Shown: piece after piece, positions 1 through 64,000 of the stretch | Numbering within the stretch: position 1 is the stretch's first letter | How the letters are laid out: each line of letters begins with the position of its first letter | Source: Brachybacterium phenoliresistens | GTDB taxonomy: Bacteria; Actinomycetota; Actinomycetes; Actinomycetales; Dermabacteraceae | DNA: 64,000 nucleotides | NCBI RefSeq assembly: GCF_000576425.1 | Contig: NZ_KK069989.1 | Location: forward strand, 62,001-126,000 | Direction of reading: 5' to 3' | The notes under the pieces: generated by a model | Databases searched by the model: none | What the model was told of the DNA's origin: nothing | What the model saw: only the letters and a program-made list of their open reading frames with translations | Program-made: the position numbers and the translations under genes

Positions 1-881
1 TTGTGGCACTGGTCGAGCATGAAGTTCACGCCGGAGGCCGGGCGGTGCGCATCCTGCTGGACGATCTCGAAGAGGATCCGGAACAGCTGGAACGGATCGG
101 CCAGGCCCACGATGAGATCGTCGTCGGCGTAGTTGCGCGAGTTGAAGTCGAAGGCCCCCAGGCGGTTCTGGCGCAGCAGCTGGGCGACGATGAACTCGAT
201 GTTCGTGCCCGGGGCATGGTGCCCGGTGTCCAGCACGACCAGCGCCTTCTCGCCGAGGGCCAGGCAGTGCAGCAGGCTCGTGCCCCAGTCCGGGACGTCG
301 GTGTGGTAGAACGCCGGCTCGAAGAACTTGTACTCCAGTACGATCCGCTCGTCCTCGCCCAGGCCCTGGTAGACCTCCGCGAGGGACTCCGCCAGACGGT
401 CCTGGCGGGCGCGGATCGAATCCTGGCCGGCGTAGTTGGTGCCGTCGGCCAGCCAGATCTTCAGCTCCTTCGACCCGGCGGCGCGCATGACCTCCAGGCA
501 CTCGAGGTGGTGGCCGATCGCGCGGCGGCGCACGGTCATATCCCCCGCGGTGAGCGAGCCCCACTTGTACTCGTCGTCCTGGAAGGTGTTGGAGTTGATC
601 ATCCCGATGCTCACGCCGAGGTCCTCGGCGTGGGAGCGCAGCGCCGCGACGTCCTCGACCCGGTCCCAGGGGTAGTGCAGGGACACGCGCGGGGCCAGGC
701 CCGTGTGCCGGTGCGTCTGGGCGGCGTCGGCGATCTTCTCGAACGGGTCGCGGGGGGTGCCCGGGGTGCCGAACACCTTGAACCGGGTGCCGGAGTTGCC
801 GTAGGCCCAGCTGGGGACCTCGATGGAGAACTCCCGCAGGTCCCGGGCGACCTGATCGGGAAGGACGGAGGGGGTGGGCAT
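1..881 (-). CDS. rhaI: L-rhamnose isomerase, 3' end cut by window edge
   Basis: Reading the minus strand from the ATG at 881 gives an open frame of 293 codons that leaves the window without a stop, so the C-terminus is missing. The product is a xylose-isomerase-like TIM-barrel sugar isomerase of the RhaI type (L-rhamnose to L-rhamnulose, cytoplasmic). Typical segments are VSLHYPWD, MINSNTFQDDEYKWGSL, LEYKFFEPAFYHTDVPDWG, VVLDTGHH and GAFDFNSRNYADDD, whose Glu, Asp and His residues fit the metal and substrate site. The start has a strong GAAGGAG ribosome site about 8 bases upstream. It is divergent from a sugar-type MFS gene and an operator lies at 909-922, so substrate-induced expression is likely. 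The family call is by motif recognition; a related ketose/aldose isomerase specificity cannot be excluded. Confidence 0.85.
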   Translation of the reverse strand, partial: MPTPSVLPDQVARDLREFSIEVPSWAYGNSGTRFKVFGTPGTPRDPFEKIADAAQTHRHTGLAPRVSLHYPWDRVEDVAALRSHAEDLGVSIGMINSNTFQDDEYKWGSLTAGDMTVRRRAIGHHLECLEVMRAAGSKELKIWLADGTNYAGQDSIRARQDRLAESLAEVYQGLGEDERIVLEYKFFEPAFYHTDVPDWGTSLLHCLALGEKALVVLDTGHHAPGTNIEFIVAQLLRQNRLGAFDFNSRNYADDDLIVGLADPFQLFRILFEIVQQDAHRPASGVNFMLDQCH

Positions 882-908
882 GGGGTGCTCCTTCGGGATC
901 CGACGTCT

Positions 909-922
909 TTGAAACGACTCAA
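909..922. promoter_or_regulatory. Operator copy 1, rhaI side
   Basis: TTGAAACGACTCAA is an imperfect inverted repeat of the LacI-family style. It lies 28 bases upstream of the rhaI ATG, just downstream of a possible minus-strand -10 (TAGTGT, 932-927), where a bound repressor would block rhaI transcription. Copy 2 at 992-1005 is identical over 13 of 14 bases. The regulator is not in the window. Confidence 0.6.
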
Positions 923-991
923 CGCACACTAGCACGCGCGAGCATCCGGCGAGAAGGTTTCGGCGGGCGCCGGGGGTCCGGCGACGACGTG

Positions 992-1020
992 TTGAAACGA
1001 CTCACCACGGTCGCTAGCAT
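992..1020 (+). promoter_or_regulatory. MFS promoter with overlapping operator copy 2
   Basis: TTGAAA (992-997) and TAGCAT (1015-1020) are separated by exactly 17 bases, a good sigma-70-type promoter. The -35 is embedded in operator copy 2 (TTGAAACGACTCAC, 992-1005). The predicted transcript would start near 1027, 33 bases before the MFS ATG. The shared operators indicate co-regulation with rhaI. Confidence 0.6.
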
Positions 1021-1059
1021 CGGCCCCCGCATCCCGCCCCGCGCCGAAGGAGACACGCC

Positions 1060-2385
1060 ATGACCCCGCAGCAGGCCGCCGGAACGGTCCAGGACGCCGC
1101 CCCCGGCGGGCGGATCCGCGGCTGGAAGGCGACCATCGCCGTCGCGATGTCCAACTACATCGAGGCCGGATCGATCATCGCCCTCGCCACCTCGCTGACC
1201 TTCTGGCAGGAGTTCTTCGGCTTCTCCACCTGGATGGTCGGGTTCGTGGCCGCGATCTCCGCCAACGCCTTCGGCGCGGCCATCGGCGCCATGATCGGCG
1301 GCCCGCTGGGGGACCGCTACGGGCGCAAGTTCATCTACACCTACGACCTCGTGCTCTACATGGCCGGCACCCTGCTGGTCGTCTTCGCGGCGCAGGCGTG
1401 GATGCTCGTGCTCGGCGTCGTGCTCACCGGCATCGCGGTGGGCGCCGGCGTCCCCGTCGCCTGGACCTACATCGCCGAGCAGGCGCCGCACGACCGCCGC
1501 GCCCGCCATGTCGGCACCGCCCAGCTGGCCTGGTCGCTGGGCCCGGCCATCGTCTTCGCGATCGCCACCGCGCTGGTGCCGCTGGGGCTGCTGGGCTCGC
1601 GGCTCATCTTCGCCCACCTCTTCGTGGTCGCCCTGATCACCTGGTGGGTGCGGCGGGGCCTGGCCGAATCCGACATCTGGACCGCGCAGAAGGCCGAGCG
1701 CGAGGCCGCGGCCGCCCAGGGCGCGGCCGTGCACCATCGCGGGCTGAAGGAGCTGCTCTCCCATCCGCGCAACGTGAGCGCCCTGCTGTTCCTCATCGGC
1801 GTCTACTCGCTGTGGAACCTCGTCGCCGGGCAGATGGGCATCTTCATGCCGCGCGTCTACCAGAGCGCGGGCGTGGAATCGGCGGCCAGCCAGAACCTCC
1901 TCCAGGTGCTCGTGTGGACGCTCACCGTCATCGCCACCTACCTCGGCTTCATGCTCCTGGGCGACCGCATGGACCGGCGCCTGCTGTACGGGATCGGCGC
2001 GGTGCTGGGCATCGCCGCCTGGGTGCTGCTGGTGTTCGCGCACGTGACGATGCCGCTGCTGGTGCTGTTCGCGGTGCTGTGGGGCGTCTCCGCCGGCATC
2101 GGCGCGCAGGCCTTCTACGCCCTGTGGACCGCGGAGATGTTCGCGACCCCGTACCGCGCGACCGCCCAGGGCGTGCTGTTCTTCATCGCCCGGATCCTGG
2201 TGGGCGTGCTGAGCTTCTTCTTCCCGACCCTGCTCGAGGCGCGCGGCGTGCCCGTCGTCGGCCTGCTGATGATCGCGTTCCTGGTGGTCGCCCTGGTGGT
2301 CGGCGTGCTCGGCGCCCCGGACACGCGCGGGAAGTCGCTCGAGCAGATCGAGCTGGAGCGCTACGGGCAGCGGGTGGCGCGCTGA
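1060..2385 (+). CDS. MFS sugar transporter, probably L-rhamnose uptake
   Basis: The 441-residue protein has about twelve hydrophobic segments. The sugar-porter signature GDRYGRK follows the second segment (near residues 85-91), a second loop signature GDRMDRR occurs in the C-terminal half, and it ends with a short hydrophilic tail (RGKSLEQIE) typical of sugar porters. It would act in the cytoplasmic membrane as a proton-linked symporter. ATG 1060 has GAAGGAG at 1046-1052. Rhamnose as substrate is inferred only from the divergent rhaI gene and the shared operators. An IS110-family element follows within about 10-20 bases of the stop, so any native downstream genes may have been displaced. Confidence 0.8.
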   Translation: MTPQQAAGTVQDAAPGGRIRGWKATIAVAMSNYIEAGSIIALATSLTFWQEFFGFSTWMVGFVAAISANAFGAAIGAMIGGPLGDRYGRKFIYTYDLVLYMAGTLLVVFAAQAWMLVLGVVLTGIAVGAGVPVAWTYIAEQAPHDRRARHVGTAQLAWSLGPAIVFAIATALVPLGLLGSRLIFAHLFVVALITWWVRRGLAESDIWTAQKAEREAAAAQGAAVHHRGLKELLSHPRNVSALLFLIGVYSLWNLVAGQMGIFMPRVYQSAGVESAASQNLLQVLVWTLTVIATYLGFMLLGDRMDRRLLYGIGAVLGIAAWVLLVFAHVTMPLLVLFAVLWGVSAGIGAQAFYALWTAEMFATPYRATAQGVLFFIARILVGVLSFFFPTLLEARGVPVVGLLMIAFLVVALVVGVLGAPDTRGKSLEQIELERYGQRVAR

Positions 2386-2394
2386 GGCGCCCGT

Positions 2395-2600
2395 TACCTT
2401 GTGAGGGCCCCGATGGTCGGGGTCTGGTCGCTCGGCCGGGTATGGCTTTGTTGCCCTGCCATCAATGGTCCGGGGGGTGTTGCCGCCCGGTCGAGAGACA
2501 CGCGTTGACCGCTGATAGGGACACGGCCCAGGACAGTCTGAGGTCTCGTCGTAACGTGGGTGCCGGCATCGGGTGTCGCGACTGTGACCAGCAGTGATGC
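2395..2600 (+). ncRNA. Candidate IS110 bridge RNA
   Basis: About 200 bases upstream of the recombinase contain successive hairpins: GGCCCCGA-TGG-TCGGGGTC (2406-2424), ATGGC/GCCAT around an 11-base loop (2442-2462) and CCGGG/CCCGG (2470-2490). Further on is ATAGGGACAC (2515-2524), identical to the element's right end (3852-3861). IS110 elements are known to encode a bridge RNA here, with a target loop followed by a donor loop that matches the element's own ends; the arrangement fits. The first hairpin could instead be the MFS terminator. RNA ends are unknown. Confidence 0.45.
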
Positions 2601-2619
2601 GTTCAAGGAGGACGACATC

Positions 2620-3843
2620 ATGGATCCCAGATTCACGGTCGTGATCGGCCTGGACGTCGGGAAGACCGGGCACCACGCCTGCGCCCTCGACCCCGACGGT
2701 GAGAGATTGTTCGACAAGCCTCTCCCGCAGGACGAGGCCGAGTTGCGCGAGGTCTTCACAGGCCTGCAGAAGCACGGAGAGGTGTTGATGGTCGTGGACC
2801 AGCCCAACACCATCGGGGCACTGCCGATCGCGGTCGCCAAGGACTGCGGCTGCGCAGTCGCCTACCTGCCCGGGCTGGCGATGCGGAAGGCCGCGGACCT
2901 GTATCCGGGCCGGTCGAAGACCGATGCCCGGGACGCGTTCATCATCGCCGACACCGCCCGGACGATGCCTCATACCCTCCGGGCCGTCGACCGCGACAAC
3001 GAGGTCCTCTCCGCGTTGAAGGTCCTCGCGGGCTTCGACGAGGACCTCGCCCAGGAGACCACCAGAGCGCTGAACAGGATCCGGTCGCTGCTCACCCAGA
3101 TCCATCCCGCCCTCGAACGCGTCTTCACCGGCGGCACGCTCTCCACCGGCATCGTGCTGGACCTGCTGGAGAAGTTCGCAGGACCCACCGGACTCAGAAC
3201 TGCCGGCAGAGGCAGAGTTCTCCGGTTCGCCCGCGCCCACGCGCGCCGTGATCCCGAGGCTCTGATCGACCAGGTCTTCGCGGCTTTGGACGAGCAGACC
3301 GTGGTCGTTCCGGCGACCGCGGCCGTGGAACTGGTGATCCCGAGAGTCGCAGGCCAGGTCAAAGAGCTGAAGGAGCAGCGGGCGACAGTGGCCCGGGAGG
3401 TCGAAGCCATGCTGGAGGACTTCCCTCTCGCCGGGGTCTTGATGAGCATGCCGGGGATCGGCATCAAGACCGCCGCCCAGATCCTCCTCGCGATCGGCGA
3501 TGCCAGCACGTTCGAGAGTGCCGGCCACCTCGCGGCCTATGCCGGCATCGCACCGGTCACGCGACGCTCCGGCACCTCGATCAGGGGCGAGTTCCCCGCC
3601 AGATCCGGTAACAAGCGCCTCAAGAACGCCCTGTTCTACTCCTCCTGGGTCGCCTCGCACTCCGACCCTGTCTCCAAGGCCTACTACGACCGCAAACGCG
3701 CCGAGGGCAAGCGCCACAACGCAGCGGTGATCTGCCTGGCCCGCCGCCGATGCAACGTCATCTTCGCCATGCTCCGCAACGGCACCTACTACCAACCACC
3801 CATCAACGTCCCCAGCCCCGACCCAGCCGCCCTCGCGGCTTGA
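2620..3843 (+). CDS. IS110-family DEDD recombinase/transposase
   Basis: 407 residues, the usual IS110 length. The N-terminal RuvC-like domain shows the acidic residues D12 (IGLDVGK), D60 (MVVDQPN), D102 and D105 (KTDARDAF), matching the DEDD tetrad. The C-terminal Transposase_20 domain contains MPGIGIKTAAQILLAIGD, LAAYAGIAPVTRRSG and the serine-containing segment RSGNKRLKNALFYSSW, which supplies the catalytic serine in this family. I chose ATG 2620 because AAGGAGG lies at 2605-2611 and the domain starts immediately after it; a longer in-frame start at 2560 lacks these signals. It appears intact, so the element may be active. It acts with an RNA guide presumably encoded just upstream. Confidence 0.9.
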   Translation: MDPRFTVVIGLDVGKTGHHACALDPDGERLFDKPLPQDEAELREVFTGLQKHGEVLMVVDQPNTIGALPIAVAKDCGCAVAYLPGLAMRKAADLYPGRSKTDARDAFIIADTARTMPHTLRAVDRDNEVLSALKVLAGFDEDLAQETTRALNRIRSLLTQIHPALERVFTGGTLSTGIVLDLLEKFAGPTGLRTAGRGRVLRFARAHARRDPEALIDQVFAALDEQTVVVPATAAVELVIPRVAGQVKELKEQRATVAREVEAMLEDFPLAGVLMSMPGIGIKTAAQILLAIGDASTFESAGHLAAYAGIAPVTRRSGTSIRGEFPARSGNKRLKNALFYSSWVASHSDPVSKAYYDRKRAEGKRHNAAVICLARRRCNVIFAMLRNGTYYQPPINVPSPDPAALAA

Positions 3844-3896
3844 CTCGGAACATAGGGACACCCCCCGCGGCGCCGGCCCGTCGCATGCCCCGTGCA

Positions 3897-3984
3897 TCGA
3901 GCGGAGTGAAGTCGTCGCATCCCGACGAGGTAGCGACGGAATCACTCCGATCGTTCGCGTATCGACGGATTCACTCCGCTCGTT
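3897..3984. repeat. 88-bp inverted repeat, left copy
   Basis: This segment matches the reverse complement of 5300-5387 at 79 of 88 positions. Each copy contains two or more palindrome-like units of the form GGAATCACTCC followed by the invariant stretch GCATCCCGACGAGGTAGCGA. The pair encloses the AbiEi/Vsr-like gene. Confidence 0.85.
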
Positions 3985-4105
3985 CGTGGCCTCGGGGCAT
4001 CACTCCCACACCCATCCGTTCCGGGACGCGCCCGAAGGGCTGAGCGCGGCCAAGGGGATCCTCGGACGCGCCGGCGCAGCCGCGGCAGGCGCCCGGGGGT
4101 CGAGG

Positions 4106-5056
4106 TCACGGGCGTCCGTCCCAGCCCCCGTCGACCAGGGCGTCGACGATCCGATGCACGGCCTCGTCGGCGCCGTGGGACATGTGCGGGGCGACGATGC
4201 GGACCTCGCGCCACTCGATCCGTCGGATGGTCTCCGCACGGTCGATGTCCCGAGCGATCTGCTCCGGGGTGCGATGGTGCTCGCCCTCGTACTCCGCGGC
4301 GACGCGGAACCGCGGCCACTGGAGGTCCGGCTCGTGCAGCAGGCGGCCGCCGGGGCCGACGATCGGCACGTTCAGCAGCGGCTCCGGGATGCCCGCCTCG
4401 CCGAGGGCCAGCCGCAGCTCGGTCTCCCGCGGCGAGTCGGCGCCGATGCGGACGAGGCCGAGCGCAGCGCGGGCGGAGCGGACGCCGGGCCGGCCGGCGC
4501 CGTCCTCGACGACGGCGGCGAGGAGGTCCGGGGAGCTGAAGGGCTCGATCCGGCCTTCGAGTTCCGGTCGGGGGACGCGCACCAGATGATCGCCGATGCT
4601 CACCAGGTCCGGCAGGTCCAGATCGGCCGCCAGGTCCAGCCACGTGCGCTCGCACGAGGTGATCGGGACGCCCTGGAATCGCCGCCGATGCGCCTCCGGG
4701 ATCTCGGCGCGACGGGTCACGATGTCGGCACGGTGCGTCGGCGAGCACCAGGGCGGGATGGTGACCTCGATCGGATCGCCCACGGACCAGCCCTGCAGGT
4801 GCTGGGGCAGAGGGAAGCCCCGCGCCCGCGCCGCGCTGCGGCCGGAGAGGACGGCGCCAGGGAGATCGTCCAGCAGCGCGGCGGCCAGGTCGAGCTCCGT
4901 CGTGGTCGCTTCGCGGAGGCGATAGACCCCGTAGCCGATGCGCTCCGCATCGGCCCGGCGGAGGCGCTCGGGCCCCGCTCCGAGCCGGGCCGCCTGCGCA
5001 ACGGTGAAGGCGCCCGGACGGAGACCAGGAGGGAGGGGCTTCGGACGCCGCGGCAT
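4106..5056 (-). CDS. AbiEi-like winged-helix protein with Vsr/DUF559-type nuclease domain
   Basis: 316 residues. The N-terminus (FTVAQAARLG, then a YRL segment) resembles the winged-helix domain of AbiEi-type antitoxin-like proteins. The C-terminal third has a PD-(D/E)xK-like core: E near ETELRLAL, then HEPDLQWPRFRVAAEYEGEH, as in the very-short-patch-repair/DUF559 fold. Such proteins are common orphans in actinobacteria; their role (DNA nicking, defence or regulation) is unsettled, and no partner toxin gene lies beside it. It stands alone, opposite in strand to its neighbours, and is bracketed by 88-bp inverted repeats, which suggests it moves as a unit. Start ATG 5056 precedes the fold directly. 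Confidence 0.7.
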   Translation of the reverse strand: MPRRPKPLPPGLRPGAFTVAQAARLGAGPERLRRADAERIGYGVYRLREATTTELDLAAALLDDLPGAVLSGRSAARARGFPLPQHLQGWSVGDPIEVTIPPWCSPTHRADIVTRRAEIPEAHRRRFQGVPITSCERTWLDLAADLDLPDLVSIGDHLVRVPRPELEGRIEPFSSPDLLAAVVEDGAGRPGVRSARAALGLVRIGADSPRETELRLALGEAGIPEPLLNVPIVGPGGRLLHEPDLQWPRFRVAAEYEGEHHRTPEQIARDIDRAETIRRIEWREVRIVAPHMSHGADEAVHRIVDALVDGGWDGRP

Positions 5057-5182
5057 GCGACGACCGTGCCATCCCCGTGCCGGACCTGCCCGAAGTCATC
5101 CACACCGGGCAGGTCACAGCGATATCCACACCAGCAGCCGACCCTCTCGACCGGGGGATTCGGGGCGCGTGCGGGAGGGAAC

Positions 5183-5251
5183 GATCGTCAGGGGAGGCCT
5201 CGGAACCGGGAATGATCGACAGGGGAGGCCTCGCAACCGGGAACGATCGAC
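5183..5251. repeat. 31-bp tandem direct repeat
   Basis: Copies at 5183-5213 and 5214-5244 are identical except for three positions, and a third starts at 5245 (GATCGAC) but breaks off. Each unit begins GATCG and contains AGGGGAGGCCTCG. It lies upstream of the AbiEi-like gene, so it could be its operator region or simply a slippage product. Confidence 0.8.
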
Positions 5252-5299
5252 GAGTCGTCCCAGCGATGACACCGATCGGAGCGATGCCGTCGTGACGAC

Positions 5300-5387
5300 A
5301 ACGATCGGAGTGATTCCGTCGCTACGGGAACGATCGGAGTGAATCCGTCGCTACCTCGTCGGGATGCGACGGAATCAATCCGCTCGA
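5300..5387. repeat. 88-bp inverted repeat, right copy
   Basis: It is the reverse-complement partner of 3897-3984 (79/88). Read on the plus strand it shows a ladder of units ACGATCGGAGTGAWTCCGTC; one more diverged unit precedes it near 5268-5295. The repeated palindromic core suggests a REP-like or protein-binding array. Confidence 0.85.
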
Positions 5388-5460
5388 TGGCGAGGTACGG
5401 GGGGAGCCGCCCGGGAGGAGGGTCTGGAGCGGCTCGAGCCGGCGGGGAGAGGATGCGGGG

Positions 5461-5584
5461 CCGGGCTCGGGCTGACGGGAAGGAGAAAGGGGGAGGGGAC
5501 TGGGGCGGGCTCGGGGCGCGCGGGAGGGGGAGGGGACGGGGCCGGGCTCGGGGCGTCGGGAAGGAGAAAGGGGGGAGGGGGACA
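5461..5584 (-). terminator. Purine-rich tract, possible Rho-dependent terminator for coaA
   Basis: Three imperfect units (5461-5505, 5506-5542, 5543-5584) each contain GGGCTCGGG followed by a GGGAGGGG-type run. On the minus strand, the strand of coaA mRNA, the tract is C/U-rich and poor in G right after the coaA stop at 5600, as expected for a Rho loading site. The plus strand has many G-runs and could fold into quadruplexes. No intrinsic terminator was seen here. Confidence 0.4.
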
Positions 5585-5599
5585 GAAGGAGGGCCCGGC

Positions 5600-6556
5600 T
5601 CAGACCTTGCGCAGGAGGACGCTGTGGACGCGGTGGTCGGGGGCCTTGCGCAGGACGAGGTCGGCGCGGCCGCGGGTCGGCAGGACGTTCTCGACGAGGT
5701 TGGGGCCGTTGATGGTGCGCCAGATGCGCTGCGCCGTGGCGCGGGCCTGCTCGTCGGTGAGCTCGGCGTAGCGGCGGAAGTAGGAGCGCGGGTCGGTGAA
5801 GGCCGTCTCGCGCAGCTGCAGGAAGCGCTCGATGTACCAGCGGCGCACGTCCTCGGGCTTGGCGTCGACGTAGACCGAGAAGTCGAAGTAGTCCGAGACC
5901 GCCAGGCCCAGCCGTCCGTCCAGGCGCGGGCGCGCGGGCTGCAGCACGTTGAGGCCCTCGAGGATCAGCACGTCCGGCCGCTCCACGACCACGCGCTCGT
6001 CGCGGACGATGTCGTAGACGAGGTGGGAGTACACGGGGGCCTCGACCCGCTCCATGCCGGCCTTCACATCGGCGACGAAGCGCAGCAGGGCGCGCCGGTC
6101 GAAGCTCTCGGGGAAGCCCTTGCGGTGCATGATGCCGCGCTCCTCGAGCACGGCGTTGGGGTGGAGGAAGCCGTCGGTCGTCACCAGCTGCACGCGCGGG
6201 GTGTCGGGCCAGCGCGCCATCAGCTCCCGCAGCAGGCGGGCCGTGGTCGACTTGCCGACGGCGACCGATCCGGCCACGCCGATGATGTACGGGGTGCGCT
6301 CCTGGCTCTGGGAGAGGAACGCGCTGCGGGAGCGGCGCAGGTTCTGGGCGGCGGCGACGTGGATGTTCAGCAGGCGCGAGATCGGGCGGTAGACGGCGTC
6401 GACCTCGTGCAGGTCGATCCGGTCGCCGAGGCCGCGCAGATGATCGACATCGGCGGCGGACAGCGGCAGCGGGGTGCGGTCCGACAGCCCGGCCCAGTCG
6501 GCTCGGGGGATCTCGTCGAAGGGAGAGGGCGTCCCCGATGACGAAGCAGGCTTCAT
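5600..6556 (-). CDS. coaA: Type I pantothenate kinase
   Basis: 318 residues, the normal CoaA length. It phosphorylates pantothenate with ATP, the first step of coenzyme A synthesis, in the cytoplasm. The P-loop is residues 93-103 ([11 protein letters not shown]). Other family landmarks are [10 protein letters not shown], the [11 protein letters not shown] segment, YSHLVYDIV, and the [11 protein letters not shown] and [11 protein letters not shown] segments. ATG 6556 starts at the usual distance before the conserved [12 protein letters not shown]; the longer frame to 6718 lacks family sequence. It is divergent from glmS, with about 215 bases between the starts holding both promoters. A C/U-rich 3' region may terminate it. 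Confidence 0.95.
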
Positions 6557-6771
6557 GGGGCGACATTCTTGCAGGTTCGGGGAGGGGTCGCGGCACGCCG
6601 CTGCGGCCGGTCGCCGCGGGGCCCGCCCCCGAGCGCCCCTGAGCGTTTGTGACAGGTCCGCGCACAGCTCCGCCAGCGGCGCGCAGCGACCCCGGCAAGA
6701 GTGAGCAGGACCTCTCACCGCGTGGCGGGAGAGGCATGGGAATCCGGGTCCGCGCCGCTACGGTGAGCACC

Positions 6772-8640
6772 ATGTGTGGAATCGTCGGATATGCAGGCCC
6801 CGTCAGCGGCGCCCCGTCCCCCCGTCCCGTCGACGTGGCCCTCCAGGGCCTCGCCCGACTCGAGTACCGCGGCTACGACTCCGCGGGCGTCGCCGTGCTG
6901 GACGGCGACCAGGTGCGCGTCGACAAGCGCGCCGGCAAGCTCGCCAACCTCCGCGAGGCCCTCGAGGGCCGGCGCGAGACCCCCTCCGCGGTGGCCATCG
7001 GCCACACCCGGTGGGCCACCCACGGCGCCCCCACCGACGGCAACGCCCACCCTCACCTGGGCGGCCGCGAGCAGGAGCTGGCCCTCGTCCACAACGGCAT
7101 CATCGAGAACTTCGCCGCGCTGCGCGCCGAGCTCGAGGCCGACGGCTACCCCTTCCTGTCCGAGACCGACTCCGAGGTCGCCGCCCACCTGGTCGCCCGC
7201 GAGATGGAGACCGCCGGCGACCTCACCGAGGCCATGCGCCGCACCGCCGGCCGCCTCGAGGGTGCCTTCACCCTGCTGGCCGTGCACCGCACCGCGCCGG
7301 GCACCGTCGTCGCCGCCCGCCGCAACTCGCCGCTCGTGGTGGGCCTGGGCGAGGGGGAGAACTTCCTGGGCTCGGACGTCGCCGCCTTCGTCGACGCCAC
7401 CAAGGAGGCGCTCGAGGTGGGCCAGGACCAGGTCGTCACGGTCACCGCCGACAGCGTGGACATCATCGACTTCGAGGGGACCCCGGTCACCGACGCCAAG
7501 CGCTATACCATCGAGTGGGACGCCCAGGGCGCGCAGAAGGGCGGCTATGCCTCCTTCATGGCCAAGGAGATCCACGAGCAGGCATCGGCCGTGGCCGATA
7601 CGCTGCGCGGCCGCATCGAGGACGGCAAGCTGCAGCTGGACGAGATGAAGATCGACGAGGCCGTGCTGCGCACGATCGACAAGATCGTCGTGGTCGCCTG
7701 CGGCACCGCCGCGAACGCCGGCGCCGTGGTGAAGTACGCCATCGAGCACTGGTGCCGCATCCCCGTGGAGGTCGAGCTCGCCCACGAGTTCCGCTACCGC
7801 GACCCCGTCGTCACCGAGAAGACGCTGGTCGTGGCGATCTCGCAGTCCGGCGAGACCATGGACACCCTGATGGCCGTGCGCCACGCCCAGGAGCAGGGCG
7901 CGAAGGTCGTCGCGATCTGCAACACCCGCGGCTCGACCATCCCGCGCGAGGCCGACGCCGCGCTGTACCTGCACGTCGGCCCGGAGATCGCGGTCGCCTC
8001 CACCAAGGCGTACCTCGGCCAGATCGCCGCCTGCTTCCTGCTGGGGCTGTTCCTCGCGCAGGTGCGCGGGAACCTCTACCCCGACGAGATCGCCCAGCAG
8101 ATGGAGGACCTCTCCGCCATCCCCGAGAAGATCCAGGAGGTGCTCGACAGCTCCGATCAGGTCGAGCGCCTCGCGCTGGAGATGAAGGACGCCACCAGCG
8201 TCCTGTTCCTCGGCCGGCACGTGGGATACCCCACGGCCATGGAGGGTGCGCTCAAGCTCAAGGAGATCGCCTACATCCACGCCGAGGGCTTCGCCGCGGG
8301 CGAGCTCAAGCACGGCCCGATCGCGCTCGTGGACGAGGGCCAGCCGGTGTTCGTCATCGTCCCCTCGCCGGGCGGGCGCGACTCGCTGCACTCGAAGGTC
8401 GTCTCGAACATCCAGGAGGTCAGGGCCCGGGGCGCCCGCACCCTGGTGATCGCGGAGGAGGGCGACGAGGCGGTCCTGCCGTACGCCGACGAGGTCATCC
8501 GCTACCCCCGCACGCGGGCGCTGTTCGCCCCGCTGCTGACGGTCATCCCGCTGCAGATCTTCTCCTGCGAGCTGGCGACCGCGAAGGGGCTGGACGTGGA
8601 CCAGCCGCGCAACCTCGCGAAGTCGGTCACCGTCGAATGA
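6772..8640 (+). CDS. glmS: Glutamine--fructose-6-phosphate aminotransferase
   Basis: 622 residues. It makes glucosamine-6-phosphate from fructose-6-phosphate and glutamine, the entry to peptidoglycan precursors. The sequence starts MCGIVGYAGP, so the nucleophile Cys is residue 2, exposed when Met is removed; this fixes the start at ATG 6772. The N-terminal glutaminase domain runs to about residue 230 (EYRGYDSAG, HTRWATHG, HNGIIENF), followed by two SIS domains (AISQSGETMDT; the ASTKAYLGQ and KEIAYIHAEGFAAGELKHGP segments), and it ends DVDQPRNLAKSVTVE. It heads a tightly packed run into acpS, alr, tsaE, tsaB and rimI. No glmS ribozyme signature was seen upstream. Confidence 0.97.
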   Translation: MCGIVGYAGPVSGAPSPRPVDVALQGLARLEYRGYDSAGVAVLDGDQVRVDKRAGKLANLREALEGRRETPSAVAIGHTRWATHGAPTDGNAHPHLGGREQELALVHNGIIENFAALRAELEADGYPFLSETDSEVAAHLVAREMETAGDLTEAMRRTAGRLEGAFTLLAVHRTAPGTVVAARRNSPLVVGLGEGENFLGSDVAAFVDATKEALEVGQDQVVTVTADSVDIIDFEGTPVTDAKRYTIEWDAQGAQKGGYASFMAKEIHEQASAVADTLRGRIEDGKLQLDEMKIDEAVLRTIDKIVVVACGTAANAGAVVKYAIEHWCRIPVEVELAHEFRYRDPVVTEKTLVVAISQSGETMDTLMAVRHAQEQGAKVVAICNTRGSTIPREADAALYLHVGPEIAVASTKAYLGQIAACFLLGLFLAQVRGNLYPDEIAQQMEDLSAIPEKIQEVLDSSDQVERLALEMKDATSVLFLGRHVGYPTAMEGALKLKEIAYIHAEGFAAGELKHGPIALVDEGQPVFVIVPSPGGRDSLHSKVVSNIQEVRARGARTLVIAEEGDEAVLPYADEVIRYPRTRALFAPLLTVIPLQIFSCELATAKGLDVDQPRNLAKSVTVE

Positions 8641-8655
8641 TGTGATACTGCCGGG

Positions 8656-9159
8656 GTGAACGGCGTGACACAGATCGACGAGCACGGGGCGCACGGACAG
8701 GAGCCGGCGCCCCGTGCCGTCGTCGACCCCGCGGCCCGGGCCTTCCCGCCGGCGAGCTCGGCGCTCCTGGCGGGCGTCGGGATCGACGTGGTCTCGGTGG
8801 CGCGCCTGAGCGCCATGTTCGAGCGCACCCCGGCGCTGCGGGACCGCCTGCTCACCCCGTCCGAGCGGCATCTGCCGGCCGCCTCGCGCGCCGCCCGCGT
8901 CGCCGCGAAGGAGGCCGTCGGCAAGGCTCTGGGAGCTCCCGGCGACTACTCCTGGCAGGATGTGACGGTGCAGCGGACCCCCGACCGGCGTCCGTATCTC
9001 GTCCTCAGCGGCGCCGCGCTCGCCGCCGCCGAGCAGCTCGACGTGACCCACCTGCACCTCTCGCTCTCGCACGACGGGGACATCGCCACGGCGATCGTCG
9101 TCGCCGAGCGGGGAGCACGGCCCGCTGACGTGGCCGGCACCGATCGAGGAGAACGATGA
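8656..9159 (+). CDS. acpS: Holo-[acyl-carrier-protein] synthase
   Basis: 167 residues. It transfers phosphopantetheine from CoA to acyl carrier protein. Motifs: GVGIDVVSVARL (magnesium-binding Asp), ARVAAKEAVGKALG (Glu and Lys of the active site) and HLHLSLSHDGDIATAIVV. The first 40 residues are an extra low-complexity extension relative to the common length of about 120-130; I keep GTG 8656 because no later Met/Val start with a ribosome site precedes the GVGID motif closely, though GTG 8665 is possible. It sits 15 bases after glmS and overlaps alr by four bases (ATGA), so translation is coupled. Confidence 0.92.
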   Translation: MNGVTQIDEHGAHGQEPAPRAVVDPAARAFPPASSALLAGVGIDVVSVARLSAMFERTPALRDRLLTPSERHLPAASRAARVAAKEAVGKALGAPGDYSWQDVTVQRTPDRRPYLVLSGAALAAAEQLDVTHLHLSLSHDGDIATAIVVAERGARPADVAGTDRGER

Positions 9160-10346
9160 CCGTCCCGATTCCTGCGGAGGATCCGCGCCACGTGCCCAAC
9201 CGGGCCGTGATCGATCCGTCCGCCATCACCTACAACACCCGTCAGATCACCGGTGTGCTCGAGGAGCAGACCGCCCTGATGGCGATCGTCAAGGCCGACG
9301 GCTACGGGCACGGCATGCTCACCGCGGCCCGCGCGGCCCTGGAGGGGGGAGCGACCTGGCTGGGGGCGGCGCATCCCGCATCGGCCCTGGCCCTGAGCCG
9401 CGCCGGGCTGGACGTGCCGATCCTGACCTGGCTGTTCGAGCCCTCCACGGCGCAGGTCGTGCTGCCCGAGGTGATCAAGGCGGGCGTGGACGTGTCGGTG
9501 GGCAGCGAGCTGATGCTCCGCATGGTGGCCGATGCCGCCCGCGCCGCGGACCGCCGTGCCCGCGTGCACATCAAGATCGACACCGGCATGGGCCGCGGGG
9601 GAGTGGTCCCCTCCCGCGTGCGCGAGCTGGGCCACGCCGCGACCTCCGACGACTACCTCTCCATCGCCGCCGCGTGGACGCACCTGTCCGCGGCCGATGA
9701 CCCCTCCGATCCGATGACCGATCAGCAGGTCGAGACCTTCGACGCCGCCTTCGCGCAGCTGTGCGAGGAGGTCGGCCCGGTCCCGCTGCAGCACATCTCC
9801 GCGACCGCGGCCACCCTGACCCGCCCCGAGCTGCACCGCGACCTGGTGCGCATCGGGATCGGCCTGTACGGGTACCCGCCGGTGCCCTCGCCGGTGCGGC
9901 TGCGGCCCGCCCTCACGCTCACCACGCGGGTGGCGATGGTCAAGGAGGTCCCGGCCGGTTCGACCGTCGGCTACGGCCACATCCACACCACCGACCAGCC
10001 CACCCGGCTGGGTCTGCTGCCGATCGGCTACGCCGACGGCCTGCACCGCGCCTCCTCCGGGAAGGTCGAGGTGCTCGTGCGGACCCGCAGCGGCTACCAG
10101 GCCGCCCGGCAGGTGGGCCGCATCAGCATGGACCAGATCGTGGTGGACCTCGGCCCCGAGTCCCGTGCCCAGGCCGGCGACGAGGTGGTCCTGTTCGGCG
10201 AGGTGCTCGACGGGCTGCTGCCCGACGAGGAGGGGCGCGCCCTGACCGTCCCCACCGCGGCGGACTGGGCCGAGGCCGGCGGGACGATCCCCTACGAGGT
10301 CCTCACCTCCGTCTCCGCCTCCGTGCCGCGGCAGGTGAAGGGATGA
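9156..10346 (+). CDS. alr: Alanine racemase
   Basis: 396 residues. It is a PLP enzyme converting L- to D-alanine for peptidoglycan. The PLP lysine is K46 in AIVKADGYGHG; the barrel continues with HIKIDTGMGRGG, and the C-terminal domain has GSTVGYGHIHT (region of the catalytic Tyr), LPIGYADGLHR and ISMDQIVVDLG. ATG 9156 overlaps the acpS stop by four bases and its own stop overlaps the tsaE start in the same way, showing a translationally coupled operon of cell-wall and tRNA-modification genes. Confidence 0.97.
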   Translation: MTVPIPAEDPRHVPNRAVIDPSAITYNTRQITGVLEEQTALMAIVKADGYGHGMLTAARAALEGGATWLGAAHPASALALSRAGLDVPILTWLFEPSTAQVVLPEVIKAGVDVSVGSELMLRMVADAARAADRRARVHIKIDTGMGRGGVVPSRVRELGHAATSDDYLSIAAAWTHLSAADDPSDPMTDQQVETFDAAFAQLCEEVGPVPLQHISATAATLTRPELHRDLVRIGIGLYGYPPVPSPVRLRPALTLTTRVAMVKEVPAGSTVGYGHIHTTDQPTRLGLLPIGYADGLHRASSGKVEVLVRTRSGYQAARQVGRISMDQIVVDLGPESRAQAGDEVVLFGEVLDGLLPDEEGRALTVPTAADWAEAGGTIPYEVLTSVSASVPRQVKG

Positions 10347-10963
10347 GCGCCGGTCACGAGATCGTCGTGAGCACCGGCACCGCCCAGGGGACCCGCCGCG
10401 CCGCGCTCGCCCTCGCCGGGCACCTGCGCCGCGGCGACCTGCTGGTGCTGGACGGGCCGCTCGGCGCCGGGAAGACGACCTTCACCCAGGGCCTCGGCGA
10501 GGGCCTGGGCGTGCGCGGTCCCGTCGCCTCCCCGACCTTCGTCATCGCCCGCGTCCACCCGAGCCTGGTGGGCGGCCCGCAGCTGGTGCACGTGGACGCG
10601 TACCGTCTGGCCGGCGCCTTCGACATCGACGACCTCGACCTCGAGACCGAGATGGACGACGCCGTCACCGTCGTCGAATGGGGCCGTGACCGGGTCGAGC
10701 ACCTGGTCGACTCGCATCTGCGCGTGGTGCTGCAGCGCCCCGACGAGGGCGACGCGGAGGATCCGGAGAACCCCGAGGAGCCGCGCACCCTCACCCTGAC
10801 CGCGACCGGGCCGCGCTGGGACGAGGCCGCCGTGGCCGCTCTCGCGCAGGAGCTCGCGGCCGTCGCGGCCGATGCCGACCTGCAGGCCCGCGCAGGAACC
10901 GATGTCCGGAGCGGTGCCGGTGCGGCGCCCGCCGACCGCGACCGCACCGAGGAGGAGAGCTGA
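10343..10963 (+). CDS. tsaE: tRNA t6A-modification ATPase TsaE
   Basis: 206 residues. TsaE is the ATPase that assists TsaB-TsaD in making N6-threonylcarbamoyl-adenosine on ANN-decoding tRNAs. The P-loop LDGPLGAGKTTFTQGLGEGL is followed by VASPTFVIAR and HVDAYRL, and by VTVVEWGRD, all typical. The C-terminal 50 residues are an acidic, Ala-rich extension beyond the usual length of about 150. ATG 10343 is embedded in the alr stop region (ATGA). It overlaps tsaB by one base. Confidence 0.93.
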   Translation: MSAGHEIVVSTGTAQGTRRAALALAGHLRRGDLLVLDGPLGAGKTTFTQGLGEGLGVRGPVASPTFVIARVHPSLVGGPQLVHVDAYRLAGAFDIDDLDLETEMDDAVTVVEWGRDRVEHLVDSHLRVVLQRPDEGDAEDPENPEEPRTLTLTATGPRWDEAAVAALAQELAAVAADADLQARAGTDVRSGAGAAPADRDRTEEES

Positions 10964-11730
10964 TGCTGCTGGGGATCGACACGTCCGGCGCCGTGAGCGT
11001 GGCGCTGGTGCGCGCCGAGGGCACCGGCCTCGGGACGGCGGCAGCGGCCGCCGCCGGGGCCGCCGCCGGAAGCCCCGGGCCCGAGGTGCTCGCGGTCCGC
11101 TCCGACGCCCGCGCCCGCCACCACGACGAGGTCCTGCTGACCCTGGTCGACGAGGTGCTCGCCGAGGCGGGCGCCGCCCGCACCGATCTCACCGGCGTGG
11201 TCGCCGGCCGCGGCCCCGGACCCTTCACGGGTCTGCGCGTGGGCCTGGTCGTCGCCCGCACCATCGCCGCCGCGCTCGACATCCCCCTGTACGGCGTGTG
11301 CTCCCTGGACGCGCTCGCGCTGCAGGCCCTCACCGCCGCAGGCCCCGCGCCGGAGGGGCGCAGCATCGCCGTGGCGCTGGACGCCCGGCGCCGGGAGGTC
11401 TACTGGGCGCGGTACCGGGCCGATGCCGAGGGCGCCATGGTCCGCGTCGAGGGACCTGCCGTCTCCGCCCCCGCAGAGGTCTGCGAGGACCTGCGCTCCG
11501 CGGATCTCCTCGTCGGATCCGGCACCGAGCTGTACCCGGACCTGCTGCCGGCCACGGCGCGGATCCCGCACGTCGATGCCGGCGCGCTGGTCGCCGTCGC
11601 CGCGCGCCTGGCCGCGCAGGGCCAGGACCTCTCCGACACGGAGCCGATGTACCTGCGCGAGCCCGACGCCGCGAAGCCGTCCGTGCGCAAGAGCGCGCTC
11701 GGCCTCGGCGACCGCCCGACCGCGCCGTGA
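10963..11730 (+). CDS. tsaB: tRNA t6A-modification protein TsaB
   Basis: 255 residues. An ASKHA-fold partner of TsaD, starting MLLGIDTSGAVSVAL with the landmarks VVAGRGPGPFTGLRVGLV, SLDALALQAL and VALDARRREVYWARY. It acts as a scaffold that pairs with TsaD; it is not itself catalytic. ATG 10963 shares one base with the tsaE stop, and its stop overlaps the rimI GTG by four bases. TsaD, the catalytic partner often found after rimI, is not in this window. Confidence 0.94.
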   Translation: MLLGIDTSGAVSVALVRAEGTGLGTAAAAAAGAAAGSPGPEVLAVRSDARARHHDEVLLTLVDEVLAEAGAARTDLTGVVAGRGPGPFTGLRVGLVVARTIAAALDIPLYGVCSLDALALQALTAAGPAPEGRSIAVALDARRREVYWARYRADAEGAMVRVEGPAVSAPAEVCEDLRSADLLVGSGTELYPDLLPATARIPHVDAGALVAVAARLAAQGQDLSDTEPMYLREPDAAKPSVRKSALGLGDRPTAP

Positions 11731-12227
11731 TCCCCGCGCAGGATCCCCGGGCGCCCGACGGCGATCCCGCCGCCCCGGCGCGCCTGCGCCCGGCGACCCC
11801 GGCCGATGTCGAGCAGATCGCGGCGGCGGAGCTCGTCCTGTTCCCCGACGAGGCGTGGACGCCGTGGCAGCTCGCCGAGGAGATCGCCCACTCCTCCCGC
11901 CGCTACGTCGTGGCGCTGGCCGAGGACGAGCGCACCATCATCGGCTACGCCGGGATCATGATCGCGGGCGACGCGGCGGACCTGCACACCATCGGCACCA
12001 CCCGGCCGGGCCGCGGCATCGGACGGGCCCTGCTGGCCTGGTGCGAGGCGCAGGCCCTGGCCGGCGGCGCCCAGCGCATGCTGCTCGAGGTGCGCGAGGA
12101 CAACACCCGCGCCCGCCGCGTCTACGAGGAGGCGGGATACACCGCGATCGACCGCCGCCGCGGCTACTACCGCATCGGCCCCCGCCGGATCGACGCGATC
12201 GTCATGGAGCGCGCCCTGGCGCCCTGA
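11727..12227 (+). CDS. rimI: Ribosomal-protein-alanine N-acetyltransferase (GNAT)
   Basis: 166 residues from GTG 11727, which overlaps the tsaB stop (GTGA). The GNAT fold has the acetyl-CoA loop RPGRGIGRALL and the C-terminal EVREDNTRARRVYEEAGYTA and YYRIG segments of RimI. RimI acetylates the N-terminus of ribosomal protein S18 in E. coli; in actinobacteria it may have wider N-terminal targets. The first 20 residues are a Pro/Ala-rich leader. It ends the operon; a convergent ABC permease gene finishes 11 bases downstream. Confidence 0.9.
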   Translation: MIPAQDPRAPDGDPAAPARLRPATPADVEQIAAAELVLFPDEAWTPWQLAEEIAHSSRRYVVALAEDERTIIGYAGIMIAGDAADLHTIGTTRPGRGIGRALLAWCEAQALAGGAQRMLLEVREDNTRARRVYEEAGYTAIDRRRGYYRIGPRRIDAIVMERALAP

Positions 12228-12238
12228 CCGCGGCCGGC

Positions 12239-13951
12239 TCAGACGTGGTGGCGGACCTTCTGGAACAGGTCCACGGCGCGGCGGTCCAAGATCCCCGCGG
12301 CGACGCGGAGGCCGACCACGACCACGACGGCCCCGACGACCAGGGCGATCACGCCGCCCAGGGTCTGCAGCAGCGCCGAACCGGTGACGCTGCCCCAGAT
12401 CGCGACGCCGAAGGCGGGCAGCTGCGGGATCCAGATGACGACCATCGCGACGGCCATGGCGATCATGGCGTTGGAGGACGAGGCGGACTTGTCCTTCATC
12501 GGGTTGGTGCCCGGGGCGGAGGTCGGGTAGGGCAGCAGCACCGTGATGATCGCGGACACGCCGAGGCTGCTCATCAGCAGTCCCAGGGTGCCGGTCACGA
12601 GCATCGGGATCAGGCCGGGCAGCCCCAGCAGGACGGGCACGAGCAGCGAGGCGACCACCATGAACGGCGCCATGAGCAGGGCCAGCGCCAGCACCCGGCC
12701 GGTGAGGTTGGGGCGCGAGGGCAGCCCGGCGGTGATGTTCACCCAGCCGGCCGGCCCGTCGAAGCCGATCTCGTTCATCAGCGAGATCCCGCCCATCCCG
12801 GCGACGAGGACCAGGCCGAGGATCCCCATCATCGGGCCGGAGGGCCCCAGCATGCCCATGGCCACGAAGAAGACCAGCATGAGCGGCATGATCGCGATCG
12901 CCGCCAGGTAGCGGGCGTCGCGCCGCCAGTAGCGCAGGGACCGGCCCATCGACGCGCCGAGCGCGGTGCGCGGCGCCAGGCGGGGGACCAGCGGCTTCTC
13001 GGTGGTGGTGCCGGAGGAGGAGTCGCCGACGAGGGCGGAGGTCAGCGCCGCCCCGAGGGATCGGCGCCACCAGAGCCAGAGGGCGGCGATGCTCGCCGCC
13101 CCGATCGCGGCGCGCACCAGGGCCGGGAGGTAGGCGCCCGCCCCGAGGTCCAGGGGGACCGAGAACAGGGCGCCCAGCGGCGTCCAGGCGAGGATCGCGA
13201 CGGCCTGCCGCAGGGCGGTCGCGGTCTGCTCGACGGTGCTGCCGTCGATGGACTGCGCCACCAGGGAGAAGGCATAGATGCCGCCGATCAGCGCGACCAT
13301 CCCCAGGATGGAGCCGAGCTCGCGGCCGCGGCGGGAGCTCGAGCGACCGGCCCCGTGGGCGAGGATCGCGCGGGGCAGCAGCACGCACAGCGCCACCCCG
13401 GCCACGTTCGCCGGCAGCAGGAGCAGCAGCCCCAGGCCCGCGGCGACGGGCCCCGCCCCGTGCAGGACCAGCCAGATGCCCTCGAAGACGGAGAACAGCA
13501 GCATCGCGACCACGGTGAAGACGGTGGGCAGGCTCAGCGCCGCCGCCGCGAACAGGCCGGGCTGCAGCTCGCGCGGGGAGCGCGGGTACAGGGCGAAGGC
13601 TCGCGGGTCCAGCGTGTCGTCGATCCCGAAGGCGAAGACCGGCAGGATCAGCCACAGCAGGGTCGCGGCGATGCCGACGCCGCGCACGAAGGGGCCCAGG
13701 AAGGTGCCGTCGCCGTCGGCGATCACGAGCGCGATCAGCGCGAAGGTCGCCCCCACGAGCCCGCCCACGCCGTAGAGCGAGCCGAAGATGGTGCCGACGA
13801 GCTTGCCGACGTTCTTGCGGTAGGACCGCTTCCACAGCGTCCACTTCAGGCGCACCAGGCCGGCGGCGAGCCGCCGGGGGCCGATGCTCCCGGCCTCGAC
13901 GTGGCCGATGCGCGCGGCCTGGCGCTGGTCTCCGCTCAGGACTGCAGCCAC
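12239..13951 (-). CDS. ABC-2-type exporter permease, multi-spanning
   Basis: 570 residues with roughly ten to twelve hydrophobic segments spread along the whole length and no signal peptide. It has the look of an actinobacterial ABC-2 permease. GTG 13951 is preferred: it overlaps the end of the ATP-binding gene by 16 bases, so the two are translationally coupled. The alternative upstream frame is low-complexity Arg/Pro sequence from the antisense of the ATPase gene. Together with the next gene it would form a complete exporter; the substrate is unknown. Confidence 0.8.
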   Translation of the reverse strand: MAAVLSGDQRQAARIGHVEAGSIGPRRLAAGLVRLKWTLWKRSYRKNVGKLVGTIFGSLYGVGGLVGATFALIALVIADGDGTFLGPFVRGVGIAATLLWLILPVFAFGIDDTLDPRAFALYPRSPRELQPGLFAAAALSLPTVFTVVAMLLFSVFEGIWLVLHGAGPVAAGLGLLLLLPANVAGVALCVLLPRAILAHGAGRSSSRRGRELGSILGMVALIGGIYAFSLVAQSIDGSTVEQTATALRQAVAILAWTPLGALFSVPLDLGAGAYLPALVRAAIGAASIAALWLWWRRSLGAALTSALVGDSSSGTTTEKPLVPRLAPRTALGASMGRSLRYWRRDARYLAAIAIMPLMLVFFVAMGMLGPSGPMMGILGLVLVAGMGGISLMNEIGFDGPAGWVNITAGLPSRPNLTGRVLALALLMAPFMVVASLLVPVLLGLPGLIPMLVTGTLGLLMSSLGVSAIITVLLPYPTSAPGTNPMKDKSASSSNAMIAMAVAMVVIWIPQLPAFGVAIWGSVTGSALLQTLGGVIALVVGAVVVVVGLRVAAGILDRRAVDLFQKVRHHV

Positions 13952-14907
13952 GACAGGCTCCCCTCGGCGACGTGGCCGCCCCCGACGAGGTCCAGGAACC
14001 GCTGGACCAGGCTGCCGCCGGCGCGGACCTCGTCCAGCGTGCCCTCGGCGAGGATCCGCCCCTGGGCGATCACCGCGACGTGCGAGCACAGCTCCTCGAC
14101 CAGCTCCATGACGTGGCTGGACAGGACGACCGTGCCGCCGCCGGCGACGTAGGCGCGCAGGATCTGGCGGATCACCTGGCCGGAGACGGGATCGACGGCC
14201 TCGAGCGGCTCATCGAGCACCAGCAGCTTCGGCGCGTGGATGAGGGCGCAGGCCAGGAGGATCTTCTTGGTCATCCCGGCGGAGTAGTCGACGACGAGCT
14301 TGCCGTCCTCCCCGGCGAGGTCCAGCGCCGACAGCAGCGAGTCGATGCGGTCCTCGAGGACGTCGGCGTCCATCCCACGGATCAGCCCGACGTAGGACAG
14401 CAGCTCCCGGCCGGTGAGCCGGTCGAAGGTGCGCAGCCCGTCGGCGAGCACGCCGAGGCGCGCCTTGGCCTCCTCGGGGGCGGCCCACATGTCCACGCCG
14501 AGGACGTGGGAGGTGCCGCGGTCCGGGCGCAGCAGCCCGGTCGCCATCGACAGCGTCGTGGTCTTGCCGGCGCCGTTGGGGCCGACGATGCCGTAGAAGG
14601 AGCCGCGCGGCACGTCCATCGAGATGCCGTGCACGACCTCGGCGCCGTCGAAGGACTTGGCGAGGTCCCGGATGGACAGGGCGGCCTCCTCCGCGGCGGG
14701 GACGGGGGCATCGGCCGGGAGCGGCGCCGAGGAGGTGCGCGCCCCGGCCTCGCCGGAGGCGGTGCCGGGCGCGCCCGGCTCGCGGCCTGCGGCGGCGTCG
14801 CGGGTGAGGACCTCGCCCGCGGGGGAGAGGACCTGGACCGGCGTGGCGGCCCCGGCCGCCTCGGGGCCGGTCTGCGGGGGCTGCGGGGGCTGATCGTGGG
14901 TCGACAT
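13936..14907 (-). CDS. ABC exporter ATP-binding protein
   Basis: 323 residues. A 75-residue Pro/Ala/Gly-rich N-terminal extension precedes a standard nucleotide-binding domain: Walker A GPNGAGKTT, a variant signature DYSAGMTKK in place of LSGGQ, Walker B LLVLDEPLEAVDP and the switch SSHVMELVE. The order and spacing are those of the ABC-2 drug/polymer exporter ATPases. It is the first gene of a two-gene operon with the permease at 12239-13951. The long extension is unusual, and a later start may be used, but no better ribosome site was seen. Confidence 0.85.
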   Translation of the reverse strand: MSTHDQPPQPPQTGPEAAGAATPVQVLSPAGEVLTRDAAAGREPGAPGTASGEAGARTSSAPLPADAPVPAAEEAALSIRDLAKSFDGAEVVHGISMDVPRGSFYGIVGPNGAGKTTTLSMATGLLRPDRGTSHVLGVDMWAAPEEAKARLGVLADGLRTFDRLTGRELLSYVGLIRGMDADVLEDRIDSLLSALDLAGEDGKLVVDYSAGMTKKILLACALIHAPKLLVLDEPLEAVDPVSGQVIRQILRAYVAGGGTVVLSSHVMELVEELCSHVAVIAQGRILAEGTLDEVRAGGSLVQRFLDLVGGGHVAEGSLSWLQS

Positions 14908-15088
14908 GCTGCGAGGCTATCGGCCGGGGCGCGGCGCGGTATCCCGCCCCGGGATCACCCGGGATGCGACTTTGGTCGGTGCTTCCCGCCTGCGGCGGCG
15001 CGACCTGACGTCCTCAGCCCCGTCGGTCTAGAGTCATGCTCGTGACGTTCGGCCGACCATCCCGATCCGGCCGATGTGAGGAGATCAG

Positions 15089-16279
15089 ATGATCACGCCC
15101 CGTGCCCGCGAACGGCATGCTCCGCAGCCCCAGGAGGTCGAGGAGATCCCCATCGGGATCCGCCGCGCCTCCGCCTGGTCGTGGCGGCTGATCGTGATCG
15201 TCGCCGCCGCGCTGATCCTGATGCGCGGGCTGTCCTACGTGTCCGATCTGGTGATCGCGGTGCTGGTGGCGATCCTGCTGGCCGCGATGCTGTCCCCGCT
15301 GGTGCGCCTGCTGACCCGCTACACCTTCCTGGGCCGGGCCGCCGCGAGCGCGGTCGCGATGATCGGCCTGGTCGTGGTGGTGATCGGCATGTTCACCCTC
15401 GCCGGGCGGCAGCTGATCTCGCAGTGGGTGGACATCCAGGCGCAGGCCGTCACCGGCTTCCAGACGGTCATGACCTGGGCGACGCAGACCTTCAACATCG
15501 ACAGCCCGATGATCGACTCGGCGCTGGACGAGCTGCTGGTGAAGATCCAGGAGAACGCGGAGTCGCTGCTCAGCGGCGCGCTGTCCACCGCGGCCGTGGT
15601 CGGGTCGATCCTCACGGGCCTGGTCATCGCCCTGTTCACCCTGTTCTTCCTGCTGGCCGGCGGGCCGGAGATCTGGCGCTGGGTGGTGGGCCTGCTGCCG
15701 CCGGAGTCCCGGATCCCCACCCATGAGGCGTTCCGCCGCGGCTGGAAGGCGCTGTCGGCGTACGTGCGCACGCAGATCCTCGTCGCCGCGGTCGACGCGA
15801 TCGGCATCTCCATCGGCATGATCGCCCTGGGCCTGGGCTCCTACGCGGTGCCGATCTGGCTGCTCGTGTTCCTGTTCTCGTTCATCCCGCTGGTCGGCGC
15901 GATCCTCTCCGGGGCGATCGCGGTGCTGCTGGTGCTGGTGCTCAAAAGCTGGGTGTTCGCCCTGATCATGCTGGGCATCGTGCTGGCCGTGCAGCAGATC
16001 GAGGGCAACCTCCTGCAGCCCTTCCTGATGGGCAAGGCCGTCGAGCTGCACCCGCTGGCCGTGTTCCTCGGCGTCGCGGCCGGTGCGACCCTCGCCGGCA
16101 TCCCCGGCGCCCTGTTCGCGATCCCGCTGCTCGCCTTCGTCAACGCGACCCTGCTGTACGTCACCGGCCGGGACCCCTCACCCGACCTGGGGCATGACGC
16201 CCTGGCCCGCGAGCACTTCGCCGAGATCCGGCGGAAGGTCGCGAAGGCCAAGGCCCAGCGGCGCGCCGCGCTGCGCTGA
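15089..16279 (+). CDS. AI-2E/PerM-family membrane protein
   Basis: 396 residues. The arrangement of paired hydrophobic N-terminal helices, a soluble middle and a cluster of five C-terminal helices is that of the UPF0118/AI-2E transporter family. Family stretches include DLVIAVLVAILLAAMLSPLV, FIPLVGAILSG and QQIEGNLLQPFLMGKAVELH. Members have been tied to autoinducer-2 export or to sodium/proton transport; the substrate here is unknown. It is a single gene, divergent from the ABC exporter across 180 bases with TAGAGT as a possible -10 near 15029, and terminated by the hairpin at 16381-16416. Confidence 0.88.
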   Translation: MITPRARERHAPQPQEVEEIPIGIRRASAWSWRLIVIVAAALILMRGLSYVSDLVIAVLVAILLAAMLSPLVRLLTRYTFLGRAAASAVAMIGLVVVVIGMFTLAGRQLISQWVDIQAQAVTGFQTVMTWATQTFNIDSPMIDSALDELLVKIQENAESLLSGALSTAAVVGSILTGLVIALFTLFFLLAGGPEIWRWVVGLLPPESRIPTHEAFRRGWKALSAYVRTQILVAAVDAIGISIGMIALGLGSYAVPIWLLVFLFSFIPLVGAILSGAIAVLLVLVLKSWVFALIMLGIVLAVQQIEGNLLQPFLMGKAVELHPLAVFLGVAAGATLAGIPGALFAIPLLAFVNATLLYVTGRDPSPDLGHDALAREHFAEIRRKVAKAKAQRRAALR

Positions 16280-16380
16280 CCGGCTCCGCGTGCGGCGCGC
16301 CGCTCGCGGGCGGAGCGTCGGCGCTCTGCTCGCGGGCGGAGCGCCGCATGCAGGACGCGCCGCGACGCCGCCGCGATCGA

Positions 16381-16416
16381 CGAAGGGCCCCGCACCGGCT
16401 GGTGCGGGGCCCTTCG
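16381..16416. terminator. Bidirectional intrinsic terminator between AI-2E gene and greA
   Basis: CGAAGGGCCCCGCACC (16381-16396), loop GGCT, GGTGCGGGGCCCTTCG (16401-16416): a perfect 16-base stem with a 4-base loop between two converging genes. No long T-run follows on either side, as is common in actinobacteria. Confidence 0.85.
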
Positions 16417-16430
16417 GCTGCGGTGGGGTC

Positions 16431-16922
16431 TCAGGCCTTGTAGGGCGTGGCCTTGAGGATCTCGATCGCGAGCGACGTCCCGTTGGGTGCGGTGTAGTCG
16501 ATGGTCTGTCCCACGGTCGACCCGTGGATCGCGGCCCCCAGCGGCGACTCGGTCGAGTAGACCTCGAGCTCCTCGCCGTCCTCCGCGATCTCGCGATTGC
16601 CCAGCAGGAAGGTGCGCTCCCGGCCGGCCATGGAGATGGTCACGACCATCCCCGGCTCGACGACGCCGTCGTCCTTCGGCGAGGCGCCGACGACGGCCGT
16701 CTTGAGGAGCACCTTCAGCTCGTTGATGCGCGCCTCCATCTTCCCCTGCTCCTCACGGGCGGCGTGGTAGCCCCCGTTCTCCTTGAGATCGCCCTCATCG
16801 CGTGCGGCGGCGATGCGCTCGGCGATCTCCGAGCGGCCCGGGCCCTCGAGCTGCTCGAGCTCGTGGGTGAGGCGGTCGTAGGCTTCCTGGGTGAGCCAGG
16901 CGCCATTCGGCTGGCTGCTCAT
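16431..16922 (-). CDS. greA: Transcription elongation factor GreA
   Basis: 163 residues. It stimulates RNA cleavage in backtracked RNA polymerase. The N-terminal coiled coil (LTQEAYDRLTHELEQLEG, then RIAAARDEGDLKENGGYHAA) carries the tip acidic residues in DEGDLKEN; the C-terminal FKBP-like domain includes STESPLGAAIHGSTVGQTI. ATG 16922 with GAGGAG upstream fits the normal length. The leader holds a 9-base-pair hairpin (16980-17011) and starts after the upstream gene's terminator, so greA has its own promoter within about 100 bases. Confidence 0.96.
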   Translation of the reverse strand: MSSQPNGAWLTQEAYDRLTHELEQLEGPGRSEIAERIAAARDEGDLKENGGYHAAREEQGKMEARINELKVLLKTAVVGASPKDDGVVEPGMVVTISMAGRERTFLLGNREIAEDGEELEVYSTESPLGAAIHGSTVGQTIDYTAPNGTSLAIEILKATPYKA

Positions 16923-16979
16923 GGTGTCACTCCTCGGTCTCATCGGGCCGAGGACGCCGGTGGCGGCCTCGACACAGGA

Positions 16980-17011
16980 ACACGGGGCACATGTGCGCAT
17001 GCGCCCCGTGT
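16980..17011 (-). promoter_or_regulatory. Hairpin in the greA leader
   Basis: ACACGGGGC (16980-16988) pairs with GCCCCGTGT (17003-17011) around a 14-base loop. It lies between the upstream terminator and the greA ATG, within the likely leader or promoter region. No T-run follows it in the greA direction, so a pausing or stability role is as likely as attenuation. Confidence 0.4.
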
Positions 17012-17017
17012 GCGGGT

Positions 17018-17045
17018 AAAAAAATCGACCGGCCGATCGGCCGGT
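17018..17045 (-). terminator. Intrinsic terminator of the DUF4307 gene
   Basis: On the minus strand the perfect 18-base palindrome ACCGGCCGATCGGCCGGT (17045-17028) is followed by CGA and seven T residues (17024-17018). This is the only terminator in the window with a classic T-run; it separates the DUF4307 gene from greA. Confidence 0.88.
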
Positions 17046-17090
17046 ATCGAGCCATCGTACACGGAGGCGTCCGAGCACCCCGGCAGCGGC

Positions 17091-17483
17091 TCAGACCTCC
17101 TCGCACCCCAGGACCTCGGCGGAGACCGCATCCCCCTGCGTCGCGATCTCGACGGTGTGGCTGGTGCGCCGGGCGTCGGAGGCGGGGATCTCCACCTCGA
17201 CGAACCCCACCTGGGCGCGGCCCGCGTTCGTCGCCTGCACGGTGCACGTGGCCCGGGTGCCCGGGTCCTTGGTGACGATGAACGTGACCTGCGTGTGCTC
17301 GGCGTCGAGATGGTCGTAGGAGACCGTCTCGACCCGCACGGGCTGATCGGCGAAGCGCAGGCCCAGGAACACCACGACGGCCCCGAAGACGACGATCGCC
17401 GCGATCAGCAGGATCCGGGCCGTGCGGGGCGGCACCACGGGGCCGCCGTACCGGGCGCGCAGATGCTCGGGGACCTCGTTCAT
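17091..17483 (-). CDS. DUF4307 membrane-anchored protein
   Basis: 130 residues from ATG 17483: a short cytoplasmic head containing ERARYGG-like sequence (LRARYGGP), one transmembrane segment at about 24-46, then an extracytoplasmic beta-rich domain with a Cys pair (RATCTVQA and VLGCEEV). This is the actinobacterial DUF4307 family, whose members are usually encoded next to mca and greA, as here. Function is unknown; its topology suggests a small cell-envelope protein. It is transcribed separately from mca, which is divergent. Confidence 0.85.
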   Translation of the reverse strand: MNEVPEHLRARYGGPVVPPRTARILLIAAIVVFGAVVVFLGLRFADQPVRVETVSYDHLDAEHTQVTFIVTKDPGTRATCTVQATNAGRAQVGFVEVEIPASDARRTSHTVEIATQGDAVSAEVLGCEEV

Positions 17484-17788
17484 GCCACCCAGTGTCTCAG
17501 GGCGCGCGCGGCGCCGCCTGGGAGCTCGGGCCCGCGCGGCGCGGGGTGGGACGCAGATCATTCGCCGCGGATCCGGATCGGACCGATCGGCGCGAGCCCG
17601 TGCCCAGGCCGGTGGCGTACGCTTCCTTCGCGGCCGCTCGCGCTCGGCCGTGCGTGCGCCCGCCCGAGCGCGGGACCCGGTCCCGCCGGGCCGAGCGCGC
17701 CCGAGAAGCGTCCCGGATCGGCGCGAGAGCAGGTCCGGTCCCGTCTCGCAGGGCCTGGTCCCTGCCCGAACCCTGTGGAAGGTGCGTC

Positions 17789-18673
17789 GTGACCGAGCCC
17801 GAGTCCCGCCCTGCCGACGGCCTGCGCATGGTCGCCGTGCACGCCCACCCGGACGACGAGTCGAGCAAGGGGGCGGCGACCATGGCCCGCTACGTCCGCG
17901 AGGGCGTGCGCGTCACCGTCATCACCTGCACGGGCGGGGAGCGCGGCGACATCCTCAACCCCCGCATGCTCCAGGACGAGGAGGCCCTGCGGGACCTGCC
18001 CGCGGTGCGGCGCCGCGAGATGGCCCGCGCCCAGGAGATCCTCGGCGTGGACCACGAGTGGCTGGGGTTCGAGGACTCCGGGCTGCCGGAGGGGGATCCG
18101 TTGCCGGCGCTGCCGGAGGGCAGCTTCGCGACCCTCGACGTGGAGACGGCCGCGCGGCCCCTCGTCGAGGCCCTGCGTCGGCTGCGCCCGCACGTCATGA
18201 CGACGTACGACGAGAACGGCGGCTACCCGCACCCCGACCACATCCAGACCCATCGGGTCTCGATGGCCGCCTACGAGCTGGCCGCGGACCCGCAGTTCGC
18301 GCCGGAGCTCGGCGAGCCGTGGGAGGTGCTGAAGGTGTACTACATCAACGGCTTCTCCCGGCAGAAGTTCGCGGCCGTCGCCCGGCATCTGCGCGCCCAC
18401 CATCAGCCCAGCGAGGACATCGAGCAGATGCTGCTGCGCTTCGACGAGACGCGCGACCGCATGCTCACCACGTTCATCGACATCGCCGACTTCATGGAGC
18501 TGCGCGACGAGGCGCTGCGCGCGCATGCGACGCAGGTCGACCCCGAGGGCCTGTTCTTCTCGATCGACAACGAGATCCTCCGCGCCGCCTGGCCGACGGA
18601 CGACTACGAGCTGAGGACCAGCCGCGTAGGCGTCACGCTGCCCGAGCACGACCTGTTCGCCGGCATCCGATGA
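17789..18673 (+). CDS. mca: Mycothiol S-conjugate amidase
   Basis: 294 residues. A zinc LmbE-like hydrolase that cleaves mycothiol-toxin conjugates, releasing mercapturates for export; mycothiol is specific to actinobacteria. The metal motif VHAHPDDESSKG is at residues 18-28, and GGYPHPDHIQTH supplies the later ligands. Mca rather than MshB is favoured by the segments ERGDILNP, YYINGFSRQK and the C-terminal SRVGVTLPEHDLFAGIR. GTG 17789 has GGAAGG upstream and gives the typical length. A small membrane-protein gene follows after about 80 bases. Confidence 0.93.
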   Translation: MTEPESRPADGLRMVAVHAHPDDESSKGAATMARYVREGVRVTVITCTGGERGDILNPRMLQDEEALRDLPAVRRREMARAQEILGVDHEWLGFEDSGLPEGDPLPALPEGSFATLDVETAARPLVEALRRLRPHVMTTYDENGGYPHPDHIQTHRVSMAAYELAADPQFAPELGEPWEVLKVYYINGFSRQKFAAVARHLRAHHQPSEDIEQMLLRFDETRDRMLTTFIDIADFMELRDEALRAHATQVDPEGLFFSIDNEILRAAWPTDDYELRTSRVGVTLPEHDLFAGIR

Positions 18674-18755
18674 CCGCGGCGGCATCGGCCGCCCCGCGGC
18701 GTCGACAGCCGCGCACGCACCGCAGAACGCACCACCACCACCTCCAGGGAGCACC

Positions 18756-19190
18756 GTGACGGATCCGACCAGCAGCGCCTTCGGCATCATCTGGGCCGAG
18801 CCCTCCGACGGAGGGGAGCTCAACATCGTCACGGTCTCCCCGGGCCTGCCCGGCTTCATCGCCATGTTCCTGCTGGCCGCCGTGGTGGTGCTGCTCGCGA
18901 TCGACATGACCCGCCGGATCCGTCGCCTCCAGGCGCGCGAGCGCGTCGCCGAGCGCCATCGGCTGGAGGAGGAGGCCGCGCAGGCCGAGCACGATGTTGC
19001 CGCGGAGTCCGACGGGGAGGAGCCCGGCACCGCGAAGCCGGGCGAGGTGCCCGACCACGAGCCGGGCGAGGTGCCCGACCATGAAGGGCCCGGGGGAGAG
19101 GTCGACCTGGAGGCGGACGGCGGTCGTGCTGGCCACCACGGAGATGACGGCGATGCCGCCCCCGGACATCCAGGGGATCGACGGGACTGA
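18756..19190 (+). CDS. Small single-span membrane protein downstream of mca
   Basis: 144 residues from a GTG start. One transmembrane helix (about residues 31-49, PGFIAMFLLAAVVVLLAID) is followed by an Arg-rich helix and a long acidic tail. The tail includes a repeated octapeptide GEVPDHEP encoded by a 24-base tandem repeat near 19040-19087, a likely site of length variation. Similar short membrane proteins accompany mca in many actinobacteria; the function is unknown. It is probably co-transcribed with mca. Confidence 0.7.
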   Translation: MTDPTSSAFGIIWAEPSDGGELNIVTVSPGLPGFIAMFLLAAVVVLLAIDMTRRIRRLQARERVAERHRLEEEAAQAEHDVAAESDGEEPGTAKPGEVPDHEPGEVPDHEGPGGEVDLEADGGRAGHHGDDGDAAPGHPGDRRD

Positions 19191-19249
19191 GCGCGGCGCC
19201 GAGGCGCGCATCGGCGCCGAGCGTCTCGAACTCCGCCAGCCCGCGCTCG

Positions 19250-19288
19250 TGCCCGTGCCGGGGTTCGTGCCCGTGCCGGGGTTCGTGC
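19250..19288. repeat. 18-bp tandem repeat in non-coding DNA
   Basis: TGCCCGTGCCGGGGTTCG occurs twice in a row (19250-19267, 19268-19285) with the start of a third copy. It lies after the stop at 19190 in a 137-base gap before the large hairpin. No function is apparent. Confidence 0.7.
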
Positions 19289-19327
19289 CCGGCATGCCGC
19301 CCGTCCCAGCCTGCCCATGGGATCACG

Positions 19328-19396
19328 GAACCACGGGACCAATACGGGGACACAGGCCGTATTGGGGCCTGTGTCCCCGTATTAGTCCCGTGGTTC
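19328..19396. repeat. Long near-perfect hairpin, REP-like
   Basis: A 31-base arm (19328-19358) matches the reverse complement of 19366-19396 at 30 of 31 positions with a 7-base loop. It stands between converging genes but is far longer than an ordinary terminator and lacks a T-run. The outer part reads AACCACGGGAC and the inner part AATACGGGGACACAGGCC, the latter resembling REP sequences mobilised by RAYT transposases. Confidence 0.85.
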
Positions 19397-19449
19397 GCCC
19401 GATGGCGGGTCGGCGGGCTCTCCGGGGACGGGCGTGATGACGTTCCCCG

Positions 19450-20187
19450 TCAGATGACGGCGAGCGCCACCGCGATGAAGTGGCAGGCGAAGCCCACGAC
19501 CGTGCAGGCGTGGAAGATCTCGTGGAAGCCGAACCAGGCCGGGGACGGATCCGGGCGCTTGATCCCGTAGACGACGGCTCCGGCCGTGTAGCTGAGCCCG
19601 CCCGCGATGATCAGCCAGGCCACGGCCCAGCCGCCGCCGGCGATGATCTGCGGCATGTAGAACACCGCGACCCAGCCGAGCGCGACGTAGGCCGGCACGT
19701 ACAGCCAGCGCGGGGCGCCGGTCCAGAAGACCCGGAAGCCGACTCCGATGATCGCCCCGGCCCAGGCGATGACCAGCAGGGTCAGGGCGCTGCGCGGCTG
19801 CAGGGTCGCGACGGCGATGGGCGTGTACGTCCCCGCGATGATGAGGAAGATGTTCGCGTGGTCGAAGCGGCGCAGCATGATCGCGTGCTCGGGGCTCCAG
19901 GTTCCGCGATGGTAGGTCGCGCTGATGCCGAACAGCAGCCCGGCCGTGGCGATGAAGACCATGCACGCCAGGCGGCTGGCCAGGTCCTCGCCGAGGGCGA
20001 CGAGGGTCAGCCCGGCGATGAGGGCCGTGGGGAAGGTGATCAGGTGGATCATCCCGCGCAGGCGCGGCTTGGGCAGGGCCAGCGAGGGGTGCAGCCGGGC
20101 GCTGGGCGTGACATGCTGGCCCGGGGGAGCGGGCCGTGGGCCGTGCGCTGCGGGCCGCGGGCCCGTCGGGGAGGACGTGGAGCTCAT
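19450..20187 (-). CDS. Hemolysin III / TrhA-family membrane protein
   Basis: 245 residues with seven hydrophobic segments after a 40-residue Pro-rich cytoplasmic head. It belongs to the PAQR-like hemolysin III family: ATYHRGTW, LRRFDHANIFLIIAGTYTPI and WFGFHEIFHACTVVGFACHFIAV contain the conserved His and Asp residues of the putative metal site. Despite the name, members are thought to act in membrane homeostasis rather than as toxins. ATG 20187 was chosen as the first Met of the conserved unit. Two palindromes at 20196-20221, 9 bases upstream of the start, suggest repression by a dimeric regulator. Confidence 0.88.
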   Translation of the reverse strand: MSSTSSPTGPRPAAHGPRPAPPGQHVTPSARLHPSLALPKPRLRGMIHLITFPTALIAGLTLVALGEDLASRLACMVFIATAGLLFGISATYHRGTWSPEHAIMLRRFDHANIFLIIAGTYTPIAVATLQPRSALTLLVIAWAGAIIGVGFRVFWTGAPRWLYVPAYVALGWVAVFYMPQIIAGGGWAVAWLIIAGGLSYTAGAVVYGIKRPDPSPAWFGFHEIFHACTVVGFACHFIAVALAVI

Positions 20188-20195
20188 CGGCCGAG

Positions 20196-20221
20196 CGTAA
20201 CCTACGAAGCCGTAACTTACG
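20196..20221. promoter_or_regulatory. Twin palindromic operators upstream of the hemolysin III gene
   Basis: CGTAACCTACG (20196-20206) and the perfect palindrome CGTAACTTACG (20211-20221) repeat with a 15-base period. This is typical of TetR-type operators bound by two dimers. The regulator is not evident nearby. Confidence 0.55.
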
Positions 20222-20392
20222 GGTGCGGCACCTGTGACGATCCGGTGTGGATCCCCGGGGCGGGCGGCCGATCGGTGCGCGCGATCGGGACCCGTGCCCG
20301 ATAATGGGGAGGTCGCCCTGCCCGCGGCGCCGGCGCCGCCGGAGGATCGGGCGGGGTGCAGCGACACGGAACGGGACGCTCGGGAGGCGCGC

Positions 20393-21151
20393 ATGGCGGA
20401 CGATGGTGTGCTCTACCGCGTGTACGAGCGGCGCCTGGCGCGGGAGCTGGCCTCGGTGCCGCTGCCGCAGCACCTCGGGGTGATCGTCGACGGCAACCGC
20501 CGCTGGGCGAAGGCCTCCGGGGCGAGCACCGAGGAGGGGCACCGTCAGGGTGCGGCCAAGATCGCAGAGTTCCTCACCTGGTGCGAGGAGCTCTCCATCC
20601 CCCTGGTCACCGTGTGGATGCTCTCCCACGACAACCTGCGCCGCCCCGCCGAGGAGCTCGAGGCGCTGTTCGGGATCATCACCGACACCCTCGAGGAGCT
20701 CACCGACGCCGGCTACGAGGTCCGCCTGACGGGGAACGACGACGTGCTCCCGGCCGAGGTCCGGGAGCGGATCCGCCGCAGGCAGGAGACCGCCCAGGTC
20801 ACCCGCGAGCTCGCGGTGAACCTCGCGATCGGCTACGGCGGCCGCGAGGAGATCGTCGTCGCCGTCCAGGAGCTCGTGCGGGAGATGGGCCAGCGCGGTC
20901 TGGACGCGGAGCAGATCGCCGACGGGATCACCATCGAGGCGATCGGCGAGCACCTGTACACGCGCGGCCAGCCCGACCCGGACCTCATCATCCGCACCTC
21001 CGGCGAGCAGCGCCTGTCCGGCTTCCTGCTGTGGCAGAGCGTGCACAGCGAGTTCTGGTTCTGCGAGACCTACTGGCCCGGCTTCCGGCGGGTCGACTTC
21101 CTGCGCGCCCTGCGGGACTTCTGCAAGCGCGAGCGCCGCTTCGGGGCCTGA
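20393..21151 (+). CDS. cis-Isoprenyl diphosphate synthase (UppS family)
   Basis: 252 residues. It extends isoprenyl diphosphates with Z geometry, toward the lipid carrier for cell-wall synthesis. LGVIVDGNRRWAK contains the catalytic Asp (D33); NLAIGYGGREEIV, PDLIIRTSGEQRLSGFLLWQ and SEFWFCETYWPGF are diagnostic. Actinobacteria often have two paralogues, one giving short (farnesyl-type) and one giving long chains; the sequence alone does not tell me which this is. ATG 20393 with GGGAGG upstream begins just ahead of the conserved core. It is divergent from the hemolysin III gene and followed by the PhoH2 gene. Confidence 0.92.
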   Translation: MADDGVLYRVYERRLARELASVPLPQHLGVIVDGNRRWAKASGASTEEGHRQGAAKIAEFLTWCEELSIPLVTVWMLSHDNLRRPAEELEALFGIITDTLEELTDAGYEVRLTGNDDVLPAEVRERIRRRQETAQVTRELAVNLAIGYGGREEIVVAVQELVREMGQRGLDAEQIADGITIEAIGEHLYTRGQPDPDLIIRTSGEQRLSGFLLWQSVHSEFWFCETYWPGFRRVDFLRALRDFCKRERRFGA

Positions 21152-21273
21152 TCCGGACCGCGAAATCCGGGTGACGATCCGGTGAACGCGCACGGCGCGC
21201 GGGCCGGAGTGGTCGGGATCACCTGGCGGGCGGGATATCGTCCCTGTCAACCGCGCGAGAACCGGAGGCTCCC

Positions 21274-22689
21274 ATGGATGAGACCACCACCGACCGCAGC
21301 GCCCTCGACGGCGCAGGCATCGGATCCGGACAGGAGGTGCCCGTGGTCCCCTCTCTGCGAGCCGGCACGGCGCAGACCGTCCTGCCGGACCTCGAGACCG
21401 GTCTGATCACCTACGTGCTGGACACCTCGGTGCTGCTGTCGGACCCGCTGTCCCTGACCCGCTTCGCCGAGCACGACATCGTGCTGCCGATCGTCGTGGT
21501 CACCGAGCTGGAGGCCAAGCGGCACCACCCGGACCTCGGCTACTTCGCCCGGCAGGCGCTGCGCATCCTCGACGACCTGCGCGACCGCCACGGGAACCTC
21601 TCCGTGCCCCTGCCGATCGGCAGCTCCGGCGGCCATGTGCACGTCGAGCTGAACCACGGCTCCGTCGCCTCCCTGCCCGACGGCTTCCGCCTGGGCGACA
21701 ACGACACCCGCATCCTCGCGGTCGCCAAGAACCTGCAGCTCGAAGGCAAGAACGTGGTGCTGGTCTCCAAGGACCTGCCGATGCGCATCAAGGCCTCCGC
21801 CTCCGGCATCCATGCCGAGGAGTACCGTGCCGAGCTCGCCCGCGACCGCGGATACACGGGGCTGGTGACGGCCGCCGTCGACGACGACACGATGTCCGCG
21901 CTGTACGACGGTCAGCTCATCGACATCCCCGAGGTCGCGCACCAGCCCGTGCACACGGGGGTGACCATCACCAGCGCCCGCGGATCGGCCCTGGGCCGGG
22001 TCACGCGCGACGGCACCGTGCGGCTGGTCCCCGGGGACCAGACCGTCTTCGGCGTCGCCGGGCGCAGCGCCGAGCAGCGCATCGCCATCGACCTGCTCCT
22101 GGACGACTCGATCGGCATCGTGTCCCTGGGCGGGCGCGCCGGCACCGGCAAGAGCGCCCTGGCCCTGTGCACCGGTCTGGAGGCCGTGCTCGAACGGCGC
22201 ACCCAGCGCAAGATCATGGTGTTCCGCCCGCTCTACGCGGTGGGCGGCCAGGAGCTCGGCTACCTCCCCGGGGACCAGCAGGAGAAGATGGGCCCCTGGG
22301 GCCAGGCGGTGTTCGACACGCTCGGCTCGATGGTCTCCCAGAACATCATCGACGAGGTGCTCTCCCGCGGCATGCTCGAGGTCCTGCCCCTGACGCACAT
22401 CCGCGGGCGCTCCCTGCACGACGCCTTCGTGATCGTCGACGAGGCGCAGTCCCTCGAGCGCAACGTGCTGCTGACCATGCTCTCGCGGATCGGGCAGAAC
22501 TCGCGCGTGGTCCTCACCCACGACATCGCCCAGCGCGACAACCTGCGGATCGGCCGCTACGACGGCATCGCCTCCGTCGTCGAGGCGCTCAAGGTCCACG
22601 AGCTGTTCGCCCACATCACCCTGCAGCGCTCCGAGCGCTCCAAGGTCGCCGAGCTCGTCACCCACGTCCTGGACGAGCCGCTGCCGTAG
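21274..22689 (+). CDS. phoH2: PIN-PhoH fusion RNA helicase/ribonuclease (PhoH2)
   Basis: 471 residues with two domains. The PIN nuclease domain at about 45-180 has the acidic residues in VLDTSVLL (D50), VVTELEAK and [12 protein letters not shown] with VLVSKD. The PhoH ATPase domain at about 255-465 has Walker [10 protein letters not shown] (286-294), [21 protein letters not shown] and Walker [13 protein letters not shown]. Mycobacterial PhoH2 is known to unwind and cleave RNA. The fusion is complete and the catalytic residues are present. It is a single gene behind the isoprenyl transferase. Confidence 0.92.
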
Positions 22690-22880
22690 GGCGCCCCCGG
22701 GCGCGACCGGCCCGAGGATCGTGGGACCCCGGTGGCATGCTTCCGCGCATGGTCATCGACGACGGGCCACAGAGCACCGCCTCTGCGCGGTCCGCGACCT
22801 CGAGGCGCTCGCTGGGGCCGCGGGATCTGACCTCAGTCGTGGTTCATCGGCCGATGAGCCCTCCGCGGTGCATCGGGTGA

Positions 22881-23273
22881 TCAGCCGGGGAGCGGCGCAT
22901 CGTGCCAGGGCTCGCCGGAGTCCAGCTCGGCGCGCCACCCGGCGATCAGATCACGTGCTTCCTGCAATGCCTTCTCCTTCTCCGACAGCTCGGCATCCAG
23001 ACGGTCCAGGCTCGTGCGCGCCGCGTCGATCCTGGTCCTGACCGAAGAGTTCGACTCCTTCGAGGCGAGCAGGCCACGGACCTGGTCGAGCCCGAAGCCG
23101 ACGCTCCGCAGGCAGGTGATCACGTGGAGCTGGTCGAGCACGGCGGGATCGTAGCGCCGAGCGCCGCCGCTGGTGCGCGGCGGGATGGGGAGGAGCCCTT
23201 CGCGCTCGTAGTAGCGCAGGGTCTCGGGGCTCAGCCCACTGCGTCGGGAGACCTCACCGATGGGAAGCGACAT
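22881..23273 (-). CDS. MerR-family transcriptional regulator
   Basis: 130 residues. The N-terminal winged helix MSLPIGEVSRRSGLSPETLR followed by YYEREGLL and a C-terminal dimerisation coiled coil (about 75-115) are standard MerR. The effector region has no Cys ligands for metal or a [2Fe-2S] cluster, so a small organic ligand or stress signal is more likely. ATG 23273 lies 20 bases inside the upstream membrane-protein gene, so the two are coupled. It probably controls its own operon through the dyad at 23644-23669. Confidence 0.88.
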   Translation of the reverse strand: MSLPIGEVSRRSGLSPETLRYYEREGLLPIPPRTSGGARRYDPAVLDQLHVITCLRSVGFGLDQVRGLLASKESNSSVRTRIDAARTSLDRLDAELSEKEKALQEARDLIAGWRAELDSGEPWHDAPLPG

Positions 23274-23631
23274 ACCACGAGTAGAGCACGAGGCTCCCCG
23301 CCACGAGGAGTCCTCGCACCAGGTGGTGGCTCGCGTGGAACTCGCCGATGGCACGGCCCCACAGCAGAGGTGCGGCGCAGATCAGCACGCCGGCCAGAGC
23401 TGCCAGGGCGATCAAGGAGCCACGGGGGTCCGTCCCCGCGCCACGGGCAGGGATAGCGGCGAGGCTCACGGCGCCGGTGCTCAGCAGGGCGGCGGCGAGG
23501 TAGACGAGCAGCGGCACCCCGAGGGCCGTCACCCCGGCCTGCTGGGACGGGGCAACCTGGGCGAAGGCGACGAGGGCGAGCAGCTGGGACAGGGCCAGGA
23601 GCGCGTAGGGCAGGAGCAGGAGAATCCACAT
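23254..23631 (-). CDS. Four-helix membrane protein in a MerR operon
   Basis: 125 residues from ATG 23631, with four hydrophobic segments (about 3-27, 37-60, 68-88 and 98-120). No family recognised. The frame is open further up to GTG 23658, but that codon sits inside the MerR operator. With a -10-like TTGGCT at 23643-23638 transcription would start almost at ATG 23631, i.e. a leaderless message. Genes in this position are usually what the MerR protein induces, so it may be an envelope-stress or efflux-accessory protein. Confidence 0.7.
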   Translation of the reverse strand: MWILLLLPYALLALSQLLALVAFAQVAPSQQAGVTALGVPLLVYLAAALLSTGAVSLAAIPARGAGTDPRGSLIALAALAGVLICAAPLLWGRAIGEFHASHHLVRGLLVAGSLVLYSWYVASHR

Positions 23632-23643
23632 GCTCCGAGCCAA

Positions 23644-23669
23644 GACCCTGTAGTCCACTTCAGGTCAAG
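23644..23669 (-). promoter_or_regulatory. MerR-type operator-promoter
   Basis: On the minus strand TTGACC (-35, 23668-23663) is followed by 19 bases and TTGGCT (-10). The dyad GACCTG/CAGGGTC lies in the spacer. The elongated 19-base spacer with an internal dyad is the hallmark of MerR-activated promoters. Confidence 0.7.
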
Positions 23670-23753
23670 GGCCGGGCGTGAGGAGCACCGGCCGGGGTGA
23701 CCTTGCCGGGCACGACCGACAGGCCGTGCCCGCAGGCGACTACAGTCCTGTTC

Positions 23754-24635
23754 ATGACGACGGACGGCCTCGAGTCCCGGCGCCGGCCGATCCGGGCGGA
23801 GCTCGAGGATGCCGACGTGGTCGAGTGGGCGCGGCAGGTGCCTGGTCCGGTCGATCTCGGTGAGGCCGAGGCTCGGCTGATCCTGCGGGACGAGCGCCTC
23901 GTCGGGGCGGTGCGGGGAACCTCCGCGCGCCGACGTGACGCGGCGGCTCGTGCCGAGCGCGCGGCCGGGCCGGCACATCGGCGGATCGCCGGGTGGGTGC
24001 TCTGCGCCGTGCTCGTCCTGCTGCCCGCGCTTCCGCTCCTCCTCGCGCCGGGCCGACGATTCGGCCGCTGGTTCACGCGGGAGCAGGCGGCGCTGTTCTT
24101 CGACGTGACGGCCGTCTGCTCCACGCTGATGTGCCTGGTGCTGGCCGCGCTGCTGATCGCCGGGATCGTGCGTCCAGGGCGGCTGATCGGTCCGCGTCTG
24201 GCGGCGGCCGGGGCGACGGCGGCCATGGGCGTCATCCTGCCGCTGTTCCTGCTGGTCGTCGGCGTCTTCGAGACCCCGGACGGCTGGCAGCTGCGGCTGA
24301 TCCCGTACCTGCTGGCGCTCGCGCTGGCGCTCGCGACCCTGAAGACCCTGATCTCGCGACGACATCGTCGGCACCACCTGCAGCAGGACCTCGAGGACGT
24401 CCGCCAGAGGCTCCGCGCCGACGCCGATGCTGCGGAGCAGCAGGAGGGGGCTCGCGGCCCCGTCCGGGAGCTGCGGCGCGTCATCCGCCGCCTGCCGCGG
24501 CTGGAGCAGGAGGGCCTGGACCGCGATCGGCAGCGGGTGCTCGAGGCTCTGCGCCGACGCGGGGCGATCAGCGAGGAGACCGCCGTGATGGCGACCGAGC
24601 TGCCGCTGGGGCGCTGGCACGAGCTGGACCGCTGA
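23754..24635 (+). CDS. Hypothetical four-span membrane protein
   Basis: 293 residues; no family recognised. A charged cytoplasmic N-terminus (1-80) is followed by four hydrophobic segments between about 82 and 205, then an Arg/Glu/Gln-rich helical tail with probable coiled coil (210-290). TACAGT at 23741-23746 sits seven bases before ATG 23754, so the gene is probably leaderless. It converges on the gene at 24729; the 93-base gap holds an 8-base-pair hairpin. Confidence 0.65.
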   Translation: MTTDGLESRRRPIRAELEDADVVEWARQVPGPVDLGEAEARLILRDERLVGAVRGTSARRRDAAARAERAAGPAHRRIAGWVLCAVLVLLPALPLLLAPGRRFGRWFTREQAALFFDVTAVCSTLMCLVLAALLIAGIVRPGRLIGPRLAAAGATAAMGVILPLFLLVVGVFETPDGWQLRLIPYLLALALALATLKTLISRRHRRHHLQQDLEDVRQRLRADADAAEQQEGARGPVRELRRVIRRLPRLEQEGLDRDRQRVLEALRRRGAISEETAVMATELPLGRWHELDR

Positions 24636-24667
24636 ACCCCGACGGGCTCCGCCGCCGGTCCCCGCGG

Positions 24668-24686
24668 AGAGGGCCGCAGGCCCTCT
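24668..24686. terminator. Short hairpin between converging genes
   Basis: AGAGGGCC-GCA-GGCCCTCT is a perfect 8-base stem with a 3-base loop placed between two converging genes, followed by TGATCTCCTT on the plus strand. Probably a bidirectional terminator. Confidence 0.6.
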
Positions 24687-24728
24687 GATCTCCTTCATGT
24701 GGCGAGACCTGGCATGAGGGGACGCGGA

Positions 24729-25724
24729 TCATCCGCCGACGAGCCACCCGCGGATCTCGTCGAGGCTTTCGACAGGGATCGTGACGTCCCACCAGGGGTC
24801 CCATCGGGGGTGGTCCCGGTAGAACTGTGCTCGCCGCTCGCGGACCGCGAGATGTCCCGCCGCACCGATGCACACCGCGAGCGGGAGCAGCACGGCAGCT
24901 CCGGCCCACCCCAGGATGCCGGCCAGGGGCATCGGGAAGGGGACGTCGTGGAGGGGAGCAGTCGATGCGATCCCCAGGGCTGCGCTCATCGCACCGAGAA
25001 CGGCGACGCAGCGGCTCGCGCTGAGAGCGGGATGCGATCCGTCCAGGCCTATCCGATGAGCGGCAGGAAGCTGCGCCAGGGGAATGTCCACCAGCAGAGC
25101 CGGCTTCGATGCGACCGCAGGCCAGAGCTGCTCCATCTGCTCGAGCCGGTGATGCGCCGCCACGATCGCGAAGCGCCGGAGCACCGCTCGGACGCACCAC
25201 AGCGCCGCTGCGGGGGCCATGCCGATCAGCCCGAGCAGGCTCGTGGGGCTGAATCCGTAGATGACGGCCGCAGAGATCACCGAGACCGCCCCCAGGAAGA
25301 CCGCCACCACGAGCAGCAGGGTGCACATCCCGCTGAGCCGATGGGCTCCTGAGATCTCCAGCTTCGCCGTGTCCGCGGCAGACGGTCGGACACGGGCAGC
25401 GGATGTCCAGGCGACGTGCGTCTGGGCCGCGCCGAGCACGATCCAGTACAGCGCCACCGCTGACAGAGCGGTCGCCGAGACGATGCCGGAGGAGGTGAGC
25501 AGCCTCCAGGCCGCGGCGTCTCCCGCATCGCTCTCGAACCACGGCGGCCCACCGAACCACCCCTGGACGACGTCGACCCCCAGCAGCACGACGAGCACGG
25601 CGAAGCTGATCCCCACCGTCGGAATCGCCGATGCCGACGCGCTCAGCGCGCCCCGGAGGACGGCGAGCCACGTCGGCATCGGCAGCGGCTGCACGACGGG
25701 CGAGGTCCCGTGCTCGTCGTGCAT
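24729..25724 (-). CDS. Hypothetical multi-span membrane protein
   Basis: 331 residues; no family recognised. There are about six hydrophobic segments (roughly 25-50, 78-98, 120-150, 155-175 and two in 235-290). The hydrophilic C-terminus contains RERRAQFYRDHPRWDPWW. It ends in a gene-poor junction at one side and starts 8 bases after the fumC stop, so it may be read through from fumC. Confidence 0.6.
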   Translation of the reverse strand: MHDEHGTSPVVQPLPMPTWLAVLRGALSASASAIPTVGISFAVLVVLLGVDVVQGWFGGPPWFESDAGDAAAWRLLTSSGIVSATALSAVALYWIVLGAAQTHVAWTSAARVRPSAADTAKLEISGAHRLSGMCTLLLVVAVFLGAVSVISAAVIYGFSPTSLLGLIGMAPAAALWCVRAVLRRFAIVAAHHRLEQMEQLWPAVASKPALLVDIPLAQLPAAHRIGLDGSHPALSASRCVAVLGAMSAALGIASTAPLHDVPFPMPLAGILGWAGAAVLLPLAVCIGAAGHLAVRERRAQFYRDHPRWDPWWDVTIPVESLDEIRGWLVGG

Positions 25725-25732
25725 CGGCGGGG

Positions 25733-27142
25733 TCAGCCCTTCGGCGCGGTCATCGACAGGACGTCGAGGGCCTCGTCCAGCTGGGCCTCGGTCAGCTCGC
25801 CGCGCTCGACGAAGCCGAGGGCGATCACGGCCTCGCGCACGGAGATGCGCTCGGCCACGGCGTGCTTGGCGATCTTGGCGGCGGACTCGTAGCCGATGAT
25901 CTTGTTCAGCGGGGTGACGATCGAGGGGGAGGCCTCGGCGTAGAAGCGGGCCTTCTCCTCGTTGGCGACCAGGCCGTCGACGGTCTTGTCCGCGAGCACG
26001 GTCGAGGCGCTGGCGAGCAGGCGGATCGACTCGAGCAGGCTGGTGCCCATCAGCGGGATCTGCACGTTCAGCTCGAAGGAGCCCTGCGCTCCGCCCCAGG
26101 CGATCGCGGCGTCGTTGCCGATAATCCGCGCGCACACCATGAGGACGGCCTCGGGGATGACGGGGTTGACCTTGCCGGGCATGATCGACGAGCCGGGCTG
26201 CAGGTCGGGGATCGCGATCTCGCCCAGGCCCGTGTTGGGGCCCGAGCCCATCCAGCGCAGGTCGTTGTTGATCTTGGTCAGCGACACGGCGATGGTGCGC
26301 AGAGCGCCGGACATCTCCACCAGGCCGTCGCGGGCGGACTGCGCCTCGAAGTGGTTGCGGGCCTCGGTGAGGGGCAGGCCGGTCTGCTCGGCGAGGTTGG
26401 CGATGACCTTCTGCGGGAAGCCGGCGGGGGTGTTGATGCCGGTGCCGACGGCGGTGCCGCCCTGGGGGACCTCGGCGGTGCGCGGCAGCGCCGACTCGAC
26501 GCGCTCGATGCCGTAGCGGATCGCCGCGGCGTAGCCGCCGAACTCCTGGCCCAGCGTCACGGGCGTGGCATCCATGAGGTGGGTGCGCCCGGACTTCACG
26601 ACGCCCTTCCACTGCTCGGCCTTCTTCTCGAGGGAGACGGCCAGGTGATCCAGCGCCGGCAGCAGCTGGCCGACGACGCCGCCGGTCACGGCGACGTGCA
26701 CGGAGGTGGGGAACACGTCGTTGGAGGACTGGGAGGCGTTGACGTGGTCGTTGGGGTGGACGTCCAGGCCCGATGCGTTCGAGGCGAGGGTGGCCAGCAC
26801 CTCGTTCATGTTCATGTTCGAGCTGGTGCCGGAGCCGGTCTGGTACGTGTCCACGGGGAAGTGGGCGTCGTGCGCGCCGGAGATGACCTCGTCCGCCGCG
26901 GCGACGATCGCGTCGGCGATCGCCGCGTCCAGCACGCCGAGGTCCTTGTTGGCGCGGGCGGCGGCCTTCTTCACCTCGGCGAGGGCATGGATGTGGGCGG
27001 GCTCGAGGCCCTGGCCGGAGATCGGGAAGTTCTCCACGGCGCGCTGGGTCTGGGCGCGGTACAGGGCGGTCGCGGGGACGCGGACCTCGCCCATCGTGTC
27101 GTGCTCGATGCGGTACTCGACCTGGGGGTTCGTCTCAGTCAT
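25733..27142 (-). CDS. fumC: Class II fumarate hydratase
   Basis: 469 residues. Interconverts fumarate and malate in the TCA cycle. Landmarks: [50 protein letters not shown] and the superfamily signature [11 protein letters not shown] containing the mobile-loop catalytic Ser. ATG 27142 is the first start in frame before the conserved [14 protein letters not shown] segment. The 147-base gap to the PfkB gene is non-coding. Confidence 0.96.
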
Positions 27143-27289
27143 GGATTCTCTTCCTGTGCGTCGCTGCGATGGGGGAGCTGGTGGTGGCGCGAGCCGGAGG
27201 TGCACCGGCCGTGAGGGGCGGGCGGCACCTGTCGGTGCGGAGCGCGGGGAGCGTCGGGCCGTGGGAGCGGAGCGCCCGCGCCCCGGACC

Positions 27290-28210
27290 TCAGATGCCGG
27301 TGGCCTCGTGCGCCCAGGGCGGGTTCGCCCCGGGCCGCGACACGGTGATCGCCGCGAGCCCGGCGGCGCGGGAGAGCACCGCCTCGAGCTGGTCCTCGTC
27401 GATCGCGCGCAGGGCCTCGCGGTTCTCGGCGCGCAGCATGCCGGCGGAGTCCAGCGCGTCCAGCAGCCCGGCGGAGAAGGTGTCGCCGGCGCCCACGGTG
27501 TCGGCGACCTCGACCTTCACCGGCGGGACGGCGACGCGGCCGCACGCGGCGAAGCCGATGGCGCCCTCGCCGCCGCGGGTGATCACGGTGAAGGCCGGCC
27601 CGAGCTCGCGCCAGGACGCGACGACGTCCTCGACGTCGTCGGTGCCGTACATCCAGGCGACGTCCTCGTCGGAGGTCTTCACCAGGTCGGAGCGGGCGAT
27701 GATCGCCTCGACCGCCGCCCGGGTGGCCTCGGCCGAGCCCATGAGGGTGGGGCGGGCGTTGGGGTCGTAGCTGATCGTGGTGGTGGGACGGTAGCGCTCG
27801 AGCACGTCGACCACGGTCGCCGCGCCCGGCGCGAGCACGGCGGCGATCGAGGAGGTGTGCACGGCGTCCACGGGCTCGGGCAGATCGGTGGCGCGGGGAT
27901 CCCAGGTGATGTCGAACTGGTAGGTGGCGGTGCCCTCGGCGTCGATCTGCGCGAGAGCGCTCGAGGTCCGATGGGAGCCGATGCTGCCGCCGGTCAGGAG
28001 CACATGCGACTCCTCCAGGTGGCGGCGGATCTGCTCTCCCCGGGCGTCCCCGCCGATCTGGGTGAGGAGGTGGGAGGTGTGCCCCAGGCGGCCGAGGGCC
28101 ACGGCCACGTTGAGCGGCGAGCCGCCCGGGTACTCCACGGACGTGCCGTCCTCGGCACGGGTCACGATGTCCGTCAGCGCTTCTCCGACGGTGAGGTATG
28201 TCGCGGTCAC
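27290..28210 (-). CDS. PfkB-family carbohydrate kinase, fructokinase-like
   Basis: 306 residues from GTG 28210. The ribokinase fold shows the substrate motif PGGSPLNVAVALGRLG and the catalytic motif DTVGAGDTFSAG with its anion-hole glycines and catalytic Asp; VGEALTDIV begins the domain. Fructose or another ketose is the likeliest substrate. The upstream part of the frame (to 28258) lacks homology. It sits between fumC and a DUF4245 gene, where many actinobacteria carry glpX (fructose-1,6-bisphosphatase). Confidence 0.86.
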   Translation of the reverse strand: MTATYLTVGEALTDIVTRAEDGTSVEYPGGSPLNVAVALGRLGHTSHLLTQIGGDARGEQIRRHLEESHVLLTGGSIGSHRTSSALAQIDAEGTATYQFDITWDPRATDLPEPVDAVHTSSIAAVLAPGAATVVDVLERYRPTTTISYDPNARPTLMGSAEATRAAVEAIIARSDLVKTSDEDVAWMYGTDDVEDVVASWRELGPAFTVITRGGEGAIGFAACGRVAVPPVKVEVADTVGAGDTFSAGLLDALDSAGMLRAENREALRAIDEDQLEAVLSRAAGLAAITVSRPGANPPWAHEATGI

Positions 28211-28266
28211 CCGTCGATCATCGCAGTTTTCGCGTCGAGGGGCGAACAGACGCGACAATGGGGTTC

Positions 28267-28938
28267 ATGAGCCCGACCCCCGCCTCCCCGTCCCCTGCGG
28301 AGCCCGACGCCCCTGCGGCGGCCGTCCCCTCGTCGGAGGTCGAGGATGCGGACGGCGCGGGCGCGGAGCGTCCGGCGCAGGCGTCGCACTACGCGATGAC
28401 GAAGAAGAACTCCTCGGTGCGCAACATCGTGTGGGCGCTGGCGGTGATCATGGCGTTCGTCGTGGTGCTCGCGATGCTGTTCTTCGGGGTGGGCAACGAT
28501 CCCGACCGGTCGATCCCGGAGAGCTCGCGGCTGGACGTGACCGCCAGCGCGGAGCGCGCCGCCGGGGTCGCCCCGTTCCCGGTCATCGTGCCGGAGCTGA
28601 GCGCGCAGTGGACGCCGCGGCTGGCGGAGTACACCGGCGGCGCGGACCCGCGCTGGGAGCTGCGGTACACCGCCCCCTCGGGCGCGCTGGTCACGGTGAT
28701 CGAGCAGGAGACCGTGGATGCGGCCCTGCTCGCCTCGGCCGTGCCCGGCCCGACGGTCGAGGACGAGTACACCGTCTCCGGGGTGCCGTGCCAGCAGCTG
28801 CGCAGCTCCGGCGAGGCCGAGGGCACGCGCGCGCTGAGCTGCCAGGGCGAAGGATGGGGGATCCTCGTCCACGGCGACGAGGACCTCGACCAGCTGCGCC
28901 TGGTCGCCGAGGCGTCGATCGCCGACGCCCAGGCCTGA
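28267..28938 (+). CDS. DUF4245 membrane-anchored protein
   Basis: 223 residues. A 50-residue Pro/Ala-rich head and one transmembrane segment (about 55-75) lead to an extracytoplasmic domain with two Cys (GVPCQQL, ALSCQGE), as in the actinobacterial DUF4245 family next to xseA/xseB. Function unknown. ATG 28267 is preferred over ATG 28258: GACAAT (28254-28259) is a good -10 and would start the RNA about at 28267, giving a leaderless message. Confidence 0.82.
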   Translation: MSPTPASPSPAEPDAPAAAVPSSEVEDADGAGAERPAQASHYAMTKKNSSVRNIVWALAVIMAFVVVLAMLFFGVGNDPDRSIPESSRLDVTASAERAAGVAPFPVIVPELSAQWTPRLAEYTGGADPRWELRYTAPSGALVTVIEQETVDAALLASAVPGPTVEDEYTVSGVPCQQLRSSGEAEGTRALSCQGEGWGILVHGDEDLDQLRLVAEASIADAQA

Positions 28939-28961
28939 GCCGCTCCGGCCCCGCCGCAGCG

Positions 28962-29267
28962 CTACTGCTCGCCGCGGGCGGCCATCGCGTGGTCCAGGCG
29001 CTCCCGGGCGCCGTCCAGCCACTGCTGGCAGCGCCGCGCCAGCATCTCGCCGCGCTCCCACAGGGAGATGGACTCCTCGAGCCCGCCCTGTCCGGACTCC
29101 AGCCGCCGCACCACCTCGACGAGCTGATCGCGCGCGGCCTCGTAGCTGAGGGCGGCGATGTCCTCGGGCAGAGGCTGCTCGTCGGCCTCGGCGGCGGGCT
29201 GGAGCGGACCATCGGCCGCCGCAGCGGTCCGGGCGTCCTGGGGCTGGTCCTGGGACTGGTCGGTCAT
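28962..29267 (-). CDS. xseB: Exodeoxyribonuclease VII small subunit
   Basis: 101 residues; a 35-residue Gln/Asp-rich leader precedes the helical hairpin core LSYEAARDQLVEVVRRLESG with GGLEESISLWERGEMLARRC, diagnostic for XseB. Several copies bind the XseA large subunit to form the single-strand exonuclease. ATG 29267 overlaps the xseA stop by four bases, so the subunits are translated together. Confidence 0.92.
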   Translation of the reverse strand: MTDQSQDQPQDARTAAAADGPLQPAAEADEQPLPEDIAALSYEAARDQLVEVVRRLESGQGGLEESISLWERGEMLARRCQQWLDGARERLDHAMAARGEQ

Positions 29268-30574
29268 GCGTCCTCCTCGGTGCGGTGCGGGGCATCGGGG
29301 ATGTCCTGCAGGGCGGGTGGGGTGTAGGGGTCCTCGTCGGAGCGCCGGGCGCCGAAGCGGCCGCCGGCGACGCGGATCGACAGCGCATCGCCCGCCTGCG
29401 TCGCCGCGGGGGAGCGGACGACCTCGCCGTCCGCGGTCTGGACGACCGCATACCCGCGCTCGAGGGTGGCCAGGGGGCTGAGCGCCCGCACCTGCCGGGC
29501 GAGGTGGTCGATGCCGTCCTGGCCGCGGTCCAGGCGGGACCCGATGATGGTGCGCGCGAGGGCGACGCGGGAGCGGATCTCGTCGCGGCGGCCGGTGAGG
29601 ATGGTCGCCGGCTGCTCGAGCACCGGCCGGGAGCGGGTGGCGTCCAGGGCGGCCTGCTCGCGCTCGATCCGCCCGCGCACGGCCGTGCGCAGCCGGGACC
29701 GGTTCAGGGCGAGCTGCTCCGACTCCGCCTGGATGTCCGGGACCACCCGCTTGGCCGCATCGGTCGGGGTGGAGGCGCGGACGTCGGCCACGAGATCCAT
29801 CAGCGGGGTGTCGACCTCGTGCCCGATCGCGGAGACGATCGGCGTGGTCGCCGCGGCGACCAGGCGCACCAGCTGCTCGTCGGAGAACGGCAGGAGGTCC
29901 TCGAGGGAGCCGCCGCCGCGGGAGACGATGATGACGTCGACCTCCTCGGCGGCATCGAGCTCGCGCAGCGCGGCGGAGACCTCGCGCACGGCCTTGTCGC
30001 CCTGCACGGCGACCTCCCGGATGTCGAACACGACGGCGGGCCAGCGGCGGGTGGCGTTGACGACGACGTCGCGCTCCGCGGCGGACTGCCGCCCGCAGAT
30101 CAGCCCGACGCGGCGCGGCAGGAACGGCAGCGGCTTCTTGCGCCGGGAGTCGAACAGGCCCTCCGCCGCGAGGACCCGCTTGAGATGCTCGAGCCGGGCC
30201 AGCAGCTCGCCCAGGCCCACCGGGCGGATCTCGTCGGCCTCGAGCTGCAGGCTGCCGCGCTTGGTCCAGAACGTCGGCTTGGCGTGGATGACCACCCGGG
30301 CCCCGGGCACCAGCTCGACGGTGAGGGCACGCAGCACGTGCTCGCGGATCGGCACCGAGAAGGACATGTCCACGTCGACGTCGCGCAGGGTCATGAAGGC
30401 CAGGCCGCTGCCGGGGCGGCGGTTGAGCTGGACCATCTCGCCCTCGACCCACAGCGGCGACATGCGCGCCACGTACTCCCCGACCTTCACCGACAGCTGC
30501 CGCAGCGGCCACGGGTTCTCCGGCGTGGTCTGCGCGGCGGTCGCGGCCAGCGGCGCTCGGGTCTGCTCGGTCAT
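29264..30574 (-). CDS. xseA: Exodeoxyribonuclease VII large subunit
   Basis: 436 residues. The N-terminal OB fold (LWVEGEMVQLNRRPGSGLAF, TLRDVDVDMS) binds DNA; the central nuclease domain has GLICGRQSAAERD, DVIIVSRGGGSLEDLLPFSD and SAIGHEVDTPLMDLVADVRA; a long coiled coil follows, then the C-terminal LERGYAVVQT segment. It degrades single-stranded DNA in repair with XseB. ATG 30574 is followed by a short non-conserved leader. First gene of the xseA-xseB operon. Confidence 0.95.
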   Translation of the reverse strand: MTEQTRAPLAATAAQTTPENPWPLRQLSVKVGEYVARMSPLWVEGEMVQLNRRPGSGLAFMTLRDVDVDMSFSVPIREHVLRALTVELVPGARVVIHAKPTFWTKRGSLQLEADEIRPVGLGELLARLEHLKRVLAAEGLFDSRRKKPLPFLPRRVGLICGRQSAAERDVVVNATRRWPAVVFDIREVAVQGDKAVREVSAALRELDAAEEVDVIIVSRGGGSLEDLLPFSDEQLVRLVAAATTPIVSAIGHEVDTPLMDLVADVRASTPTDAAKRVVPDIQAESEQLALNRSRLRTAVRGRIEREQAALDATRSRPVLEQPATILTGRRDEIRSRVALARTIIGSRLDRGQDGIDHLARQVRALSPLATLERGYAVVQTADGEVVRSPAATQAGDALSIRVAGGRFGARRSDEDPYTPPALQDIPDAPHRTEEDA

Positions 30575-30759
30575 GGCACCACTGTGGCATGCGAGGCGGA
30601 CAGGCGAGGTCACGGCCCGGCCGAGTGTGGAGAGCCTCGCGGTGGGGAGGAGGGGCACAGACCCCGCTCGCCGGCGGTTCCTCGCCGCGCATCGCACGCT
30701 CAGCGCCGTGGTCGCGGCCGCGGCTGGAAGCGTCCCCGACCCCACGGCATGATGGGGCC

Positions 30760-32868
<2,109 letters not shown>

Positions 32869-32934
32869 ACGCCGGAGCTGCGGTGGGCGCCGGAAATGCG
32901 GTGGGCGCGGGAGCTGCGGCGAGAACCGGACCTC

Positions 32935-34164
32935 TCAGCCGGCCGCGCGTCCCTGCCGGTCGTCCTGGGAGCCGCGGCGCCCCGTCTCGCCGTCGCCCGC
33001 GGAGCGCCCCCGGGAGAGCTCGGCGATCTCCGCCTCGTCCAGCGCCCGCGAGCGCCGGGTGAGCTGGTCCACGTCCTCGAGGCGGCCCGCCGTCAGCTCC
33101 ATCTCCTCGAAGCGGCGGGCGGTGACCATCACCCGCGACTGGAGGGAGCCGACGGTCTCGTTGAACGAGGCCACGGCGCCGTCGAGGGAGCGGCCCAGCT
33201 TCGCCAGGTGCGAGGTCATCGTCCCCAGCCGATGATGCAGCTCCCGGCCCGTGTCCAGCACCGCGCGGGCGTCGCGGTTCAGGGCGTCCGTGCGCCAGGT
33301 GTGGGCGACGGTGCGCAGCAGGGCCACCAGCGTCGCCGGGGAGGCGACGACGACCTCCTGGGAGAAGGCGTGCTCGAGCAGGCCCGGATCGGATTCGAGC
33401 GCCGCGGCGAGGACGCCGTCGCTCGGCACGAACAGCACGGTGAACTCAGGCGTGTCGCCGAGCCCCGCCCAGTAGGCCTTCTGGCCCAGCCGGTCCACGT
33501 GATGACGCAGGGCCTTCGCATGCGCCTGCCGCCGGGTGCGGGCGCGGCGCTGGTCGGTCTCCTCGACGGCGTCGAGATAGGCGTCCATCGGCGCCTTCGC
33601 GTCGATCACCACGTGCCGGTCCCCGGCCAGGTGCACCACCAGGTCCGGGCGCTGGGCGGCGCCGCCGGAGACGCGCTGGCCGGCGAGCTGCTCGCTGAAG
33701 TCGACGTGCTCCACCATCCCGGCGGCCTCGACGATGCGCCGCAGCTGGACCTCGCCCCATCGGCCGCGGGAGGTGGGGGCGCGCAGCGCGGCGGTGAGCG
33801 CGCTGGTGCCCTGATCGAGCTCGTGGGCCCGCCGGGCCAGGTCCTGCAGGTGCTGCTGCAGCGCGCCGTCCGCCTGCACCCGGGCGTGCTCGGTGCGGTG
33901 CATGGCACGCTCGAGCTGGCCGAGGGACTCGACGATGGGGGAGAGGGTGCGCTGCAGCTCCGCCTCGCGCGCGGCCTCGGCGGCATCGCGCCGGGCGGCG
34001 TCCCGCGCGAAGCGCTCATCGGCGAGGTCCAGCAGCTCCTCCGAGGCGCGCGGCTGCGCCGCCGATGGTGTCTCGGGGCGGCGCCGCAGCAGCAGGACGG
34101 TCAGCGCGGCGCCGAGCACGGCGCCGAGGAGGAGGCCGATCAGGAGCGACACGGTGGGATCCAT
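32935..34164 (-). CDS. rmuC: DNA recombination protein RmuC
   Basis: 409 residues. An N-terminal membrane segment (about 6-26) and a long coiled coil (40-120) precede the RmuC nuclease-like domain: GRWGEVQLRRIVEAAGMVEH, RPDLVVHLAGDRHVVIDAKAP (a D...DxK core of the PD-(D/E)xK type), FVPSDGVLAAALESDP and ASPATLVALLRTVAHTW. In E. coli RmuC limits inversions at short inverted repeats. It is adjacent to a small membrane-protein gene and ychF. Confidence 0.93.
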   Translation of the reverse strand: MDPTVSLLIGLLLGAVLGAALTVLLLRRRPETPSAAQPRASEELLDLADERFARDAARRDAAEAAREAELQRTLSPIVESLGQLERAMHRTEHARVQADGALQQHLQDLARRAHELDQGTSALTAALRAPTSRGRWGEVQLRRIVEAAGMVEHVDFSEQLAGQRVSGGAAQRPDLVVHLAGDRHVVIDAKAPMDAYLDAVEETDQRRARTRRQAHAKALRHHVDRLGQKAYWAGLGDTPEFTVLFVPSDGVLAAALESDPGLLEHAFSQEVVVASPATLVALLRTVAHTWRTDALNRDARAVLDTGRELHHRLGTMTSHLAKLGRSLDGAVASFNETVGSLQSRVMVTARRFEEMELTAGRLEDVDQLTRRSRALDEAEIAELSRGRSAGDGETGRRGSQDDRQGRAAG

Positions 34165-34282
34165 GGGCCCAGCACATCACGGGGGTGGGACGGACGAGCG
34201 CAGGCAGGGCTCGCCGGGCCCGTCGGAGGGAAGGCCCGGGCCGGCCTGCGGAGAGCTCGAGGGGAGAGCCGGGGAGGACCGG

Positions 34283-34750
34283 TCAGACCGGCTGGTACTC
34301 CTCGGTCTCCTGGACGGCGTCGACCTTCCAGCGGCCGCCGTCGCGGACCATCTGCATCTCGAAGGCCCCTTCCCACATCTCGCCGTCGGCGCTGTAGGTC
34401 TCCTCCAGCGCGACGGTCGCGGTGCTGCCGTCCACCGACGACCCGGTGATGGTGAACCCGTCGGCGCTCAGACCGACGTTCTGCGCGCTCTCGACGAAGT
34501 CCTCGCAGGTCGCGAGGCCGTCGGCCCGGAACTCCTCAGTGGTCACGGCCCGGAAGGTCTCGCAGTCCGCCTCGACCCACGCCAGGTAGTAGTCGGTGGC
34601 CGTCTCCTCCGGGTCGGAGCGCCCGGAGAAGAACACGGCGACCCCGATGCCCGCCGCGAACAGGAGGACGAGCACGAGGGCGCAGGAGCATCCGCCGATG
34701 ATCCACGGCAGCGATCGGCGGCCCGGCGAGGACGGAGGTGTCGTGACCAT
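34283..34750 (-). CDS. Membrane-anchored NTF2-like/DUF4878-type protein
   Basis: 155 residues. A Pro/Ser-rich head and one transmembrane segment (about 16-40) are followed by a small outside domain: ATDYYLAWVEADCETFRAVT, a Cys-containing ATCEDF segment, and a final RDGGRWKVDAV strand, the usual pattern of DUF4878/lumazine-like NTF2-fold domains. The role is unknown. It is divergent from ychF, with an 82-base spacer. Confidence 0.65.
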   Translation of the reverse strand: MVTTPPSSPGRRSLPWIIGGCSCALVLVLLFAAGIGVAVFFSGRSDPEETATDYYLAWVEADCETFRAVTTEEFRADGLATCEDFVESAQNVGLSADGFTITGSSVDGSTATVALEETYSADGEMWEGAFEMQMVRDGGRWKVDAVQETEEYQPV

Positions 34751-34832
34751 CCCTCAACCCTAGGGGAACGTGCGCAGTGCCTCCCCGTCCGTGGGGGACG
34801 GCGGGAGCATCGGCCCCGTAGAATCGCGTCCC

Positions 34833-35918
34833 GTGGCTCTTACTATCGGAATCGTCGGACTGCCCAACGTCGGCAAGTCCACCCTCTTCAACGCCCTGAC
34901 CCGCGCCGAGGTCCTCGCGGCGAACTACCCGTTCGCGACCATCGACCCCAACGTGGGGGTCGTCCCGCTGCCGGACGCGCGCCTGGGGCAGCTGGCGGAG
35001 ATCTTCGGCAGTGAGCGCCTGGTCCCGGCGACCGTGTCCTTCGTGGACATCGCCGGCATCGTCAAGGGCGCCAGCGAGGGCGAGGGCCTGGGCAACAAGT
35101 TCCTCGCCAACATCCGCGAGGCCGATGCGATCTGCCAGGTCACCCGCGCCTTCTCCGACCCCGACGTGATGCGCGTGGCCGGCAGCGAGGACCCCGCCGG
35201 GGACATGGACACCATCGCCACCGAACTGATCCTCGCCGACCTCCAGACCCTCGAGAACGCGCGCCCGCGCGTGGAGAAGGAGGTCAAGCGCAAGCTCACC
35301 GAGGCCTCCGTGCTCGAGGCCATGGACGCCGCGACCGCCCTGCTGGAGACCGGGAAGACCCTGTTCCAGGGCGCGAAGGCCGCCGGCATCGACGTCGCCG
35401 AGCTGCGCGAGCTGCAGCTCATGACCGCGAAGCCCTTCATCTACGTCTTCAACACCGACGAGGACGGCCTGGCCGACGCCGCCATGCAGCAGCAGCTGCG
35501 CGAGGCCGTCGCCCCGGCCGAGGCGATCTTCCTGGACGCCAAGTTCGAGTCCGAGCTCGTCGAGCTCGACGAGGACGAGGCCAAGGAGATGCTCGAGTCG
35601 ACCGGCCAGGAGGAGTCCGGCCTGGACAAGCTGGCCCGCGTCGGCTTCGACACCCTGGGCCTGCAGACCTACCTCACCGCCGGCCCCAAGGAGTCCCGCG
35701 CCTGGACCATCCCGCAGGGCGCGACCGCCCCGCAGGCCGCCGGCGTCATCCACACCGACTTCGAGCGCGGCTTCATCAAGGCCGAGATCGTCTCCTTCGA
35801 CCAGCTCCTCGAGGCCGGCTCCATGGCCGAGGCCAAGGCCAAGGGCTGGGTCCGCATGGAGGGCAAGGAGTACGTCATGGTCGATGGGGACGTGGTGGAG
35901 TTCAGGTTCAACGTATGA
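34833..35918 (+). CDS. ychF: Ribosome-binding ATPase YchF
   Basis: 361 residues, full length. A universally conserved P-loop protein of the Obg group that prefers ATP and binds ribosomes. [12 protein letters not shown] is residues 6-17; [30 protein letters not shown] and the C-terminal TGS domain ([20 protein letters not shown] ... DVVEFRFNV) follow. GTG 34833 begins the domain at once. The final 27 bases recur degenerately five times downstream, making this gene's 3' end the probable insertion site of the island at 36-47 kb; the gene itself is intact. Confidence 0.97.
35892..35918 (+). repeat. att-like repeat A (3' end of ychF)
   Basis: The last 27 bases of ychF (encoding VVEFRFNV plus stop). 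Related 27-mers at B 40775, C 41648, D 43136, E 45051 and F 46826 lie in the same orientation and mark module borders. It would be the attL side of the most recent insertion. Confidence 0.75.
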
Positions 35919-36302
35919 ATCGTTGCGTATATGAAGGTCAGAGCCTTAGCCGTCCCACGCGTCCGCAAGAGTTTCGGTCACAAGGGCCCGGTCGGGCTGT
36001 TCCCAAAAGGCAGTCACGGGTCTAGTGCTGCAGGTGGGTGCATGTCGGCCGCGAGGCGAGGGTGCGTCACGTGCTTGGGTCGCGTTGTGAGCTGGAGATG
36101 AACGAGCGCGGAGTGAACAACAATAGGGTCATCGCGTGATGATCGTTCGTGGACCGGAGTCGCTGCGCCGGGATGAACAAGTTGCATCGGCCAAATATTA
36201 CGTACTCGGAATGGTTGGCCGCCACGGTGAGTTGTCGCGAAGTTGGCTCGGGCCGCTATGGCTTGGTTGGAGTCGCCCAAAGAATCGACAGGGAGAACGA
36301 CA
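35919..36302. other. Island left junction and leader of the STAND gene
   Basis: 384 bases without a convincing gene between ychF and the STAND NTPase. Composition drops at once from the host's GC-rich pattern to A/T-containing stretches such as CAAATATTACGTACTCGG. It should contain the promoter of the STAND gene (GGGAGA ribosome site at about 36290). No tRNA, integrase or xis-like gene is visible. Confidence 0.6.
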
Positions 36303-39300
36303 ATGAGTGTCACGCCGACGTTGCCTGACGTCGACTTTCGCCGAATCCGACCGTATGGGTCGCCTGCCTCGCGGGCTGATGCTTTTGAAGAGCTTGCTTC
36401 CATTGTTATCCGTGATGGCCTGGTTTCGTGGCCTGAGGGGACCATCTTTCACAGGTTCGGGAACCCGGATGGTGGTCGCGAAGGAAAGGCCGTGCTCCCG
36501 GACGGAAGCGTTTGGGCTTGGCAGGCTAAGTACCTATTCGGGTTTGGTGACAGCGAAATTGGCCAAATCCACCATTCGGTGGTTCGTGTGCTGGAAATGG
36601 AGCCGGACCTAAAGCGGTTCTATATTGCTCTGCCGTACGACCTACCTGCCGGCGATGTCGTAAAGTCGGCGACCAAGCGCAAGTCGGCATTCACGAAGTG
36701 GACAGAGAAGAAGGCTGAGTGGCAGGCAATGGCCACTGACCGTGGGATGAACGTCGAGTTCATTTACGTAGGTGCCCACGAATTTGTCAGCGAGCTAACG
36801 AAGCCCGAGCATGCGGGTCGCCTGCGGTACTGGTTCGAGGCGTCAGTCCTTTCGTCGGAGAATCTGAATCGGCGGCTTTCCGATGTCGTCCTCAAAGTCG
36901 GTCGCCGGTACACGCCCGCGCTTCACGTCGAGGTGGGGGCCGTGCAGGCGCTGGAAGCGCTGGGTCGTACTGACCACTACGTCCGTCGAGTCCGGGTTGC
37001 TCTCGCAGGGCTTCGCGAGGCACGCACCGGAGCCTGGCACCCGCCCAGAGGCGACGAAGAGGCCTTCGCAAGCAGCATCGAGGCATGTAGAAACGCACTC
37101 GTTGAAGCCGAAACCGCGTTGCAGCGATTCTTGGAGGCAGTCACAAGCGCCGGGCCGTTGCCCGATATCATCGACACGGTCCGAGCGGTTGAGCCAGCCG
37201 CCGAGGAAGTCCACCGGCTTCTTCAGGACCGGCACCTCCGCGAAGGCCGCTATTATCACGACCAGGCGGCGTCCTTGTATCACACCTATACTAAGGTCCG
37301 GCACGCGTGCTGGGCCTCGTTGTCGCTGTTGCGCTCCGCCGACACGCAGACCGCCCGGGACGGTCGCGTTCTGATGACCGGGCGGGCGGGGGTTGGCAAG
37401 ACTCACCTGTTCTGCGATGTGGCGTCACGCCGCGTCTCGTCGGGGCATCCCACGGTTGTTGTCCTTGGCCAGGACTTTGTTGCCGGCAAGCCCCTCCTTT
37501 CTCAAATCGGTGACCTGGCCCAGATCGACGGGACCCTCGACGAGGTCCTTAGTGTCTTCGATGCTGCGGGCGAGGCGGCGGGCTGCTTCACCATGTTGAT
37601 GATCGACGCGATCAACGAGGGAGCAGAGGCTGAACGCTGGGTCGATGACTTGCGCGTCCTTGCCGGCTCCGTCGATCGTTATCCGCATGTCGTACTGGCA
37701 GTCTCCTGCCGAACCGAGTTCGTTGAGTCAGTCGTTGGTAATGCGGAGGGTTTTCCGCGGGTTGAGCATCAAGGTTTCTCCGAGGCGATGAGCGAGGCTG
37801 TCGACCGTTACACGGAGGAGTACAATCTCGAACGCTTAACCTTCCCAGTCCTGAATCCTGAGTACGGGAACCCACTGTTTCTGAAACTTGCCTGTGAGGC
37901 CCTCTCGACACTCGGTCACACGCGTTTCGCTTTGGGAAGCGCAGGTCTCACCACGGTCTGTGGGGCTTTCCTCGAGGCCGTCAACAAGCGCCTGGCCGCT
38001 CCGACCAGGTGTGACTACGACCTCGCAACCAATCTGGTTCAGGCGGCCGTGCGCCAACTTGCTGAAGCTGGCCCAGGGCCCTACCCGCGGTCTGTCGCGG
38101 CCGCCATTACTGAGCAACTGCTGCCGGGCACTACGTGGTCCAAAAGCCTCTTTCTCGGTCTCCTTCGCGAGGGGGTCCTCATGGACACGTACAAGGGTCA
38201 AGTCGCATTCAGTTATCAGCGCCTTGGGGACGTCTATCGTGCTGTTCTACTCGCCGAGAAGACGCCGAGTGACCTGACCGCTTGGTATCAGGGACTGGGG
38301 AATGCGGCCTGGGCAGAGCGCGGCACGCTCGGCGCACTCGCCGTCGTCGCTCCCGAAACGCTGGGTGAAGAAGTCATCGACCTCTTCAAGGAACCTGAGA
38401 CGGGAGAGATCAAACACGAAGTCATCGATGCGTTCTTAGAGAGCATCGTGCTGCGCTCGCCACTACATGTCACAGACCGGACCGTCCGCATCGTCGAGCA
38501 ACTTGTCGACTTCGAGGACTGGACCCGTCCAGTCTGGGAAAGGCTCGTACAGGTTGCCTGCGTTCCCGACCATAATCTCAACGCCGACTGGACTCACCGT
38601 CTGCTAAAGGCTCGGGACCTCACGACCCGCGATCTCTCCTGGTCCGAGTGGCTCATCGGATCCACCGACAGCAACGGGTACGAAGATGAAGACGCTGTAA
38701 GCGTCCTGCTTGATTGGGGGTGGCCGAAGGACGCTGACGCCGAGCCGGGCCATTTGCCGGACGACGTATCACGGCTTGCGACGCTCATCCTCGCTTGGAT
38801 GCTCACTACCCCGGATCGCAGAGTGCGTAACCGTGCGACGAAGGCGTTGGTGAGTGTTGGTGAGCGCGGAACAGGCGGATTCGCCCAGGGTCTAGCCGAG
38901 TTCGCGGGTTGCGACGATCCCTACGTCACCGAGCGTCTCGCCGCTGCCGCATGCGCGGTGACCTTGCGCGCCGCCGACCCCGCCACAATTGTCGTTGTCG
39001 CGAATGCAACAGCCGCGATGGTGTCAGCGAGCTGGCCGGAGAACCTCCTGACCCGCGACTACCTGCGCCGGATCTCTGCCTCAGCCCAGGCTCACGGATG
39101 GGACGGTCCAGTATGGCTGCCGCCATACGGTACCGACTGGCCGCCGACCGCGAAGTCCTACGATGAGATTGAAGTGATGGACTCCGCCCCGGAATACCGG
39201 TATGCGTCCATCTGGGGGTCCGTACACGGCCAATTGGGCGACTTCGGCAGATACGTCATCGAGCCTGCCATCGACCATTTCGACGTTCCAGACAAGAAGG

Positions 39301-40505
39301 CACTGCGTCACCTCGTCGAGAGGATCGTCTTCACACGTGTTCTCGATCTCGGCTGGACCCCGGAGAAGTTCGATGGCATCGAGCGTCGACGCCATGTCAG
39401 GCACGATGGGCCTGTCGAGAGATTCGGCAAGAAGTATCAGTGGATTGCTTTCTACGAAGTTTTAGGAAGGCTGGCCGACAACTTCCAGCTCAAGGAGCGG
39501 TGGAGCATCAGCGGCGACCCATTTCCCTTCGAGTACGCTGAGCAACTCGTGTACCGCGACGTCGATCCCACTGTCCTCATCCACGGTGGCCGCTCGGGCC
39601 CAATGGAGGGTGAGCCTCCCTGGTTCGCGCCCGTCACGGCCACCTTCCCCGATGAGGTCCCGAATGAATACCCGGAGGATCTCGATGGAGTGCCTGACCC
39701 CCTGGACCTAATCCACGTGGTCTCACCTACCGGCACGCAATGGCTGTCGTTGATCAGGCACGAAAGCTGGAAACAGGCGCATCCGCCCGAGATCACCGCA
39801 CTGAAGGCACCCAATCTGAACGTTTGGATGCAAGTCCGCGGCTACCTCGTTCCGACTGCCGATGTCCCTGCACTTCTCGACTGGTTGAAGGGAACCGACG
39901 GCGAAGGCCAAGACTGGGATGGGCGCTGGATGGCGGAGAACGCGGACGTCCACTCCCGACTCCTAGGAGCGCTTCCAGGCTCTCCGGACTGGGACTGGGC
40001 CGACGGGAACGCCGAGCCACGATCCATCGGCGATCGCGCTATTCCAGCTGACCTGTATCAACCGATTGCGTGGTACGGCGGAACTGGAGCCGACCGCGAC
40101 GATGCGGGTACCGATGAACCCACCGGATTCGTACCTAGCAGAATGCTCTTCGACCTCCTGCAGCTACGTGCGGGGCGTGACTTCTGTTGGACCGACGACA
40201 TTGGGCTTGCCGTTCAGGACCCCTCGGCCGGGATGAACGAGTCCTCCACTCTTCTCATGCGCCGAGACTTGAGCGACCGTCTCGCTGAGGCTGGCTACAG
40301 CCTGTTTTGGACTGTCCTCCTGAACAAGGAGAGACACGACCATAGCTATGGTCGACCAAGCGAAGATTATCGGTGGGTCAGCGCCAGCGCCTCGTATGTT
40401 CTGGAGGGTCCCGCGGTTGAACTCGTCGCATCGAATGCCTGGCACTGTCGTCCCGGCGAAGGCCGGACCAAGACCATCACATGGGGTCTCAAGACCTCTG
40501 AATGA
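36303..40505 (+). CDS. Avs-like STAND NTPase with N-terminal PD-(D/E)xK nuclease motif
   Basis: 1400 residues. N-terminal region (about 1-200): FEEL (E29/E30), GNPDGGREG (D56) and WAWQAKY (Q74-A-K76) resemble the Mrr/Cap4-type nuclease core. After a helical linker comes a STAND P-loop domain: Walker A TGRAGVGKTH (around G360-K366), Walker B MLMIDAINEG (D435), then LAVSCRTEF. The remaining ~900 residues are largely helical and variable, as expected for a ligand-sensing region. This order matches antiviral STAND proteins of the AVAST type that recognise phage proteins and then cleave DNA. It lies alone in island module 1, with lower GC and more A/T-ending codons than any neighbour, so recent transfer is likely. 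ATG 36303 has GGGAGA upstream; the frame also extends to 36243 without a ribosome site. No accessory gene. Confidence 0.75.
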   Translation: MSVTPTLPDVDFRRIRPYGSPASRADAFEELASIVIRDGLVSWPEGTIFHRFGNPDGGREGKAVLPDGSVWAWQAKYLFGFGDSEIGQIHHSVVRVLEMEPDLKRFYIALPYDLPAGDVVKSATKRKSAFTKWTEKKAEWQAMATDRGMNVEFIYVGAHEFVSELTKPEHAGRLRYWFEASVLSSENLNRRLSDVVLKVGRRYTPALHVEVGAVQALEALGRTDHYVRRVRVALAGLREARTGAWHPPRGDEEAFASSIEACRNALVEAETALQRFLEAVTSAGPLPDIIDTVRAVEPAAEEVHRLLQDRHLREGRYYHDQAASLYHTYTKVRHACWASLSLLRSADTQTARDGRVLMTGRAGVGKTHLFCDVASRRVSSGHPTVVVLGQDFVAGKPLLSQIGDLAQIDGTLDEVLSVFDAAGEAAGCFTMLMIDAINEGAEAERWVDDLRVLAGSVDRYPHVVLAVSCRTEFVESVVGNAEGFPRVEHQGFSEAMSEAVDRYTEEYNLERLTFPVLNPEYGNPLFLKLACEALSTLGHTRFALGSAGLTTVCGAFLEAVNKRLAAPTRCDYDLATNLVQAAVRQLAEAGPGPYPRSVAAAITEQLLPGTTWSKSLFLGLLREGVLMDTYKGQVAFSYQRLGDVYRAVLLAEKTPSDLTAWYQGLGNAAWAERGTLGALAVVAPETLGEEVIDLFKEPETGEIKHEVIDAFLESIVLRSPLHVTDRTVRIVEQLVDFEDWTRPVWERLVQVACVPDHNLNADWTHRLLKARDLTTRDLSWSEWLIGSTDSNGYEDEDAVSVLLDWGWPKDADAEPGHLPDDVSRLATLILAWMLTTPDRRVRNRATKALVSVGERGTGGFAQGLAEFAGCDDPYVTERLAAAACAVTLRAADPATIVVVANATAAMVSASWPENLLTRDYLRRISASAQAHGWDGPVWLPPYGTDWPPTAKSYDEIEVMDSAPEYRYASIWGSVHGQLGDFGRYVIEPAIDHFDVPDKKALRHLVERIVFTRVLDLGWTPEKFDGIERRRHVRHDGPVERFGKKYQWIAFYEVLGRLADNFQLKERWSISGDPFPFEYAEQLVYRDVDPTVLIHGGRSGPMEGEPPWFAPVTATFPDEVPNEYPEDLDGVPDPLDLIHVVSPTGTQWLSLIRHESWKQAHPPEITALKAPNLNVWMQVRGYLVPTADVPALLDWLKGTDGEGQDWDGRWMAENADVHSRLLGALPGSPDWDWADGNAEPRSIGDRAIPADLYQPIAWYGGTGADRDDAGTDEPTGFVPSRMLFDLLQLRAGRDFCWTDDIGLAVQDPSAGMNESSTLLMRRDLSDRLAEAGYSLFWTVLLNKERHDHSYGRPSEDYRWVSASASYVLEGPAVELVASNAWHCRPGEGRTKTITWGLKTSE

Positions 40506-40843
40506 ACACCGGTGTTCGTTGTCCGGCTGCTCTTCCTGGATCTACGACCTCGCGCTGGTGGGCGAGAGGCGGAGTGGTCTGGACGCATTGAACGAGATAG
40601 ACACTGACCGCGCCGCGTACAGCCGCAAACCGGTGGGGGACTTGTCAACATGGACTTCGACGGTGAGCCGCTGTTCGCGCCGCAAGCACACGAGGATCAG
40701 GCGTGACGCTCGGAAGCGGAGAGGGCAGGTACCTGTCGTAGTCGCACCGAGCAGACTGCCCTGCGTGTGGGCATGTGGTGGAGTTCCGCTTCAACGTGTA
40801 GCCGAGCCCTGCTCCTGCGGCCCCATCTGTCGCAGGGTGAGGA
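40506..40843. other. Gene-free border between modules 1 and 2
   Basis: 338 bases downstream of the STAND gene. The only feature is att-like repeat B at 40775-40801 with about 35 bases upstream of it that also resemble the flank of repeat C. Short ORFs on both strands show no family sequence. Confidence 0.6.
40775..40801 (+). repeat. att-like repeat B
   Basis: GTGGTGGAGTTCCGCTTCAA then CGTGTAG; 21 of 27 bases equal the ychF end (copy A) and the frame still reads [12 protein letters not shown]. The upstream bases encode a DCPACGH-like stretch shared with copy C. Confidence 0.75.
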
Positions 40844-41491
40844 CTATCGCGGTCGGCCAGGTCGGTCGTGCCGCCGACGCGGCGGGTCGACGATGTCCCG
40901 GTTGCGCGGCAACTCGCCTCCGAATGTCAGCGGTAGGGCGCGGGCACGGTCGATCCGGGCATCGGTGATCGCCTGGAGGTGCAGGTGCGGTTCGGTGCTG
41001 TTCCCGGAGTTCCCGCATTCGCCGAGCATGTCACCGGTGCGTATGTCTTGGCCGAGCCGTACGGCGATGCTGCCGCGCGCGAGATGGCAGAGGGCGACGA
41101 TCACACCGCCCTGCTCGATGAACACGTGGTTCCCCGCGAGGCCGGCCCAGCCGCCCGCCACGCGCTGCCGTTGGGTGAGCGCGTAGCCGAGGGAGGAGAA
41201 CCCCCGGTAGGCGTGGTGGTCGGGCTCGCCGTCGTGCACGGCGACGACGACCCCGTCCAGCGGTGACAGGATCGGGCGACGGAATCCGGTAAAGCGATCT
41301 GGGGGCTCTGCGCGGAGGAGTGAGCCGAGGCCGAACAGGGCTGTTCGCCCGGTGTCGGAAACTGGCACGAAGTCGATCGCGTACGTCGTGGCGAACACCG
41401 TCGTCCCGTGGCTGGGCACCCTGTTGGCAGGGCTGTTCTGCGCAAGCCACCGCTGGGTGAACGGGTACTCGAGGTTGACGGGAGTGGTCAT
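40844..41491 (-). CDS. M23-like peptidase-domain protein without signal peptide
   Basis: 215 residues. The fold has the LytM/M23 arrangement: an early His/Asp region (PSHGTTVFATTYAIDFVPV), PILSPLDGVVVAVHDG, NHVFIEQGGVIVALCHLARGS, and GNSGNSTEPHLHLQ with the catalytic/zinc HLH. No signal sequence or membrane segment precedes the domain, so it is predicted cytoplasmic or non-classically released, unlike normal cell-wall M23 enzymes. It is the only gene of island module 2, on the opposite strand to the att-like repeats at its two sides. The C-terminal 25 residues are Arg/Pro-rich and run toward repeat B. Confidence 0.75.
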   Translation of the reverse strand: MTTPVNLEYPFTQRWLAQNSPANRVPSHGTTVFATTYAIDFVPVSDTGRTALFGLGSLLRAEPPDRFTGFRRPILSPLDGVVVAVHDGEPDHHAYRGFSSLGYALTQRQRVAGGWAGLAGNHVFIEQGGVIVALCHLARGSIAVRLGQDIRTGDMLGECGNSGNSTEPHLHLQAITDARIDRARALPLTFGGELPRNRDIVDPPRRRHDRPGRPR

Positions 41492-41647
41492 AGCACCGTC
41501 TCTCTGCGTCTATCTGATGCTACCGACGACGCCAGCCGCGACCTTCTGGCAGAGGCAGGCAGACTGAGTGGCGCTCGCTGTTCGACAGAACCAGCGTGCG
41601 ACGGTATCTGTGCCGTGTGCCCGACAGACTGCCCCACGTGCGGCGAC

Positions 41648-41674
41648 GTGGAGGAGTTCCGGTTTAACGTCTAG
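41648..41674 (+). repeat. att-like repeat C
   Basis: 27 bases encoding VEEFRFNV-stop; adjacent upstream sequence reads CPTDCPTCGD and parallels copy B. Downstream bases (GACGGG then CGTTATA) recur after copy F. It also abuts the higBA promoter. Confidence 0.75.
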
Positions 41675-41682
41675 CGTTATTG

Positions 41683-41699
41683 ACGGGTCCCGTTATATC
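41683..41699 (+). promoter_or_regulatory. higBA promoter and palindromic operator
   Basis: The 11-base perfect palindrome ACGGGTCCCGT (41683-41693) directly abuts the -10 TATATC (41694-41699). The higB GTG at 41708 lies eight bases further, so the message would be leaderless and repressed by antitoxin binding at the palindrome. Confidence 0.6.
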
Positions 41700-41707
41700 C
41701 TGGTTGC

Positions 41708-41989
41708 GTGATCAGATCGTTCGGAAGCAAGGACACCGAACGGCTGTGGCGTCGTGAGCGGGTGCGCTCGCTGGATCCTCGGATCCAACGTGTCGCGCTG
41801 CGCAAGCTTCGTCAGGTGGGATCCGCGGAGTCGCTCGACGACCTCCGCGTCCCACCAGGGAACCGGCTCGACGCGCTCAAGGGCGACCGGGCCGGCCAGC
41901 ACAGCATCAGGATCAATGACCAGTGGCGGATCTGCTTCGTGTGGACCGATCCAGGACCGGAGGAGGTGGAGATCGTTGACGACCACTGA
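41708..41989 (+). CDS. higB: HigB/RelE-type toxin
   Basis: 93 residues, the usual size for HigB mRNA interferases that cleave ribosome-bound mRNA. Family features: FGSKDTERLW near the start, LDDLRVPPGNRLDALKGDRA and the C-terminal sheet HSIRINDQWRICFVW with the conserved Arg and basic residues. It precedes its antitoxin, the order typical of higBA, and overlaps it by 14 bases. GTG 41708 follows the promoter immediately. Confidence 0.92.
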   Translation: MIRSFGSKDTERLWRRERVRSLDPRIQRVALRKLRQVGSAESLDDLRVPPGNRLDALKGDRAGQHSIRINDQWRICFVWTDPGPEEVEIVDDH

Positions 41990-42278
41990 CAAGATCGCGC
42001 CGATCCATCCCGGGGAGATCCTCATGGAGGACTTCATCGAGGGTCTCGGCATCACGCAGAACAAGCTCGCCGTGTCCATCGGGGTGCCGCCGCGGCGGAT
42101 CAACGAGATCGTGCACGGCAAGCGAGGCATCACGGCGGACACGGCGCTGCGTCTCGCGAAGTACTTCGGCACCTCGGCCGAGTTCTGGATCAACCTGCAG
42201 AGCCACTACGAGCTTGACCGTGCAGAGGACCTCGCGGGAGAGCAGATCGCGTCGATCACGCCGCTGAGCGTCGCGTGA
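41976..42278 (+). CDS. higA: HigA-type antitoxin
   Basis: 100 residues. The XRE-type helix-turn-helix domain begins IHPGEILMEDFIEGLGITQN and includes RRINEIVHGKRGITADTALR and FGTSAEFWINLQ, all standard for HigA/VapI antidotes. TTG 41976 is chosen because GGAGGAGG lies 9-16 bases before it, inside the toxin gene; the frame upstream is the shifted toxin sequence. It would neutralise HigB and repress the palindrome at 41683-41693. Its stop overlaps the next gene's GTG (GTGA), so a third protein is co-translated. Confidence 0.92.
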   Translation: MTTTDKIAPIHPGEILMEDFIEGLGITQNKLAVSIGVPPRRINEIVHGKRGITADTALRLAKYFGTSAEFWINLQSHYELDRAEDLAGEQIASITPLSVA

Positions 42279-43078
42279 ACTCGCTTCACCGGCAGGCCGT
42301 GTTCGGTCAGCACCGCCATCCCGTGAGGTTCGACTGGGGCCCGATGGGGGCGCAGATGGCAGCAGCGGATCTCGCGGTTGTCGTCGACGTCCTGAGCTTC
42401 TCGACGTCGGTGTGTATCGCGGTCGAGCGTGGGACGATTGTCTTCCCCTACCGGTGGAAGGGGGTCGGAGCAGCCGACTTTGCTCGTGACCACGATGCTG
42501 CCCTGGCCGTCGGTCGTCTCGAGTCGGCTCGGCAGGATTCGCCGACTCCTCTCTCGCTGTCGCCGGCGGTGCTTCTCACCGCACCCGGCGTTCCCAGACT
42601 CGTCCTGCCTTCACCGAACGGATCGACTATCGCCACGATCCTGGACGAGTCAGGAGCCCACGTCGTGGTCGGCTGCCTCCGGAACGCGGCCGCGGTGGCG
42701 GATGTTATCGCTGCGCGATTGGAGCTTGGCGACACGGTGGCCGTGGTCGCGGCCGGTGAGCGGTGGCCCGACGACGGCTCGCTGCGCCCTGCACTCGAGG
42801 ATCACCTCGGTGCGGGGGCCGTGCTCTCGGCGCTTGCGGGTCTGGGCTACCGGGATGCGATGAGCCCTGAAGCCTCTGCTGCCGCCGACCTCTTCGACGT
42901 GGTGAGGCCACGCTTGGCCCAGGCCATGCTCGAGTGCGTTGGCGCTCAAGAGCTGGAAGTGATGGGTTTCCGCCCTGACGTTGAAGTGGCAGCCGCGCTG
43001 GACGTCTCGCAGGTAGTCCCGGTGCTCGTCGACGGGGCCTTTCGGGTGCCCATCGACGAAGCCTCCTGGGACGGGTAG
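42275..43078 (+). CDS. ComB-family (2-phosphosulfolactate phosphatase-like) protein
   Basis: 267 residues. Strong ComB-family appearance: VVVDVLSFSTSVCIAVERG (Asp and Ser region of the active site), LVLPSPNGSTIA, VVVGCLRNAAAVADVI and a final Asp/Val-rich segment. ComB acts in coenzyme M synthesis in archaea, but bacteria without that pathway also have homologues of unknown substrate. The GTG overlaps the higA stop by four bases, so it is translationally coupled to the toxin-antitoxin pair, an unusual third partner. It ends 57 bases before repeat D. Confidence 0.8.
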   Translation: MNSLHRQAVFGQHRHPVRFDWGPMGAQMAAADLAVVVDVLSFSTSVCIAVERGTIVFPYRWKGVGAADFARDHDAALAVGRLESARQDSPTPLSLSPAVLLTAPGVPRLVLPSPNGSTIATILDESGAHVVVGCLRNAAAVADVIAARLELGDTVAVVAAGERWPDDGSLRPALEDHLGAGAVLSALAGLGYRDAMSPEASAAADLFDVVRPRLAQAMLECVGAQELEVMGFRPDVEVAAALDVSQVVPVLVDGAFRVPIDEASWDG

Positions 43079-43135
43079 TCCCTGCTGCGCTGTCGGGTCA
43101 TCAGGTGTTCTCCAGAGGTTGATACGTGCCGGAAC

Positions 43136-43162
43136 GCGGTGGATTTCCGATTCAACGTGTAG
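43136..43162 (+). repeat. att-like repeat D
   Basis: 27 bases encoding AVDFRFNV-stop. The upstream CGTGCCGGAAC is shared with copy E, while copies B and C share a different flank, suggesting two element families. Confidence 0.7.
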
Positions 43163-43189
43163 ACGGTGTGTGCCGGGGAACCGGTCAGC

Positions 43190-43810
43190 TCAGACCAGCG
43201 CGTGCTGGGCCCGGTAGGCATCTCGGCAGGCGACGGCGCAGAATCCGATGGTCTCGCCATCGTGCTCGAGCGTGATCGCGTGTGGTCCTGGACGGACCAG
43301 CATGCCGCACATGGGGTCGACCAGCATCCCATCGGGAAACGGTTCGCTGCGGCCTTCTTTCACGGCTTCCTGGTAGTCGGCGACCATTGCTTGCAGGACC
43401 TCGTCGGCGGTCGACGCCTTTCCGTCCATGCCGATGCTGCCGTCGACGATGCCGTTGATCAGCACCCACAGAGAGCCGGGTGCACGAGACCAGCCGTGCT
43501 CGTTGTCGACGCGACGGACGGCGGCCTTGATCACTCCGATCATGTGGCGAGCGGTCTCGTCCTGCCATGCCTGAGGCACGGACACGGAGGCGATCACGGG
43601 CGGCGCATCCTTGCTGTCTACCGGACCATCACCGGTGTGCCAATCGGTGAGCTCGCGAAAACCCAGATGGGCCATCTGCCGGGCCCGGCGCATCGTCTCG
43701 GTGGGCGCGTGGTCATCGCTGAGCGCGATGTTCCAGATGTGCTCGACGATCCTGCTGCGGTCCGCTTCGCTGAAGCACCCGGCAGGGCATGAGATCTCGA
43801 TCAGAATCAT
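43190..43810 (-). CDS. Tautomerase-like protein with C-terminal YHS domain
   Basis: 206 residues. The first ~65 residues (MILIEISCPAGCFSEADRSR) and a second segment (PPVIASVSVPQAWQDETARH and following) look like two 4-oxalocrotonate tautomerase-type units, but the usual Pro at position 2 is Ile. The last 40 residues form a YHS-type metal-binding domain: VDPMCGMLVRPG and IGFCAVACRDAYRA, with three Cys. I do not know this fusion as a characterised family. It is divergent, across 107 bases, from an MmyB-type regulator that probably controls it. Confidence 0.65.
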   Translation of the reverse strand: MILIEISCPAGCFSEADRSRIVEHIWNIALSDDHAPTETMRRARQMAHLGFRELTDWHTGDGPVDSKDAPPVIASVSVPQAWQDETARHMIGVIKAAVRRVDNEHGWSRAPGSLWVLINGIVDGSIGMDGKASTADEVLQAMVADYQEAVKEGRSEPFPDGMLVDPMCGMLVRPGPHAITLEHDGETIGFCAVACRDAYRAQHALV

Positions 43811-43917
43811 TGTCTTCTCCTTCGACTCGGATGCTCCCAGAGTCCTGGAGATGCTGCACGGTGTCGATGACGTCCGAGGTCATGGATCGGCCACCCAGGT
43901 GCTGCGAGACTGACCAC

Positions 43918-44730
43918 ATGAGTACTGTCCATGCTCCTGTCGGCGCACTGCTTCGGCGATGGAGGATGCGGCGACGCCGCTCGCAGCTCGATCTCGCTGT
44001 CGCTGCGGACGTGTCCACCCGGCATCTGAGCTACCTCGAGACGGGGAAGGCAGCTCCCAGCCGCGCCATGATCGCCCGGCTCTGCGATGAACTGGACGTC
44101 CCGCTCCGCGATCGGAACACGCTGCTGCTCGCAGCAGGGCTTGCTCCCGAGCACACCGAACACCCCTGGTCGGAGCTGGGGATCGCACGCGCTGCGATCC
44201 AGGCGGTTCTCGATGGGCATGATCCGAACCCGGCGGTCGCGATCAATGCCCGTTGGGACGTCCTGGCCGCGAACCGGGCCATGTCCTCCATGCTGTCGAG
44301 CCTTCCCACGACCGTCGCCGGCCCGCCGGTGAACATGCTTCGCGCCACGCTCCACCCCGACGGAATCCTCGGCCAGCTGGATGACCCGGGACACTGGCGC
44401 GACAACGCCCTGCGCCGAGCCCGGCGACAGTACGAACACACCGCCGATCCTGGCCTGAAGGCTCTGATCGCCGAGATCGAGCACTATCCGATCCCGCCCG
44501 CCGCCGGCCAGAACATCGAGGCTGACGAACTCGTCGTGCCCATGCGGCTGCGTACCCCGCTCGGCGAGCTGTCCCTCTTCTACGCAGTGACCGTCTTCGG
44601 GGCACCACGCGACATCACCATGGACGAACTCGCGATCGAGTCATTCTTCCCCGCAGATGAGGCCACCCGCGCCCTTCTGCCGCAGCTGATCGCCGGTGTC
44701 CCGGGTGGCGGATCTCCTGCCGACGGATGA
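43918..44730 (+). CDS. XRE-family regulator with MmyB-like ligand domain
   Basis: 270 residues. Helix-turn-helix at about 8-62 (LLRRWRMRRRRSQLDLAVAA, then VSTRHLSYLETGKAAPSR). From ~100 onward is an MmyB-type domain with NPAVAINARWDVLAANRAM and LSLFYAVTVFGAPRDITMDE, which in relatives binds fatty-acid-like ligands. Such regulators usually repress or activate the adjacent divergent gene, here the tautomerase/YHS protein. The C-terminus overlaps the start of a truncated hydrolase frame. ATG 43918 follows GACTGACCAC with no clear ribosome site. Confidence 0.85.
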   Translation: MSTVHAPVGALLRRWRMRRRRSQLDLAVAADVSTRHLSYLETGKAAPSRAMIARLCDELDVPLRDRNTLLLAAGLAPEHTEHPWSELGIARAAIQAVLDGHDPNPAVAINARWDVLAANRAMSSMLSSLPTTVAGPPVNMLRATLHPDGILGQLDDPGHWRDNALRRARRQYEHTADPGLKALIAEIEHYPIPPAAGQNIEADELVVPMRLRTPLGELSLFYAVTVFGAPRDITMDELAIESFFPADEATRALLPQLIAGVPGGGSPADG

Positions 44731-45088
44731 AGGCCTCGTCCCGCGCTTCGACGCCGCAGTCGTGCAGAGCACGATCGATGCCGTGCACGAGCCCCGAGGG
44801 GACGAATGGGAGGCTCTGACGGTTCCGACGCTCGCGATCTTCGCGAAGCACGGGATGGTCAGCGGTGCCGACAAGGATGAGCTGATCCGGCGCAGGCCCG
44901 AGACGGACAGAACGGATCTCGGCCGAGGAGGCCGCGATGCGCATCTCGACGCCTTCGATGAGTGGATCGACGTGCTCCGTCGCCGGCTGTCCCGCGGCCG
45001 ATTCGGCGAATCTCGCACCGGTACCCGATGCCGTCGGTCCGTGCCGGAACTCGGTGGAGTTCCGCGTCAACGTCTGACGGCTCGGTGA
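44696..45088 (+). pseudogene. Alpha/beta-hydrolase C-terminal fragment
   Basis: The frame from 44696 reads like the last third of an alpha/beta hydrolase: FDAAVVQSTIDAVHEPRGDE, WEALTVPTLAIFAKHGMV, and the histidine segment DAHLDAFDEWIDVL (about 44936-44985). The N-terminal part with the nucleophile elbow is absent; upstream is the 3' end of the MmyB gene. After ~44990 the frame runs out of homology into att-like repeat E. Most likely a remnant cut off by a deletion or insertion; not expected to be active. Confidence 0.6.
45051..45077 (+). repeat. att-like repeat E
   Basis: 27 bases encoding SVEFRVNV-stop, preceded by CGTGCCGGAAC as in copy D. It closes module 4 directly behind the hydrolase fragment and abuts the start of the membrane-protein gene of module 5. 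Confidence 0.7.
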
Positions 45089-45102
45089 GCTACGGTACGC
45101 GA

Positions 45103-45567
45103 GTGGTCCCCCGTCGATCGAAGCGGAATCAGTCACCTCTCGCCCGGAAGCGCTGGGCGGTGCTTGCTGGCACCGCGGTGCTCGTGGTCGGTGGGGGCGC
45201 GATGGGCCTGGCCTGGGGTGTCTGGGGCGTGTTCGTGGCCGTGAGCGCCCTGACGGTGGTGGGGTCGACGGCCCCGGGCCTGCTGCTTCTGCCGCGGTCT
45301 GCGGTGACGCAGATGCTGGTCATGCAGGTGGCGTCGTGTGCGATGTGGTTCATGCTCATCGGGTGGGGGCTGGTCATGCTGCTGTACCCCGAGTACACCG
45401 TCGGGTGGCGATTTCCGGGGAAGAGCGGTGGCGGCATGCGCGTGGAAGAAGTGGACGATGCATGGTGGATCGGTTGGTCCGTGCTCGGCATGGGGGTCTT
45501 CTGTGCGGCACTGATCATCACGGTCGAGATACTCCCGAGCATCCGCAGGGCACGAGCGGAGCAGTGA
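45103..45567 (+). CDS. Small membrane protein of island module 5
   Basis: 154 residues; no family recognised. A basic head (RRSKRNQSPLARKRW) leads into about four hydrophobic segments (roughly 17-36, 40-58, 66-90 and 124-144), with a periplasmic-side stretch containing YPEYTVGWRFPGKSGGG. TACGGT at 45091-45096 is a plausible -10, making GTG 45103 a leaderless start; GTG 45085 is the alternative. It starts only 25 bases after att-like repeat E. Confidence 0.6.
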   Translation: MVPRRSKRNQSPLARKRWAVLAGTAVLVVGGGAMGLAWGVWGVFVAVSALTVVGSTAPGLLLLPRSAVTQMLVMQVASCAMWFMLIGWGLVMLLYPEYTVGWRFPGKSGGGMRVEEVDDAWWIGWSVLGMGVFCAALIITVEILPSIRRARAEQ

Positions 45568-45849
45568 AGCCGGGAGCGTCGTGGCCTGCATCGTGCTGTC
45601 CGCTGATCGTGCGGTCTCGGCATCGGCGGGGGAAGACCCGCGTGCGAACCCGCCTGACCGTGCCCGGTGCGCGAGCTGAAGGGCGCGCTCAGCCGCAGTC
45701 GCGACCGGATGGAGGCTGCACTCCGGGACGGGTACGGCGGCCCCATCGCGACTCTGGGCGTGTTCAGCTGACGGAGACGACGTGTCGGTTCTCAAGCCGG
45801 CCTGGCACAGGTGCGCAGAAGTGCACCGTCGTCCGGTCGGAGGAGCACC

Positions 45850-46722
45850 GTGATCGGTGTGCGCGTCGACGGCCTCGGCTACGCTGTCCAGGTGCGCCAC
45901 CAGCAGATCCTCGACAAGCTCGCGGTGGGAGCGGTGGCTCCGACCGCGCGGGACGAAGTGCGGATCCTGGCGCAGAAGAGCTTCTACTCGGCACGGCACC
46001 AGGGCCTGGAAGGCGCTCAGCACGCCGACGTCGTGCCCGCCATGAAGGAGCGGTGGCACTTCGTGCTCGACGCGGCCCGCCCGGGGACGGACGCCTCCGA
46101 GAGCGAGCGGATGAACGCCTACAAGGTCGCGATCGCCCTGGCCACCTCATTGCACGAGGTCGGATTGACCGATCCTGAGCTCACGGAGCTGGCCGTCGAC
46201 GGAATCCACGAGCTGAACGACGCCGTGTGGCTGGGGGAGGACTTCCTGCGCCGAACCGACGACATGATCGCGCTGCTGCGGTCCTCACCGGCCCCGCTCA
46301 CCAGGAAGCCGACCACGCGGGAGACCATCACGTTCACCCGAGGTGGCGATCTCCTCGCGATCCGGCTGCGCAGGCGTTGGGTGGTCGGGCATGTCCACGT
46401 CGTCGATGGTCCGAACGCGTATCCGCATATCGAGCTGTACGAGCGCACCTTCGCTCGTCGGCCCGACGCTTCCGAGGTCGTGGGGACTCGCGCGTGGGGG
46501 TATGCGTATCTCGGCCGCGACCAGGCGAACGTCACCCGCCTCATCGTGTCGGGGCTGCGCCACCTGCCGGATCCGGCAGAGCAGATCCATCTCATCGCGA
46601 GCGGAGTCACGGTGCCGCCGGACAACGCGCATCTGTTTGACGAGCAGATCATCGGCACCCATGTGGACCTGTTCGAGCTGCTCGAGATGGCGCGATCCGT
46701 AGGCGGCGAGACGGAGCTCTGA
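45850..46722 (+). CDS. Orphan protein of island module 5
   Basis: 290 residues from GTG 45850; I do not recognise a family. It is soluble, with a helical N-terminal half (QILDKLAVGAVAPTARDEVR, LATSLHEVGLTDPELTELAV) and a mixed alpha/beta C-terminal half beginning ITFTRGGDLLAIRLRRRWVV and containing VVDGPNAYPHIELYERTF and GTRAWGYAYLGRDQ. No signal peptide, membrane helix or Cys cluster. Codon use is coherent and the frame is long, so I consider it real. Its placement between att-like repeats E and F suggests an accessory or defence role, but no function can be assigned. Confidence 0.6.
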   Translation: MIGVRVDGLGYAVQVRHQQILDKLAVGAVAPTARDEVRILAQKSFYSARHQGLEGAQHADVVPAMKERWHFVLDAARPGTDASESERMNAYKVAIALATSLHEVGLTDPELTELAVDGIHELNDAVWLGEDFLRRTDDMIALLRSSPAPLTRKPTTRETITFTRGGDLLAIRLRRRWVVGHVHVVDGPNAYPHIELYERTFARRPDASEVVGTRAWGYAYLGRDQANVTRLIVSGLRHLPDPAEQIHLIASGVTVPPDNAHLFDEQIIGTHVDLFELLEMARSVGGETEL

Positions 46723-46825
46723 CGCCGACGCACGCGGTTTCCGCCCTCGGCGGTATTGCAGCCTGCGCCGAGCGCCGCGAGGGTCGATCTCGTCGGCCCG
46801 ACGTGATGGTTCCGGCCGTGGAGAC

Positions 46826-46852
46826 GTCGTGGAATTCCGGTGTGACGTCTCG
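46826..46852 (+). repeat. att-like repeat F (most degenerate)
   Basis: GTCGTGGAATTCCGGTGTGA then CGTCTCG: it keeps the GTGGA-TTCCGG-ACGTCT skeleton but the stop is lost. Bases 46853-46877 (GACGGG, CGTTATA) match the downstream arm of copy C, which supports a common origin. Confidence 0.5.
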
Positions 46853-46857
46853 CATCG

Positions 46858-47097
46858 ATGACGGGCTTCGTTATAGAAAGTTCTCGTGGCGTGCTCATCG
46901 TCGGCGGCGAGAAGGCTCAGCGCGCCGGCGGCGAGGGTGACGCTTCCGAACAACACGTCGCGGTCGATGACGATCGCGCCGACGCTCACCCCGCCGACGA
47001 GCCTCCAGACGCCCAAGACGGTCATGAGAACGCCGGAGAGGAACGCGGCGGCCGCTGTTCTCCTCGTCGGCCGGGGACTCTGACGGCGTGCGCTCAT
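46858..47097 (-). pseudogene. Two-helix membrane protein remnant
   Basis: From ATG 47097 the frame reads MSARRQSPRPTRRTAAAAFL and continues with two hydrophobic segments (about 16-33 and 44-60: SGVLMTVLGVWRLVGG, LFGSVTLAAGALSLLA). It then runs without a stop through att-like repeat F and antisense to the orphan gene, down to 46285. A natural C-terminus is missing, as if an insertion at F had replaced it. It could still be translated as a chimera. Confidence 0.4.
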
Positions 47098-47311
47098 GTG
47101 ACCTCGATCCTCCGCGGTACGGACCGGATCCGACCGGCGAGGCGCCAGAGCCCCCACCCGTCCCGCGCCGCCGTGGCCAGACCACGTCCGCCTGCTGATC
47201 GAACACTCCATAGGCCCTCGTGCCGTCATCGTCCCTATCGAGGCCGGGCCCGGTTAGCCTGGGCGCCAGGTCCTCGAGGTCTCAGGACGATGCACCGAAC
47301 GGAGTTCTCCC

Positions 47312-48367
47312 ATGGCCGATGTCCCTGCGCCGCAGACGCTGCGCTTCACCGATCAGCACGGCACGGAGCAGTTCTGCGATCGACAAGGGGACGAGGCCGC
47401 GGACGCCTTCCTGCTGTTCGTCGCGCAACGGCGAGCTGATGACAACCAGGTCTTCACGGTCGAGGCGTCGGCGGAGCAGTACGGTCTGCGGTTCGATCTC
47501 GCCCGGGGAGCCATCGCGCGGTACCGGCACTTCTTCGAGCAGGACGAGGACACCCCGAGCCGCACGTTCGAGGATTACACGCTCCTCGAGGACGAGGAGC
47601 GCTCACGGGCCCTCGTGCGGGCACTCGCCGACGACGGGTTCGGCGGTCCGTACCCGCTCGCCGCCTGGATGCCGGGCATCCCCACGGTGCCGGACGTTCC
47701 CGACGACGACCCGGACGCGCGGGAGGTCGTGCTGCGCAGCGGTTCCGGTGCATCGCAGATCCTGCGCTTCGCCCACCCGAACGACACCACCTATCCGATG
47801 CAGGCGTTCCTCGTCAGGCATGCCGGGCACGACGTCTCGATCGAGTGGCCGGAGGCCGGCGAACGCCTCGAGGTGATGGGCGAGGCGTCCGTGCTCGTGC
47901 GCACCGCAGGGCTCGCCGGGGACGGCGCGGCGACCCCGACCGAGCGCAGGGAGTTCCTGAAGGTCGACCAGCCGCGCAGGGTCGCGACCGCTGCCCACCG
48001 CTTCCTCGAAGGCGGCTTCGCGGGGCTCGACGGGTTCGGGCAGTGGGTCGCAGACATCGCCGTGCTCGATCTTCCGCCGGCCCAGCTCGGGCGGCACCGG
48101 GCGTCGTCGTTCACCTCCGACGCCGAGATCCTCGCCGAGGTCGGGCGCCTCTGGGCGGACTCGGGCATCGTCGATCCGAGCGACCGATTCTGGGTCTTCT
48201 TCGAGTCCCGGTCCCGTGACGAGGACGAAGCTGAACGCGCCGAGCTCCTCGCCCTCCTCGACCGGCTCGGCATCGAACCCTCCGACCTTCCCGACGGGGC
48301 GCCGACGGGAGAGGTATGGGTTGCGAGGGAGCCCCGTCTCGACGCCGAGATCGACTCCTGGATTTGA
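47312..48367 (+). CDS. Hypothetical soluble acidic protein
   Basis: 351 residues; no family recognised. It is acidic and soluble. Segments such as LRFTDQHGTEQFCDRQGDEA, AWMPGIPTVPDVPDDDPDAR and ILRFAHPNDTTYPMQAFLV look like beta-rich modules, followed by a helical C-terminal half with DRFWVFFESRSRDEDEAERA. Codon use is host-like and the frame is clean. It stands alone just outside the island and converges on a reductase gene. Confidence 0.6.
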   Translation: MADVPAPQTLRFTDQHGTEQFCDRQGDEAADAFLLFVAQRRADDNQVFTVEASAEQYGLRFDLARGAIARYRHFFEQDEDTPSRTFEDYTLLEDEERSRALVRALADDGFGGPYPLAAWMPGIPTVPDVPDDDPDAREVVLRSGSGASQILRFAHPNDTTYPMQAFLVRHAGHDVSIEWPEAGERLEVMGEASVLVRTAGLAGDGAATPTERREFLKVDQPRRVATAAHRFLEGGFAGLDGFGQWVADIAVLDLPPAQLGRHRASSFTSDAEILAEVGRLWADSGIVDPSDRFWVFFESRSRDEDEAERAELLALLDRLGIEPSDLPDGAPTGEVWVAREPRLDAEIDSWI

Positions 48368-48393
48368 GGCGGCCGTCCGCAGGGCGCACCGTC

Positions 48394-48951
48394 TCAGGAC
48401 GAGACCGCGTCCGGACGCGAGTACCTCAGTGCGAGGTTGCCCTTCGGGAACTTCCGCACGTCGATCAGCTTCAGCCGCGTGACCTCGGGGAACAGCGGGC
48501 TGCCGCCGCCGTAGGCGAAGGGGCCCACCAGCAGGTGGTACTCGTCGACGAGATCCCCACGGACCAGGGCCTGGGCGAGCCGCACGCCGCCGTGCGCGAG
48601 GATCGGTCCGCCGTGCTCGGCCTTCAGCCGGGCGACCTCGGTGGCCAGGTCCCCGGAGCAGACGGTGGTCCTCGCCCACGGGGTGTCCAGGGGCGACCGC
48701 GAGAAGACGACCTTGGGGATCGAGTTCATCGCCTCGGCCTCGGGCCCGTCCTGGAAGGGCCAGTGCCCGGCCATGTCGCGGTAGGTGCGGGCGCCCATCG
48801 CATGGACGCCGGCCGAGCCCAGGAGGGCGGCCATGTGCGCGATGAACTCCTCGTCCTCGTCGTACTCGGGGAAGAGGTCCTCGCGCATCCCTGGGGGCGG
48901 CGCGGAGTACCCGTCGAGGGACAGGCTGTGTCGAAGGATCAGCGGACGCAT
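48394..48951 (-). CDS. RibD C-terminal/dihydrofolate-reductase-like protein
   Basis: 185 residues. It starts MRPLILRHSLSLDGYSAPPP, the family signature, and has MGARTYRDMAGHWP, KVVFSRSPL, ILAHGGVRLAQALVRGDLVD and EYHLLVGPFAYGGGSPLFP. These stand-alone actinobacterial proteins bind NADPH; substrates are mostly unknown. A second member lies at 57604-58146. Probably a single gene. Confidence 0.85.
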   Translation of the reverse strand: MRPLILRHSLSLDGYSAPPPGMREDLFPEYDEDEEFIAHMAALLGSAGVHAMGARTYRDMAGHWPFQDGPEAEAMNSIPKVVFSRSPLDTPWARTTVCSGDLATEVARLKAEHGGPILAHGGVRLAQALVRGDLVDEYHLLVGPFAYGGGSPLFPEVTRLKLIDVRKFPKGNLALRYSRPDAVSS

Positions 48952-49195
48952 GGCGGCTCTCGTGTTCGTTTCGCCCCCGCCTCCGGGAGGGCGGTGGTCC
49001 CACGGTACTCGCGTGCGGCTGCGGGGCCCGGGCGCCAGCAGGGGTGCGGTCGGTCCGGCGCCGGCAGGACGGCACCGGCCGGGACCGGGCCGCGGGGCCC
49101 GGACATGGGCCGGCAGCCGGTGCTGCTGCCGAGGACTCGGCGCGTTCCGCGGAGGAGGATCCGTCCCCGGAGCGGCCGCGAACTCGTCCGTGCCC

Positions 49196-49762
49196 TCACA
49201 GGCGGTACTGAGCCAGCTGCATCGCCTTCGGCGGCTCGGGGGCCGCGGCGATCACCGCACGCGTGACGGCGAGCTGCTCCTCATCGACCGCGGACGCGGC
49301 GAGCTCCCAGGGGGCCAGGACGTGCTCGAGCATCATGAGGGCGCGCTCGGCCCAGAAGCGCAGCGTCGGGTGGATCCAGCCGGAGATCTTGAACTGCCCG
49401 CACGCGGCCGCGACGTAGGCGTCGATCTCGCCGTGCAGGAACCGGGCGTTGTCGGCGTGGGCATCGAGCCAGGCGACGATCTCCTCCTGCGAGCTGTCCC
49501 AGACGGACTCGGGCACCAGACCCCAGTCGACGATGAGGGCCGCGATGCAGCCGGGCACGTGCGCGTCCGTCCCTCCCTGCGCGAAATGCTCGTGCAGGGT
49601 GCTCAGCGTGTCGTGGCCGTCGTCGGTGCCGAACGGGGCACGGGGATCGTCCTCGCTCCAGAACCAGTCCGGGGCGGCGGCGACATAGGCAGGGTGGCTG
49701 GTGGCGGGCGACAGCCCGTCGTCGTCGCGGTCGAGATACGGGACGGGCTTCTGACGGGCCAT
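49196..49762 (-). CDS. Hypothetical protein, soluble
   Basis: 188 residues; no family recognised. Acidic N-terminus (VPYLDRDDDGLSPATSHPAY), Trp-rich helices (APDWFWSEDDP, SGWIHPTLRFWAERALMMLE). No signal peptide or membrane segment. ATG 49762 is the first start ahead of coherent sequence; the longer frame to 50080 runs through the decayed helicase fragment. The 240 bases on its 3' side have no gene. Confidence 0.55.
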   Translation of the reverse strand: MARQKPVPYLDRDDDGLSPATSHPAYVAAAPDWFWSEDDPRAPFGTDDGHDTLSTLHEHFAQGGTDAHVPGCIAALIVDWGLVPESVWDSSQEEIVAWLDAHADNARFLHGEIDAYVAAACGQFKISGWIHPTLRFWAERALMMLEHVLAPWELAASAVDEEQLAVTRAVIAAAPEPPKAMQLAQYRL

Positions 49763-49879
49763 GGGTTTCCCTGCTTCCAGGAGACGGGAATGTCGCGGGC
49801 CGGGCGGCTTCACGATAGCGGCTCTGCGCCCGCATCGCCCCGTCGACCGACCGGCGGCCGCACCCTTCCGTGGACGCAC

Positions 49880-50045
49880 CGCGCCGATCGAGGCGGCCGT
49901 GGCGACCGTGCAGACCCTCGCCTGTCCGGTCGGGAACCGCAGCCGCTCGGCCTCGACGTCGACGCGGTCCTGCCCTCGCCCGCTTCGGGGTCGTACGCCG
50001 CACGCTCCTCCGGGGCGCCGCGCACCATGTGCAGCTCGGGTCCGG
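49880..50045 (-). pseudogene. Decayed fragment of a DEAH helicase gene
   Basis: Minus-strand translation gives VDVEAERLRFPTGQARVCTV, nearly the same as VEAERLRFQTGTAKVCVFTT in the intact helicase at 51597-53327, and next to it an EERAAYDPEAGEG piece matching AERAAYDAEWGEF. In the intact gene these motifs are about 100 residues apart, so this copy has an internal deletion. At DNA level 49935-49960 and 51958-51994 share long identical runs. Confidence 0.65.
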
Positions 50046-50048
50046 CGT

Positions 50049-50480
50049 TCAGTCGCCGCTCCGAGCGTCGTAGCGAGCACGGTTCGCGCGGACGGCGTCC
50101 ATGTTGTCCTGCGCCCAGGCGCGGAGCTGACGCGTGGTCCGGTACAGGGAGGAGCCGAGGTCGGTGAGCGCGTAGTCGACTGTGACGGGCACCGTGGGGG
50201 TGACGGTTCGGCTGACGAGCCCGTCGCGCTCCAACGCCCTCAAGGTCTGGGTCAGCATCTTCTGGCTCACCCCGGCGATCAGACGCGAGAGCTCTGAGTA
50301 CCGGAGGGAGCTCGGGCGCCCTCCCGCATCGGCCCCCTCTCCGGCGAGTGCGCAGAGGACCAGGACGACCCACTTGTCCGCGACCCTGTCCAGGAGCTGA
50401 CGGCTCGGGCACATCGCGAGGAACGCGTTGTACGCGTCCTTGGCCTCCTGGCGTGCTTCGTCCGCTGTTCTCGTGGCCAT
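50049..50480 (-). CDS. HxlR-family regulator
   Basis: 143 residues. The winged-helix core CPSRQLLDRVADKWVVLVLC, LRYSELSRLIAGVSQKMLTQ, TLRALERDGLVSRTV and VDYALTDLGSSL is textbook HxlR, with the conserved Cys ahead of the DNA-binding domain that often senses electrophiles or oxidants. It is divergent from an aldo-keto reductase gene and very likely controls it through the 131-base spacer. ATG 50480. Confidence 0.92.
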   Translation of the reverse strand: MATRTADEARQEAKDAYNAFLAMCPSRQLLDRVADKWVVLVLCALAGEGADAGGRPSSLRYSELSRLIAGVSQKMLTQTLRALERDGLVSRTVTPTVPVTVDYALTDLGSSLYRTTRQLRAWAQDNMDAVRANRARYDARSGD

Positions 50481-50519
50481 GGCGTCCACCTTTCGTGCGG
50501 GGAGGCAGCGCACTTCCAG

Positions 50520-50550
50520 GTACGTACTTCCCACGGGAGAGTTGCTCTCC
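50520..50550. promoter_or_regulatory. Probable HxlR operators in the divergent spacer
   Basis: GTACGTAC (50520-50527) is a perfect 8-base palindrome of the kind bound by HxlR regulators, and GGAGAG-TTG-CTCTCC (50536-50550) is a perfect 15-base inverted repeat just beside it. AATAAT at 50551-50556 could be the -10 of the reductase gene. Confidence 0.5.
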
Positions 50551-50611
50551 AATAATCGTCCCCGTGGGCGCGAGACGCTACCGCGACCTGGACGAGGAGA
50601 GGCACGACACC

Positions 50612-51478
50612 ATGAGTACAGCATCGACGACACTTCCCGGCGGCACCTGGAACCTCGGTGATCGAACCGTCACGCGCTTCGGATACGGGGCCATGCAGCT
50701 CGCCGGCGCCGGGGTCATGGGCCCGCCTGCTGACCGGGACGGTGCGATCGCGGTGCTGCGAGACGCGGTCGAGCAGGGCATCACGCACGTCGATACCAGC
50801 GGTGCGTACGGACCGCGCATCACCAACGACCTGATCCGTGCTGCGCTGCATCCGTATTCGGAGTCGATCCTGATCGCGACCAAGGTCGGGGCGAACCGTG
50901 ACGCGGACGGCGGATGGCCGACCGCGCGGACTCCGGACGAGCTGCGCACGCAGGTCCACGAGAACCTGGACTCCCTCGGAGTCGAACGCCTCGATCTGGT
51001 GAACATGCGGATGGGCGACCACACCGGCCCGCAGCCCGGCTCGATCGCCGAGGCGATGGAGACGCTCGCCGCTCTCCAGCAGGAAGGGCTCATCGGGCAG
51101 CTCGGCGTCAGCAACGTCACCGCCGAGCAGGTCGCCGAAGCCCGGTCCGTGACACCGATCGTGTGCGTACAGAACATGTACAACCTCGCGAACCGGTGGG
51201 ATGACCAGCTGATCGACGATCTCGCCGCCGACGGCATCGCCTACGTCCCGTTCTTCCCGCTGGGCGGGTTCAGCCCGCTCCAATCCGCTGCCCTCACGGA
51301 GGTGGCGGCCCGTCTGCAGGCGACGCCGATGGCTGTCGCGCTCGGGTGGCTGCTGCAGCGTTCCGAGAACATCCTGCTCATCCCGGGGACCTCGAAGGTC
51401 GCGCATCTTCGTGAGAACATCTCCGGTGCTCGTCTCGTCCTGACGGAGCAGGACCTCGCCGATCTCGACGGCATCTGA
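50612..51478 (+). CDS. Aldo-keto reductase
   Basis: 288 residues. TIM-barrel NADPH oxidoreductase: THVDTSGAYGPRITNDLI holds the catalytic Asp and Tyr, ILIATKVGAN the Lys. The usual catalytic His position (LYLIH) reads LDLVNMRMGD, as in the YdbC-type subgroup, so the catalytic tetrad is not canonical. QLGVSNVTAEQV, IVCVQNMYN and LLIPGTSKVAHLRENI follow. Under probable HxlR control, a carbonyl-detoxifying role is likely. ATG 50612 has GAGGAGAGG upstream. Confidence 0.88.
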   Translation: MSTASTTLPGGTWNLGDRTVTRFGYGAMQLAGAGVMGPPADRDGAIAVLRDAVEQGITHVDTSGAYGPRITNDLIRAALHPYSESILIATKVGANRDADGGWPTARTPDELRTQVHENLDSLGVERLDLVNMRMGDHTGPQPGSIAEAMETLAALQQEGLIGQLGVSNVTAEQVAEARSVTPIVCVQNMYNLANRWDDQLIDDLAADGIAYVPFFPLGGFSPLQSAALTEVAARLQATPMAVALGWLLQRSENILLIPGTSKVAHLRENISGARLVLTEQDLADLDGI

Positions 51479-51596
51479 CGGCACGAGACCGGGGCCGGGA
51501 GCCCGGAAGGGGACGGCAGCGGCTTCCTGCATGCGGTGACGGGGACGCGAGGTCATCGTGAGCGACAGCCGTGCGGAGATTCCGGCACGAGGGACC

Positions 51597-53327
51597 TCAC
51601 CCGCCGTCGGTCAGCGACGCCGCCGGCAGCCAGTCGGCCCCGAGCAGCCGGGCGAGGTCGGCGAGGCCGGCGGTGTCGCCGCCGACGGTGTCGGAGGCCG
51701 CGGCGATCCGCTCCACCATCACCTTCGAGACCTGCTCCTCGACGGTGCCCTCGGCATAGGCGATATGCCAGGGGGAGACCTGGTGGTCGCGGTGGGTGCG
51801 TCCGGTGACCTGCCGGCCCGCGATGCCCGAGAAGCGGGCCTGATGGAACAGGCCCACCCGCGGCTCGGTGCTGGCCTGCCGTCCGACGGGAAGGGTCTCG
51901 CCGGCGTGCAGGCTGATCGAGGCGACCGTGGTGAACACGCAGACCTTCGCCGTCCCGGTCTGGAACCGCAGCCGCTCGGCCTCGACGTCGAAACGATCCT
52001 GGCCGTAGATGGTGGCCACCTCGAGGCCCAGGTCGCGCAGCCGCTCGGTGATCGGGTCGGCGGCGGTGGCGACGAACTCGACCGAGCACGCCACCTGCCG
52101 TTCGGCCTCGACCTGCTGGGCGATCCAGGCGACGGTGGAGTCCACGCGGATCAGCCCGGCCTTCTGGCGGAAGCGCAGCAGCGCCGCCCGGCCCTTGGCG
52201 GTGCTCCGGCCGCGCCGGGCGATGTCCATGTCACGGCAGAACTCGCCCCATTCGGCGTCATACGCCGCACGCTCCGCCGGGGTGAGCGTCACCGGCATCC
52301 CCGAGATCGGCACCGGCCCCCATGGCGCCGCGCGGTGCAGCATCGCCGTCGGCCGCTGGTCCTCGAGCCAGCCGCGCACCCGCGCGAGGTCCTCCGCCCG
52401 GCGGGTCGCATCGGTGGTCCACGTCGCGCCGTATCGGCCCCGTTCCAGCGAGATCCCGTGGCGCTCCAGCGCGGAGGCGAAATCGGCCCCGGGCTGCTTC
52501 GCGGAGGTCCAGCGCGCCATCGGCTCCCCGTGGGCCTGCGCGTAGGCGGGGGCGAGGTAGGGCAGCTCGAGCGGCGTGTGACCGGGCGTCGCGGTCGTCG
52601 CGATGACGAACGGCGCCTCCTCGTGCGGGCGCCCATGGCCGGAGACGGTCGCCCAGAGCTTCCACCGCTTGGTGGTTGTGCGGCGCAGCGCATGCGCCTC
52701 ATCGGCGATGATCACGTCCCAGTCGTGCTCGACGACCTTCTTCAGACGGTCCCAGGTGATCACCACCCAGGTCAGGCCGCCGTCGCCCAGCGCCGTGATG
52801 GTGCGGCACCAGTGCCCGATGGTGATCGCCGCGGGCCGGTCGGCGACGACCAGCACCCGCTGCGCCGCGCGGAGGGAGCCGACGGCCGTGGCCCCGAGCA
52901 CGGCGGAGATCGTCTTGCCGACGCCGGGCTCATCGGCCAGCAGGAACTGCCGCCCGCCGGCCTGGGCGTGCGCGGCGATCGCATCGGCCGCCTCGAACTG
53001 GTTCCGGCGGGGCTCGAGATCCTCGGCCGGCGGGGGAGCCGAGGCAGGGCTGCCGGGGTTGAGGGTGTTCTCGAGGAACCGGCCCAGGGTGTGCGGCCCG
53101 GGAGCGTAGGGCGCCAGATGCGCCGGCAGCGCGCGGCCGACGAACAGGTGCATCGACACCGCCGGATGCCAGGACGCCCCGTCGACCTGGGTCCCGTAGG
53201 GGACGTCGAGCACCCACAGGCGCTCGCCGGGGCCGACGAACGGCAGCGGCCGCTGCGCGCCGCCGGCCCCGGTGCGCGGCGAGGACCTGCGGCGACGGCG
53301 GGTGCTGGAGCGGCGAGAAGGGGGCAC
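51597..53327 (-). CDS. DEAH/SNF2-type helicase-like ATPase
   Basis: 576 residues from GTG 53327. After a basic, poorly conserved N-terminus come a beta-rich segment (GERLWVLDVPYGTQVDGASW), Walker A LLADEPGVGKT, DEAH box DVIIADEAHALRR, motif III-like TTATPGHT and a C-terminal helicase half with VASISLHAGET and AGRQVTGRTHRDHQ (motif VI-like). It resembles SNF2/phage-type translocases rather than RecQ or UvrD. No methylase or nuclease gene adjoins, so I cannot place it in a restriction or phage system. Part of a second copy is found at 49880-50045. Confidence 0.8.
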   Translation of the reverse strand: MPPSRRSSTRRRRRSSPRTGAGGAQRPLPFVGPGERLWVLDVPYGTQVDGASWHPAVSMHLFVGRALPAHLAPYAPGPHTLGRFLENTLNPGSPASAPPPAEDLEPRRNQFEAADAIAAHAQAGGRQFLLADEPGVGKTISAVLGATAVGSLRAAQRVLVVADRPAAITIGHWCRTITALGDGGLTWVVITWDRLKKVVEHDWDVIIADEAHALRRTTTKRWKLWATVSGHGRPHEEAPFVIATTATPGHTPLELPYLAPAYAQAHGEPMARWTSAKQPGADFASALERHGISLERGRYGATWTTDATRRAEDLARVRGWLEDQRPTAMLHRAAPWGPVPISGMPVTLTPAERAAYDAEWGEFCRDMDIARRGRSTAKGRAALLRFRQKAGLIRVDSTVAWIAQQVEAERQVACSVEFVATAADPITERLRDLGLEVATIYGQDRFDVEAERLRFQTGTAKVCVFTTVASISLHAGETLPVGRQASTEPRVGLFHQARFSGIAGRQVTGRTHRDHQVSPWHIAYAEGTVEEQVSKVMVERIAAASDTVGGDTAGLADLARLLGADWLPAASLTDGG

Positions 53328-53434
53328 CCGGTGACCTTATCGGGAGCCTGATCCGGCCGTCGGCACCCTCGCCGGGGCGAGGGCCGCCGCGAGGAGATCT
53401 GCGGCTCCGCCCGGCGCTCGATACGGTGGAGGGC

Positions 53435-53983
53435 ATGACGTGGGTATGGATCGTGCTCGGGATTCTCGCCGCTGTCGTCGTGGTCATCGCCGCGATCCTC
53501 GTCGGGCTCGGTGCCGCGCGCCGGCGGCTGCGCCGTCAGATCGCCCGTCAGCAGGAGCAGGCCCCGGCGTTCCCCGACTGGGCCCGCGAGCACGGCTACA
53601 CCTACTCCGCCGCCTTTCCCGAGAGCGACGTGGAGCACCTCAGGGGCCTGGGAGCTCTCACCCCGTTCAGCGATTTCGTCTTCTCCCGGGCCGAGCACGT
53701 CTTCCGCGCCGCGGAGGGCGGCCGGATGCGCTACCTGCTGCAGCTCACCGTCTTCAGCGACCCCGGCCCGGAGGCCCGGCCTCGCGGTGCGCTCACGGTC
53801 GCCGTCGCGCAGGTGCCGCGGTCCGCGGCGGTGGCCGATGTCCGCGAGCCCGCGCCCTCGCGCGGACAGGCCGGGGTGCACGCCCACGGGCGCTGGGTGA
53901 CCAGCTATCGCGGCGGCCCGCTGACGCTCGAGTCGATGGAGATCGTCGAGGGCCGCCTGGATCAGCACCTGCAGAGGACCTGA
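53435..53983 (+). CDS. Membrane-anchored hypothetical protein
   Basis: 182 residues: an N-terminal transmembrane segment (residues 3-27, WVWIVLGILAAVVVVIAAIL), a basic stop (RRRLRRQ), then a cytoplasmic or outside globular domain starting FPDWAREHGYTYSAAFPESD. No family recognised. TACGGT at 53422-53427 placed eight bases before ATG 53435 suggests a leaderless message. Confidence 0.65.
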   Translation: MTWVWIVLGILAAVVVVIAAILVGLGAARRRLRRQIARQQEQAPAFPDWAREHGYTYSAAFPESDVEHLRGLGALTPFSDFVFSRAEHVFRAAEGGRMRYLLQLTVFSDPGPEARPRGALTVAVAQVPRSAAVADVREPAPSRGQAGVHAHGRWVTSYRGGPLTLESMEIVEGRLDQHLQRT

Positions 53984-54093
53984 GGTCGACGCTCCTCGAG
54001 AAGGGCGCCGCGCCCGGGCCCCGCGCACCGGCCGTGCGCCGCGCCGCGGCGGCGCCTGTCCGGGTGCGCCCGGGGGAGCGTGCGGACGGCCCC

Positions 54094-54822
54094 CTACCCC
54101 GCCCGCTCCAGGGCGAGCAGAGGACTGTCCGGGGCCGGGCCGACTGCCCGCAGCCCTCGTGCGGCGGCTTCCCGGACGAGGACCTCTCGGCTGAGCGCGC
54201 GCCAGGGATAGCTCGCACGGCGCCGTTCGAGGAGGTCGCCGTGGGCATCGAGCAAGGACCATTCCATGGTCCAGGTCACCCGGGTCCCGTCCAGGGGATC
54301 GGCCCGCCCCCGGGTGCGGATCCGGTTCTCGCCGATCGCGACCTCGCCGAAGTCGGTCCACGGGATCGCCGTGACGGTCCCGGGCGGCTGCAGGGAGAGG
54401 GCGAACCGTCCGCCGGGCCGGAGGCGTCCGCCCAGCGCGGCCCACAGGTGCATCCTGGCGTCGTCGTCGAGGTGCCCGATGGCATTCAGCATGACCGCGG
54501 CGTCCCAGCGCGGCGGGAGCCGGTCCAGCGCCTCGGGCACCCCGGACGGGACCACGGTCGTGTCCCGCATCAGGGTCGGATCGCCGGCGATCGTGGTCAT
54601 CAGGCCCGCGCGCATCGACGCGGAGGGCTCGACGGCGAACAGCCGCGCCGCGCCCAGCTCCCGGAGCACGGGCAGCGCCGTGCCGACCCCCGAGGCGATG
54701 TCGACCACGTCCCCCTGGAGGGGACCGAGGGCGGAGCGCAGGGCGGAGGCGGTGCTCTCCTGCCACGGCGCGACGAGGGCGGCGTACCACTCGGCGTTGG
54801 CGGTGTACAGATCGTCGCTCAT
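54094..54822 (-). CDS. Class I SAM-dependent methyltransferase
   Basis: 242 residues. Rossmann-fold motif I VVDIASGVGTALPVLRELGA, acidic loop LFAVEPSASMRAG, motif IV region WDAAVMLNAIGHLDD and post-motif GGRLRPGGRFALSLQPPGTV are typical. The C-terminal third is a beta-rich substrate cap (RIRTRGRADPLDGTRVTWTM). A small-molecule substrate is likely; identity unknown. ATG 54822. It is followed upstream by an AraC-type regulator on the same strand. Confidence 0.85.
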   Translation of the reverse strand: MSDDLYTANAEWYAALVAPWQESTASALRSALGPLQGDVVDIASGVGTALPVLRELGAARLFAVEPSASMRAGLMTTIAGDPTLMRDTTVVPSGVPEALDRLPPRWDAAVMLNAIGHLDDDARMHLWAALGGRLRPGGRFALSLQPPGTVTAIPWTDFGEVAIGENRIRTRGRADPLDGTRVTWTMEWSLLDAHGDLLERRRASYPWRALSREVLVREAAARGLRAVGPAPDSPLLALERAG

Positions 54823-54865
54823 GCACCGAGGCTACATGAGAACGATTATCGCCTTGGGGTGCGGT

Positions 54866-55822
54866 CTACCCGGAGCGCTGGAACGTCCGGCGGTACGCCG
54901 AGGGTGTGACGGCCATCGCGGCGTGGAAGTGCCGGCGCAGCGAGGTGCCGGTGGCGAAGCCGACCTCCTCGGCGACCCGGTCGATCGGCAGGTCGCTGCT
55001 CTCGAGCAGATGCCGGGCGCGGGCCACCCGCTGGCCGATGATCCACGCCCCGGGGCTCACGCCGACCTCGGCGGTGAAGCGGCGCGAGAAGGTCCGCGGG
55101 CTCATCCCCGCCCGGCGGGCGAGGGCGGCCAGGTCGAGGGGCTCGCGCAGGTGCTCGAGGGCCCAGCTGCGCGCGGGGGCGGTGCCGGCGCTCCCGGGAT
55201 CCGGGACCGGCTGCTCGATGTACTGCGCCTGCCCGCCGTCGCGGAAGGGCGGGACGACGCAGCGGCGTGCGACCGCGGCGGCGATCTCGCTGCCGTGGTC
55301 CGTGCGCACGAGATGGAGGCACGCGTCCACCCCGGAGGCCGCCCCGGCGGAGGTGAGGATCCGCCCCTCGTCGACGAAGAGCACGTCGGGGTCGAGGTCG
55401 ACCCGCGGGAACCGGCGGCGGAAGAGGTCGGCCAGGTTCCAGTGCGTGGTCGCCCGGCGGCCGTCCAGCATCCCCGCCGCGGCCAGGATGAACGCGCCCG
55501 TGCAGATCGAGACGATCCGCGCCTCGGCGCGGATGCGTGCCAGGGCGCCGGTGAGCGCCCCGGGCAGCTCGGCGGGGATCTCCGCCGGCGTGATCGAGGC
55601 GATGACCACGATGTCCGCGCTGTCCAGGAGCTCGGGCCCGTGCGGGACGTCGATGACGAAGTCCGAGGCGGTGCGGACGGGCCCGCCGTCGGCGCTGCAC
55701 GTCGAGACCTCGTACAGCCCCGGGGCGGCCTCGAGGATGCGGCTGGGGATGCCGAGCTCGAAGGGGTAGACCCCGTCGAGCGCGAGCACCGCCACCTGCT
55801 GGACCTGCCCCGGAGCGACCAT
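54866..55822 (-). CDS. GlxA-type AraC regulator (DJ-1/PfpI sensor plus AraC DNA-binding)
   Basis: 318 residues. The N-terminal DJ-1/PfpI-like domain (VAVLALDGVYPFELGIPSRI, VSICTGAFILAAAGMLDGRR, TSAGAASGVDACLHLV) has the Cys in SICTGAF at the nucleophile-elbow position. The C-terminal AraC domain has two helix-turn-helix units (LDLAALARRAGMSPRTFSRR, PIDRVAEEVGFATGTSLRRH). It is divergent, 71 bases away, from an NADP-dependent oxidoreductase that it probably regulates. Confidence 0.9.
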   Translation of the reverse strand: MVAPGQVQQVAVLALDGVYPFELGIPSRILEAAPGLYEVSTCSADGGPVRTASDFVIDVPHGPELLDSADIVVIASITPAEIPAELPGALTGALARIRAEARIVSICTGAFILAAAGMLDGRRATTHWNLADLFRRRFPRVDLDPDVLFVDEGRILTSAGAASGVDACLHLVRTDHGSEIAAAVARRCVVPPFRDGGQAQYIEQPVPDPGSAGTAPARSWALEHLREPLDLAALARRAGMSPRTFSRRFTAEVGVSPGAWIIGQRVARARHLLESSDLPIDRVAEEVGFATGTSLRRHFHAAMAVTPSAYRRTFQRSG

Positions 55823-55892
55823 GGCACGATCATATCGAAGGATGACCTTCTTGCCATGTCGGCGGCGCTCCGGAGACGGCATCGTGGAGGGC

Positions 55893-56843
55893 ATGACCAC
55901 GTCACACACCATGCGAGCCGTCACGCAGCACTCCCTCGGAGGCCCCGAGGTCCTCGAGATCGCCGAGGTCTCCCGCCCGGAGCCCCGTCCCAACGAGATC
56001 CTCGTCCGTGTGCGCGCGGCGAGCCTGAACCCCACCGACTGGAAGCACCGCGCCGGCGGCGGCTTCCTCGGGGACCCGCCCTTCGTCCTGGGCTGGGACC
56101 TCTCCGGCGTCGTGGCGGCCGTCGGCATCGGGGTGGCCCGCTTCCGGCCGGGGGACGAGGTGTTCGGGATGCTCCCCTACCCGTACGGCCACGGCGCGCA
56201 CGCCGAGTACGTCGCCGCCCCCGCCCGGGTCTTCGCGACGAAGCCCGCCGCCCTGGACCACCTCCACGCGGCGGCGCTGCCCCTGGTGTCGCTGACGGCC
56301 TGGCAGGCCCTCGTCGAGAACGCCGATCTGGGGCCCGGGCAGCGCGTGCTGATCCACGCCGCCGCCGGCGGGGTCGGGCACGTGGCCGTGCAGATCGCGA
56401 AGGCCCGCGGCGCGCACGTGATCGGCACCGCGAGCGCCCCGAAGCACGACGTCCTGCGCGAGCTGGGCGTGGACGAGGCGATCGACTACACCAGCCAGGA
56501 CGTCGCCGAGGCCGTCGACGGTGTCGACGTCGTGCTGGACACGATCGGCGGCGAGATCTCCACCCGGTCCCTGCGCACCCTGCGGCCGGGAGGAATCCTC
56601 GTCTCGATCCTCCCCGTCGGCTCCGAGGACCTCTTCCGGGAGGCCGAGCGGCGCGGCGTCCGGGCCGTGCGGATGCTCGTCGACTCCTCCCGCGCCGACC
56701 TGCAGGCGATCACGGAGCTCGTCGAGCAGGGCCGGCTGCGGCCGATGATCGCCGAGACCGTCCCGCTCGAGAGGATCGCCGAGGGGCACCGCCTCGGCGA
56801 CACCGGCCGCACCACCGGCAAGATCGTCGTCACCATGGGGTGA
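55893..56843 (+). CDS. NADP-dependent quinone-oxidoreductase-like protein
   Basis: 316 residues. Medium-chain dehydrogenase fold without the structural zinc: LVRVRAASLNPTDWKHRAGG, GWDLSGVVAAVG, the nucleotide loop LIHAAAGGVGHVAVQIAKA and VVLDTIGGE. It reduces quinones or enones with NADPH in characterised relatives. ATG 55893 has GGAGGG upstream. Probably governed by the adjacent GlxA-type regulator. Confidence 0.88.
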   Translation: MTTSHTMRAVTQHSLGGPEVLEIAEVSRPEPRPNEILVRVRAASLNPTDWKHRAGGGFLGDPPFVLGWDLSGVVAAVGIGVARFRPGDEVFGMLPYPYGHGAHAEYVAAPARVFATKPAALDHLHAAALPLVSLTAWQALVENADLGPGQRVLIHAAAGGVGHVAVQIAKARGAHVIGTASAPKHDVLRELGVDEAIDYTSQDVAEAVDGVDVVLDTIGGEISTRSLRTLRPGGILVSILPVGSEDLFREAERRGVRAVRMLVDSSRADLQAITELVEQGRLRPMIAETVPLERIAEGHRLGDTGRTTGKIVVTMG

Positions 56844-56874
56844 ACGGCACGGCCCCGGAGCGTGGCGGCGTGCG

Positions 56875-57498
56875 TCAGGGGGAGGCGCAGCGCGCGGCGA
56901 TCGTGCGCGCGGCCTCCTCGACGACGCGCCGCTGCTCCTCCTCCGTGATCGTCCAGGTGCCGTGCACGAGGCGAGGCCAGAACACCGCGGAGGCGATCAT
57001 CCCCAGGAACTGGGCCGATATGAGGTCCGGATCCTCGATGTCGGCCCGCCCCGCCGCGTGCTCCGCCCGGAGGTAGCGCCCGAGGGCGGCGAGCACCGGC
57101 AGGGTCCCGAAGTCGAAGGTGCGCTCCCGCAGCTCCGGGAAGGTCGGCGACTCGGCGATCACGGCGCGCATCAGGGAGATCATGCGCGGGCGGGTCAGCA
57201 GCTCCGTGTACGCGCGGCCCAGCTCCACCAGGCCGCCGAGGAGATCTCCCGTCGGAGGGTCGACGACCTCGGCGTCGGGCGAGCCGCCCGCGGCGAGCAC
57301 CGTCGCCTCGAACAGCTCGGCCTTCGTCGGGAACTGCTTGAACAGGGTCGCGCGGGAGACGCCCGCCTCCCGGGCGACCCGGGCCAGGGACGTGCGGTCG
57401 TACCCGGACTCGAGGAACAGTCGCATCGCCGCGTCGAGGATCGCAGCGCGGTTCGTCGCGGCGATCCCCTGGTGGTACGGGGAGGGCTGGGCTGGCAC
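56875..57498 (-). CDS. TetR-family regulator
   Basis: 207 residues. N-terminal TetR helix-turn-helix at about 14-60: NRAAILDAAMRLFLESGYDR, TSLARVAREAGVSRATLFKQ, FPTKAELFEATV. The C-terminal ligand domain is variable. It is divergent from a RibD-type reductase gene, and two identical-half palindromes stand between them (57518-57580), so it most likely represses both genes. GTG 57498 is the start directly ahead of the conserved part. Confidence 0.92.
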   Translation of the reverse strand: MPAQPSPYHQGIAATNRAAILDAAMRLFLESGYDRTSLARVAREAGVSRATLFKQFPTKAELFEATVLAAGGSPDAEVVDPPTGDLLGGLVELGRAYTELLTRPRMISLMRAVIAESPTFPELRERTFDFGTLPVLAALGRYLRAEHAAGRADIEDPDLISAQFLGMIASAVFWPRLVHGTWTITEEEQRRVVEEAARTIAARCASP

Positions 57499-57517
57499 GG
57501 GTCGAGTATCCCATGAG

Positions 57518-57580
57518 GTGAGTCGGTTGACTCACCACTGGTGGCCCGGTACCGTCTGAGAGGTGAGTCGAGTGACTCAC
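57518..57580. promoter_or_regulatory. Twin TetR operators
   Basis: GTGAGTC-GGTT-GACTCAC (57518-57535) and GTGAGTC-GAGT-GACTCAC (57563-57580) are two perfect 18-base palindromes with identical 7-base arms, 45 bases apart. One is next to the regulator start, the other 24 bases before the reductase ATG. Confidence 0.85.
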
Positions 57581-57603
57581 CATCTACGGGACAGGAGTCG
57601 ATC

Positions 57604-58146
57604 ATGGCTCGGACGATCATCCACGCGACGATGACCCTCGACGGGTACATCGCGGAATCCGACGGAGGGGTCGACTGGATGTTCGGTCGCCCGTCCGCCC
57701 CCGAGGACGACGCGGTCGTCCAGAAGGTCATCGCACGCATCGGCGCGGTGGTCGGGGGAGCGAATGCGACGCAGACCATCGAGGACGGCGAGATCCCGTA
57801 CGGCGGCATGCTGAAGGTGCCCGTGTTCCTCATGACCCGTACCGAGCACGCACCGATCGAGCGCGACGGCATCACCTACACCTTCGTCGTCGACGACATC
57901 GCGCAGGCGGTCGCCGCGGCGGAGCGGGCGGCGGGCGAGGGCTGGGTCAGCCTGCTCGGAGGGAGCATCGCGCGGCAGTGCCTCCGGCTCGGGCTGGTCG
58001 ACGAGCTCCACCTCGACGTCGCGCCGGTCCTTCTGGGGGAGGGGATCCCGCTGTTCGCCGGGCTGGGACGGCGCATCGAGCTCGAACGCCTCGAGACCTC
58101 GGCCTATGCGAGCGAGACCCACCTCCGCTACCGCGTCCTGCGCTGA
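57604..58146 (+). CDS. RibD C-terminal/dihydrofolate-reductase-like protein 2
   Basis: 180 residues. ATMTLDGYIAESDGGVDWMF, VVGGANATQTIEDGEIPYGG, VSLLGGSIARQCLRLGLVDE and LHLDVAPVLLGEGIPLF show the family; the central motif LLGGSIA takes the NADPH phosphate. Under direct control of the adjacent TetR protein through the 57563-57580 operator. ATG 57604 follows GGGACAGGAG. Confidence 0.88.
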   Translation: MARTIIHATMTLDGYIAESDGGVDWMFGRPSAPEDDAVVQKVIARIGAVVGGANATQTIEDGEIPYGGMLKVPVFLMTRTEHAPIERDGITYTFVVDDIAQAVAAAERAAGEGWVSLLGGSIARQCLRLGLVDELHLDVAPVLLGEGIPLFAGLGRRIELERLETSAYASETHLRYRVLR

Positions 58147-58223
58147 GCTCCGCGTGCCGGCGGCCAGGGGCGGCGGGCTGTGCGGCACTGCGCTGCGCGC
58201 CGGGCGCTTCGTAGACTGGGCGC

Positions 58224-58895
58224 ATGTCCGATGATCCCGGAACCCCCGGCGGCACCGCGGAGCGCCCCGCGATCTTCTTCCGCGACGCCGCGGAGTTCCG
58301 CGGCTGGCTCGAGCGCCACCACGCCACCGAGACGGAGCTGTGGATGGGGCTGAGGCTCGCCCACGTCCCGGGCCGCGGGCTCACCTGGGGCGAGGCCGTC
58401 CTCGAGGCGCTGTGCTTCGGGTGGATCGACTCGGTCTCCCAGAAGATCGACGCTGACTCGCGCCGCCAGCGCTGGACGCCGCGCAAGGCCGCCAGCACCT
58501 GGTCGAACGTCAACATCGCGCACGTCGAGCGGCTGACGGCGGCCGGGCGGATGCACCCGGCCGGCATCGCCGCGTTCGAGCGCCGCACGGCCGCCCGCTC
58601 GGGCACCTACTCGCACGAGAACCCGGAGGCGGAGCTCACCGCCGATCTCCAGGCCGTCCTCGACGCCTCGCCCGGCGCCCTCGCATTCCTCGCCGCGGCG
58701 ACCCCCGGGTACCGCAAGGCCGTGCGGCACTGGATCATGTCCGCCAAGCAGCAGGCCACGCGCGAGCGGCGGGCGCGCCAGCTGGTCGCCTGCTGCGAGG
58801 CCGGCGAGCTCATCCCGCCGCAGCGTCCCGGCCGCACCCCGGCATGGCTCGCCCGCGCGGCGGCAGCGGCGGGAGGCTCCGCTCCGCGCAGCTGA
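58224..58895 (+). CDS. YdeI/OmdA-family protein
   Basis: 223 residues. Family features are FRDAAEFRGWLERHHATETE, LTWGEAVLEALCFGWIDSVS and FTPRKAAS-like WTPRKAASTWSNVNIAHVER. Bacteriocin-protection (OmdA) domain proteins of this type are widespread; the molecular role is not known. Cytoplasmic, with an Arg-rich helix in RERRARQLVACCEAGELIPP. The C-terminal tail is Ala/Gly-rich. Single gene. Confidence 0.82.
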   Translation: MSDDPGTPGGTAERPAIFFRDAAEFRGWLERHHATETELWMGLRLAHVPGRGLTWGEAVLEALCFGWIDSVSQKIDADSRRQRWTPRKAASTWSNVNIAHVERLTAAGRMHPAGIAAFERRTAARSGTYSHENPEAELTADLQAVLDASPGALAFLAAATPGYRKAVRHWIMSAKQQATRERRARQLVACCEAGELIPPQRPGRTPAWLARAAAAAGGSAPRS

Positions 58896-58988
58896 GCGGC
58901 CCGCGCCCGATGGCCCGGCCGGCGGGCGAGGGGCCGCGATGCTCGCACTGGCGCGGCTGCCGGGGCGCGATCCGTCGTGCCGCCGCGG

Positions 58989-59579
58989 CTAGCGGCGCGC
59001 GATCCGTCGCGCCGCCGCCTCGCGGGCGCGCTCGAGCAGATGGTCGTCGCCGTCGATGCCGCGGTGGACGAGCGCGCCCTCCAGCAGCAGGAACACCTCC
59101 TCGGCGGCCGCGGCGGCGCCGGCCCCGGATCCGCCGTCGGGGCCGATCAGCTCGGTGAGACGGTCGATCACGGCGCGCTTGTGCGCCTGGATGACCTGGC
59201 GTCCGGGATGCTCGGGCGGGAGCTCCGCGGCGGCGTTGATGAACGCGCACCCGCGATCCGAGGGCTGCGCATCCTGGGCGTAGGAGTCGAACAGCGCGAG
59301 CGCCGGGCGGTCCGGCTGCTGCGCCAGCCGCAGCTCCATCCGTCGCCACCAGTCCTGGTGGCGGGCGCGGAGGTAGGTCGCGACGAGCTGCTCCTTCGAT
59401 CCGAAGCGGTCGTACAGCGTGCGCTTGGTCAGGCCCGACTCCGCGGCGATCGTGTCCACGCCGACGGCGTGGATCCCGTGGCGGTAGAAGAGCTGGGAGG
59501 CCACCTCGAGGATGCGCCGCGCGCCGGGGGTCAGCGGCGGCACCTCCAGGGCGCCGCCGGGAACCTGCTGGGTGCTCAT
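58989..59579 (-). CDS. TetR-family regulator
   Basis: 196 residues. Helix-turn-helix at about 18-65: ARRILEVASQLFYRHGIHAV, GVDTIAAESGLTKRTLYDRF, GSKEQLVATYLRAR. It is divergent from an MFS transporter gene; palindromes at 59601-59614 and 59635-59648 lie in the 83-base spacer. The pair is a typical repressor-efflux unit. ATG 59579. Confidence 0.92.
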   Translation of the reverse strand: MSTQQVPGGALEVPPLTPGARRILEVASQLFYRHGIHAVGVDTIAAESGLTKRTLYDRFGSKEQLVATYLRARHQDWWRRMELRLAQQPDRPALALFDSYAQDAQPSDRGCAFINAAAELPPEHPGRQVIQAHKRAVIDRLTELIGPDGGSGAGAAAAAEEVFLLLEGALVHRGIDGDDHLLERAREAAARRIARR

Positions 59580-59634
59580 GAGACTCCTCGCCCCTCGACT
59601 TCACAGACCAGTGTAGTGTGTCGGCACGGAAGGT

Positions 59635-59648
59635 TCACAGGTCTGTGA
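59635..59648. promoter_or_regulatory. TetR operator upstream of the MFS gene
   Basis: TCACAGGTCTGTGA is a perfect 14-base palindrome 14 bases before the transporter ATG. TCACAGACCAGTGT at 59601-59614, beside the regulator start, keeps the left half-site and a degenerate right half. Confidence 0.7.
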
Positions 59649-59662
59649 GATCGGAGCGGGTC

Positions 59663-60859
59663 ATGGCGGAGCAGGACGTGCTGACGGACGCAGGAGAATC
59701 CCTGGAGCCCGACCAGCGGCTCGGTCGGCGTGGAGCGCTGCGGCTGATGGTCGCCGGGCTCTCGCTGATCGCCGTCTGCTACGGCTTCGCCCGGTTCGCG
59801 TACGGGCTGTTCGTCCCGGCCCTCCGCGATGAGTTCGCGCTCACCGCGGGGGCCGTCGGGATGATCGCCTCCGGCTCCTACGTCGCCTACTGCGCGGCGA
59901 TCATCGGCTCCACCCTTCTCACCCCCCGCCTCGGCGGGCGCGCCGTCGCCGTCGCCGCCGGCGTGATCGCGACCCTCGGGGTGCTCCTGGTGGCCCTCGC
60001 CCCGACGGCGGGCGTCCTCGCGGCCGGCGTGCTGATCGCCGGCTCGAGCACGGGGGCGGCCTCCCCGCCGCTGGCGCACGCCGTGGCCCACCGGGTCCCG
60101 GAGCGGGCACGCAACGGGACGCAGGCGGTCATCAACGCCGGCACGGGGGTCGGCGTCGCGGTCGCCGGGCCCATCGCGCTCCTCGCGCACGATCAGTGGC
60201 GGGCCGCCTGGATCGCCTTCGCCGTCCTCTGCGCGGTCGTCACCGTCGGTGTCGCCATCGCGGTCCCCGACGGGCCGCGCAGCCGCTCGGGCGATGCCCG
60301 CAGGGATCCGCTGCTACCGCGGCCGCTGCTGCCCCCGGGCAGCGGCCGGATGATCGCGGCGGCGGCGCTGACCGGCGCCTCGAGCGCCGCGATGTGGACC
60401 TTCGGCCGCGACGTGCTCGCCGGAGCCGGAGGGGTCGGCGCCTCCGCCTCGTCGCTCGCGTGGATCGTCCTGGGGGCCTGCGGCGTGGCCGGGGCCGCGG
60501 CCGGCGACCTGATCCGACGGTTCGGCATCCGGGCGAGCTGGTCGGCCCTGATGCTCGCCCTGGCGGCCTCGACGGTGGTCCTCGCGGCGCTCCCGGGCGT
60601 CCTGGCCGTGGCGCTGCTGGCCTCCGCCGTCTTCGGCGCCTCCTACATCGCCCTGAGCGGGCTGCTGCTGATCTGGGGGACCGAGGTCGATCCGCAGGCT
60701 CCTGCCGCCGGGGTGGGGCTCGCCTTCCTCCTCATCGCCGTCGGGCAGGCCGTGGGCGCACCCGTGGTCGGAGCCGTCTCCGACGGGACGAGCCCGGCCA
60801 TCGCCTTCGCCGCCGCGGCCGTCCTCGCCGTCCTCGGGGCCGGGATCCGCCCCCGATGA
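59663..60859 (+). CDS. MFS transporter, probable efflux
   Basis: 398 residues with about twelve hydrophobic segments. CYGFARFAYGLFVPALRDEF in helix 1 and SGSYVAYCAAIIGSTLLTPR after helix 2 resemble the YbfB/YjiJ-type MFS group. AGSSTGAASPPLAHAVAHRV and the amphipathic central loop (about 205-230) follow. With the divergent TetR gene it is presumably an inducible exporter; substrate unknown. ATG 59663 has GGAGCGGG upstream. Confidence 0.82.
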   Translation: MAEQDVLTDAGESLEPDQRLGRRGALRLMVAGLSLIAVCYGFARFAYGLFVPALRDEFALTAGAVGMIASGSYVAYCAAIIGSTLLTPRLGGRAVAVAAGVIATLGVLLVALAPTAGVLAAGVLIAGSSTGAASPPLAHAVAHRVPERARNGTQAVINAGTGVGVAVAGPIALLAHDQWRAAWIAFAVLCAVVTVGVAIAVPDGPRSRSGDARRDPLLPRPLLPPGSGRMIAAAALTGASSAAMWTFGRDVLAGAGGVGASASSLAWIVLGACGVAGAAAGDLIRRFGIRASWSALMLALAASTVVLAALPGVLAVALLASAVFGASYIALSGLLLIWGTEVDPQAPAAGVGLAFLLIAVGQAVGAPVVGAVSDGTSPAIAFAAAAVLAVLGAGIRPR

Positions 60860-60871
60860 CCGGCGGGGAGC

Positions 60872-61492
60872 CTAGCGGAGGATCCCCGCATCCCGCGCCG
60901 CGGCGACGGCGGCCGTGCGCGAGGAGACGCCCAGCTTGGTGAAGACATGCACCAGGTGCGACTTCACCGTGGCCTCGCTGATGTGGAGGCGGCGTGCGAT
61001 GTCGCTGTTCGACGCCCCATCGGCGACGAGCTGCAGCACCTCGGTCTCCCGGGCGCTGAGCCCGGGCCGCGGGGACCGCATCCGGGCGAGCAGCCGGCCG
61101 GCGATGGCCGGCGCGAGCGCCGTCTCGCCGCCGGCGGCGGCGCGCACCGCGGCGACGAGCTCGTCCGGGGGCGCGTCCTTGAGGAGATACCCGCTGGCGC
61201 CGGCCTCGACGGCGCCGAGGATGTCGGTGTCGGTGTCGTAGTTGGTGAGCACCAGCACCGCCGGCGCCCCCGGGAGGGCGCGGATGCGGCGCGTGGCGTC
61301 GGCACCGGTCTGCTCGGTGCCGAACTGCAGGTCCATCAGCACGACGTCGGGCTCGAGGTCGACGGCGCGGGCGACCGCGTCATCCGGGGTCGTGGCGTCC
61401 GCGACGACCTCCAGGTCGGCGGCGCTCGCGAGCATGGCGCGCAGCCCTGCCCGCACCACGGGATGGTCGTCGGCCAGCACGATCCGGATCAT
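60872..61492 (-). CDS. NarL/LuxR-type response regulator
   Basis: 206 residues. Receiver domain with D8/D9, phospho-acceptor D54 (VVLMDLQFG) and the conserved Lys in [13 protein letters not shown]-terminal LuxR-type helix-turn-helix [20 protein letters not shown] and [20 protein letters not shown]. Its ATG overlaps the histidine kinase stop by four bases. The obvious targets are the FtsX/ABC genes starting divergently at 62836. Confidence 0.94.
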
Positions 61493-62685
61493 GGACGGCT
61501 CCCCGGCCCGGGCCGGCGGGGCAGCCGGACGGTCACGGTCGACCCTCGCCCCGGAGCCGAGGCGATGTCGAGGCTGCCGTCGAGCTGCTCGACGCGCTCC
61601 CGCATGGCCTGGAGCCCGAAGGAGCCCGCCTCGTGGGAGTCGGACACGGCGGTGGCCACGTCGAATCCCTGCCCGTCGTCGCGCACCGTCAGCGTCGCCC
61701 CGTCCTCGTCGGCCGTCAGCTCCACGGCGACGTGCGTGGCCTTCGCGTGCCGGGCGACGTTGGACAGCGCGCCCTGGGCGATGCGCAGCAGCGCGGTCTG
61801 GGGCCCCATCGCCAGATCGACGTCCGCGGCGGAGACCTCGACCGGGACCGGGCCGCGGCGGGTGTGCTCCTCGCCGAGCCGTCGCAGCGCCGCCGCGAGG
61901 CCGTCGTCCAGACGTGCCGGGGTGAGCTCGCGGATGATCTGGCGGGTGTCGGCGAGGCTGTCGGCAGCGGTCTCGCGGGCCAGCGCCACATGCTCCGCAC
62001 CGGGACCGGAGATCTCGCGCTCCGCAGCGCGCAGGAGCATCTGGATGCTCGAGAGGCCCTGGGCGACGGTGTCGTGGATGTCGCGGGCCAGACGGGCACG
62101 CTCGGCCAGAGCCCCCTGCTGGCGCTCGGTCTCGGCGAGCTGCTGCCGGGTCCGCGTGAGCTCCGCGACCAGCTCCTCGCGCTCGGCGGCTTCCCGCCTC
62201 AGAGCTCTCGACGCGGCGCCGATGAGGAGCGCCACGGCGGCGGCGACCAGAGGGCCGACCACGCCGCCCACGCTGAAGCCGAGGTGGAGCCCGAGGGCGA
62301 GGATCGCGAAGCCTGCGGTGACGACCACGGCCGCGACGCCGCCGCGGCCGGGGATGACGTGGAGATACAGGAAGAACAGAGGGAAGACCAGGTAGGCGCC
62401 CTCGGGGCTGAGCCACACGAGCACGGCCCACAGGACCGTGAGGGCGGCAGCCCATGCGAGCACCGGAGCGCGAGGCGCCGAGCCGACGGCCCGCCCGGAT
62501 CGGGCCGCGCGCGCCCCCAGGAGATAGACCGCGACGAACGCGGCGCCGACGGCCAGCATCGCCGGCGCGTCCGGGGACTGCGTGGCGAGGGCGCGGCCGG
62601 CGGCGAAGGCCGTGAGTCCGATGAGGAGGACGTGCAGGCCGAGGCGGAGCCCGAGGAACACCGGAGCGAGGGTGGAATGCGGCAT
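61489..62685 (-). CDS. Sensor histidine kinase, HisKA_3 type
   Basis: 398 residues. About five hydrophobic segments in the first 160 residues, a coiled-coil linker, the dimerisation/phospho-acceptor motif [20 protein letters not shown] with H204, and the ATPase domain ending in VRDDGQGFD and [12 protein letters not shown]. There is almost no extracellular loop, so it probably senses membrane perturbation, as LiaS/DesK-like kinases do. Divergent from an ABC exporter, the usual arrangement for envelope-stress or antibiotic-resistance modules. Confidence 0.93.
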
Positions 62686-62835
62686 GGCCGGCTCAGCCTA
62701 TGCCAGCCGCCCGCCCGCCCCATCCATCGAAAGTTCGATCGCCGGACCGCCGGTTCTGGCGATGCCGGGCCTCGCCCTCCGCCGCGAGAGTGGGGCAGGA
62801 GCCGGCACAGAGTGCGTCGGCGGAAAGGCATCATC

Positions 62836-63927
62836 GTGTTCGTCGCCTGGAGAGAGCTGCGGTACGCCCGCGGCCGGTTCCTCCTCATCGGGGCCGTCGT
62901 CGCCCTGATCACCCTGCTCGTCGGCTTCCTCTCGGGCCTCACCGGGGGCCTCGCCGCGCAGAACGTCTCCGCGGTCCTCCAGCTGCCCGGGGACCGGCTC
63001 GTGCTCCAGCAGCCCGGCACCGGTGAGCCCCGCTTCGCGACCTCCTCCCTCGGCGAGGACGTCGCGGCGGCGTGGGCCGAGGCGGACGGCGTGCGGTCCG
63101 TGACGCCCGTCGGGATCGTCCCGGCGCGGGCCTCGGCGGCAGGCTCCGACGACGCCTCCGGGGTGGCGCTGTTCGGACTCCCGCAGGACGCCTCGGGCAC
63201 GCCCTCCGGCTCGGTGCTCGCCCTCGCGCCCTCCCGCGACGACGAGGTCGGACTCTCCGCGGGGGCGGCCGAGGCCCTCGACGTCCGCACCGGCGACACG
63301 ATCACCGTCGCGGGGCACGACCTCACCGTCGTCGCGGCCGGGGAGGATCTCTGGTACAGCCACATGCCCGTGATCGCGATGACCCCCGCGGCATGGCGCG
63401 AGGCGAGCATGCGGCTCGGCGGCACGGGGGAGGCCACCGTCCTCGCCGTCACCGGCGATCCCGACTGGGAGGCGGTCGGGGCCGGCACCGGCACCGCCGC
63501 GAAGAGCCCGGCGTCCAGTCTGACCGCCCTCGAGGCGTTCCGGTCCGAGATCGGGTCGCTCGGGATGATGATCGCCATGCTCTTCGGCATCTCCGCCCTC
63601 GTCGTCGGCGCCTTCTTCACGGTCTGGACGATGCAGCGCGCCGGGGACGTCGCCGTGCTCAAGGCCATCGGCGCGAGCACCGGGTCCCTCGTGCGCGACT
63701 CCCTGGGCCAGGCGCTCCTCGTCCTCGCCGGCGGGATCGGCACGGGACTCCTCGCCGTCCTCGGACTGGGCACGCTGGCCGGCCGGGCGCTCCCGTTCGT
63801 CCTCAGCCCGCTGACCACCCTCGCCCCCGCCGCCGTGATGGCCGCGCTCGGGCTGTGCGGTGCGGCATCGGCCCTGCGCTCGATCACCCGCGCCGACCCG
63901 CTCACCGCCCTGGGGAGCACCCGATGA
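62836..63927 (+). CDS. FtsX-like ABC permease
   Basis: 363 residues. One N-terminal transmembrane helix (about 15-38), a MacB-type extracytoplasmic domain (about 40-230), then three helices with the FtsX signature FFTVWTMQRAGDVAVLKAIG. The last segment ends DPLTALGSTR. GTG 62836 has GGAAAGG upstream and gives the expected short cytoplasmic start VAWRELRYARGRF. It overlaps the next ATPase gene by four bases. Likely a target of the adjacent two-component system. Confidence 0.9.
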   Translation: MFVAWRELRYARGRFLLIGAVVALITLLVGFLSGLTGGLAAQNVSAVLQLPGDRLVLQQPGTGEPRFATSSLGEDVAAAWAEADGVRSVTPVGIVPARASAAGSDDASGVALFGLPQDASGTPSGSVLALAPSRDDEVGLSAGAAEALDVRTGDTITVAGHDLTVVAAGEDLWYSHMPVIAMTPAAWREASMRLGGTGEATVLAVTGDPDWEAVGAGTGTAAKSPASSLTALEAFRSEIGSLGMMIAMLFGISALVVGAFFTVWTMQRAGDVAVLKAIGASTGSLVRDSLGQALLVLAGGIGTGLLAVLGLGTLAGRALPFVLSPLTTLAPAAVMAALGLCGAASALRSITRADPLTALGSTR

Positions 63928-64000
63928 TCGCTCTGCAGGACGTCACCCTGACCTTCCCCGACGGCGCCGGGCGCATCACCGCCGTGGACCGTGCCAGCCT
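63924..64000 (+). CDS. ABC transporter ATP-binding protein, cut by window edge
   Basis: Only the first 25 codons are visible: MIALQDVTLTFPDGAGRITA followed by VDRAS, the first strands of a MacB/LolD-type ATPase. ATG 63924 overlaps the FtsX gene stop (ATGA). Function follows from the permease partner. Confidence 0.8.
   Translation, partial: MIALQDVTLTFPDGAGRITAVDRAS

Follow-up and report, generated by a model that had tools for sequence, protein, structure and literature searches.

A probable array of integrase-less mobile cassettes at the 3′ end of ychF in an actinobacterium

Integrons and integrase-less cassette arrays are built of small cassettes with varied cargo, recombination sites in one orientation and insertion by a fixed primary site; the integron recombination box is GTTRRRY. 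Integrase-less elements flanked by att sites can also accumulate behind a conserved gene by tandem accretion, and the ICESt1-related form of this process is a tyrosine-integrase system in which the accreting elements are deleted ICEs. This ICESt1-related tandem accretion of cis-mobilizable elements is cited in passages of PMC3146451 that deal with the ssrA islands of Dehalococcoides (DsiB serine recombinase). There, serial direct repeats lie downstream of the target, an RNA gene, and each is preceded by a 15-bp motif that fails to align to the target gene; the islands are those of one genus and carry rdhA cargo, many with an integration module and 15 without (PMC3146451). Excerpts of PMC6222049 describe ECC elements as using large serine recombinases (LSRs), inserting at the 3′ end of the conserved gene rlmH and carrying very variable cargo; their att sites span ~50 bp, and both attR and the circle display a dyad. 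Tandem or composite islands are described as well among SCC/SCCmec and ECC. Finally, the parts of PMC6375853 and PMC8637289 that concern ychF place a pneumococcal prophage next to this gene, with attB on the promoter side and an unrelated 14–26-nt site.

The ychF arrays described here resemble SCC and ECC in their position at the 3′ end of a conserved gene, in the att repeats at both ends, in very variable cargo and in a dyad, centred on a GT dinucleotide; the LSRs of related elements are a further parallel. They differ in target (ychF, not rlmH), in phylum, in a visible swap of the C-terminus of the target protein, and in scale, since cassettes are mostly 0.6–3 kb and mostly without a recombinase, with up to ten site matches in one genome. 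Unlike an SCC, which carries ccr-type genes in the element, the window contains no LSR and its genome gives 0 matches to PF07508; elements of relatives do carry LSRs. Serial repeats, a non-target arm before each and integrase-less members are common to the ychF arrays and the Dehalococcoides ssrA islands, but the ychF arrays also contain exact cassette-scale units common to several species, of which the passages on Dehalococcoides make no mention. In contrast to ICESt1-related accretion, small cassettes rather than deleted ICEs are involved. The arrays share with integrons small one-orientation cassettes, varied cargo and a fixed primary site, but have no IntI candidate and no structured attC; the coding end of ychF serves as their primary site, and the cassettes carry a coding tail. 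With the pneumococcal prophage the only common point is ychF as neighbor, as the arrays lie at the 3′ end and not on the promoter side. No report of insertion at the ychF 3′ end in actinobacteria was found in the open-licence literature (in PMC12884075, ychF occurs 0 times), in line with an earlier note on this DNA that knew of no such hotspot.

The window, a stretch of 64,000 nucleotides from Brachybacterium phenoliresistens, contains ychF on the plus strand (34770..35918, ORF as listed, true start uncertain), with a YchF-GTPase_C match at 34851–35918, also plus strand (Pfam E 2.3e-37). Six sites follow from the end of this gene in the same orientation, their cores, taken to begin with the GT in the final Val codon ahead of EFR, starting at 35895, 40778, 41651, 43139, 45054, and 46829. 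A repeat finder returned in-register 51-nt copies of the ychF end starting at 35869, 40752, 41625, 43113, and 45028, the others having 61–80% identity to the reference copy; the sixth, degenerate copy was recovered by profile and by a pattern with 2 mismatches. The earlier note had placed ychF 3′-end repeats at 40775, 41648, 43136, 45051, and 46826, the first four still coding and the last not, and all five were found in the same orientation. Copies 2–5, like copy 1, encode E/D-F-R-F/V-N-V-stop, with GAG in copy 3 replacing the GTG of the other copies, and copy 6 encodes VEFRCDVSHR*, the in-register stop being lost. A 20-mer pattern with at most 2 mismatches has 9 matches in the 4.19-Mb genome, six of them ladder sites, and its reversed control has 0 matches in the whole genome; the repeat is not scattered over unrelated places, as it would be if its occurrence were due to chance. 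Several integrase-less elements are found in tandem, in one orientation and sharing att sites, as in accretive islands. Tail quality does not decay with rank from ychF (Spearman 0.05, p 0.61), which counts against the simplest ladder.

The site cores bound five cassettes; sites, cassettes, and arms all read on the plus strand, and cargo ORFs lie on both strands. Site 1, the ychF tail (GT core and EFRFNV-stop, 35895..35918; attL/attB position), opens cassette 1 (35895..40777, 4,883 bp), which carries an Avs2-type STAND antiviral NTPase (36243..40505, plus strand, start codon uncertain; PADLOC Avs2 E 9e-284, no Pfam match) and ends in an arm, a P-type half-site (40750..40777). Cassette 2 (40778..41650, 873 bp) runs from the site 2 tail (EFRFNV-stop, 40778..40801) to its arm (41623..41650) and encodes an M23 peptidase-like protein (40844..41491, minus strand; PF01551 E 5.8e-12). 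The site 3 tail (41651..41674, EFRFNV-stop) has GA instead of GT as core dinucleotide, and cassette 3 (41651..43138, 1,488 bp; arm 43111..43138) holds three plus-strand genes: a HigB-like toxin (41708..41989; PF05015 E 3.2e-15), a HigA-like HTH antitoxin (41985..42278, frame as scanned, start uncertain; HTH_3 E 1e-10) and a comB-like 2-phosphosulpholactate phosphatase (42275..43078; PF04029 E 2.3e-20). Cassette 4 (43139..45053, 1,915 bp; arm 45026..45053) begins with the DFRFNV-stop tail of site 4 (43139..43162) and contains an ORF without Pfam match (43190..43810, minus strand) and an MmyB-like HTH regulator (43918..44730, plus strand; MLTR_LBD E 5.2e-29). Cassette 5 (45054..46828, 1,775 bp), from the once-substituted EFRVNV-stop tail of site 5 (45054..45077) to a weak arm (46801..46828), has two plus-strand ORFs without Pfam match, one membrane-type by eye (45091..45567) and one orphan (45844..46722). 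Site 6, with a degenerate tail (46829..46852), forms the distal end. The five modules of unrelated cargo listed in the earlier note thus stand broadly, refined by the assignment of the STAND ORF to Avs2 and of the comB-like gene to PF04029; its labels tautomerase/YHS (43190–43810), membrane, and orphan find no Pfam match. The first ~620 bp of cassette 3 (higBA) are common to arrays of other genus members, and the first 550 bp of cassette 5 resemble, from the core onward, the first, ychF-adjacent cassette of a same-genus genome, G245 (77.5% over 552 bp).

An arm of ~28 nt precedes copies 2–6 but not the end of ychF: the 26–28 nt on the 5′ side of these copies are mutually alike (copy 6 weakly) and unlike ychF, a feature overlooked by the earlier note. 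Against a profile of 77 genus arms, 17 arms from outside the genus score 8.9–27.5 and a cassette arm of L032 scores 0.3. Dyad symmetry is centred exactly on the GT in 90 internal sites having this dinucleotide (5.62 of 11 pairs, random 3.12); it is not seen there in 23 ychF ends (3.00), which have their own, higher value of 5.52 at offset −7. Individual sites look hairpin-like by eye. An RNA-like, attC-type hairpin was rejected on the basis of RNAalifold, which found 0 conserved base pairs in 27 sites, and the symmetry is retained as a DNA dyad only. Variation among internal tails falls mainly at third codon positions (69/47/171). Basic tails occur at ychF in 9 genomes and in 0 of 112 internal sites, in a survey whose sets overlap (G245 and L135 being the same locus) and in which L011 and G414 are apparently one genome, G435 was dropped because its basic tail was a spurious match next to a genuine FRFNV tail, and L027 (FKSGLTSGGKK), missed by the pattern, was added.

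Two relatives capture an insertion. In G441, which is empty, ychF runs straight into its flank, and in G421 cassettes totalling 4,954 bp, which start exactly at the ychF tail, separate the gene from the same flank (98.4% identical over 4,485 bp). This tail is replaced in G421 and the old one is displaced intact. The earlier note had claimed such rebuilding of the gene, with the old end pushed downstream, and had proposed aligning the region downstream of ychF across relatives; the G441/G421 pair supplies both the rebuilt gene and the cassette-less state. Cassettes also recur between species. Three LSR-free cassettes (1,167, 1,254, and 3,653 bp) occur in different species with 99% identity from end to end and with exact boundaries, the 1,167- and 3,653-bp ones at different array positions. 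Full-length cassettes are 99.3–99.9% identical between species whose ychF genes are 87–91% identical, and array position differs in four of five such pairs. Homology ends within 25 bp of a site in 30 of 44 cases (random mean 1.1, maximum 6 in 2000 draws), the 44 ends deriving from 13 aligned segments and not all being independent. A common right flank was not found, the four genus matches to the right flank of the window lying away from array ends. Sequence comparison establishes what a cassette is, where exactly it ends and that it has spread between species, and also that the ychF tail is replaced and the old one displaced.

At least two site matches are present in 26 of 38 genus genomes (including a few weak matches elsewhere and G437, with two matches on different contigs) and in 50 of 394 class genomes, the latter counted by eye from a table and not implying adjacency to ychF. 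Among 20 class regions picked from the best matches, 18 contain ychF, all with a further site downstream. An untrained count found further tail copies downstream in 17 of 80 named ychF loci, and 0 upstream or on the other strand in all 80. The site profile gives further sites in 18 of the 80 (E below 1e-3), partly by construction, as its training set of 30 sites came from the window and from 16 of these loci. Array cargo includes toxin-antitoxin, GNAT, and defence genes as well as transposases. Site number and cassette content differ across the genus, and relatives do not show the one vertically inherited gene order that would have spoken against insertion.

We consider it probable, with good confidence, that the region is an array of integrase-less mobile cassettes arising from repeated site-specific insertion at the ychF 3′ end by an LSR that would act in trans. 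With the LSR supplied in trans and none in this genome, the array would be stranded here. A cassette comprises a short coding tail (E-F-R-x-x-x-stop) at its start and an arm of ~28 nt at its end, with the point of exchange at the GT in the Val codon that immediately precedes EFR. On insertion YchF receives its final codons from the new cassette, and its former tail comes to lie downstream, behind the cassette arm. The recombinase is probably an LSR of the kind that accompanies this type of arm in phages and in elements at ychF; the match between arms suggests that it may act in trans on cassettes without LSR. Cassette tails that mimic the native EFRFNV end may leave a usable target, allowing accumulation, and elements carrying an LSR may close the site with the longer basic tail that they bring.

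Several observations bear on this enzyme. A complete element, L260, has ychF with a replaced tail, an LSR at 15253–16617, and an arm with an EFRFNV copy at 16652. The earlier note had suggested searching elements at ychF for an integrase; besides L260, serine recombinases or pieces of them lie behind ychF in several elements. An LSR is found beside the same kind of arm in this complete element and in three further viral contigs, starting 34–44 nt left of the site in these 4 of 11 viral contigs, whose arms score 6.9–17.0 on the genus profile. The LSRs of L102, L098, L260, G427, and L061 have a Resolvase N-terminal followed by a Recombinase domain (PF00239 + PF07508). Genus regions contain one full LSR (G427) and two relics, N-terminal stretches placed likewise next to sites in G415 and G420 and 99% identical between both; no LSR was found in the 20 class regions. 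L065 and L078 have LSR fragments, that of L078 behind a ychF ending FRFNVT. This fragment, together with the 4 of 9 basic-tail genomes whose sequence, as far as read, shows no LSR (L011/G414, L027, L146, and G421), weakens the idea of a closed tail.

The relics and fragments in G415, G420, L065, and L078 would also suit cassettes left over from the decay of full-size LSR prophages or islands, inserted serially at ychF, made small by deletion and none of them self-mobile. The 10 of 89 intervals that exceed 5.5 kb and the transposases among the cargo point the same way. However, the LSR-free cassettes of 1,167, 1,254, and 3,653 bp that recur end to end across species share both ends and spread as units, which is not expected of deletion remnants, and we regard decay as unlikely.

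Still less probable is a ladder built by a tyrosine recombinase, be it a phage or AICE integrase or host XerCD. Tyrosine integrases do lie by a ychF-like core in L094, L104, and L099 (all three confirmed), directly behind ychF in L018 (likewise confirmed), in an AICE-like element of Gordonia (L059, arm score 4.9), and, in phage L102, on the other side of the same site from the LSR. However, the arms of L094, L097, L104, and L099, four contigs with a tyrosine integrase, score −6.8 to −20.6 and are unlike the cassette arm. XerCD/dif was considered because no more than two tyrosine recombinases, presumably XerC and XerD, turned up in 4 of the 16 array genomes searched; the ychF-end site is probably unlike dif. 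The window genome has only two PF00589 matches. Profile searches of the window found neither an LSR nor a Xer-like match, as the earlier note had held for integrases, with a Xer profile that also missed the divergent L059 integrase and that weak tyrosine integrases could escape.

A true integron, in which the end of ychF would be the primary site and each arm an attC, would account for small cassettes, one site orientation, and toxin-antitoxin, GNAT, and defence cargo. It is very improbable: there is no third tyrosine recombinase in the window genome and hence no IntI candidate, the 27 sites lack conserved pairs, and exchange and dyad coincide with GT instead of a GTTRRRY box. Ordinary vertically inherited accessory DNA, its repeats being chance or gene-conversion copies of the ychF end, has only the shortness of the repeat in its favor and is scarcely credible given the genome-wide pattern count (9, 6 in the ladder, control 0), the 99% identical cassettes in divergent hosts, and the empty/occupied pair.

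Insertion of cassettes by an LSR in trans thus being preferred, it is tempting to speculate, tentatively, that the arrays are a serine-recombinase counterpart of integrons across the surveyed actinobacterial class, in which mimic tails keep the target open and the basic tails of LSR-bearing elements close it. As the coding tail mimics the native YchF end, one attB could be reused again and again. Arrays might then grow, be shuffled, and pass single cassettes from species to species, the recombinase being provided in trans by phages and the YchF C-terminus continually rewritten. Internal sites, with arm and mimic tail, have the look of donors and ychF that of a permanent acceptor; insertion and excision could then both be the work of one enzyme, with no need for a directionality factor.

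Many actinobacteria stack small cassettes behind ychF, some of them with antiviral or toxin-antitoxin genes and each exchanging the final few codons of the gene upon insertion, in a manner that resembles integrons and most likely runs on phage-type serine recombinases. The end of ychF would be a recurrent, addressable place where they collect and trade single accessory genes, among them Avs2, restriction systems, abortive-infection genes, higBA, and GNATs, and its conserved site could guide large-scale mining for such cassettes. It is a testable question how a single conserved gene end may serve as a reusable landing site for a normally one-way enzyme, and this reuse would come with a C-terminus swap in a widely conserved GTPase.

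The 3′ end of ychF is an insertion hotspot. In the window this end is repeated in direct orientation at 40778, 41651, 43139, 45054 and 46829 (the last copy degenerate), which bears out the ladder of att-like copies proposed in the earlier note. A 20-mer pattern (at most 2 mismatches) matches the 4.19-Mb genome nine times, six of them within this ladder, and the reversed 20-mer has no match in the same genome. Of the named ychF loci, those of Brachybacterium match this genome best. The first reading missed an approximately 28-nt conserved arm that precedes the internal copies and is absent from ychF; the arm profile, from 77 non-redundant genus arms, holds 17.6 bits of information. Among 80 named ychF loci, copies of the locus's own tail (at most 5 mismatches in 23) occur downstream of the gene in 17, and in none upstream or on the opposite strand. 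A profile trained on 30 sites, with 16 of the named loci among its sources, places sites in 18 of the 80, with one opposite-strand match (E 0.86). Across the class, 347/394 genomes match the site model, 50 of them at least twice and spanning 16 family codes (counted by eye); in the genus, 34/38 match, 26 with at least two matches and a maximum of ten. The 89 site-to-site intervals in 33 genus regions measure 137 to 15,112 bp (median 1,451), with lengths of 580–3,100 bp in 64 cases.

Sequence comparison indicates that these intervals, or cassettes, move as units. A 1,167-bp cassette is common to genomes G412, G418 and G443 at 99.3–99.5% identity with differing neighbors, a 3,653-bp cassette is 99.6% identical between G418 and G427, and a 1,254-bp cassette, adjoining ychF directly in G443, is 99.9% identical between G434 and G443; ychF itself is merely 87–91% identical between the genomes of these pairs. 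Counting segments at least 95% identical and at least 200 bp long, and excluding ends at the ychF core, 30 of 44 homology ends fall within 25 bp of a core (1.1 expected at random, maximum 6 in 2000 draws). Thirteen segments underlie this count, and some have one end far from any core. A higBA cassette starting at the tail lies directly behind ychF in three genomes (G413, G417, G444) and internally elsewhere, including the window. The fifth window cassette matches the first of genome G245, so that four cassettes now separate it from ychF in the window lineage.

The cargo is varied. The first window interval encodes an Avs2-type antiviral STAND NTPase (36243–40505; PADLOC E 9e-284, with no Pfam match at E 0.01), the second an M23 peptidase, the third higBA and a 2-phosphosulpholactate phosphatase, the fourth an MmyB-like regulator and an unnamed ORF, and the fifth two unnamed ORFs. 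Of 211 genus-array ORFs with a length of 110 aa or more, 132 were selected for profile searches. The 25 families listed for them by PADLOC include Avs2, AbiD and PifA as well as type I restriction and candidate systems, and Pfam identifies six TetR regulators and five GNATs, along with dehydrogenases and transposase or rve domains. Other genera also carry PIN and HepT-like proteins, TIR-TPR and a PD-(D/E)XK nuclease. At 56873–58875, 10–12 kb right of the last window site, stretches match cassette interiors of genomes G435 (76%, 1,309 bp) and G417 (78%, 643 bp), and the accessory region may therefore reach past site 6.

An insertion event can be read from two genomes whose ychF regions are 95.7% identical. 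In the unoccupied G441, ychF ends in VEFRFNV-stop, followed by the flank. In G421 this flank is shifted by 4,954 bp (98.4% over 4,485 bp) and is preceded by the native tail, letter-for-letter as in G441, while ychF ends in VEFRSGLTSGGKK-stop. Because the displaced tail carries the final base of this Val codon (GTn) along with it, the exchange lies at that GT or to its left. The best dyad center over ±14 bp in 90 internal sites having GT is exactly this GT (5.62 of 11 pairs versus 3.12 at random); ychF ends at the same position give 3.00 pairs (n = 23). Each insertion thus gives ychF new terminal codons in place of the old. Among the tails observed at ychF are FRFNV, FRFSN and FRFAV/AL, besides longer, basic sequences. 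Deviations from the majority sequence across 98 internal tails of the genus are concentrated at the third codon position (69/47/171), as would be expected of tails that need to code upon insertion or recently did so. YchF proteins of five distant actinobacterial loci (L011, L027, L029, L061, L075) have a common replaced, FRTGLTSGGKK-like C-terminus, similar also in nucleotides; such ends are an insertion footprint visible in annotation. Upstream of ychF, the G421 and G441 loci (L263 and L264) show blocks of 89–90% identity amid stretches of 95.6–95.7%, hinting at recombination around the hotspot.

By association and geometry, the enzyme of the cassette sites is predicted to be a serine recombinase. 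There is no recombinase in the window and no Recombinase-domain protein in its genome, which has one resolvase match (a 245-aa frame). The tail pattern is carried by 11 IMG/VR contigs; in four of these a 449–470-aa serine recombinase starts 34–44 nt left of the site, and the three tested all contain Resolvase and Recombinase domains. Against the genus arm profile, the arms of these four score 12.9, 6.9, 16.0 and 17.0, and 17/18 cassette arms from other genera score 8.9–27.5 (locus L032 only 0.3); the ychF gene gives −0.4 to 3.4 (four genomes). The complete element L260 comprises ychF (1–1086) with the terminus VEFRHGQASKSKS, a serine recombinase at 15253–16617, and the arm with an EFRFNV copy from 16652. 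Relatives of this recombinase, full or broken, lie behind ychF in L029, L061, L075 and genome G427. N-terminal relics of large serine recombinases (LSRs) sit beside sites in G415 and G420 in a phage-like placement, within a stretch 99% identical between both.

That a tyrosine integrase serves the array is a minority option, favored by the integrases that adjoin the ychF end in L018, L059 and L102. In L018 (Myceligenerans), the integrase (11261–12499; PF00589, E 6.1e-21) is directly behind ychF, and the 10 kb read at this locus contains no further copy of the tail. In L059 (Gordonia), an AICE-like element behind ychF (11098–20834) encodes the replication protein RepSA and shows a weak match to a tyrosine integrase. 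In the 1386–4007 stretch of L102, a TerL-positive phage contig, a tyrosine integrase and a large serine recombinase flank one ychF-like site. Four further viral contigs (L094, L097, L104, L099) carry an approximately 250-aa tyrosine integrase (Pfam-confirmed in L094, L104 and L099) adjoining a ychF-like core, with ychF likeness continuing left of the core in the first three. Their arms score −6.8 to −20.6 on the genus profile, and they represent a second element class that targets the ychF end. The two tyrosine recombinases encoded by the window's genome are presumably XerC and XerD.

With a serine recombinase as the predicted enzyme, a circle bearing arm and tail would recombine at GT with the ychF end, the new tail passing to ychF and the old one shifting behind the arm. 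Where the new tail is native-like, ychF would still be a target and the next cassette could enter at the same place. Cassettes lacking an LSR might travel by co-excision with a neighboring phage or in trans; both are possible. Long basic tails occur at ychF in nine cases (eight genomes and L027) and at none of 112 internal sites, and the tail is long and basic in all five elements with a full or long LSR and a visible ychF tail (L029, L061, L075, G427, L260). We infer that such tails would close the site, limiting array growth to native-like tails. Two observations speak against applying this strictly: the stretch read shows no LSR in four of the nine basic-tail genomes, and in locus L078 an FRFNVT end is followed by a fragment of a recombinase.

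Searches of open-licence papers found no report of the ychF 3′ end as an insertion site. A pneumococcal prophage near ychF, in the available parts of its descriptions, uses the opposite side of the gene (PMC6375853, PMC8637289). As far as the available portions of the sources describe them, SCC and Enterococcus cassette chromosome islands at rlmH (PMC6222049) and Dehalococcoides ssrA islands (PMC3146451) follow the same logic as the ychF arrays. In contrast to what these portions describe, the ychF arrays differ in target and in cassette scale, most of their units are without a recombinase, they are broad across actinobacterial families, and a protein end is rewritten at ychF.
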